Below are positions 1 to 30,533 of a stretch of DNA of 30,533 bases, piece by piece. Positions within the stretch are counted from its first letter, which is position 1. Each line of letters begins with the position of its first letter. The translations under genes were made by a program, and so were the position numbers. This DNA comes from a virus: IMG/VR virus record IMGVR_UViG_3300034685_000125, positions 1 through 30,533 of that record. The stretch is one strand, 5' to 3'. The notes beneath the pieces are model-generated. The model did no database searches. It saw only the letters and a list, made by a program, of their open reading frames with translations, and was not told the DNA's origin.

Positions 1-11
1 ATTTTTTTCAT
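1..11 (-). CDS. Start of a further minus-strand gene (cut by window edge)
   Basis: Only an ATG at position 11 (reading left) and two lysine codons are inside the window. The call rests on position: the ATG lies 7 bases after a G9 run that can act as a ribosome binding site, directly after the stop of the preceding gene of the same strand. No function can be given. Confidence 0.3.
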
Positions 12-27
12 AATAGCACCCCCCCCC

Positions 28-705
28 TTACTTAGCTAAATAAACATACTTATAAGGTTCTGTTTTTGATGTAGTATGTGAAGTCTTTCCATCAACCCAA
101 CAATAGAAAAATGGGGAGCGATAATGTGAAAAGTGTCTTGCCACATATTTAGCAGATGAGTCTACTGCCCACACTTTCGTATCCACTTCCCAATCTAATT
201 TCTTTTCATACAAGCAAAAAGAAATATCCTCATCAATACTATTCCCTTCTTTATCAATATAGTAAAAACAATTATTCTCTAAAGAAATAGCTTTAAACAC
301 ATCTTTTACTCTGGTCTTCTCTACTTTTACAAAATCACCGTCTTTTATTTTGTATATCATATTTTCCTTTACTATCACTTTACCTTTATCTTTCTTAATT
401 TCGGTGAGCGTATTATATAATTCCTCTAAAAATGTAGTCATCAATTGTTCAAATACAAGGTTTTTAGAAGTATTACCAACAAACTTATCTAAACTTGGGT
501 CACAGAAGAAAAAATAATCTGTGTCATATAAAGTAAAAATAAGTTTGTAAATCTCATCAACAAACTCTACATCTACAAACTTCCCCTCTCCTTTTATATC
601 TTCAATCATAGCATTAACAACATCTCCAATAGATTTTGTAAGCTCATCGCCTATCTTAAAGTAGTAGCCATCTCCATCATAGTAAACTGAGTATTTATTA
701 TTCAT
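28..705 (-). CDS. Hypothetical phage protein, 225 aa
   Basis: A soluble, acidic, aromatic-rich protein (many Y, F, D, K residues) of no family I recognise. No signal peptide, membrane segment or catalytic motif is visible. The start at 705 (MNNKYSV) is preferred over an upstream in-frame codon at 726 because AGGAGG lies just before it, and because its ATG overlaps the TGA of the upstream gene by 4 bases, the usual arrangement for coupled translation. It is the third gene of a minus-strand operon driven from the promoter at 1171-1199. The stop codon abuts a G9 run in front of the next gene. Position in an early operon of small unknown genes suggests a host-takeover or accessory role, but this is inference. 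Confidence 0.75.
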   Translation of the reverse strand: MNNKYSVYYDGDGYYFKIGDELTKSIGDVVNAMIEDIKGEGKFVDVEFVDEIYKLIFTLYDTDYFFFCDPSLDKFVGNTSKNLVFEQLMTTFLEELYNTLTEIKKDKGKVIVKENMIYKIKDGDFVKVEKTRVKDVFKAISLENNCFYYIDKEGNSIDEDISFCLYEKKLDWEVDTKVWAVDSSAKYVARHFSHYRSPFFYCWVDGKTSHTTSKTEPYKYVYLAK

Positions 706-983
706 TTTTCCTCCTTTAATTTCCAACCATAGTTAAAAACAAACATTCTTGCCCCCATCTCAGCTTCTTTTTCAGTTACCTTCCTATCTGTCCAAAATAA
801 TGTTCTTACCTTCCTGTCTTTACGTATTTTTTTAGCTAACCATTTTATAAAGTCTTCTTCCTCTTCTCTTGTCCACTGATACTCCCAAAACCAATTCTCT
901 TTATTAAAATCCATCTTATCGTAATCTGCACCAACTCTACTACACATTTCTCTTAAAATATATTCTAAACCTTTACTAAACAT
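702..983 (-). CDS. Hypothetical phage protein, 93 aa
   Basis: A small, highly charged and tryptophan-rich protein with runs of acidic residues (REEEED) and basic residues (KKIRKDRK). It looks mostly helical and has no membrane segment. The start is supported by an AGGAGG site that also contains the end of the preceding small gene (stop at 986-988). Its TGA overlaps the ATG of the next gene by 4 bases. Codon use and base composition match its neighbours. Family unknown; small phage proteins of this kind in early operons often bind a host protein, which here is only a guess. Confidence 0.75.
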   Translation of the reverse strand: MFSKGLEYILREMCSRVGADYDKMDFNKENWFWEYQWTREEEEDFIKWLAKKIRKDRKVRTLFWTDRKVTEKEAEMGARMFVFNYGWKLKEEK

Positions 984-985
984 AA

Positions 986-1144
986 TTACCTCCTATTATT
1001 TTTCCCTGTTAATTTCATTTTACAAAGTCTATAAGTAGCATCTGTTATTAACTTCCTACTATATAGACTCTCAACTAAATATATCTTGTCTTTCAAAGTA
1101 TCTAAGTAAGAACACCCAACTAACAATCTACCTAAACTAATCAT
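986..1144 (-). CDS. Hypothetical small protein, 52 aa
   Basis: First gene of the minus-strand operon and too short for a standard ORF cut-off. The protein begins MISLGRLLVGCSYL and ends in a basic tail (KLTGKNNRR). The start is well supported: a GGAGGAAG ribosome binding site stands 5 bases before the ATG, about 25 bases downstream of the -10 box of the promoter at 1171-1199. The stop lies two bases before the ATG of the 93-aa gene, and the AGGAGG of that gene is formed by the last codons (AAT AGG AGG) here. Two cysteine residues, no clear membrane helix, no recognised family. Confidence 0.65.
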   Translation of the reverse strand: MISLGRLLVGCSYLDTLKDKIYLVESLYSRKLITDATYRLCKMKLTGKNNRR

Positions 1145-1170
1145 AACTTCCTCCTTCATTTTATATATAC

Positions 1171-1199
1171 ATTATAACAAAAAATTCAGGTTTTGTCAA
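1171..1199 (-). promoter_or_regulatory. Sigma70-type promoter for the 1144-28 operon
   Basis: Reading left, TTGACA (1199-1194), a 17-base spacer and TATAAT (1176-1171), followed by GTATATATAAAAT and then the ribosome binding site of the 52-aa gene. The box-to-start cassette is nearly identical to that at 3436-3467 in front of the unrelated gene at 3468. Confidence 0.85.
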
Positions 1200-1210
1200 T
1201 AAAAATCTTA

Positions 1211-1333
1211 CCGAAATTTCCCCCCACACTTAAATATTATGGAAAATTTCAATAGGCAAACATATAATTTAAATATTATAACTTTGCTTTACGAGAAATT
1301 TTCCATAACCTATACCATTGGGGGAAAATTCGG
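1211..1333. repeat. Nested inverted repeats between divergent promoters
   Basis: Two inverted repeats are nested around one centre. The outer arms are 1211-1224 and 1320-1333 (13 of 14 positions complementary, CCGAAATTTCCCCC-like). The inner arms are 1238-1250 and 1295-1307 (perfect, TATGGAAAATTTC). The AT-rich core also repeats TTAAATATTAT-type sequence. The element fills the space between the two divergent -35 boxes (1194-1199 and 1345-1350), so it is well placed for a shared operator. A replication origin is an alternative. Confidence 0.7.
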
Positions 1334-1344
1334 AAAAAAAGAAA

Positions 1345-1373
1345 TTGACTTTTGGTTATTTTTGAGTTATAAT
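1345..1373 (+). promoter_or_regulatory. Sigma70-type promoter for the large non-coding RNA
   Basis: TTGACT (1345-1350), a 17-base spacer and TATAAT (1368-1373). Transcription would begin near 1380, right at the 5' arm of the stem that joins the two ends of the RNA region. Confidence 0.85.
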
Positions 1374-1379
1374 ATATGT

Positions 1380-3055
1380 ATAAAATAGAACTATAGTAAG
1401 TATTGTATCTGTGGGAAGTAAGCCTATTAGAGAGGGAGCTTTCACTGGGGGATACATATACTTACAACATTATCTAAAGCTCTGTAACCCGAAAGTCCTT
1501 GATGTATAAGTGCTGGCGATAACCCGAGTAGCCAATGTCCAGCTGAAGAACTTATACGTCATAATCGAATGAGGACGGAGAGTAGAAAAGACTGAGAGTT
1601 CTACTAAGTTGTCAATCCTTAGTAGACGAGCTCAGGTACTCGAAATCTGGAACGTATTATTTTTGAAGTATATAAAAGAGTGGTTATAAGAGTAATATGG
1701 GGGGCATAAAGTTTTCAGCTACATTATTTCTTCTAATGTAGTTCCCAAAAAGCACTTCACGTTTACCCGTCACATTCACCTAAGATTACTAAATATTAAA
1801 AAAGAGTGTGATGAAAAAAGGAAGTTGAAGATTAGCGAGAATTGATTAAGAAGAGTTACGATTTACTTTGATAATGGGTTAAAGTGATGAGAGAGATGGT
1901 ATGGCGAGAGGCTGTACCCCCCTTCACTCCATTTGATGAGTATTTACGAGCTTTTCTGATTAATGATTGCTAATGTTTGTCTTCTTGGTACTTAGAGCAT
2001 TTACTACGAGTCATTTCTAACAATTTCATCCCCAATACTAAAAAATAGGTTTATAATAGCAATAAGGTTCTGGAATTGTTAGGAGTAGAAGTTAATCTTT
2101 TTTGACCACACTCCATAATGAAAAACAATGGCACCCTCCCGCTTGTTCGGTAATCAATCCGACGGTGTGCTTAGAGGGAGAGCTTGCTTATGGGCACAAG
2201 CTGGCGATGGGATTAACAACTACCTTTGGTGAAGCGTGGTAAGTGATTAGAATAGGTAAATAGACTTCCTACAATCTATTTACCTTGCTGTAGCTCATTA
2301 ATAAAAGCTTTCCTGAGTGTTATGTGTTTGTAAGTAAGTTTCACTAAGAGTTGATGGTTATGCCAGTAGGAACTCTTCAGCTGACTCTCGGACTATTAAC
2401 CCTACTATTAAAAAGCCTTGTATCGGCGAAGAGTTGGTATGAGGATGGGGTTGTATAGTGCTTATGAATACTTAATACACTTCGAGTTAGGTTTTAGTAA
2501 GTAAGCATTCTTTCATCCATCGGAACAAGCTATACTTACTAAAACTGAAAGATGAAAGGGAACAGCAGTAAAGGTGAGATGGTTGCTTTATTTAACTTCG
2601 ATTAAACTAAAATAAGCAACAATGAGAACCTTTACAGTTAATGAGAGCAGAGAACTCATTACTAAAGCATATTTAAAAATTACTAAGAAGTGAAGTGAAC
2701 TATCGTGACAGAGGTGAGGACGGTCTGAAACAAATAATCCATACAACACGAAGAGAATAACCAACTATACCAAACTTTTTTTCATAATTTGGTAGGTTAT
2801 TCAATTTGCTTCGGAGAGTATGGTAATTTTTGTTTCTAACTCTACGTTAAAAGAAATGTAGGGCGTAGGGGTTAAATACGTTCTAATTACCTGAGTAATT
2901 AGCCGTCCTTGAGATAAGTTAAAGTATATAAGGTACTTCTTAACATAGTAGGCTGTTGGAAGGAAAGGGGAAAGCTATATCCATCGAAAAAACTTTCCCA
3001 GACGTATTTTACTTATTTAACATTGAAATTATATAGTTTAGAATAGTTCTTTTAT
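1380..3055 (+). ncRNA. Candidate giant structured RNA, about 1.7 kb
   Basis: No frame is open for more than short stretches on either strand, yet the region is richer in G and C than the flanking genes and full of stems. Visible helices (5' arm/3' arm): 1387-1394/3043-3050 joining both ends; 1396-1409/1451-1465; 1495-1499/1572-1576; 1501-1511/1550-1560 with 1512-1516/1539-1543 inside; 1592-1596/1631-1635 with 1600-1608/1618-1626 inside; 1719-1726/1734-1741; 2181-2186/2197-2202; 2255-2264/2275-2284; 2491-2503/2533-2545 with a pseudoknot 2510-2517/2551-2558; 2568-2575/2628-2635 with 2582-2588/2614-2620 inside; 2639-2645/2655-2661; 2755-2762/2795-2802 with 2769-2774/2788-2793 inside; 2874-2881/3002-3009 enclosing 2883-2890/2895-2902, 2918-2922/2940-2944 and 2968-2974/2993-2999. 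Known giant RNAs of phages (GOLLD, ROOL) are similar in style, but as I recall they are well under 1 kb; I cannot assign this one to a family. The 3' end is uncertain because no classical terminator follows. Confidence 0.75.
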
Positions 3056-3274
3056 ATCTTAGTCTGTGTTTTATTAACCCCCGCCCCGTCCTTGCTATCC
3101 TAAGTCCTTGATAATCCACAACATTTACTGCTACTCACTACTTGCTACGCTATTATTTTGTCCTTTATCACCAAGTAGATAACAGTGCCTTAACTACCCC
3201 TCAGAAACCTTGTCCTTATTGGTTCTGCAAAAATCCTTCTGTTTCACAGGCTACAACTTGCCTTAAAAAACTAC
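3056..3274. other. Non-coding pyrimidine-rich spacer, no feature recognised
   Basis: About 220 bases that are C- and T-rich on the + strand, between the end of the structured RNA region and the next promoter. An open frame crossing it (from 3142) has no ribosome binding site and runs through the promoter boxes, so I do not call it. No tRNA or clear hairpin is visible. It may be a 3' tail of the RNA. Confidence 0.4.
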
Positions 3275-3303
3275 TTGACATCACCTTAAAAATTTGCTAT
3301 AAT
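3275..3303 (+). promoter_or_regulatory. Sigma70-type promoter
   Basis: TTGACA (3275-3280), 17 bases, TATAAT (3298-3303), followed by ATATGTATAAA as at the large-RNA promoter. It drives a short transcript region containing a 14- to 20-codon ORF and may also read into the gene at 3468. Confidence 0.85.
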
Positions 3304-3334
3304 ATATGTATAAAGAATGAGAAAGGAGGTGGTT

Positions 3335-3379
3335 GTGAGAGGTCAGGTTGCTTCAGAAGGGCTTTTTCAGAGCTTGTAA
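3335..3379 (+). CDS. Possible 14-aa leader peptide
   Basis: A GTG start stands 4 bases after AAAGGAGGT, a near-perfect complement of the 16S rRNA tail, and about 25 bases after the expected transcription start. The peptide would read (V/M)RGQVASEGLFQSL. An in-frame ATG at 3317 lies too close to the 5' end to use that site. A stem TTTTTCAGA/TCTGAAAAA spans the end of the ORF and the space before the next promoter. A short ORF with such strong signals may be a leader peptide or regulator, or the site may be left over from a deletion. Confidence 0.3.
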   Translation: MRGQVASEGLFQSL

Positions 3380-3412
3380 TTTCAGGATAGAGCAAATTCT
3401 GAAAAAAAGTTC

Positions 3413-3441
3413 TTGACAAGGCATCAAATTTTTGCTATAAT
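3413..3441 (+). promoter_or_regulatory. Sigma70-type promoter for the gene at 3468
   Basis: TTGACA (3413-3418), 17 bases, TATAAT (3436-3441), then GTATATATAAAAT and AGGAGG. The spacer shares the string AAATTTTTGC/AAAATTTGC with the promoter at 3275, suggesting the two arose by duplication. Confidence 0.85.
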
Positions 3442-3467
3442 GTATATATAAAATAAAGGAGGAAGTT

Positions 3468-3845
3468 ATGAAAGATTACAAAAACATTACTTTAAAATTC
3501 GAAGTTAAGGACGACGAGACACAGGACGTAGTTAAACAGTATATAGACTCTGATTTTGACAACGCTCATATTTTTAACTATGCTGAGGAAAGCTACAATT
3601 GGTCAAAGAAGAAGACTGTTGGAAAGCTTGTAGCATTAGGCGTCTACAAAAAATCCACAGAGCCAGAAACCAAAGAGGACAAGCCAAAGAAATTAAGCAA
3701 AAAAGAAATCATTGCTGAACTTGAATCCTTTATGGGCATAGATTTGGCAGGTCTTCTCCCAGCTAAAAGGGAAGAACTCTTTGCTATATATACGTTCACT
3801 AAATCACTTAGGGACGAAATCAACACCCTTAAAAATAACGGATAA
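3468..3845 (+). CDS. HTH-like phage protein, 125 aa (paralogue of 6321-6650)
   Basis: The N-terminal third is a ferredoxin-like or small mixed segment. Around residues 45-62 a stretch (WSKKKTVGKLVALGVYKK) resembles the helix-turn-helix end of a SANT/Myb-like or winged-helix domain. A charged linker (EPETKEDKPKK) leads to a helical C-terminus (KKEIIAELESFMGIDLAGL). This layout matches small proteins I recall from many large phages, in which an HTH is followed by a linker and a short helical domain; DNA binding is therefore likely but not shown. The gene has its own promoter, a GGAGGAAG site 4-5 bases before ATG and a strong terminator, so it is expressed alone. A paralogue lies on the other strand at 6321-6650. 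Confidence 0.75.
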   Translation: MKDYKNITLKFEVKDDETQDVVKQYIDSDFDNAHIFNYAEESYNWSKKKTVGKLVALGVYKKSTEPETKEDKPKKLSKKEIIAELESFMGIDLAGLLPAKREELFAIYTFTKSLRDEINTLKNNG

Positions 3846-3848
3846 CAA

Positions 3849-3879
3849 ACCTCGCTGTTTCACTTTTTCCGTTACTCAG
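3849..3879 (+). repeat. 31-bp motif, copy 1 (copy 2 at 6658-6688)
   Basis: Begins ACCTCGCTGTTT and ends GTTACTCnG; 27 of 31 bases match the copy at 6658-6688 in the same orientation. Here it follows the stop codon of the HTH-like gene; there it precedes the start of the paralogue, which is on the opposite strand. Confidence 0.65.
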
Positions 3880-3880
3880 A

Positions 3881-3919
3881 AGCCCGACAGGTGCAGAGCC
3901 TCGTCGGGCTTTTTATTTT
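3881..3919 (+). terminator. Rho-independent terminator after the HTH-like gene
   Basis: Stem AGCCCGAC (3881-3888)/GTCGGGCT (3903-3910), 14-base loop, then TTTTATTTT. Confidence 0.9.
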
Positions 3920-4460
3920 GTTGATTTCAAAATATAACGCTGTTCTATTGCGGCGATACAAAGACTACGACGTTTTCTGAAACCTTGTCGTAGCAAAGAA
4001 AACCGAGTATAACGCTGTTCTATTCCGGCTGTGGGGTGCCCCTTAAGGATTACATAGCATAACGGAGTTTTATTACCCAGGTGACTTAGACTTGGGCAAT
4101 AGCTAAAACCCTTACAAATCAAAGAAAACCGAGTATAACGCTGTTCTATTGCTGCTGTGGGGTCGCTTCGCTCCCCACTTGGGCCGGAGCCTGTCATTGC
4201 CCTAAACTATTCATAATAAAAGGAAAATCGTCTTCAACATTTCAGACTTATACCAAACTTGAAACCCTTGCAAATCAAAGAAAATAGAATATAACGCTGT
4301 TTGATTGCTGCTATAGGGAGCGGGGTTAGGGTGAAAGTCCGGAAGTTGGTTGATGCTCACCCTTGCTGATTTTGGGAGACTAACCCTGAAGCTAAAACCC
4401 TTGCAAATCTTGAAAACTAAAATATAACGCTGTTTGATTGCAGCTATAGGGGGGAGAGAG
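3920..4460 (+). repeat. Array of about six 57-bp repeats separated by unique hairpins
   Basis: The most conserved core, TATAACGCTGTT, starts at 3933, 4008, 4134, 4290 and 4423; a degenerate copy (ATAACGGAGTTTTATT) is at about 4050. The full unit is AAACCCTTGCAAATCAAAG, an A-rich stretch, then the core followed by YKATTGCTGCTRTRGGG. Spacing is irregular (75 to 156 bases). The sequences between copies differ from each other, but each can fold: CTACGAC/GTCGTAG near 3964-3992; TATTACCCA/TGGGCAATA near 4070-4102; GTGGGG/CCCCAC near 4156-4178; nested GGTTAG/CTAACC and GGGTGA/TCACCC between 4324 and 4386. Long minus-strand reading frames across the array are by-products of the repeat. Function unknown: array of small RNAs, repeated promoters or a processing array are all possible. 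Confidence 0.75.
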
Positions 4461-4485
4461 GAAAAATCAAACAAAAAATAAGAAT

Positions 4486-4628
4486 GTTCTAAAATGAGTG
4501 ATTGTTCATTCACTGAGAAAAATAAAACAAATCCCGGCGTTGTTCTAAAATGAGTGATTGTTCATTCACTGAGAAAAATCAAACAAAAAATAAGAATGTT
4601 CTAAAATGAGTGATTGTTCATTCACTGA
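4486..4628. repeat. Three 56-bp tandem repeats with 22-bp dyads
   Basis: Copies start at 4486, 4542 and 4598, exactly 56 bases apart. Each starts GTTCTAAAATGAGTGATTG. The dyads at 4495-4516, 4551-4572 and 4607-4628 are identical and match their own reverse complement at 8 of 11 half-site positions (TnAGTGAnTG...CAnTCACTnA), as expected for a dimeric repressor or initiator site. The second unit differs in its linker (ATCCCGGCG). Operator array or iteron-type origin are the likely roles. Confidence 0.75.
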
Positions 4629-4639
4629 TAAGCAAAAAA

Positions 4640-4679
4640 TAAAATGAGCATATGCTTTTAATTAGTTGTTAGCATATGC
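4640..4679 (-). terminator. Probable terminator of the minus-strand operon
   Basis: Reading left, a hairpin with arms 4679-4671 and 4656-4648 (AGCATATGC/GCATATGCT, each arm containing the palindrome GCATATGC) follows the last gene and is followed by TCATTTTATTTTTTG. T-rich but interrupted, so less certain than the terminator at 3881. Confidence 0.55.
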
Positions 4680-4689
4680 CCGTAAACTC

Positions 4690-4884
4690 TTATACCGGAT
4701 GGATAACAATTTTAATAAATAGCATAAATGTTAAAAGTAATATTAAAGTATTTTTAACAGTTTTAGCACTGCTTGAATCTTTATTTAAAACTGTTAATTG
4801 TAATACTGAATCAATAAATAATATTGTTATCCCTATTTCAAATTTATCAGCAATCATAAAAACAAGCCCTAAAATTGTAAGCAT
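4690..4884 (-). CDS. Small membrane protein, 64 aa, two membrane segments
   Basis: The protein is almost entirely hydrophobic. Residues 1-34 (MLTILGLVFMIADKF...) form a first membrane helix, a charged turn (NKDSSSAKTVKN) follows, and residues 48-62 (TLILLLTFMLFIKIV) form a second. AGGAG lies 7 bases before the ATG. It is the last gene of the operon that starts at 6650 and is followed by a hairpin. Two-helix proteins of this size in phages include holins and superinfection-exclusion proteins; nothing here decides between them, and no endolysin gene is adjacent. The frame on the other strand at 4676-4900 is a shadow without a ribosome binding site. Confidence 0.7.
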   Translation of the reverse strand: MLTILGLVFMIADKFEIGITILFIDSVLQLTVLNKDSSSAKTVKNTLILLLTFMLFIKIVIHPV

Positions 4885-4913
4885 TTTTAACTCCTTTTAA
4901 TATTTTAGTTATA

Positions 4914-4939
4914 GTTAGCAGGGCTTAAGCCCTGCTAAC
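4914..4939. repeat. Perfect 26-bp palindrome centred on a stop codon
   Basis: Half-site GTTAGCAGGGCTT and its exact complement. The TAA of the exonuclease gene (4925-4927, minus strand) lies at the dyad centre. In RNA it forms a 12- to 13-bp hairpin between the exonuclease and membrane-protein genes. Confidence 0.9.
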
Positions 4940-5800
4940 TAAATATTGCTGTATCAAATCTTTAGTATAACTATCATTTAATTTTTCAAGCTGATATTTA
5001 AATTTCTCTTTCATACTCTCTGATATTTTAGATGTCTTTTTAAACTTGCTAAAATATTCAAGTAAAACAGTTAACCAATTTCCGTTAAGTTTTAAATTTC
5101 TTTTTCCTATCCTCTTTATTATATAATCGTAAATTTCAGCCTCAATTTCAGCGTCTTTTAATGCTGTATGTTTTTCAGTAAAATTTTTATTGTTACTGAT
5201 AAAACAATATATACTCTCTGCTGTCATTTTTAAATTCCCTTTTTCTGTAAAGAATTTAAAGAATTTCCTTTTTTCTGCGTCTGTTAACTCTGCTATGCTC
5301 TTATTTGTTTCTTTTAAGTGTCTTTCTAATTCAATCATTTTTTCAGTGTGCCATTCGGTTAATGTTGTATAATACTTTAAAGGTAAAGCATCACCAATCA
5401 TTAAATATGTATCAATTAAATAATTGGCTTTAAAGTATAATTTAAAATTTGATAAGTGTTGCAGGTCAAATTTTAATAAATTATGCCCGTATATTACCTT
5501 AAACTGTAAATCAGTTGTAAATATTCCTTGTAATGATTTCAAATTTAAAACAATGCCTTCAATGTTTACATATTTTTTAGGTTTATAAAATTTCATTATA
5601 TCATTTTCCTTATTTAGATGGAAATGATAAAAAGGGTTAACAAAAAATGTTAGTCCCTTCTTTTTGCTCTTATTATATAAACCTATTTCAAATGGTGTTA
5701 TAGTCCATTTATTATTATTTTTTAGTGTGAATGTCTCAATATCAAGTCCTATTATATCATTTTTCCAAGTTTTTAATTCTGCTTTTATTTTCTCAATCAT
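4925..5800 (-). CDS. DnaQ-like (DEDDh) 3'-5' exonuclease, 291 aa
   Basis: The three exonuclease motifs of the DnaQ/RNase T superfamily are in order: GLDIET with D20 and E22 (Exo I), GHNLLKFDL with D112 (Exo II) and HTALKDAE with H211 and D216 (Exo III, DEDDh type). These residues bind two metal ions that hydrolyse single-stranded DNA or RNA from the 3' end. The insert between Exo II and III is long, and about 75 residues follow Exo III, rich in lysine and without a recognised domain. The start at 5800 (MIEKIK) is preferred to a GTG four codons upstream because GTGAGG then serves as the ribosome binding site. Likely roles are phage DNA metabolism, degradation of host nucleic acid or RNA trimming. 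It shares an operon with a HAD phosphatase, which can heal or recycle nucleotide ends; that link is inference. Confidence 0.85.
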   Translation of the reverse strand: MIEKIKAELKTWKNDIIGLDIETFTLKNNNKWTITPFEIGLYNKSKKKGLTFFVNPFYHFHLNKENDIMKFYKPKKYVNIEGIVLNLKSLQGIFTTDLQFKVIYGHNLLKFDLQHLSNFKLYFKANYLIDTYLMIGDALPLKYYTTLTEWHTEKMIELERHLKETNKSIAELTDAEKRKFFKFFTEKGNLKMTAESIYCFISNNKNFTEKHTALKDAEIEAEIYDYIIKRIGKRNLKLNGNWLTVLLEYFSKFKKTSKISESMKEKFKYQLEKLNDSYTKDLIQQYLVSRA

Positions 5801-5823
5801 TTTTAGCCTCACTTATTTTAGTA

Positions 5824-5847
5824 TAGCAACGGCTTAAGCCGTTGCTA
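5824..5847. repeat. Perfect 24-bp palindrome centred on a stop codon
   Basis: Half-site TAGCAACGGCTT and its exact complement; the TAA of the HAD gene (5834-5836, minus strand) is at the centre. Same design as 4914-4939 but different arm sequence. Confidence 0.9.
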
Positions 5848-6262
5848 ATTTATATCTTTTTTCAAAATATTGTAAATCCCATTGTATAACCTTTTCACTC
5901 ATAAGCAAATGTGGTTTATACTTTTTAGCGTTGTCAATTAATATTGCCTCGTCTTTAACTGCTTTTTTAATCTCGTGCCATATCTTTAACTTATTACCTT
6001 CACAGTATAAAAAATCTGTTACATTCTCAAGCAGATTTAATTCTGTTAAATGCTCTTTTACTTTTTTATGTGTTTCACTACTTCTGTTTGTAAAGATAAT
6101 AAACTCTCTGCACTTTAACCAATTAATAAATGTTTTATTAATCGGTTGCGTTTTTAGTCCGTCCCAAGTTTTTAAAAACAACTCAAGGTTGTTGGTTATA
6201 TCCACGTCAAACGGATTTTTTATTATAGTATTATCGAAATCTACTAACAATAGTTTACTCAT
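5834..6262 (-). CDS. HAD-superfamily phosphatase, 142 aa
   Basis: Motif I is LLVDFDNTI with the nucleophile D8 and acid/base D10; motif II is IIFTNRSS with T58; motif IV is AILIDNAKKYKP with D110. These are the hallmarks of haloacid-dehalogenase-type phosphatases. At 142 residues with no large cap insert it is close to minimal phage HAD enzymes such as nucleotide or polynucleotide 3'-phosphatases, but no kinase domain is present. The substrate is unknown. It lies in an operon between the HTH-like gene and the exonuclease, with AAGGAG 8 bases before ATG. The stop codon sits at the apex of the palindrome at 5824-5847. Confidence 0.85.
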   Translation of the reverse strand: MSKLLLVDFDNTIIKNPFDVDITNNLELFLKTWDGLKTQPINKTFINWLKCREFIIFTNRSSETHKKVKEHLTELNLLENVTDFLYCEGNKLKIWHEIKKAVKDEAILIDNAKKYKPHLLMSEKVIQWDLQYFEKRYKLATA

Positions 6263-6281
6263 TTTTTAACTCCTTTTTTTA

Positions 6282-6309
6282 GTAAACGGCTGTTAAATCA
6301 GCCGTTTAC
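6282..6309. repeat. Intergenic hairpin in the minus-strand operon
   Basis: Arms GTAAACGGCTG (6282-6292) and CAGCCGTTTAC (6299-6309), 11 perfect pairs and a 6-base loop, between the stop of the HTH-like gene and the ribosome binding site of the HAD gene. No T-run follows, so it is not a classical terminator. Confidence 0.85.
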
Positions 6310-6320
6310 AAGTATTTTTT

Positions 6321-6650
6321 TTAATTTTCCTGTGTTTTTACCTTTAACCATTCAAGCAAACTGATTAAAGTATCTTTTTTTGCCTCTATTAAACCGTATA
6401 AGTCCAATTCTGTTATAATCTCAAGAGCCTCAATTATCTCTTTTTTCGTAATCTTTTGTGTTTTTTCTACTGTTGGTTTTTCCATTTTTTGATATAATTT
6501 CAAATATTGTAACTTACCAATTGCTGATTTTTTGCTTAACTTAATTCCTATTTCTGCCATCTCATTAAGAGTTTTTTCCAAATCTTTACTGTTTTTTAAA
6601 TAAACCTCTGCTAATTTCTTGTTAACTTCTTGTTTGCTTAAATTTTCCAT
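6321..6650 (-). CDS. HTH-like phage protein, 109 aa (paralogue of 3468-3845)
   Basis: First gene of the operon read left to 4690. The N-terminus (about residues 1-35) is helical and charged. Residues 38-53 (LSKKSAIGKLQYLKLY) align with the HTH-like stretch of the protein at 3468-3845, followed by a shared EKP-type linker and the shared C-terminal pattern KKEII..LE....DL.GL..AK...L....LK. The two N-termini differ. The leader of about 120 bases contains GCGAGG as a modest ribosome binding site. Probably a DNA-binding regulator, perhaps acting on the operators and palindromes nearby; that is inference from fold and position only. Confidence 0.75.
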   Translation of the reverse strand: MENLSKQEVNKKLAEVYLKNSKDLEKTLNEMAEIGIKLSKKSAIGKLQYLKLYQKMEKPTVEKTQKITKKEIIEALEIITELDLYGLIEAKKDTLISLLEWLKVKTQEN

Positions 6651-6657
6651 AATTTTA

Positions 6658-6688
6658 ACCTCGCTGTTTTATTTTTTCTGTTACTCTG
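6658..6688 (+). repeat. 31-bp motif, copy 2 (copy 1 at 3849-3879)
   Basis: Matches the copy at 3849-3879 in 27 of 31 bases. On the minus strand it forms the untranslated leader just before the start of the 109-aa gene, including its ribosome binding site. Confidence 0.65.
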
Positions 6689-6781
6689 TGTTTCCTTATC
6701 CCTGTTAAGTTCCGTTTACTCCTACCTTTAAAGAAGTGCCTGCTTAACTCTTATTCAACTGTTATTGTGTATCTGTTTATA

Positions 6782-6809
6782 AATATATCAGATTGACAAA
6801 TAAAGTCAA
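6782..6809 (-). promoter_or_regulatory. Sigma70-type promoter for the 6650-4690 operon, with operator-like palindrome
   Basis: Reading left, TTGACT (6809-6804), 16 bases, TATATT (6787-6782). The spacer contains TTGTCAA, a partial inverted copy of the -35 region. Directly upstream is the perfect 18-bp palindrome AGAAATTTTAAAATTTCT (6811-6828), a possible operator. Confidence 0.6.
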
Positions 6810-6885
6810 TAGAAATTTTAAAATTTCTTTCCCTTTACTATCAATAAGTTATAAGCTTTTCAAAAAATATTTAAAAATTTTTCTT

Positions 6886-6957
6886 TTGGCATATAACTTG
6901 CTACATCAGTTGGCATATAACTTGCTACATCAGTTGGCATATAACTTGCTATAACAG
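6886..6957. repeat. Three 24-bp tandem repeats (iteron-like)
   Basis: Copies at 6886-6909, 6910-6933 and 6934-6957 begin TTGGCATATAACTTGCTAC; the third ends differently. Tandem 20-25-bp repeats of this kind bind replication initiators, repressors or, in phages, the small terminase at pac/cos. The position about 650 bases upstream of the small terminase gene permits the last reading. Confidence 0.8.
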
Positions 6958-7005
6958 ACAGGGTGGTTTTTAGACTCATTCTAAATAAGCCCCGATGTTC
7001 CTCAT

Positions 7006-7142
7006 AAAAAATCCCGCAGGGGTATTTTTCAAACTTCCCCCTCTATAACAATAAAAAATCCCGCAGGGGTATTTTTCAAACTTCCCTCCATATTTCCAAC
7101 TTCCACCTCTATAACAACAAAAAATCCCGCAGGGGTATTTTT
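7006..7142. repeat. Three terminator-like hairpins in series
   Basis: Near-identical hairpins at 7006-7029, 7053-7076 and 7119-7142: A6, TCCC, loop GCA, GGGG, then TATTTTT. Being A-rich on the left and T-rich on the right, each could terminate transcription from either side. They separate the early operons from the late promoter at 7344. Each is followed by TTTTTCAAACTTCCC, the motif that continues as an 18-bp array to the right. Confidence 0.75.
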
Positions 7143-7220
7143 CAAACTTCCCCTATATTTCAAACTTCCCCTATATTTCAAACTTCCCCTATATTTCAAA
7201 CTTCCCCCATATTTCAAACC
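7141..7220. repeat. 18-bp tandem repeat array
   Basis: TTCAAAC recurs at 7141, 7159, 7177, 7195 and 7213, exactly 18 bases apart; the unit is TTTCAAACTTCCCCTATA. Related copies follow each of the three hairpins to the left, giving about eight copies in 200 bases. A minus-strand frame across it (7029-7217) uses a TTG start with no convincing context and merely reads the repeats. Confidence 0.85.
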
Positions 7221-7343
7221 TTTATCCCCTTAGTTTCTGTTTTCCCACTGTTTGTCTGGATGTTTGATAATACTTTTTTCTACATGCCCTAACCTTTGTA
7301 AAACCAAGTTCGTAAAAATGGGCAAAATTCCGAATTTTTGTTC

Positions 7344-7372
7344 TTGACTATTGCCTCAAATTTTGGTATACT
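7344..7372 (+). promoter_or_regulatory. Promoter for the packaging/structural genes
   Basis: TTGACT (7344-7349), 17 bases, TATACT (7367-7372). It lies 230 bases before the first structural gene. Confidence 0.75.
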
Positions 7373-7379
7373 TAGGGTA

Positions 7380-7603
7380 TACATGAGGGAGAAACTACAA
7401 CTGGACAACTACTTATTTATTTTAGCAGGGTGTGAGTTTGCTCCCTTCAATGTATATTTTCCCTGTGCGCAGATATTTTCTTTGCCCTCCATAATATAAA
7501 TACCTTCCTTGGGCAGCTTCTCACTTGCGCCGAGGGAAACTTACGTAGATTTTCGCAAAGATGACAATAGTTTCAAAAAAATTTCAAAAACAGGGAGACT
7601 TAT
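7380..7603 (+). promoter_or_regulatory. Long 5' leader of the structural operon
   Basis: About 225 bases of untranslated leader with higher GC than the genes. GGGAG near 7387 can pair with CTCCC at 7441, and CCTTGG near 7513 with CCGAGG near 7538. No known riboswitch pattern is recognised. A 38-codon frame from the ATG at 7383 would start almost at the 5' end of the transcript without a ribosome binding site and is not called. The packaging initiation site (cos or pac) could lie here; nothing proves it. Confidence 0.4.
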
Positions 7604-8011
7604 ATGGATGCATTAAAACCTATAAAACTGGACGCCAAGTATGTTAAGCTTGTGAATGACTATCTTTCCGGGACCGATTTACCTTCTTTAGCAGAAGCAC
7701 ATTGTATCCCTGTTGAAGAAGTATCTAATTTTTTGAATCGTAAGGAAGTTCGTTCATATATAGCTACTGTACTTCAAAATTATGGTTATTTAAATCCTGT
7801 AACGAGAATAAACTTACTTAATAGAATGATAGAGCAGAAGATTGAGATAGCTGAGGAAACTGATACTCCATTAACTAAGAAAGATATGGTAGAGTTGATT
7901 AAATTATTACAGACTGAACAACAAATGATACAGAAAACCTCACAACCAGAAGAGCCTGTTGTAAATGTTAATTATCTTAAGTTAGTTCAAGAGTTATCAG
8001 GAGAAGAGTAA
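7604..8011 (+). CDS. Probable terminase small subunit, 135 aa
   Basis: The small terminase binds the phage packaging site and recruits the large subunit. The N-terminal part (residues 20-55) reads as a helix-turn-helix of the kind in small terminases: SLAEAHCIPVEEVSNFLNR followed by KEVRSYI. The middle is helical and the C-terminal 30 residues are acidic and proline-containing, as expected for oligomerisation and large-subunit contact. A CAGGGAG site stands before the ATG. The call rests on this pattern and on its place directly before the large subunit, separated only by a 40-aa membrane protein gene. Confidence 0.75.
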   Translation: MDALKPIKLDAKYVKLVNDYLSGTDLPSLAEAHCIPVEEVSNFLNRKEVRSYIATVLQNYGYLNPVTRINLLNRMIEQKIEIAEETDTPLTKKDMVELIKLLQTEQQMIQKTSQPEEPVVNVNYLKLVQELSGEE

Positions 8012-8134
8012 ATGTGGCTCTCTATACTTCTCATTATTTTAGCAAGTATATCTCTTTATTATGAGGTTTATTTAGTTACAATGTTCTTTTTAGCATGTGC
8101 GTGGATTAATTATATGTATATAGGGAGAGATTAA
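8012..8134 (+). CDS. 40-aa membrane protein between terminase genes
   Basis: Starts immediately after the stop of the small terminase (TAAATG) and ends with TAATG shared with the large terminase start, so translation must be coupled. Its sequence is hydrophobic throughout: MWLSILLIILASISLYYEVY, then LVTMFFLACAWINYMYIGRD. This makes one long or two short membrane helices with a charged C-terminal end. The GGAGAAG near the end of the small terminase gene can serve as ribosome binding site. No family recognised. A membrane protein here is unusual; it could be a small holin or antiholin-like protein, or a membrane tether. Confidence 0.65.
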   Translation: MWLSILLIILASISLYYEVYLVTMFFLACAWINYMYIGRD

Positions 8135-9360
8135 TGAGGATACAAATATCGCCTAAAAAACTATTCACAAATAAACTCAATCTCACACCATCTAAGAAAC
8201 AACAGGAAATCTTCGAATCTGTACAAAAGAATAAAGTTACATTAGTTAAAGCTACGCGAAGAGGTGGAAAATCTTTAACAGCAGGAACTTGTGCTTCTGC
8301 TCTTGCTTTAACTCCATCTACTCGTACTACTATTTTAGCTCCGACAATACGATTAACTGAGATTATTTTTAATACTACTGCTGATATAATAACCTCTAAA
8401 CTAAATATCGAACCTACTTCCTTAAACTACAAAGACAAAGTATTAAAAACTGATTGGGGGTCTGAGGTTCGTTCTGCTTCGTTTAAAAATATGAAGCAAG
8501 TATTAGGAGTATCTAATGACTTATTTATTATAGATGAGGCGGCAGTAGCAGATACAGATAACTTTGAGTGGTTATTTCAAGAGATATTTCCTACATTAGT
8601 TGAAACAGATGGGCACTTATTAGCAATTACAACACCAAGAGGGTATAATTACTTCTTTGACTTATGGGAGTATGCAAAAACACAACCTGATTGGAACACT
8701 ATTTCATATACAATTTACGATGTTGACCATATACCAAGAGAGGAAGTTGAAACATTAAAAGCACATTACTTCAACTTAGGGATGGAAAAGTTATGGGAAC
8801 AGGAATTCATGGCTAACTTTATTGCTTTTACAGGGCAGATTTACTCATTTTTACCTGAACCATACACATCTGAAGAACCACCGCAAGGAGATTATTTTAT
8901 TGGTATTGACCCAGGGGCTGCTCACTTATTTGCTGTAGTTGTAGTATGTATTAATGATAAGGGAGTATTTATTCAAGATGGATATGCTTCAACTGGGGCA
9001 ACGGGAGACCATGCACAGATAATACAAGAATTTATTAATAAGTATGACCCTTTAGAAATTTATATAGACCATGCAGCAAAACAAACAGCAGTAGACTTAG
9101 CTTATGAGTATGATATATCTTGTCGTAATGCTAATAAAGCTGTGGAAGAAGGTATTAATTTTATGAGAGGGTTGAAAGGGAGACTATTTATTAATCAGAA
9201 CTCCCAGATTTTTGATACTTTTATGACTCAATGGAACTTATATAAAGAGAAAGAGGGGAGGATTATAAAAAAGAACGATGACTTATTAGATGCTCTCAGG
9301 TATGCCGTATATACTGCTTATCAAGATTTTTACGTTGGGTCATCAATTTTTACTACATAA
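8134..9360 (+). CDS. Terminase large subunit, 408 aa
   Basis: The packaging motor: an N-terminal ATPase pumps DNA into the prohead and a C-terminal RNase H-like nuclease cuts the concatemer. Walker A is ATRRGGKS (residues 40-47); Walker B is FIIDEA with D134 and E135; the coupling motif is AITTP (164-168). Nuclease acidic residues are D259 (FIGIDPG), D312 (YIDHA) and D382/D383 with D386 (NDDLLDALRYA). The length is normal for this family. It overlaps the preceding small gene by one base; AGGGAGAG is the ribosome binding site. Confidence 0.95.
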   Translation: MRIQISPKKLFTNKLNLTPSKKQQEIFESVQKNKVTLVKATRRGGKSLTAGTCASALALTPSTRTTILAPTIRLTEIIFNTTADIITSKLNIEPTSLNYKDKVLKTDWGSEVRSASFKNMKQVLGVSNDLFIIDEAAVADTDNFEWLFQEIFPTLVETDGHLLAITTPRGYNYFFDLWEYAKTQPDWNTISYTIYDVDHIPREEVETLKAHYFNLGMEKLWEQEFMANFIAFTGQIYSFLPEPYTSEEPPQGDYFIGIDPGAAHLFAVVVVCINDKGVFIQDGYASTGATGDHAQIIQEFINKYDPLEIYIDHAAKQTAVDLAYEYDISCRNANKAVEEGINFMRGLKGRLFINQNSQIFDTFMTQWNLYKEKEGRIIKKNDDLLDALRYAVYTAYQDFYVGSSIFTT

Positions 9361-9369
9361 GGGGCAGAG

Positions 9370-10536
9370 ATGGGAATAAAACAATGGATGGCTGAGAAGC
9401 TATTTAAACTTACACCTAATCGTTATATATCAACATCTATAACTGAAATTGATATGTCTTCAACGTATGAGGCTATATCAGTTTTATCAAGATGTATTGA
9501 TATGATAGTTAATTCAGCAATTGAAGTACCATTAAACGTATATGAATTTAATGGTAGATATTATAAACCAGTAGAAAGGCGTCCATCTTGGGCAAAGTTA
9601 CTTAATTCACCTTCTACAGAGATGGATACACATACGTTTTACAAGACAATTTACAGGGATTTATTATTTAAAGGGAATACGCTTCTTTATAACACCAGAT
9701 TAGAATGGCAATATATACCTGAATACACCCTTGATTTAACTAATGGGAAGTTAAGAATAGGGGATAAGGAGGTACCTTATACTGATGATTTTGTTTTTAT
9801 TAGGCTTTTACATGGGTCTAATGAGTATTTTGCTAAACCGTATATAGACAGAGTATCTTCAGAAATAGACTTAATTAAAAAGATGCTCAAGTTTCAATCT
9901 CAGTACTATAAGAATAATGGTGTCCCAGGAGTTATTCTTAAGACTGAAAGACCATTATCTGCATCATTAAAAGCCAGATTACTTGAAGAATTTAAAAGTA
10001 TGACCTCTATTATGACAGGTAAAGCTGGAGACCCTTATATATTAGATGGGGGAATAGAAGTTGAGCAATTAACACGCTCATTTAAAGAGTTAGAATTTAG
10101 AGAATCCCTAGATGATTTAGAATCCCGCATAATTAGAAACCTTGGTATTCCTGAAGTATTAATTAAAGGTGGTAATAATGCGAATATAACTCCCAACGTC
10201 AAAGTATTTTATAATTTTACTATTAAGCCACTTGTAGAAACAGTTGCATCAGCACTCACACACCACATCAAATTAGTTTACAGAGGGACAAAAAACGATA
10301 TTGTAATACGCCCAGATTTTGATGCAGTAAATATCCTCAGAGATGATTTTAACTCTTATTCAGCATCTGTTAGAGGATTATTTACTACAGGCATTATATC
10401 TCGTAATGAAGCGAGAGAGTTATTAAGGTTAGAAAAAACAGATGAAGATATTTTCTTAACCCCTGCGAATATAGCAGGAAGTGCAAACGACCCAAGTGTA
10501 GGGGGTAGACCAAGTGGAGGAACACAAGATGAATAA
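9370..10536 (+). CDS. Portal protein (HK97 type), 388 aa
   Basis: Forms the twelve-subunit ring through which DNA enters and leaves the capsid and on which the tail attaches. The protein shows the pattern of the HK97-like portal family: an N-terminal stretch ending YEAISVLSRCIDMI, the segment LNSPSTEMDTHTFYKTI with LLFKGNTLLY, the wing sequence FQSQYYKNNGVPG, the stem region LEFRESLDDLESRI and NLGIPEVLI, and the C-terminal FTTGIISRNEARELL. GGGGCAGAG precedes the ATG. Its 3' end overlaps the next gene by eight bases. Confidence 0.92.
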   Translation: MGIKQWMAEKLFKLTPNRYISTSITEIDMSSTYEAISVLSRCIDMIVNSAIEVPLNVYEFNGRYYKPVERRPSWAKLLNSPSTEMDTHTFYKTIYRDLLFKGNTLLYNTRLEWQYIPEYTLDLTNGKLRIGDKEVPYTDDFVFIRLLHGSNEYFAKPYIDRVSSEIDLIKKMLKFQSQYYKNNGVPGVILKTERPLSASLKARLLEEFKSMTSIMTGKAGDPYILDGGIEVEQLTRSFKELEFRESLDDLESRIIRNLGIPEVLIKGGNNANITPNVKVFYNFTIKPLVETVASALTHHIKLVYRGTKNDIVIRPDFDAVNILRDDFNSYSASVRGLFTTGIISRNEARELLRLEKTDEDIFLTPANIAGSANDPSVGGRPSGGTQDE

Positions 10537-12349
10537 GACTAAGGATTTTAAATTAGCCTCTATCTCTGATTTTGAAGTAAAGATGTTAGACGATGGCTCT
10601 GGAATAGAGATACAAGGTTACGCCTCTACTCCAGTTGTTGACAGAGACCAAGAGATTATACCAGTATCTGCAATTGATACAACAAATTGGGAAAAGAACC
10701 CTATATTGTTGTATATGCACGATAGAAGTAAACCTATCGGAAAGGTTGTATCATATGAGAAAAGAACTGATGGATTATGGGTTAAGGCTTTCATCTCTAA
10801 TGCTGCTGAGAAACTTCATGGAGTTTTAACGCTTATTAAAGATGGGGTTCTTAAAGCATTTTCAGTAGGTTTTAGGATTCATGATTATTTTGTAGATAAA
10901 GCAGGTGTTTTAGTCTACAAGGATATTGAACTATTAGAGGTATCAGTTGTTTCGATACCTGCAAATCAAGAAGCAATTTTTGAGTTTGTTAAGTCTTTAA
11001 AGGAAGATTCACATAAAAGTGATACTCCAGAAATGAATAAAAAGGGGGATATTGATTCTATGGAAAAAATGCAAGAAATGGAAGCACAACTAAAGAAACT
11101 TATGGAAGAAAAAGAAGCCGCTGAGAAAGCTCTTAAGGCTAAGGAAGAAGCTGAGAAAGCTGCAAGAGAAGAGGCTGAGAAAGCTGCACTTAAAGAAGAA
11201 GTTAAAACTACTAAAGGTGCTATTGAAAAAATGTCTGAAAGTATAGCTTCAATTACTGAAGTTATTAACACACTTAAAGAAGAAATCAAAAATATGAAAG
11301 AAGAGGTTGAGGAAACTAAGATGTCAAAACCAAAAATAGAAGTTAAATCTGCTGATAGTTCTACTATCAAAACTTTTATGGATAAATATAAAGATGCTGT
11401 AATCGAAGCACAGCTTTTTGGAAAGAAGTTTACTGATACGAAAGTATTTAGTTCACTTCCAGAAGGAGCTAAGTCTGTAAGCTTTGATGCTCAGTTTACT
11501 ACAATGGTTCATGACCAAATTCTTGAAGATGTAAAACAAAAAGCTCCATTGTTTGATTTATTCTCAAAAATGGCTGCTGGAGCTAAAACTGATGTATACC
11601 CATTTGAAGGTTCTGTAAGTTCTGGATGGGGGTCTCTTTCTCTTACTAACTATGACTATACTGGTAAAATTCAGTTTGACTATTTTAAAGCTATGGCTGG
11701 TGTAGAATATAAATATGAAGATGAGGAAGATGCAGTAATTAGCTGGTTACCAAAAGTAAGACAAGATATCGTTACTTCATTGGCTGAAATAGTTGATGAT
11801 GCAATAATTAATGGTGGTGGTACTACTGAGTACAAAGGTCTTATTGCTTATGCTAATGATAACGCAGGTACTATCTACACTGTAACTGACCCAAATAACT
11901 ACCTTACTGCTAAAGAAATAAGAGCTGCAAGAGCTAAAATGAAAAAATATGGCGTTAATCCAAAAGATTTAGTAGTTCTTATGAACTCTTACAAATATCT
12001 TCAGTTGCTTGATGACGCTGAAATAGTTACTGTAGATAAGATTGGCGATATGGCTACTTTAATTAATGGTTCTGTTGGAACTATTAATGGCTCTAACATC
12101 CTTATAAACGATAGCTTTGATGGTAATGATACTGCAAGTGCTACTGACTATTCTGCAGTTATCTTTAATAAAAACATGTTTGGGGTAAAAGCTAAGCCTG
12201 TACTTGTTGAAATAGACAAAAACATTCAAACTCAAAATAGAGTAATTGTTGGTTCTGTAAGAGTATCCTTCATTCCATTGGTTCCATTAACTGGTGGTGC
12301 TCTTCCTGCTACTGCTCCTATCGTAGTAGCTATGAGTAACGGTATATAA
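10529..12349 (+). CDS. Fused prohead protease and major capsid protein, 606 aa
   Basis: Residues about 20-160 match the S78/HK97-type prohead protease: VVDRDQEIIP, LLYMHDRS with catalytic H64, VLKAFSVGF with catalytic S112, and LLEVSVVSIPAN. Residues about 175-265 are a lysine/glutamate/alanine coiled coil corresponding to the scaffolding delta domain. The rest has the HK97 capsid fold pattern (for example EIVDDAIINGGGTTEYKG and GSVRVSFIPL at the end). In HK97 itself protease and capsid are separate genes. The ATG at 10529 is chosen over a GTG at 10514 because GGAGG (10516-10520) then is its ribosome binding site. An in-frame ATG at 11060 follows GGGGGAT and could give delta plus capsid alone. 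A terminator-like hairpin follows. Confidence 0.92.
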   Translation: MNKTKDFKLASISDFEVKMLDDGSGIEIQGYASTPVVDRDQEIIPVSAIDTTNWEKNPILLYMHDRSKPIGKVVSYEKRTDGLWVKAFISNAAEKLHGVLTLIKDGVLKAFSVGFRIHDYFVDKAGVLVYKDIELLEVSVVSIPANQEAIFEFVKSLKEDSHKSDTPEMNKKGDIDSMEKMQEMEAQLKKLMEEKEAAEKALKAKEEAEKAAREEAEKAALKEEVKTTKGAIEKMSESIASITEVINTLKEEIKNMKEEVEETKMSKPKIEVKSADSSTIKTFMDKYKDAVIEAQLFGKKFTDTKVFSSLPEGAKSVSFDAQFTTMVHDQILEDVKQKAPLFDLFSKMAAGAKTDVYPFEGSVSSGWGSLSLTNYDYTGKIQFDYFKAMAGVEYKYEDEEDAVISWLPKVRQDIVTSLAEIVDDAIINGGGTTEYKGLIAYANDNAGTIYTVTDPNNYLTAKEIRAARAKMKKYGVNPKDLVVLMNSYKYLQLLDDAEIVTVDKIGDMATLINGSVGTINGSNILINDSFDGNDTASATDYSAVIFNKNMFGVKAKPVLVEIDKNIQTQNRVIVGSVRVSFIPLVPLTGGALPATAPIVVAMSNGI

Positions 12350-12360
12350 GAATTATCAGT

Positions 12361-12391
12361 AGGAGGGGCTTAACGGCCCCTCTCTTTTTAT
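12361..12391 (+). terminator. Terminator or attenuator after the capsid gene
   Basis: Stem GAGGGGC (12363-12369)/GCCCCTC (12376-12382), 6-base loop, then TCTTTTTATT. Placed between capsid and connector genes, it would lower expression of the genes downstream relative to the capsid. Confidence 0.85.
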
Positions 12392-12411
12392 TAATAATTT
12401 GAGGTAAATAT

Positions 12412-12915
12412 ATGGATTTATTATCATTGGTTAAGACATCATTAGATATACCCATTACTGAAACTTCGGAAGACGAGTACCTCAATCATTTAGTAACTTT
12501 TGTTAAAGCACAATTCACTAAATATACTGGAGTAGAGATATCTGCTACTAAAGATGTTTCACAAATATTTCTTAGACAGTATGGTGTATCTATTTTTAAA
12601 TTCAATTCTGGCCCTATAAACTCACTTGTTTCAGTAACAGTGGATGGAGAAGTTCAAGACATTTCAAATTTTTATATATCCAATCAATTAATAGTATCTA
12701 CAGACCAACTATACGGAGAAAAAATAGAGATAGTGGCTAATGTGGGCTATGCAACTATTCCAGATGATATAGCCTATATTATATCAGCTATGTGTGAATA
12801 TTATTTTAAACAAGACTCTAAATCAAATTATTTCACTGGGGATAAACCATTAACCCCGTCAGCAAACTTACTCCCAGCATATATAAGGGAGATGTTAGAT
12901 GGCTTCAAAATATGA
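12412..12915 (+). CDS. Head-tail connector (gp6-like adaptor), 167 aa
   Basis: Resembles the adaptor proteins that form the ring under the portal (HK97 gp6/SPP1 gp15 family). The N-terminal helical part MDLLSLVKTSLDIPITETSEDEYLNHLVTFVKAQ is the typical start (a short domain pattern of L..VK..L.I....D..L..L...A). A beta-rich middle follows, then a helical end (IAYIISAMCEYYFKQ), with the usual short loop before the C-terminus. GAGGT precedes the ATG. The stop overlaps the next gene by 17 bases. Confidence 0.8.
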   Translation: MDLLSLVKTSLDIPITETSEDEYLNHLVTFVKAQFTKYTGVEISATKDVSQIFLRQYGVSIFKFNSGPINSLVSVTVDGEVQDISNFYISNQLIVSTDQLYGEKIEIVANVGYATIPDDIAYIISAMCEYYFKQDSKSNYFTGDKPLTPSANLLPAYIREMLDGFKI

Positions 12916-14203
12916 TAGTGTAAAAGTCAATGTTGGTCTATTTTTATTTAATGATGGGTATTTCGAATTTATAAGAGATATAATAAGACGAAGAGACGCT
13001 ACACGAATAAAAAAATTTATTTCTAATAATAAAGATAAATTATATTGCCCGACTTGTGGTGGATACGGAGTACTAAATGATAATAAAAAAATAGATTTAA
13101 ATGAGTTATCTGAGAAGGCTATAATTATCCCAACAGTTAATGAGATTTCAGCATTAATTAGAAGTTTGGGAGAAACCCCGCTTAAAATCGGAAGAAGATT
13201 ACAGATTTTACAAACTATTTTACGTAAAGAGCAAAGCAGATTACGACAAACTAAAGAACATATGTTAAAGCTTGGGCTTGATGGATTGCCTATATTTAAT
13301 ACTAAAGAATCTTATTTGATAGATTTACCAGGGGATGTAGCAAAATTAAAATTAAAAAAATGTCCTGATTGTTATGGTAGAGGGGTAAACGCTGTAGACC
13401 ATGACCCTCCTTTATCTGCTACGACATATGCTGTAGTAGCAGAAACAGCAATAAGTTTAATAAAAAAGGGTCAAGCTAAAGGAACGACAGTTGATTTATA
13501 CTCCCATACAATAAATGTAGGGACTATCTTGAAAAAAGTAGTATCAAAAAGTAAGTTGAGGTTTTTAACCGCTAAAGAGAATAGTGAGAAAGCTATTCAA
13601 GATAAGAGAGTCTTAGACAATTTGAAAGCATCTTTTAGGAGTGCTAACAAAGAATATGATAAACCATTACCTGAAAAAGAAAAAAGCAAAATTTTAGGTA
13701 TAGCAGAAAATTTATCAAAGACTTCCTTAGATAAAATTTTTAATGCCTTTATATCTCAAGGGTATGTAAAAACAAGTGGGAAGACTATTGATATTGGTGA
13801 GGAATTAGGTATTGATTTAGTACGAACTTTAAAGAAAACAGTTAGAATAGACACTAAAGCTACGTATCATAAACTTAAGCATAGGGTGAGGAAAACAGAA
13901 ACTAATCTTACTATATACATAACTGGTGCTCTTATGGCACATAACCCTAAGAGCAAAAATAGGAAAAACTCCAGGGATTTTCAATATATTAACTTATACT
14001 CCGATTTTAGTGGGGTAGATAAGAAGCCTTGGAGTCCAAAAAGAGGAATTAAAAGTGTAAGAACCCTATTAGAAACTAAGGTAAAAGATGATTTTGTAAA
14101 ATATTATGAATTAGAAAAGCTATTCCCTTCATTAGATTCTATGACAATAACAAAAAAATTGTTGAAGAGAGTAGTTTTATTTGGAGAAAAATATGGCGGC
14201 TAA
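12899..14203 (+). CDS. Neck-region protein with DnaJ-like zinc motifs, 434 aa
   Basis: Occupies the place of the head-closure or gp10-like connector gene, between adaptor and tail terminator, but is far longer than those (usually 100-200 aa). It contains two motifs of DnaJ zinc-finger type, CPTCGGYG (C50, C53) and CPDCYGRG (C155, C158), which together can bind one zinc ion. The rest is helical and strongly basic, with no motif I know. It could be a connector with an inserted zinc domain, or a morphogenesis chaperone. A GGGAGAT site precedes ATG, and the gene overlaps both neighbours. Function is unproven. Confidence 0.7.
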   Translation: MASKYDSVKVNVGLFLFNDGYFEFIRDIIRRRDATRIKKFISNNKDKLYCPTCGGYGVLNDNKKIDLNELSEKAIIIPTVNEISALIRSLGETPLKIGRRLQILQTILRKEQSRLRQTKEHMLKLGLDGLPIFNTKESYLIDLPGDVAKLKLKKCPDCYGRGVNAVDHDPPLSATTYAVVAETAISLIKKGQAKGTTVDLYSHTINVGTILKKVVSKSKLRFLTAKENSEKAIQDKRVLDNLKASFRSANKEYDKPLPEKEKSKILGIAENLSKTSLDKIFNAFISQGYVKTSGKTIDIGEELGIDLVRTLKKTVRIDTKATYHKLKHRVRKTETNLTIYITGALMAHNPKSKNRKNSRDFQYINLYSDFSGVDKKPWSPKRGIKSVRTLLETKVKDDFVKYYELEKLFPSLDSMTITKKLLKRVVLFGEKYGG

Positions 14204-14585
14204 TAGAGCTAATATATTGTTGGAAGCTAAAAATGTAATAGCAACAATATCAGAATTTAAAAAAGTATATACAGCACAAACTCAATTATCAAAAGAACAT
14301 ATTTTTCCTATATGTTGGGTATTGCTTGGGGATGAAGATTTTACTGCTGCTACTTTACAATCTGATTATAGACATCTTACCTTAATCTTTAGGATAGCAG
14401 TTAAACAAGGGTTAGGGACAGATGAGTTAAACCCTATGATTGATAAAGTTATTGAGACAGTTTTTTCTAATTATACATTAAATGGGAGTATTATAAAACT
14501 TGATATTGAAAGAGTAGAAACTGACGAAGGGCTTTTATATCCTTATGCAGTAGCTGATATAGTATGTTCTTGTATGGTGAGGTAA
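14193..14585 (+). CDS. Tail terminator protein, 130 aa
   Basis: Caps the tail tube and joins it to the head. The protein has the size and pattern of lambda gpU-/HK97 gp10-neighbour-type terminators: a helical start, the strand-rich core HIFPICWVLLGDED, HLTLIFRIAV, a helix (LNPMIDKVIETVF), and a final strand pair (KLDIERVETDEG and AVADIVCSCMV). The ATG at 14193 is preferred over the TTG at 14181, since TTGGAG then serves as the ribosome binding site; it overlaps the preceding gene by 11 bases. The position directly before the tube gene (apart from a small zinc protein) supports the call. Confidence 0.72.
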   Translation: MAANRANILLEAKNVIATISEFKKVYTAQTQLSKEHIFPICWVLLGDEDFTAATLQSDYRHLTLIFRIAVKQGLGTDELNPMIDKVIETVFSNYTLNGSIIKLDIERVETDEGLLYPYAVADIVCSCMVR

Positions 14586-14589
14586 ACTA

Positions 14590-14754
14590 ATGGTTAAATG
14601 TGAGTGTGGGAATGTTATTTCAAATGGCGTGATAATAAAAGGAATTGCAGTGGTACAAATAAGTAAAGACAAAAAAGAAGTTAATATAAAATGTAGGAAA
14701 TGTAAACGATGGGTGCATAATGTTCCCATTTCAGATTTACTATCGGAGGAATAG
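14590..14754 (+). CDS. Com-like small zinc-ribbon protein, 54 aa
   Basis: Begins MVKCECG and has a second cysteine pair in IKCRKCKRW, so C4, C6, C35 and C38 can hold one zinc ion. Length and layout recall Mu Com, a translational activator that binds the mom mRNA, and related small phage zinc-ribbon proteins. It lies in the four bases-to-three bases gaps between the tail terminator and tail tube genes, and the AGGAGG-like site of the tube gene is inside its last codons (TCGGAGGAATAG). No mom-like gene is visible in the window. An RNA-binding role, perhaps on the very strongly expressed neighbouring tube mRNA, is conjecture. Confidence 0.7.
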   Translation: MVKCECGNVISNGVIIKGIAVVQISKDKKEVNIKCRKCKRWVHNVPISDLLSEE

Positions 14755-14757
14755 AAT

Positions 14758-15966
14758 ATGGCGATAGCTTTATTAAAAAACTCAACAATAACAGTAAGAA
14801 AAGAAAGTACATATGGGGTAGCCCCTGGTACAATAGATAAGTCTAATGCAATTGAAGTAAGTGGAGTTCCTGAATTTACAGACTCTTTTGATTCAATTGA
14901 AAGAGATGTTATTAGAAATAGTTTCTCTACCTTTGCTCCAATTAGAGGATTAGAGAGTACAAGTGGGTCTTTAGCAGTAGAGCTTCACGGGTCTGGAACA
15001 CATGGTACTCCTCCTGAATCTGGAGTATTATGGGAAGCTGCTATGGGGTATACCTTAACAGGAGCTTCTTCTGATGTAGTAGCAGGGGGAGTAACTACTT
15101 CATCATATGCTACTTCATATTTTCAGTTAGATATACCTGTTACTGATGAAACAGGTTTTCATATTGGGGCAGCAGTCGTTGTTCATGATAACGCAGATGT
15201 AATAGGTGAAGGATTTGTTATAGCTACTTCTTCTGGAGTAGTTTCTATAGTATCAAAAACAGATTTTTCTGCTTCTGTACAAGTAGGACACTTTGTAAGT
15301 GAGGGAGTAATTTATTCTCTTACAAATGCAAGTGGTAGTGTTGGGGACTTGCCTTCATTTACTCTCGATTTTTGGAGAGGAGATATTACAAGAGAGCAGT
15401 ATGTAGGAAATTTAGTAACTGGATTAGAGATAAGTATGGAAGCTGGACAAATAGTTGTTCCTTCTTTTACTTGGGAAGGTAAGACTGTTACTTATACAGC
15501 AAGTGATTTTAAGACTGATGTTCCTACAGGTACTCTTTCATATGACTCAGTAGTTGCTAACCCATTAATAGCAAGAGAAGCAGACTTAATTATTACTGAT
15601 GGTACTAACGTATTCACTATGCCTGTGTCTTCATTAACCATTTCTTTAGCAAATGAGATTACTAAACTTCAGGCTATTGATACAGCTGGTATATTCCAAG
15701 TTGTTAGAACTAAGAGAACTATCACAGGAACTCTTAATACTTTCTATGAAGGAAAAGATTTCCAAGATGCATTTAAAGCTGAGGCAACTTATGAATTAAG
15801 AGCTATTTTAGGAGATAAGCTTGGTAATAAATTTGCTTTATCTGCCCCAAGATTAAAGTTTTCAGAAATACCATTGAGTGAAGATGGTGGAATATTCAAA
15901 TATGACGCAAGTTTCTCATTAGAACCAGTAAATGGTGATGATGAGTTAATGCTACAATTCTTATAA
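14758..15966 (+). CDS. Major tail tube protein, 402 aa
   Basis: Builds the stacked hexameric rings of the tail tube. The start MAIALLKNSTITVRKESTYGVAPGT is typical of tube proteins of this type, followed by IERDVIRNSFSTFAPIRG and a glycine/serine/threonine-rich beta sequence with a repeated beta domain. At 402 residues it is longer than lambda gpV-like tubes (about 250), so an additional surface domain is probable, possibly residues 110-180 (DVVAGGVTTSSYATSYF onward). The ATG follows GGAGG by 8 bases. A hairpin after the stop suggests controlled high expression. Confidence 0.85.
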   Translation: MAIALLKNSTITVRKESTYGVAPGTIDKSNAIEVSGVPEFTDSFDSIERDVIRNSFSTFAPIRGLESTSGSLAVELHGSGTHGTPPESGVLWEAAMGYTLTGASSDVVAGGVTTSSYATSYFQLDIPVTDETGFHIGAAVVVHDNADVIGEGFVIATSSGVVSIVSKTDFSASVQVGHFVSEGVIYSLTNASGSVGDLPSFTLDFWRGDITREQYVGNLVTGLEISMEAGQIVVPSFTWEGKTVTYTASDFKTDVPTGTLSYDSVVANPLIAREADLIITDGTNVFTMPVSSLTISLANEITKLQAIDTAGIFQVVRTKRTITGTLNTFYEGKDFQDAFKAEATYELRAILGDKLGNKFALSAPRLKFSEIPLSEDGGIFKYDASFSLEPVNGDDELMLQFL

Positions 15967-15974
15967 TAATTCAA

Positions 15975-15999
15975 GCTGGGGGCTCTCCCCCCAGCATTC
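15975..15999 (+). terminator. Hairpin after the tail tube gene
   Basis: Stem GCTGGGGG (15975-15982)/CCCCCAGC (15988-15995) with a 5-base loop, followed by ATTCTACTTTT. The T-run is poor, so it may stabilise the tube mRNA or act as a partial terminator. Confidence 0.65.
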
Positions 16000-16016
16000 T
16001 ACTTTTAGGAGGAAAT

Positions 16017-16388
16017 ATGATAGTTTTAAATTCTAAGCCTGTTGAGTACATACCTGATTCACAGAAAGGCAAAGATAAACCAGCAACATTTTTAGTTAAA
16101 GCACCTACAAGAGAAGTTATCTTAAAAATACAAGATTTATTTCAAGAGAGTCTTGTAATAGGGGATGAAATAACTCCTGATAAAATAACTCAAACTTTTA
16201 AATATAGTGATTATGCAGCATTAATATTAGATGAGTGTGTAGTTGGATGGAAGAATGTGTTTACTAAAAATGAGAAAGGAGAAGTAGAAGAACTTCCTTT
16301 TTCAAAAGAAAATCTGAGTTTAATAACTGACCTTAATATAATTTCTGGGTTAGTCTCTTTTATAGATTCTTTAGGTTTTTTGGAATAG
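16017..16388 (+). CDS. Tail assembly chaperone, short form (gpG-like), 123 aa
   Basis: Sits between tube and tape measure genes, where siphoviruses encode the chaperone that coats the tape measure during tail assembly. The protein starts with a small beta part (MIVLNSKPVEYIPDS...ATFLVKAPTREV) and ends in helices. AGGAGGAAAT precedes the ATG. Near its end is the heptamer TTTTTTG (16376-16382) at which some ribosomes would slip back one base into the next frame, producing the long form. Confidence 0.8.
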   Translation: MIVLNSKPVEYIPDSQKGKDKPATFLVKAPTREVILKIQDLFQESLVIGDEITPDKITQTFKYSDYAALILDECVVGWKNVFTKNEKGEVEELPFSKENLSLITDLNIISGLVSFIDSLGFLE

Positions 16389-16441
16389 ACGCCAGAGAGC
16401 AGTTATATGATACTGTATTAGCAACTAAATGGTTCTCTGGC
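16376..16441 (+). promoter_or_regulatory. Programmed -1 frameshift site
   Basis: Slippery heptamer T TTT TTG (16376-16382) in register with the chaperone frame, an 8-base spacer, then a perfect stem GCCAGAGA (16391-16398)/TCTCTGGC (16434-16441). The zero-frame stop follows two codons after the slip. Slippage yields a 244-aa fusion with the downstream frame. Confidence 0.8.
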
Positions 16442-16750
16442 TTAGACAAAAAACAAAAAAATACTTGGGACTGTGAGTATTGTCAAAAGAAAAAATTAAA
16501 TACTAAACGAAATTGCTATGGAAAGTATACTCCTACAATGATACAAGTCACTAAAGAGCAGTACTTTGATAAATGCCCTATTTCGGTAATAGATAAAAAA
16601 TGGGCAAAAATTTATGAAATAATATCTTTATCATTAAAATCTGGGATGGGGGGATATTTACCTAATCAGCTTCTAGAGTTACCCAATATCTGGTTTGATT
16701 GTTTAAACGTTATTCTAGACGCTGAGAGTGAGTTTGAGGGGGGAAGCTGA
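16382..16750 (+). CDS. Frameshift extension of the tail chaperone (gpT-like), 122 aa
   Basis: Translated only as the C-terminal half of the 244-aa frameshift product; in the -1 frame it reads on from TTT TTT GGA as GIDAREQLYDTVLATKW. No stop interrupts the frame, and the first internal ATG (16538) has no ribosome binding site. The sequence WDCEYCQKKK...RNCY carries C-x2-C and a further cysteine, possibly binding zinc. In lambda the T domain recruits the tape measure and tube proteins. It ends TGATG, sharing a base with the tape measure start. Confidence 0.8.
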   Translation, partial: GIDAREQLYDTVLATKWFSGLDKKQKNTWDCEYCQKKKLNTKRNCYGKYTPTMIQVTKEQYFDKCPISVIDKKWAKIYEIISLSLKSGMGGYLPNQLLELPNIWFDCLNVILDAESEFEGGS

Positions 16751-19700
16751 TGGCAAACAATTTAGATAACTTAGACCATCTGATAGTCAAGTTAAAAGAA
16801 ATTCAAGATACAATGGATAAAGTATCCAAAACCAAATCTATTGAAAGGTTTGGTAAGGATATTCAAACAACAATAAAGGGAGCAACTCCAGATTTACAAG
16901 AAGTTGCTAAAACTATGGAGATGCTTAAAACTCAAAGAGATTTATTACTACAACAGCTTTCTACAAGTCCAGAGCATTATGTAAAAGCTCTGGACGTTGT
17001 TTTAAAGTCTGTAAAAGGTAACGCAAACTCTGTAGGTAATACTTTTAGACAATTATTTGGAAATTTACAAGTTTTATTTACACAACAATTAAAATGGTAT
17101 GCAACTAAAGCAGTAACCTTAAACTTATTACGCATACCATCATCAGTTATGACATCATTAAAAGAATATAATCAAGGGTTGACTGATATAGCATCAGTAT
17201 CAAGAGCTTCTCAGACTGCTATAAAAGATTTAGGGGCAGAGATAATTAGGGTTGCTACAACTACAAAATATAGTGTAGCAGATATTGCCTCAGCTGGAAA
17301 ACTATTAGCTCAAGCTGGTTTAGATATTGTAGAGATTAAATACTCTCTTGACCCAATTGCTAAACTTGCAACTGCTACAGGAGCCAGCTTACAAGATTCT
17401 GCAGATTTGATGATTACGGCTTTAAGGGCCTATAAATATGAAGCCAATGATGCTGCAAAGCTTTCAGATATATTTGCAAATGCGGTTACAAATTCTAAAG
17501 TAACAGTAGAAGGATTAAAAACTTCTTTTAACTATTTAGCATCTACTACAGCTAATTTAAATATTGGTTTGGAAGATTCAGTATCTTTAATTGGGGTACT
17601 TGCTAATAGTGGTCAAAGATTATCTACTGCTGCTACTGGCTTAAGGACTGCATTACTTGCTTTAACTTCTCCTTCACAAAAGATGATTACAATTTTTGAG
17701 AAGTATGGAATAACAATAGATGAAGTTAATCCTTCTTTACATAGTATGACAGATATTTTAAAAACATTAAGTAAACTTAGTAAAGAAGATTTAGTTAGTG
17801 CTTTTTCTATTAGGTCAGCTAATGCCATATTAGCCTTGAGAAATGCAGGTACTGGGGCTATTAACGCATTAAGGAGTGCTGTAGCTCAATCTAATTCTGC
17901 TACCCTTATTGCTAAAGAGCAATTATTAGGTATTCAGAATGCTTGGGATAACTTAAAACAAACTATTTTATCATCATCAGGAGTTATTGGAAATACTATA
18001 ACTAATTCAATAACTGACGTAATTAGAGGCATTCAAGATAGTTTTTCTGCTTTTAATGCTTCTGTAAGAGATAATACTCAGCAAATAAACATAAATTTCG
18101 GAAAGATAGTAGGTAATGGTTTAACTTTATTAACTGTATTTACGGCTATAAGAGCTGGTTTAAGATTAAAGAGTATAGAGGGTGTAGAAAAATTTGGTAA
18201 ATCATTAAAAACAATTATTACAAGTACTACTGAAATGAAGAAAGCTATCAGTAGTAGTTTTCTTTCCTTAATTGGGTATCTTAAAAACCCAGTATTTTTA
18301 GCAGCTTCAGCTGCTATAGGAGCTATTGGACTAGCATTATCACATTTTATAAAGAAGTCCATAGAAGCAAAACAATATTATGGTAACTTTCTTAACACAG
18401 TAGATAGACAAGAAGTAGTTTTGGGAAAAGTAATCCAGGCTTTTAATAAATCTCAATACTCTCTTGAAGCTTATACAAACCAAGTAAAAGAGGCATATAA
18501 ATCAAACGAATTATTAGCTAAATCATTAATAGATTTAGAGAGACGTAAATTAGCAGCAAACGTATTAAAAGAGTTAAATGATAACTTTAAAGATTTACCT
18601 GATACTAAATTTGGGGATTATTTAAAAGTAGGATTTTCTGTTAAGGGAATAGATAATGTATCAAATTTAAAAGAGTTTTTACAATATACAATAGCTACTA
18701 AAAATTCGATTGAGGACCTTTCTGGTACATTAGAGAAAGGAAAGCAGGCTTTTAGTGATTATTTAGATAATACTAAAAGGGTTCAAGAAGATTTAAAACA
18801 AGCTGCTACAGATTATTTCCTTGCTACTGGAAATATTTACTCTGTTCAAGCTTTAGATACAGAGAAAATTACTAAAGAATTACAAGATGTAGCTAAACAA
18901 ATTACAGAGGTTAAAAAATTATATGATGAAGCTCAGAAATCTGGAGACTTTACAAAATATAATAAAGCTGAAAAAGAACTTTTAGCTAATACAAGGGATG
19001 AGTATAAAAAATTTGTATCAGAAATTTTGATACAATATAAAGTTTTAACTGATGCTACTACAAAAACTTATGTAGACTTAACAGATAAAGCAGATAAGTT
19101 TAGGAAGCAATTAATAGAAATATCTAATGAAATTGTTAGAGACCAACAATCAGTACAAGAGTCTCTTTATATAACACAAGAAAATAGAAATGAATTAGTA
19201 AATAAATATATAGGGTATCTTAAAAAACAAAAAGAAATAACGCAGCAAATTAATGAATTACAAAAATCTAATAATTTCCAAGATAAAGAAGAATATAAAG
19301 TTTTAATCAACCAACAAAGGGATTTAGAGCAAAAATTAATCATCTATAAGGATACTTTAAATAGTATTGGAGTAACTGATTCTGGGCTTATTCAATATTT
19401 TTCTTCTGTTTCTGATTCTGTGAAATTATCAGAATATCAAATAACTTCGTTAAATACAGTTCTTAATAAGTTAAAAGGTAGTGTAGCAGAAGCAGAAAAG
19501 TATTTAGAATCAGTTGGGGCTAAAAAGCGTCTCATTTCAGCAGACCAAGAGACTATAAAGTTCTTAGACTCAGAGATTGAGAAATTAAGAATAAAAATAG
19601 CAGAAGTGGAAAAAGAAGGAAAATCTACTAAAGATTTAGAGAATAATTTACAAACACTTAAAAAAGCAAAACAAGCTCTTTATATAGAAACAAATAAAGA

Positions 19701-21600
19701 AGTATCTGGTATAAATAATTTAGTTACTGCTTATAAACAAATTACCGGGGCTACTGGAGACTCTATTAAACAATTAATAAAATTTGATAATAAGATAAAG
19801 GAATCCACTACTGAGCAATTTATAAAGACTTGGGGAGAGCTTGCTTTATCTACTAAAGAAAACTCAGTTCAGCAACAAGCATTTATAAAAAGTCTTGGAA
19901 TGACTGATGATATGTTTAAGGCTCTTAATAAGCAGTACGGTAAGTACGCAGCCTTTGTCTATGCTAATTCAAAAATGCTTACTCAAGCTAAAGAATTATC
20001 TGATGGTCTACCAAAAGAATTAATTGAAGCTAATAATATAGGAGCAGTTATTACAGTATTAAAATCACAGTTAGAAGGAGCATCCGCAACAGATAGAAAA
20101 ATACTACAAGGTATGATAGACCAATTAACAAATCTTCAAGAGCACCTAAAATTAAATGTAGAAGTTAAAAATTTGTCAGTTCTTGAAGATTTACAAAAGA
20201 AATTATATTTATTAAATAACCCTGATATAACCCTTGATATCAATGGTAAGAAAACTGGGTTAGATACATATCTTGCTAAATTACAAAAAGATAAAGAAAA
20301 ATTAGATAAATATACTTTAATTAAACAACTAAAAGGAATTCCTGGTCTACGAAACCCAGAAGATTTAGCGAATCAAGTTTTAGCTGCTATAAAGAAGCAG
20401 ACTGAGGAAGATTTTACCATTAAATTAAAAGATAAGCTTGCTTCTGCTTTTTCTGGTACACAAGAAGGTATTAACTATTTATATGAGAGTAAGAGAGCTC
20501 AATTAGAGCAAGAATATAATAATTTAGTAGGAATGATAAACACTACTTTCGCTAATAATAAGGAATTAAGGGATAAATTATTAACACAGGCAGCTGAAGT
20601 GAAAGATAGAGAAGATAGTAATGTAACTACTAAAGAATTTGTAGCATACAAAGATAGGTATATAGAGCTTTATAATATTAAAAAAGAAGCTCTTGAAGCA
20701 GAGAAAGGGCAAAGAATTGAAATTGCTAAACTTAATATTAAAATCTTAGAACAAGAAAGAGCCAAAGCAGTTCAATTAGCACTTCAAGCTGGCGAAACTA
20801 AACAATATATAGACGCAATTAATAATAAATATAATGAATTAGTCAAAGACCAGCAAATAAAAATATCTAATGGGTTTGAGAGCATAAAGATAGGAGCTGA
20901 ACAGTCTTTAAAAACGATGGCTGACAAGTCTCTCACATTAGGAGAAATAACTGCTAATACTATGAACACATTTTTTGATAGTATGCAGAGGGGGCTTGAA
21001 GCATTTGTGGACGCTTCAAGCGAGGATTTTTTAAATTGGAAGAAATTAATTACAAATGTACTTGGTGATATATATAAGTATTTGTTGAAAGTATTTGTCA
21101 TGCAGGCAATGGCTGGAGTAGTCTCAAGTTTTGCTGCTCCTTCTGGGAGATATGATGCAGGAACAGTTAACTCTCCTGTTAAAGTAGGAACTCCTGCATA
21201 TTTTCATGCTACAGCGAGCCACTCAGGGGGATTAGTAGGCACAGAAAAAACATTCACGAGAAAAGTACCGGTGTCCTTATTTGATGGAGCCCCAAGGTTA
21301 CACACAGGAGGTTATATTAAGTCAAATGAAGTCCCTACTATTTTAAAGAAAGGGGAATATGTTCTAACCCCTGAACAAATGAAAGCCGTTGCAGGTGCTA
21401 AGCCTAATGTAAATGTTCAGGTAATAGACCAAAGAGGAAGTGGAGCAGCCGTAGAAACAAAAACATCTACTGATAACCAAGGAAATGTAAATATACAACT
21501 TCTTATTAGAGATGAAGTTAGACGTGCTATGAGTTCAGGAGCATATGATAAAACAATGAGTAGTAACTTTGGAGTTAATAGGGCTCCAATTGCTAGATAA
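16750..21600 (+). CDS. Tail tape measure protein, 1616 aa
   Basis: Sets tail length and is ejected with DNA. Residues about 120-330 match the conserved N-terminal tape-measure domain (YNQGLTDIASVSRAS, TTTKYSVADIASAGKLLAQAG, DLMITALRAYK, LIGVLANSGQ). A hydrophobic segment (FLAASAAIGAIGLALSHFI) lies near residues 515-535. A long helical, coiled-coil-rich middle follows. The C-terminal part (about 1400-1560) resembles lambda gpH: FFDSMQRGLEAFVDA, ITNVLGDIYKYLLKVF, then SHSGGLVG, RLHTGGYIKSNEVPTILKKGEYVLTPEQ. At the usual 1.5 A per residue the tail would be about 240 nm. GGGGGAAGC is the ribosome binding site inside the preceding gene. Confidence 0.95.
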   Translation: MANNLDNLDHLIVKLKEIQDTMDKVSKTKSIERFGKDIQTTIKGATPDLQEVAKTMEMLKTQRDLLLQQLSTSPEHYVKALDVVLKSVKGNANSVGNTFRQLFGNLQVLFTQQLKWYATKAVTLNLLRIPSSVMTSLKEYNQGLTDIASVSRASQTAIKDLGAEIIRVATTTKYSVADIASAGKLLAQAGLDIVEIKYSLDPIAKLATATGASLQDSADLMITALRAYKYEANDAAKLSDIFANAVTNSKVTVEGLKTSFNYLASTTANLNIGLEDSVSLIGVLANSGQRLSTAATGLRTALLALTSPSQKMITIFEKYGITIDEVNPSLHSMTDILKTLSKLSKEDLVSAFSIRSANAILALRNAGTGAINALRSAVAQSNSATLIAKEQLLGIQNAWDNLKQTILSSSGVIGNTITNSITDVIRGIQDSFSAFNASVRDNTQQININFGKIVGNGLTLLTVFTAIRAGLRLKSIEGVEKFGKSLKTIITSTTEMKKAISSSFLSLIGYLKNPVFLAASAAIGAIGLALSHFIKKSIEAKQYYGNFLNTVDRQEVVLGKVIQAFNKSQYSLEAYTNQVKEAYKSNELLAKSLIDLERRKLAANVLKELNDNFKDLPDTKFGDYLKVGFSVKGIDNVSNLKEFLQYTIATKNSIEDLSGTLEKGKQAFSDYLDNTKRVQEDLKQAATDYFLATGNIYSVQALDTEKITKELQDVAKQITEVKKLYDEAQKSGDFTKYNKAEKELLANTRDEYKKFVSEILIQYKVLTDATTKTYVDLTDKADKFRKQLIEISNEIVRDQQSVQESLYITQENRNELVNKYIGYLKKQKEITQQINELQKSNNFQDKEEYKVLINQQRDLEQKLIIYKDTLNSIGVTDSGLIQYFSSVSDSVKLSEYQITSLNTVLNKLKGSVAEAEKYLESVGAKKRLISADQETIKFLDSEIEKLRIKIAEVEKEGKSTKDLENNLQTLKKAKQALYIETNKEVSGINNLVTAYKQITGATGDSIKQLIKFDNKIKESTTEQFIKTWGELALSTKENSVQQQAFIKSLGMTDDMFKALNKQYGKYAAFVYANSKMLTQAKELSDGLPKELIEANNIGAVITVLKSQLEGASATDRKILQGMIDQLTNLQEHLKLNVEVKNLSVLEDLQKKLYLLNNPDITLDINGKKTGLDTYLAKLQKDKEKLDKYTLIKQLKGIPGLRNPEDLANQVLAAIKKQTEEDFTIKLKDKLASAFSGTQEGINYLYESKRAQLEQEYNNLVGMINTTFANNKELRDKLLTQAAEVKDREDSNVTTKEFVAYKDRYIELYNIKKEALEAEKGQRIEIAKLNIKILEQERAKAVQLALQAGETKQYIDAINNKYNELVKDQQIKISNGFESIKIGAEQSLKTMADKSLTLGEITANTMNTFFDSMQRGLEAFVDASSEDFLNWKKLITNVLGDIYKYLLKVFVMQAMAGVVSSFAAPSGRYDAGTVNSPVKVGTPAYFHATASHSGGLVGTEKTFTRKVPVSLFDGAPRLHTGGYIKSNEVPTILKKGEYVLTPEQMKAVAGAKPNVNVQVIDQRGSGAAVETKTSTDNQGNVNIQLLIRDEVRRAMSSGAYDKTMSSNFGVNRAPIAR

Positions 21601-21614
21601 ATGGAGGTAGTATA

Positions 21615-21965
21615 ATGGCTACTTGGCCTGTTTCTTTACCACAACAACCTTTAGCTGATGGGCTACAAGGAGAACGCCAAGAGACAATAATTCGTAATGA
21701 TACATCTTGGGGGCCTCCTATACAACGTCGCAAATTTTCAGCATATTATGAAAAGTTTAGTTTAAAAATGCTTATGACAAAAGACCAATTATTAACTTTA
21801 CAACAATTTTATGATACAGATTTATATAATGGTAGTGATACATTTGACTGGGTGCACCCTATATCAGGTGCACCTAAAAAAGCTAGATTTTATCAATCAT
21901 ACTCTTATTCTTATATCAGTGGTGGGTATTTTGAGGTGAATTTACCAATAGAGTTTTTACCGTAG
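21615..21965 (+). CDS. Minor tail protein (gpM-like), 116 aa
   Basis: Starts MATWPVSLPQQPLADGLQ, the typical opening of the small distal-tail proteins that follow the tape measure in lambda-like tails, and continues with a strand-rich fold containing ARFYQSYSYSYISGGYFEVNLPIEFLP at the end. GGAGGT stands before the ATG. It probably joins the tube to the tip complex. Confidence 0.8.
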   Translation: MATWPVSLPQQPLADGLQGERQETIIRNDTSWGPPIQRRKFSAYYEKFSLKMLMTKDQLLTLQQFYDTDLYNGSDTFDWVHPISGAPKKARFYQSYSYSYISGGYFEVNLPIEFLP

Positions 21966-21974
21966 GAGGATATT

Positions 21975-22478
21975 ATGAAAGTAGTAAGCCAAGAAATGTT
22001 AGCTGAGTTAGTAAAACAGCAAGTTACCCATGTGTTTTGTTTTGCAGCTAAGATTATTCATCCACAGTTAACAGGAGGGGTTCCTTATAGAATTATTAAT
22101 GATACAGTTAAACATACTATTAAAGAAGCTGATAATGTAGATTATGAGTATGAAGCAATTCCTTTTGAAGTTACATTACCTGTTTATGAAGAAGATGCCC
22201 CTCCCACAGTTGAATGTACTATAGCAAATGTAGGGGGAGAATTAATTGATATAATTAGAAATACGAGAACTTCTCCATATATAGAGCTTTATATAGTTAG
22301 AATTGATACTAACGGGGATGCTTTTTTAGAGATAGGACCAATGTATTTTGTAGTAACAAATGTAGCTTGGGATGATAATAGTATCTCATTAACTTTAGGG
22401 TTTGAATACCAATATTTAAATGAACCATCTATGATATGGAGCTTTACCCCTGATATAGCAAGAGGGTTATTTGAATGA
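21975..22478 (+). CDS. Minor tail protein (gpL-like, DUF1833 type), 167 aa
   Basis: A tail-tip protein. Length, position between gpM- and gpK-like genes and the sequence (FEVTLPVYEEDAPPTVECTIANVGGELIDIIRNTRTSPYIELYIV) match the DUF1833 family in this place of tail operons. Unlike lambda gpL, no cysteine cluster for an iron-sulfur centre is evident at the C-terminus. AGGAGG precedes the ATG. The stop overlaps the next start (ATGA). Confidence 0.75.
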   Translation: MKVVSQEMLAELVKQQVTHVFCFAAKIIHPQLTGGVPYRIINDTVKHTIKEADNVDYEYEAIPFEVTLPVYEEDAPPTVECTIANVGGELIDIIRNTRTSPYIELYIVRIDTNGDAFLEIGPMYFVVTNVAWDDNSISLTLGFEYQYLNEPSMIWSFTPDIARGLFE

Positions 22479-22867
22479 GTTTAGATAAATACATAGGAAT
22501 CCCTTTTAAAGAAAGAGAATCTTCTTTTAATGGGTGTGATTGTTGGGGGTTAGTCAGACTATTTTATGAAAATGAATTTAATACCTTATTACCTGATTTT
22601 TCCTCAGAATATATTAATACTATGGATACTATCAATATACCAAGATTAGCTATAACTGAAAGTAAAAGATGGCAACAAGTTAATACTCCTATGTTTGGGG
22701 ATGTATTATTATATAAAATTTATAATCTACCTTTACATGTAGGCATTTATATAGATAAAAAAAGAATGCTACATGTTATGAAGGGAATTGATTCTGGTCT
22801 TGAGAGGCATGATTCGATAATGTGGACAAGTAGACTGGAAGGAGTTTTTAGATATGGAAAAACCTAA
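22475..22867 (+). CDS. NlpC/P60-type tail hydrolase (gpK-like), 130 aa
   Basis: Cysteine peptidase of the tail tip that probably opens the cell wall during infection. NlpC/P60 motifs: GCDCWGLV with the catalytic C23 (C21 is next to it), GDVLLY at about 75-80, and LPLHVGIYI with H88; H100 or a nearby polar residue would complete the triad. The protein corresponds to the C-terminal domain of lambda gpK; the N-terminal Mov34/JAB domain found in lambda is absent. It overlaps both neighbours, by 4 and 14 bases. Confidence 0.9.
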   Translation: MSLDKYIGIPFKERESSFNGCDCWGLVRLFYENEFNTLLPDFSSEYINTMDTINIPRLAITESKRWQQVNTPMFGDVLLYKIYNLPLHVGIYIDKKRMLHVMKGIDSGLERHDSIMWTSRLEGVFRYGKT

Positions 22868-25800
22868 TACTATAATGAATTTATCCCCTTTTAAGAAAGA
22901 TTTAGTAAAGATTGAGACTCCTCCTGGAATAACGTTAAAAGAATTATTAAGTGGAGTCCCGGAGAAATACCATAAATCTATATCTTTAGAGCTTAATGGG
23001 GAATATGTACCTAATAGCTATTGGGAAGGTATTACCTTATCCGATAGTGATACAGTGAATTTATATGTTAGACCTTTCGGAGGGGGTGGGGGTAGTAATG
23101 ATAAGAACAGATTAGTAGCTCAAATTGTTGTAACAGCAGCCGCTATTGCCGCTATAGCCCTTATGCCTCAAGGTACGGCTCTGTGGGTAAAAATGGCAGT
23201 TGCAGCCACTATTCAAATTGGTGGTGGGCTTTTAATAAATGAGCTATTCCCAATTAGTCTCTCAAATGAGGGTGTAGCTAGTCCTGATGAAATTGGTGGT
23301 ACATCCATAAAAAGTTTATCCGCTAGTAAAAATGCCCCTACTCCTTATGCTATATTACCAAAATTATACGGAACACGAAGAATTGTACCCCCATTTGTAG
23401 TAAACCCAAGAGTTGAAGTAGTAGATAATGACCAGTATTTACATTTAGCTTATTTTTTAAATTATGGGCCTATTCAGTTTAACTCTTTTAAAGTTGGGGT
23501 TGACGAGAATGGTAATACTATAAGTGGTGGGTATAATGCAGTTAAATTCAGTAAAACTGCTAGAAGTCTTTTTTATGAAAATGCAGGTACTTATTATACA
23601 TCTTTGAGTGAAATGGCTCAATTACAAAGTGATGGGAAGGAGACAATCTCTATAGGAGATACTGGAGTCTCTATTATAGAACCAGAAACTATAGTTATCG
23701 GAACTGCAGATGCGGTAAGTAATATATTAGGAGTCGATACTGAATTAGCTCAGCCTAATATTAGATTAATGAGTACAGTATTAAAGTCTTATGATATTGG
23801 TATTCCAAGAGTGTATGAGGATAGACCTAATGTCGAAGTTGATTTAACAGACTATGAAGGCAGTTCTCTTGATATAAAATTTCAGCCTGATAATAACCAT
23901 AATGACCCACCTTATTTTGATGTATGGTATAAAACACAAAGTAATGGTACATGGCAAAAGTTTAATCCTGAGTTATATAAAGAAGAGAACCCAAACTTAG
24001 TAAAAACATATTATAAAAGAGTTAAAATAATAGAATATGATGATGAAGGGAATACTTACACAGCTTATATCTATGAGCCTGCAGGAACTGCTTTTATTGG
24101 GCCAAGCAACTGGTCCACATATATATTAAAACTTTCCTTAAAAGATGCTAATGGTAATAAGATTACTGATGATAAAATTACTGCGGTTAAATTTTCTATT
24201 GTGTATAAACCCACAGGGGATGGGGGATTTACTGTAAAATCTATACAAACATTTGATTCTTCTGAGACTTCAGCCTCCCTTTATACAACAGCAAGTAATA
24301 CAACTAAATTTGATATACATTTATACTCAGATAATGGTATATATGGAGTAACTGATTCTGGTAGAAAAAGAACTATATCTTATCTATTTGATGTTTATTA
24401 TAAAAGCACTTCTTCTAGTACTTGGATATATGATGGTACAGTAGAATTATCAGGCAACTCAAGAAACCCAGTTAGGAAAGTATATACTATAGAGCCTGGT
24501 ACCCCAGATTCTTATGATATTAAATTAATTTTTAAAGAGGCAAAAAACTTAACAGGGAATGATATTGAATATATAACTTGGGCTTTTTTACAATCATATC
24601 AAGATACCTCAACTAAACAATTATGGGGAGGAGACTATACTTCTCCAAAAATTGATAAATACCCAGTATTTGCTTATATGAAAATAAAGGCGTCACAAAA
24701 CCTAAATGGGATTATAGATAATGTTAGCTTTTTTATCTCAGGGTTAGTTAATAATAAAATAAAAAATACAGGATGGGAAATTTCTGATAATCCAGCATTA
24801 GCATATGTAGACGTATTGTGTGGACCACAAGTAATTAAGCCCTTAGATTACAATATCAATTTAGACTCTACTGAAATTGAAGAATGGTATGATTGGTGTA
24901 AAACTAATAACTTTACTATAAATACTATATGTACTACAAAAGATACTTTATGGCAAAGATTACAAAGAGTTTCAAGTGTTGGGCTTGCATCTCCTTTAAT
25001 CACCAATAATAAATTTACTATTAAAAGAGATAAAGAGGGATTAGTTCCTTCCCAAGTTATTACTCCAAGAAATAGTTGGGGGTTTAAAGCAACAAAAAGC
25101 TTTTCAAAAATACCTCATGCTGCTAAAATGAAGTTTGTTAATAATACTACTTGGGAAGAAGATTACGTAATAGTATATAATTATAATGAAGAAGGAGTAT
25201 ACTACGATAAATTTACTGCTTCTGATTTTATAGAATATTCTAATTTAGATATTACTAATGAACTTCAAGCTACCAAATATGCAAGGTATATGTTAGCCGA
25301 TATGATGCTACGTCCAGAGACTTATTCTGTAAGCATGAGTGTTGAAAACATTATTGTGGACCCAGGAGATAAGGTAATTTTAGCTTATGATACTATAAAG
25401 GTAGGGCAAACTTTTGGGCGAATAAAAGATAAACTTATTAGTAATGGTAATGTTGAAGCTATTATTGTAGATGAGCCTGTTGAGATAGGGGATAATAAAA
25501 GTATTATTATTAGAAGAGTTGGGCAAGATGCTATAACTACGTCAATATCTACAGTAGACTCAAATAGGTCTAATGCGTATACTATATATTTTAGTTCTCC
25601 AATTATAGATGATTTTAATATAGGCGATTTATTTATTTATGGAGATACCAGTACTATTAAATTAGAATGTAAAGTGAGAAAAATAAATTATAATAGGGAT
25701 TTAACTGCTGAACTCGAATTAGTAAATGCGGCAGATAATACAGAATTTGGTAGTATCCACAGTATTTATAATAACAATAATATCCCTATATATAAACCAA

Positions 25801-28800
25801 TTATCTCAACTACCCCTAATATTAAAAATACTATTCCTCCAGCACCTACAGTTATTTTAACTGAAGAAATATTACATACTAATGAATTAGGAGAGATTTT
25901 TCCTGCTTTACGAATTGTTTATGATATACAAGACGCTCCTATACCTCTTCAATCGGTAGTAGTTGAGTTAAAAGATTCTGGTGGTAATGTAGTAAAAAAC
26001 GTTATAGAGTATTCAACTTCCATTAATGATATTATAGTATACCCAATAAAAAATAATACTACATACTCAGGTAAATTATATACTGTAAGTGAGAAAAAGG
26101 TATCTTCTAATATTACCGGATTTTCTCATTCTACAAATTTTTTATTTGATTTGGATATCCCTTCTAATTTGCGCTTTACTAAAGAAATATCTTCTTCTAT
26201 AAAGGTTATATGGGATAAGGTTGAGTATTATTTACCTGTAAGCTATAAAGTGAATAGATTTGATGAGGCTACAGGGGAGTTAAAAAATACTTATATAACT
26301 GATAATACTTATATACAATTACCTGATTATTTTACTTCTGATATTTTTGATATACAAGCATTTGTGGATTATACTGGGTATTATAATGAAAGTTTGATTT
26401 CTGAAGCGGTACAGTGCCCATATGGTAATTATATAGACCCTGAGTTTGATACTACTATTGAATATGATAGCATTACAGGGGATATGATAGTTACTTTACC
26501 AATTGGAGTAACTTACTCAAAAGCAGTAATTTTTCCTAATTTTTTAGAGTTACCTGACGTTAGTGAAACTGCTTTTCAAAACGAAGGGTTAAAGAAAATA
26601 CCTTATTCTACTTATTTCTCTAATAATGTAGAGTTAGTTAGTAGAATACTATTATATAATCAAAATAATCAAGTAATTTATGATAAAGGGTTTTCTTCTG
26701 AAATTCCTGCCCCAAGTATTACTGATTTAGATATTACTGTTGAAGAAGATAAAATTAATATAATAGTAAATTCAACTTTCCCAATAGCATCAGGGGATAT
26801 TACAGTAAAAGATGAGACTAATGCCTCTATTCTTACGAGTAACTTCTCCTCAAATAGTTTCTCAATTTCTTTTGGCTCTGTTGAATATTTTTCCAATATG
26901 TCTACAATATATTTTGATATAGCCTGTACAGATTTATTAGGTAGACCAACAAATATAACACACTTTAGTTATGTGTACCGAGTAGACGATGTATCTAATG
27001 TAACTTATAGTATAGAAAAAGTTGGAATAGTTTTAAAATGGGAAGATGTTAATGATTTTTTAACAAGTAAATATAAAATCTTTGTTAATGATGTTTTATG
27101 GAAAACTACTTCAAGTACTTCTGAAATATACCCTGTAACTGGTACAGGGACTTATACTTTTAAAATTGTTACTGTAGGAGTTAATAAACTTCAAAGTCCT
27201 GGAGTTCTATTACCTGTAACAATAGGTAAACCAAATATCCCAAGTTCTTTACAATTCTCAAAAACAGAATTTGGTACTATTAAACTGTCTTGGGATGCGG
27301 TTACTTATATTTTACCAATAAATTATAGGGTTTACAGAATTACTGATACGGAAACACAAATAATAGAAACAAAAGATACATATTATGATTTACAAGATTA
27401 TTTTTCTTCAGATAGCTTTAAAGTTGAAGCCTTTTCTACATTATCAAATGGGGAAATAAAAAGTGACGCTACAAGTATAATACAGTGCCCATATGATGAG
27501 CAATTACTGACTATAGAAGAAGTAATATACGGAAGTGATGGTATTTCATTAACTATAAAGAATAATAGTAGTATAACATATAAAGGGTTTGAGTTAAGAG
27601 ATGGTATTTATTGGGATACTGCTACTCCTATTGGAGTATTTTCTTCTAATATATTAAAATTACCTTCTTCATATAATACCGCTGGGACTTATTCATTAAT
27701 AGTATCAGGTATTACTAATAAAGGTAATTATGGGAGTACTTTTGATTATGATTTAACGGTAGCTCCTCTAAAAGTAAATGATATATTATTAACCTATACT
27801 CAAGAAGGGGTATTATTAGAACTTGATTACACAGGAAAGTTTCCTATATCTGAAGTTATTTGGAAATATGGTAGTTACTCAGATACACTTGAATCTAGTA
27901 AGTATATTAGTTCTTCTTCCACAAAAACCCTCTTAGACACTACTGTTAAAGAAACTAATGAGTTCTATTATTTTGTAAAGGTTGTTGACGTTGTAGGTAG
28001 AGAAAGTAACATCTTTAAAAAATATGTAAAAATAGATGCTCCTAATAGCCCAACAAATTTATCTATTGAAATTGAGCAAGCTACACAGAAAGTAATTTTA
28101 AAATGGGGCCCTCCTGTTTTAGAGGAAGGAAATTTACCAATAGATAAATACAGAATAATTTATTTAGGGAATGAATTTTTCTCAACTGAAACAGAGTTCA
28201 TTCTTCCAAGCTTACAAAATAATACAGTTATTAAACTTCAAGCAATAGATGTTTATGGTAATTACTCAAATGTAGTTGAATACCCTATTAATATTGATTT
28301 ACCTAATGATATAACAGAGTTTTCAGTACACCAGAATGGGGATTTCTTATTATTTAGCTGGAATAAAGTAACTAATACTTTAATTAAAGGGTATGAGATT
28401 AGACGAGGGTCGTGGAACCTTGGGACTTTTGTAGGAGTATACTATGATAATAATGCAATAGTTCCAGTAACCTCCTCAGGAGAAGTTACTTATTACATTA
28501 AACCTATTTCAATTACTAACGAATACTCTAAAAACCCAAAAAGTTTTAATATAAAAGTTTTTTCCACTATTTTTACAAATGAATTCTTAAAATATCAAGG
28601 TACAGTAACTAATTGGGAAGGAGCGACTTTTAACTCATTAGTTACTTTTGATAATACCCTAACTGTTAAAGATTTATCAAGGGGGTATCTCGCACTTATT
28701 CCGAACCAGTTTACGTATGAGGATATTGTAAGAAGTAAAAATTATTATCAAATATCCGCAGTAGCAAGTGATAAAGCTTCATATACTTGGGATAATGCAA

Positions 28801-29363
28801 CTTTTGCTTGGGATAGTGCAACTTTTCCATATCAAAGCGTTATAGACACACCATTATCTTTTATTCCTCAGTTAATAAAAGAATTAAAAAATAAGAATTC
28901 TTTTATTACAGATGAATATACTTTAAATGACACCCTTACAAGTAAGTGGCTTTTAAACTCCCCCTCTGTATCTGATATGTCAAAGGTATCTTTTGAGTAT
29001 GGGGTATTTAGTAAAGGGGTTAATTTAACAGGTATAGCAGATATACAATTTACTACTGCTACAGATTACTTATCAATGTTTATAAAGATTAAAAATATTA
29101 ACACTTTATTAGGTAATATATTTGATGGAACCTCAAAAGTATATATTGATTTAATCGAAGAAGGGGTACAAGTTAGGTACACAAATAACAGTTTTATATT
29201 ACCTATAAATATGAATTCTGATGATAGTATATTGTTAGGAATTTATAAAAATATTACAGATTATACACTAATTGTTAAGAATATTTATACAGGTCAATCG
29301 GCAAGTGTGATTAAAACATTGCCTATAACAAACCTAAATAATTTTATATTTGGAGGAATTTAA
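22854..29363 (+). CDS. Giant tail-tip/central fibre protein (gpI-gpJ fusion), 2169 aa
   Basis: Receptor-contacting tip protein. Residues 1-80 form a ThiS/ubiquitin-like domain as in lambda gpI (GITLKELLSGVPEKYHKSI, YVRPFGGGGGS). A hydrophobic hairpin follows (about 88-130, LVAQIVVTAAAIAAIALMP...IQIGGGLLI). The gpJ-like core starts with APTPYAILPKLYGTRRI and continues with IIKPLDYNINLDSTEIEEWYDWCK. From about residue 1000 on there are Ig/FnIII-like repeats, two of which (from about 1102 and 1462) are close paralogues ending QCPY. The last 250 residues include WDNATFAWDSATF and a lectin-like beta domain. Lambda gpI and gpJ are separate genes and gpJ is about 1130 aa, so this is a fusion of almost twice the size. 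AAGGAG precedes ATG. Confidence 0.9.
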   Translation: MEKPNTIMNLSPFKKDLVKIETPPGITLKELLSGVPEKYHKSISLELNGEYVPNSYWEGITLSDSDTVNLYVRPFGGGGGSNDKNRLVAQIVVTAAAIAAIALMPQGTALWVKMAVAATIQIGGGLLINELFPISLSNEGVASPDEIGGTSIKSLSASKNAPTPYAILPKLYGTRRIVPPFVVNPRVEVVDNDQYLHLAYFLNYGPIQFNSFKVGVDENGNTISGGYNAVKFSKTARSLFYENAGTYYTSLSEMAQLQSDGKETISIGDTGVSIIEPETIVIGTADAVSNILGVDTELAQPNIRLMSTVLKSYDIGIPRVYEDRPNVEVDLTDYEGSSLDIKFQPDNNHNDPPYFDVWYKTQSNGTWQKFNPELYKEENPNLVKTYYKRVKIIEYDDEGNTYTAYIYEPAGTAFIGPSNWSTYILKLSLKDANGNKITDDKITAVKFSIVYKPTGDGGFTVKSIQTFDSSETSASLYTTASNTTKFDIHLYSDNGIYGVTDSGRKRTISYLFDVYYKSTSSSTWIYDGTVELSGNSRNPVRKVYTIEPGTPDSYDIKLIFKEAKNLTGNDIEYITWAFLQSYQDTSTKQLWGGDYTSPKIDKYPVFAYMKIKASQNLNGIIDNVSFFISGLVNNKIKNTGWEISDNPALAYVDVLCGPQVIKPLDYNINLDSTEIEEWYDWCKTNNFTINTICTTKDTLWQRLQRVSSVGLASPLITNNKFTIKRDKEGLVPSQVITPRNSWGFKATKSFSKIPHAAKMKFVNNTTWEEDYVIVYNYNEEGVYYDKFTASDFIEYSNLDITNELQATKYARYMLADMMLRPETYSVSMSVENIIVDPGDKVILAYDTIKVGQTFGRIKDKLISNGNVEAIIVDEPVEIGDNKSIIIRRVGQDAITTSISTVDSNRSNAYTIYFSSPIIDDFNIGDLFIYGDTSTIKLECKVRKINYNRDLTAELELVNAADNTEFGSIHSIYNNNNIPIYKPIISTTPNIKNTIPPAPTVILTEEILHTNELGEIFPALRIVYDIQDAPIPLQSVVVELKDSGGNVVKNVIEYSTSINDIIVYPIKNNTTYSGKLYTVSEKKVSSNITGFSHSTNFLFDLDIPSNLRFTKEISSSIKVIWDKVEYYLPVSYKVNRFDEATGELKNTYITDNTYIQLPDYFTSDIFDIQAFVDYTGYYNESLISEAVQCPYGNYIDPEFDTTIEYDSITGDMIVTLPIGVTYSKAVIFPNFLELPDVSETAFQNEGLKKIPYSTYFSNNVELVSRILLYNQNNQVIYDKGFSSEIPAPSITDLDITVEEDKINIIVNSTFPIASGDITVKDETNASILTSNFSSNSFSISFGSVEYFSNMSTIYFDIACTDLLGRPTNITHFSYVYRVDDVSNVTYSIEKVGIVLKWEDVNDFLTSKYKIFVNDVLWKTTSSTSEIYPVTGTGTYTFKIVTVGVNKLQSPGVLLPVTIGKPNIPSSLQFSKTEFGTIKLSWDAVTYILPINYRVYRITDTETQIIETKDTYYDLQDYFSSDSFKVEAFSTLSNGEIKSDATSIIQCPYDEQLLTIEEVIYGSDGISLTIKNNSSITYKGFELRDGIYWDTATPIGVFSSNILKLPSSYNTAGTYSLIVSGITNKGNYGSTFDYDLTVAPLKVNDILLTYTQEGVLLELDYTGKFPISEVIWKYGSYSDTLESSKYISSSSTKTLLDTTVKETNEFYYFVKVVDVVGRESNIFKKYVKIDAPNSPTNLSIEIEQATQKVILKWGPPVLEEGNLPIDKYRIIYLGNEFFSTETEFILPSLQNNTVIKLQAIDVYGNYSNVVEYPINIDLPNDITEFSVHQNGDFLLFSWNKVTNTLIKGYEIRRGSWNLGTFVGVYYDNNAIVPVTSSGEVTYYIKPISITNEYSKNPKSFNIKVFSTIFTNEFLKYQGTVTNWEGATFNSLVTFDNTLTVKDLSRGYLALIPNQFTYEDIVRSKNYYQISAVASDKASYTWDNATFAWDSATFPYQSVIDTPLSFIPQLIKELKNKNSFITDEYTLNDTLTSKWLLNSPSVSDMSKVSFEYGVFSKGVNLTGIADIQFTTATDYLSMFIKIKNINTLLGNIFDGTSKVYIDLIEEGVQVRYTNNSFILPINMNSDDSILLGIYKNITDYTLIVKNIYTGQSASVIKTLPITNLNNFIFGGI

Positions 29364-29803
29364 TGAAAGAAGCACTAAACATCAAAGGACATTTAACTGC
29401 TGTACTTACTAAACCTGATGGGTCAGTAATAAGAGTTGATAAGGACAACATGATTGTTGACGGTGGGTTTGATTTTATTTGTGATGTAATAGGGAACCCA
29501 TCTCAGCCTACAGAAATGGCATATATTGCTGTTGGTACAAATAACACGGCAGCTGCAGCTACTCAAACTGCTTTATTGGCTGAAGTAGATAGGAATGCAG
29601 CTATTTATTCTCATACTGCTGGTACTAAATCATTCACTTTAACAGCTACTTTTAATCCAGGTGAAGCTACTGCTGGGTTACAAGAAGCAGGTATTTTTAA
29701 TGCTCCTTCTTTAGGGACTATGTTAAACAGAGTAACTTTCCCTATAATAAATAAGGATGCTGCAGATACCTTAACAGTAACTTTCACAATAACTCTATCC
29801 TAA
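29363..29803 (+). CDS. Fibre-associated/tail-tip protein, 146 aa
   Basis: Begins directly in the stop of the giant fibre gene (TAATG) after GGAGG. The pattern IAVGTNNTAAAATQTALLAEVDRNAA, followed by FTLTATFNPGEATAGLQEAGIFNAP and a final beta strand, recurs in many short phage proteins downstream of tip genes, some of which are fibre or baseplate accessory proteins. It is mostly beta and probably trimeric or attached to the fibre. The exact role is unknown. Confidence 0.7.
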   Translation: MKEALNIKGHLTAVLTKPDGSVIRVDKDNMIVDGGFDFICDVIGNPSQPTEMAYIAVGTNNTAAAATQTALLAEVDRNAAIYSHTAGTKSFTLTATFNPGEATAGLQEAGIFNAPSLGTMLNRVTFPIINKDAADTLTVTFTITLS

Positions 29804-29809
29804 TGAAAG

Positions 29810-30533
29810 ATGAGTACTACAGTAAATGTTACCCCCCAAACTCCAACTTGGGGGGATTATATATATTCTTGGTCAAGTGCCCCAATAGATGATTGGGGTA
29901 CAGTCTCAGTATGGGATTATTCAGTAGAGGCTACAGAAGCTATAAATATTTTAGACTCAGTAAAGAAAACTATACTACAACAGTTAGTAGACTCTGTAAG
30001 TATAACAGATTCTTTGTTTAGAGAATTTATTGTAAATAGAGCCTTTAACGAAAACGTAAATACATCAGACTCAATAAATAAAACAGTACTCCAACAGTTA
30101 ACAGATTCTGTAAATATAACAGACTCTTTGTTTAGAGAATTTATAGTAAATAGAAGTTTTAATGAAAGCGTAAATACATCAGATTCTTTATTTAGAGAAT
30201 TTATAATAAACAGAGCCTTTAATGAGAATATAAATATAACAGACTTAGTAAAGAAAACTATACTACATAAATTAGCGGAAACTCTAAATATAACAGACTC
30301 AGTAAAGAAAACTATACTACAACAGTTAGTAGACTCTATAGATATATCAGACTCATTATTTAGAGAATTTATAGTGAATAGAGCCTTTAATGAAAGTATT
30401 AATATCACAGACTTAGTAAAGAAAACTATACTACATAAATTAGCGGAAACTCTAAATATAACAGACTCAGTAAAGAAAACTATACTACAACAGTTAGTAG
30501 ACTCTATAGATATATCAGACTCATTATTTAGAG
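29810..30533 (+). CDS. Repetitive fibre-like protein (3' end outside window)
   Basis: Open from the ATG at 29810 to the window end, so it is missing from closed-ORF lists. The N-terminus (MSTTVNVTPQTPTWGDYIYSWSSAPIDDWGTVSVWDYS) carries W-D motifs like those near the end of the giant fibre. After that it consists only of units of about 22 residues of the form (E/D)SxxIxDSLFREFIVNRAFNE or xxITDSVKKTILQQLVD. The repeat is also strong in DNA: 30241-30365 recurs exactly 168 bases later, at 30409-30533, up to the edge. Such arrays form long trimeric fibres or stalks. The ribosome binding site is weak (GAAAG), which fits coupling to the preceding gene 7 bases upstream. Confidence 0.75.
   Translation, partial: MSTTVNVTPQTPTWGDYIYSWSSAPIDDWGTVSVWDYSVEATEAINILDSVKKTILQQLVDSVSITDSLFREFIVNRAFNENVNTSDSINKTVLQQLTDSVNITDSLFREFIVNRSFNESVNTSDSLFREFIINRAFNENINITDLVKKTILHKLAETLNITDSVKKTILQQLVDSIDISDSLFREFIVNRAFNESINITDLVKKTILHKLAETLNITDSVKKTILQQLVDSIDISDSLFR

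What the first reader, a model, noticed from the sequence alone, without database searches (positions are those of the whole stretch)
1380..3055. Giant structured RNA of about 1.7 kb under its own promoter
A perfect sigma70-type promoter starts a coding-free region with at least 20 helices, including an 8-bp stem between position 1387 and position 3050 that ties the ends together, as the first helix does in known giant RNAs. Phages are known to carry GOLLD and ROOL RNAs, but those are much shorter as far as I recall. This may be a new class or a greatly expanded member.
Basis: partly seen in the sequence, partly recalled or inferred. Interest (0 to 1): 0.88.

Follow-up and report, generated by a model that had tools for sequence, protein, structure and literature searches.

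The report
Giant folded noncoding RNA of a phage
A virus of bacteria carries a gene-free 1.7-kilobase stretch behind its own promoter that computes as one of the largest intricately folded RNAs yet suggested in a phage, about twice the size of the known giant phage RNAs, but it has no relative in any collection searched, so its fold and role are still unproven.

Summary
The window is a 30.5-kb fragment of a very divergent tailed phage whose head genes are about 31% identical to those of T5-like phages. Positions 1380-3055 hold no gene and no protein family in six frames. They match no Rfam family, including GOLLD, ROOL, OLE and the group I/II introns. The + strand folds far better than chance: energy z -7 to -9.9, and 324 confident base pairs against 105±41 in shuffles (best of 24: 221). 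ROOL and E. coli 16S rRNA score lower by the same measures. About 39 of 63 predicted helices have mean probability of at least 0.9. Subdomains fold the same way alone as in the whole. The RNA begins at the start site of a near-consensus sigma70 promoter (11 of 12, not perfect). G/C skew flips at its 3' end. The 8-bp stem that ties the ends is only weakly beyond chance by itself, but it caps a 74-pair closing stem that about 1 in 50 shuffles reaches. No homologue was found in IMG/VR, GTDB, phage or plasmid collections, so covariation could not be tested. Best reading: a new class of giant ornate phage RNA acting as RNA, about twice GOLLD's length. Function and oligomeric state are inferred, not shown.

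The parts
1345..1373 (+). sigma70-type promoter TTGACT-17-TATAAT; expected start of transcription about 1380
   Evidence: 11 of 12; shares the downstream TATAATATATGTATAAA with the promoter at 3275 and a similar one at 3413 (family D4)
1380..3057 (+). body of the proposed giant structured noncoding RNA, about 1.68 kb
   Evidence: folding statistics, no reading frame, no protein family, no Rfam family; C/G 0.72 inside against 2.44 just downstream
1378..1394 (+). 5' arm of closing helix P1 (pairs with 3043-3057)
   Evidence: two segments, mean P 0.90 and 0.94
3043..3057 (+). 3' arm of closing helix P1
1395..1475 (+). 5' side of the long interrupted closing stem (pairs with parts of 2912-3017, e.g. 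1421-1429/2946-2954)
   Evidence: mean P 0.38-0.81; 74 pairs spanning >1200 nt in the MFE, reached by about 1 in 50 shuffles
2912..3017 (+). 3' side of the long closing stem
1480..1485 (+). helix CTCTGT, pairs with 2708-2713 ACAGAG; closes the large arm at the central junction
   Evidence: mean P 0.91
1495..1576 (+). arm with hairpin GCTGG...CCAGC
   Evidence: z -3.3 alone; its pairs have mean P 0.88 in the whole RNA
1592..1635 (+). hairpin arm
   Evidence: z -2.6, P 0.96
1653..1743 (+). two-hairpin arm
   Evidence: z -4.1, P 0.90
1753..1760 (+). long-range helix CACTTCAC, pairs with 2690-2697 GTGAAGTG
   Evidence: mean P 0.99 across 929 nt; the 945 nt from 1753 to 2697 have z -7.5
1768..1813 (+). 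hairpin
   Evidence: z -3.4
1819..1986 (+). 168-nt long arm
   Evidence: z -6.2, P 0.93
1998..2245 (+). 248-nt branched arm closed by 1998-2008/2235-2245
   Evidence: closing helix mean P 1.00; z -2.3
2254..2285 (+). 11-bp hairpin
   Evidence: z -4.6
2288..2650 (+). 363-nt branched arm; includes 12-bp hairpin 2416-2444 with loop GAAGA
   Evidence: z -5.6, P 0.81; hairpin mean P 1.00
2716..2910 (+). 195-nt arm closed by GAGGACGG/CCGTCCTT; contains the 110-nt arm 2727-2836
   Evidence: z -6.3, P 0.90; inner arm z -6.5
3058..3270 (+). C-rich, G-poor, gene-free zone just after the RNA; possible Rho-type termination zone (inferred)
   Evidence: 61 C against 25 G; no intrinsic terminator listed between 3058 and 3275 on +
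1215..1330 (.). 36-nt inverted repeat between the divergent promoters
   Evidence: I1; local z about -5 on both strands
1171..1199 (-). consensus sigma70 promoter of the divergent small genes (986-1159, 702-983, 28-708)
   Evidence: 12 of 12

Best explanation
Positions about 1380-3057 (+) encode one phage noncoding RNA of about 1.68 kb that works as RNA. A host-type sigma70 promoter starts it at about 1380. The transcript folds into about ten subdomains hung on a junction and closed by a long stem that pairs its 5' end with its 3' end. The free 3' end is probably made by Rho-type termination in the C-rich zone behind it and trimming back to the closing stem. By analogy with the phage RNAs GOLLD and ROOL, the likeliest role is a large structural RNA body that accumulates during infection, self-assembles and encloses or binds host or phage molecules. 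Shown here: gene-free, strand-biased, highly non-random fold with modular domains, promoter and start placement, sharp composition edge. Inferred: transcription as a single unit, 3' end formation, self-assembly, role.
For: MFE z -7.0 to -9.9. Confident pairs 324 against 105+-41 in shuffles (highest 221), against 86 in a coding control of equal length and 209 for the opposite strand. The same pipeline gives z -1.0 for ROOL and -3.8 for E. coli 16S. Subdomains fold alone as in the whole, z down to -6.5. No frame or protein family. Promoter start coincides with the first pairs of the closing stem. C/G switches from 0.72 to 2.44 at the 3' edge. Abundant large ncRNAs exist in other phages: GOLLD and ROOL (PMC12286853) and a ~800-nt most-abundant transcript of ICP1 (PMC7567579).
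Against: No homologue, hence no covariation. No expression data. Average local 200-nt windows are only mildly better than background (mean z -1.4 against -0.8). The closing stem is only weakly beyond chance. A hairpin-rich window at 4500-6175 also reaches z -9 on one strand, so energy z alone is not specific, although that window has far fewer confident pairs (185). No tRNA island nearby. No intrinsic terminator.
Confidence: 0.62

Rival explanations
1. Several separate smaller structured RNAs (or long leaders) lie in tandem between 1380 and 3057; the end-to-end stem is a chance of the calculation.
For: Long-range pairing is barely above shuffles (25 confident pairs spanning >900 nt against 9+-11), while subdomains such as 1819-1986 and 2716-2910 are very strong on their own.
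Against: Only one promoter of 11-12 matches lies at the 5' edge and none of that quality inside on the + strand; the helices 1753/2690, 1998/2235 and 2716/2903, which span 180-940 nt, have P of 0.97 or more; G>C composition with sharp edges.
Confidence: 0.18
2. The folding acts in DNA: a replication origin, packaging or recombination zone rich in inverted repeats, as in the gene-free zones of some related phages.
For: It lies between divergent operons next to a 36-nt inverted repeat. The reverse strand is also better than chance, z -5.9. Relative L057 has a 2.1-kb gene-free zone of palindromes and promoters at the same relative place.
Against: Strand asymmetry: 324 confident pairs on + against 209 on -. 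Palindrome-rich gene-free DNA in relative L149 shows no excess of confident pairs (72 against 85+-34), unlike this region. No tandem repeats inside.
Confidence: 0.1
3. Degraded genes or an unrecognised coding region.
For: Phage accessory regions often hold fast-evolving small genes; an unlisted protein family would be missed.
Against: Open frames are shorter than in shuffles, also with TAG read through; no Pfam or PHROG match in six frames read through stops; coding DNA of this phage folds near chance.
Confidence: 0.04
4. A divergent member of a known large RNA (GOLLD, ROOL, OLE, HEARO, group I or II intron, tmRNA/RNase P type).
For: Size, phage setting and closed multi-branch layout resemble GOLLD and ROOL in kind.
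Against: No Rfam match at gathering score in the window and nothing credible up to E 5 in 1200-3460, whereas the same search finds ROOL in a control.
Confidence: 0.06

Closest known systems
GOLLD RNA (Rfam RF02032)
   Same: Phage/prophage-encoded, gene-free, very large, multi-branched; forms a 14-mer RNA cage and rises during lysis (PMC12286853)
   Different: About half the length (>800 nt); often beside tRNA islands, none here; no covariance-model match
ROOL RNA (Rfam RF03087)
   Same: Phage/prophage-encoded ornate RNA, extremely abundant in one strain, 8-mer cage (PMC12286853, PMC5643018)
   Different: About 550-660 nt; no match here although the same search finds it in plasmid pMP118
Abundant ~800-nt noncoding transcript of Vibrio phage ICP1
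   Same: ORF-less ~1-kb space of a lytic phage without tRNAs, most abundant phage transcript (PMC7567579)
   Different: Half the size; not compared by sequence here except through the phage collection, which gave no match
OLE RNA
   Same: Large ornate RNA in bacteria (about 600 nt), forms a dimer (PMC12286853)
   Different: Cellular, with partner proteins; no Rfam match here
Group II and group I introns
   Same: Large closed multi-domain RNAs
   Different: No Rfam match; no host gene or exons: the stretch lies between divergent operons

Membership tests
GOLLD (RF02032) | match to the covariance model | tested here: not met
   no match at gathering score or E<=5
GOLLD (RF02032) | location near tRNA genes (frequent, not obligatory) | tested here: not met
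   no tRNA in 30.5 kb
ROOL (RF03087) | match to the covariance model | tested here: not met
   none; positive control works
OLE, HEARO, group I/II introns, RNase P, tmRNA | match to their Rfam models | tested here: not met
   also no tmRNA by ARAGORN
Large ornate phage noncoding RNAs (a kind, not a family) | hundreds of nt, gene-free, phage-encoded | tested here: met
   1.68 kb without frames in a phage record
Large ornate phage noncoding RNAs (a kind, not a family) | extensive secondary structure beyond chance | tested here: met
Large ornate phage noncoding RNAs (a kind, not a family) | structure supported by covariation among homologues | tested here: inconclusive
   no homologue found in any collection, so covariation could not be computed
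Large ornate phage noncoding RNAs (a kind, not a family) | stable, abundant transcript | not testable with these tools
   needs RNA-seq or northern blot
Large ornate phage noncoding RNAs (a kind, not a family) | homo-oligomeric RNA particle | not testable with these tools
   needs cryo-EM or native gel; loop complementarities found are at the level expected by chance

The most novel reading that the evidence does not exclude
A previously undescribed class of phage RNA, about 1.68 kb and roughly twice as large as the known phage ornate RNAs, folding as one closed particle (possibly RNA-only and self-assembling) that serves the phage during infection.
Probability: 0.4. Interest if true: 0.92.

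Novelty: new variant of a known kind. Interest (0 to 1): 0.72.

Why it matters
Only a few giant structured RNAs are known in bacteria and phages; two of them turned out to be self-assembling RNA cages of unknown purpose. A further, unrelated phage RNA of twice that length would show that phages evolved such bodies repeatedly, push the size of structured noncoding RNA towards that of ribosomal RNA, and give a single-transcript target for cryo-EM, probing and deletion to learn what giant phage RNAs do.

Tried and rejected
Relatives by protein: single-query scans with terminase and portal gave none; a terminase alignment and a prohead-protease DNA pattern gave about 100 contigs, all around 31% identical in the head genes, none with the RNA. 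A terminase motif pattern gave 15 contigs without a recognisable relative. Relatives by RNA: blastn in phages and plasmids (only promoter-sized hits), four exact RNA patterns in IMG/VR or GTDB (none, or chance hits outside any similar context). Most of the short matches and in the relatives cluster on the TTGACA-TATAAT promoters at 3275/3413, not on the RNA. An 11-nt tetraloop receptor (a UAUGG near 1697 with CCUAAG near 1780) was considered and rejected because the better helix 1653-1699 uses one strand. Pseudoknot candidates 1562-1569/2597-2604 (8 bp) and about 1520-1525/2870-2875 (6 bp) are at chance level. The RT-8 RNA match on the minus strand (E 0.025, 28.7 bits against a gathering score of 87) was rejected: far below threshold, wrong strand, no reverse transcriptase. 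The 2.1-kb gene-free zone of L057 and the 1.0-kb one of L149 looked like counterparts but are palindromes and promoters. A long fixed-gap terminase pattern failed through miscounting and was dropped.

Full report
What the window is. The window is a complete 30,533-bp IMG/VR virus record, linear and probably a fragment. From 7604 on it carries, on the + strand, a tailed-phage head and tail module: small and large terminase, portal, a fused prohead protease-capsid protein, tail tube, a very long protein at 16750-21600 in the tape-measure position, NlpC/P60 and tail-tip proteins. The head genes are nearest to T5-like phages but only at about 28-33% identity, and after two rounds of relatives the best terminases and portals in IMG/VR remain around 31%. 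So the phage is isolated in the collections; records very near it may have been left out of the searches, as each search states.

The observation. Region 1380-3055 has no open frame: the longest stop-free run is 58 codons, shorter than the mean of shuffled sequence, and reading TAG, TGA or both as amino acids opens nothing unusual. Six-frame read-through translations match no Pfam or PHROG family. The promoter at 1345-1373 matches 11 of 12 consensus positions; it is not perfect, but it shares its downstream TATAATATATGTATAAA with the perfect promoter at 3275 and resembles the one at 3413, which suggests a phage promoter set. Its expected start, about 1380, falls at the first pairs of the closing stem.

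Is the structure more than chance? Yes. The + strand has MFE z -8.4 (40 dinucleotide shuffles), -7.0 (50 shuffles) and -9.9 when only 100-nt blocks are shuffled so that local composition is kept. Energy alone is not specific, because a hairpin-rich stretch at 4500-6175 reaches -9 on one strand. The better measure is how well defined the ensemble is: 324 base pairs have probability above 0.9, against 105+-41 in 24 shuffles (highest 221), 86 in a coding control, 185 in the hairpin-rich stretch and 209 on the opposite strand; mean positional entropy is 0.61 against 1.25+-0.16. By the same pipeline ROOL gives z -1.0 and E. coli 16S rRNA z -3.8, neither with a significant excess of confident pairs, so this region is, if anything, an unusually well-defined structured RNA. 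Subdomains folded alone reproduce the pairs of the whole RNA (mean P 0.80-0.97), with z of -6.2, -5.6, -6.3 and -6.5 for 1819-1986, 2288-2650, 2716-2910 and 2727-2836.

What is weaker. Mean local 200-nt z is only -1.4 in the region against about -0.8 elsewhere. The 8-bp end stem is found by chance in about 1% (whole RNA shuffled) to 10% (ends shuffled) of cases. The MFE has 74 pairs spanning more than 1200 nt, close to the highest of 50 shuffles (76; mean 23), but confident pairs spanning more than 900 nt are not clearly enriched (25 against 9+-11). That the whole 1.68 kb is one closed unit therefore rests on moderate evidence; that it contains extensive real structure rests on strong evidence.

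Anatomy. P1 is 1378-1394/3043-3057. Interrupted stems follow to 1475/2912. A junction then carries a large arm (1480-1485/2708-2713) and a 195-nt arm (2716-2910). Within the large arm lie arms 1495-1576, 1592-1635 and 1653-1743, and the helix 1753-1760/2690-2697 (P 0.99), which encloses arms 1768-1813, 1819-1986, 1998-2245, 2254-2285 and 2288-2650. The sequence is G>C overall (C/G 0.72) and flips to C/G 2.44 at 3058-3270. No intrinsic terminator was found between 3058 and 3275, so Rho-type termination followed by trimming is my inference.

Homologues. I spent all eight IMG/VR scans and both GTDB scans, plus blastn against phage and plasmid records, on finding the RNA or its carriers. About 100 related head-gene contigs and larger pieces of nine of their records were searched for the RNA and for gene-free structured stretches. 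Nothing similar turned up. Two look-alikes are palindromes and promoters, and the one tested lacks an excess of confident pairs, which is a useful negative control. Covariation, the usual proof, is therefore untested, not failed.

What it is and how it may work. The simplest account is a new giant noncoding phage RNA that functions as RNA. Known counterparts in kind are GOLLD (>800 nt, 14-mer cage, rises during lysis) and ROOL (659 nt for the solved example, 8-mer cage), both phage or prophage RNAs of unknown purpose (PMC12286853), and an ~800-nt noncoding transcript that is the most abundant RNA of phage ICP1 (PMC7567579). This one belongs to none of the Rfam families (the ROOL model does find ROOL in a control), has no tRNAs nearby and is about twice as long. 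I put about 0.8 on a real structured RNA, about 0.6 on a single unit of about 1.68 kb, and about 0.3 on self-assembly.

Verdict. It is a strong candidate for a new class of giant phage RNA, unproven until homologues or a transcript are seen.

Noticed in passing
window 3929-4448: Four to five intergenic copies of a repeat (core TATAACGCTGTTYKATTGC.GCTRTRGGG, up to 75 nt alike) separated by unlike stretches of about 50-80 nt: array-like, perhaps small RNAs, regulatory repeats or a guide-type array; no known family.
   Followed up: partly
window 4461-4628: Three 56-nt tandem units each holding the inverted repeat AGTGATTGTTCATTCACT, as for operator or replication-origin sites.
   Followed up: no
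window 6651-7603: Second gene-free gap (953 nt) before the terminase with 66-nt, 24-nt and 18-nt tandem repeats and three copies of a terminator-like ATCCCGCAGGGGTATTTTT; strongest C-over-G window of the record.
   Followed up: no
window 1171-1345: Divergent consensus promoters flank a 36-nt, 78% inverted repeat 1215-1250/1295-1330, possibly a shared operator.
   Followed up: no
window 3468-3845 and 6321-6650: Two small proteins both weakly match phrog_1725 (DNA binding) and may be paralogues on opposite strands.
   Followed up: no
window 29810-30532: Tail-fibre-like protein made of internal repeats in which the contig ends.
   Followed up: no
L134 (IMGVR_UViG_3300033143_001219), 38-10856: A T5-related contig carries about 19 tRNA matches and a permuted tmRNA match at 10447-10798, unusual for a phage-like contig; the record may be phage or mixed.
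   Followed up: no
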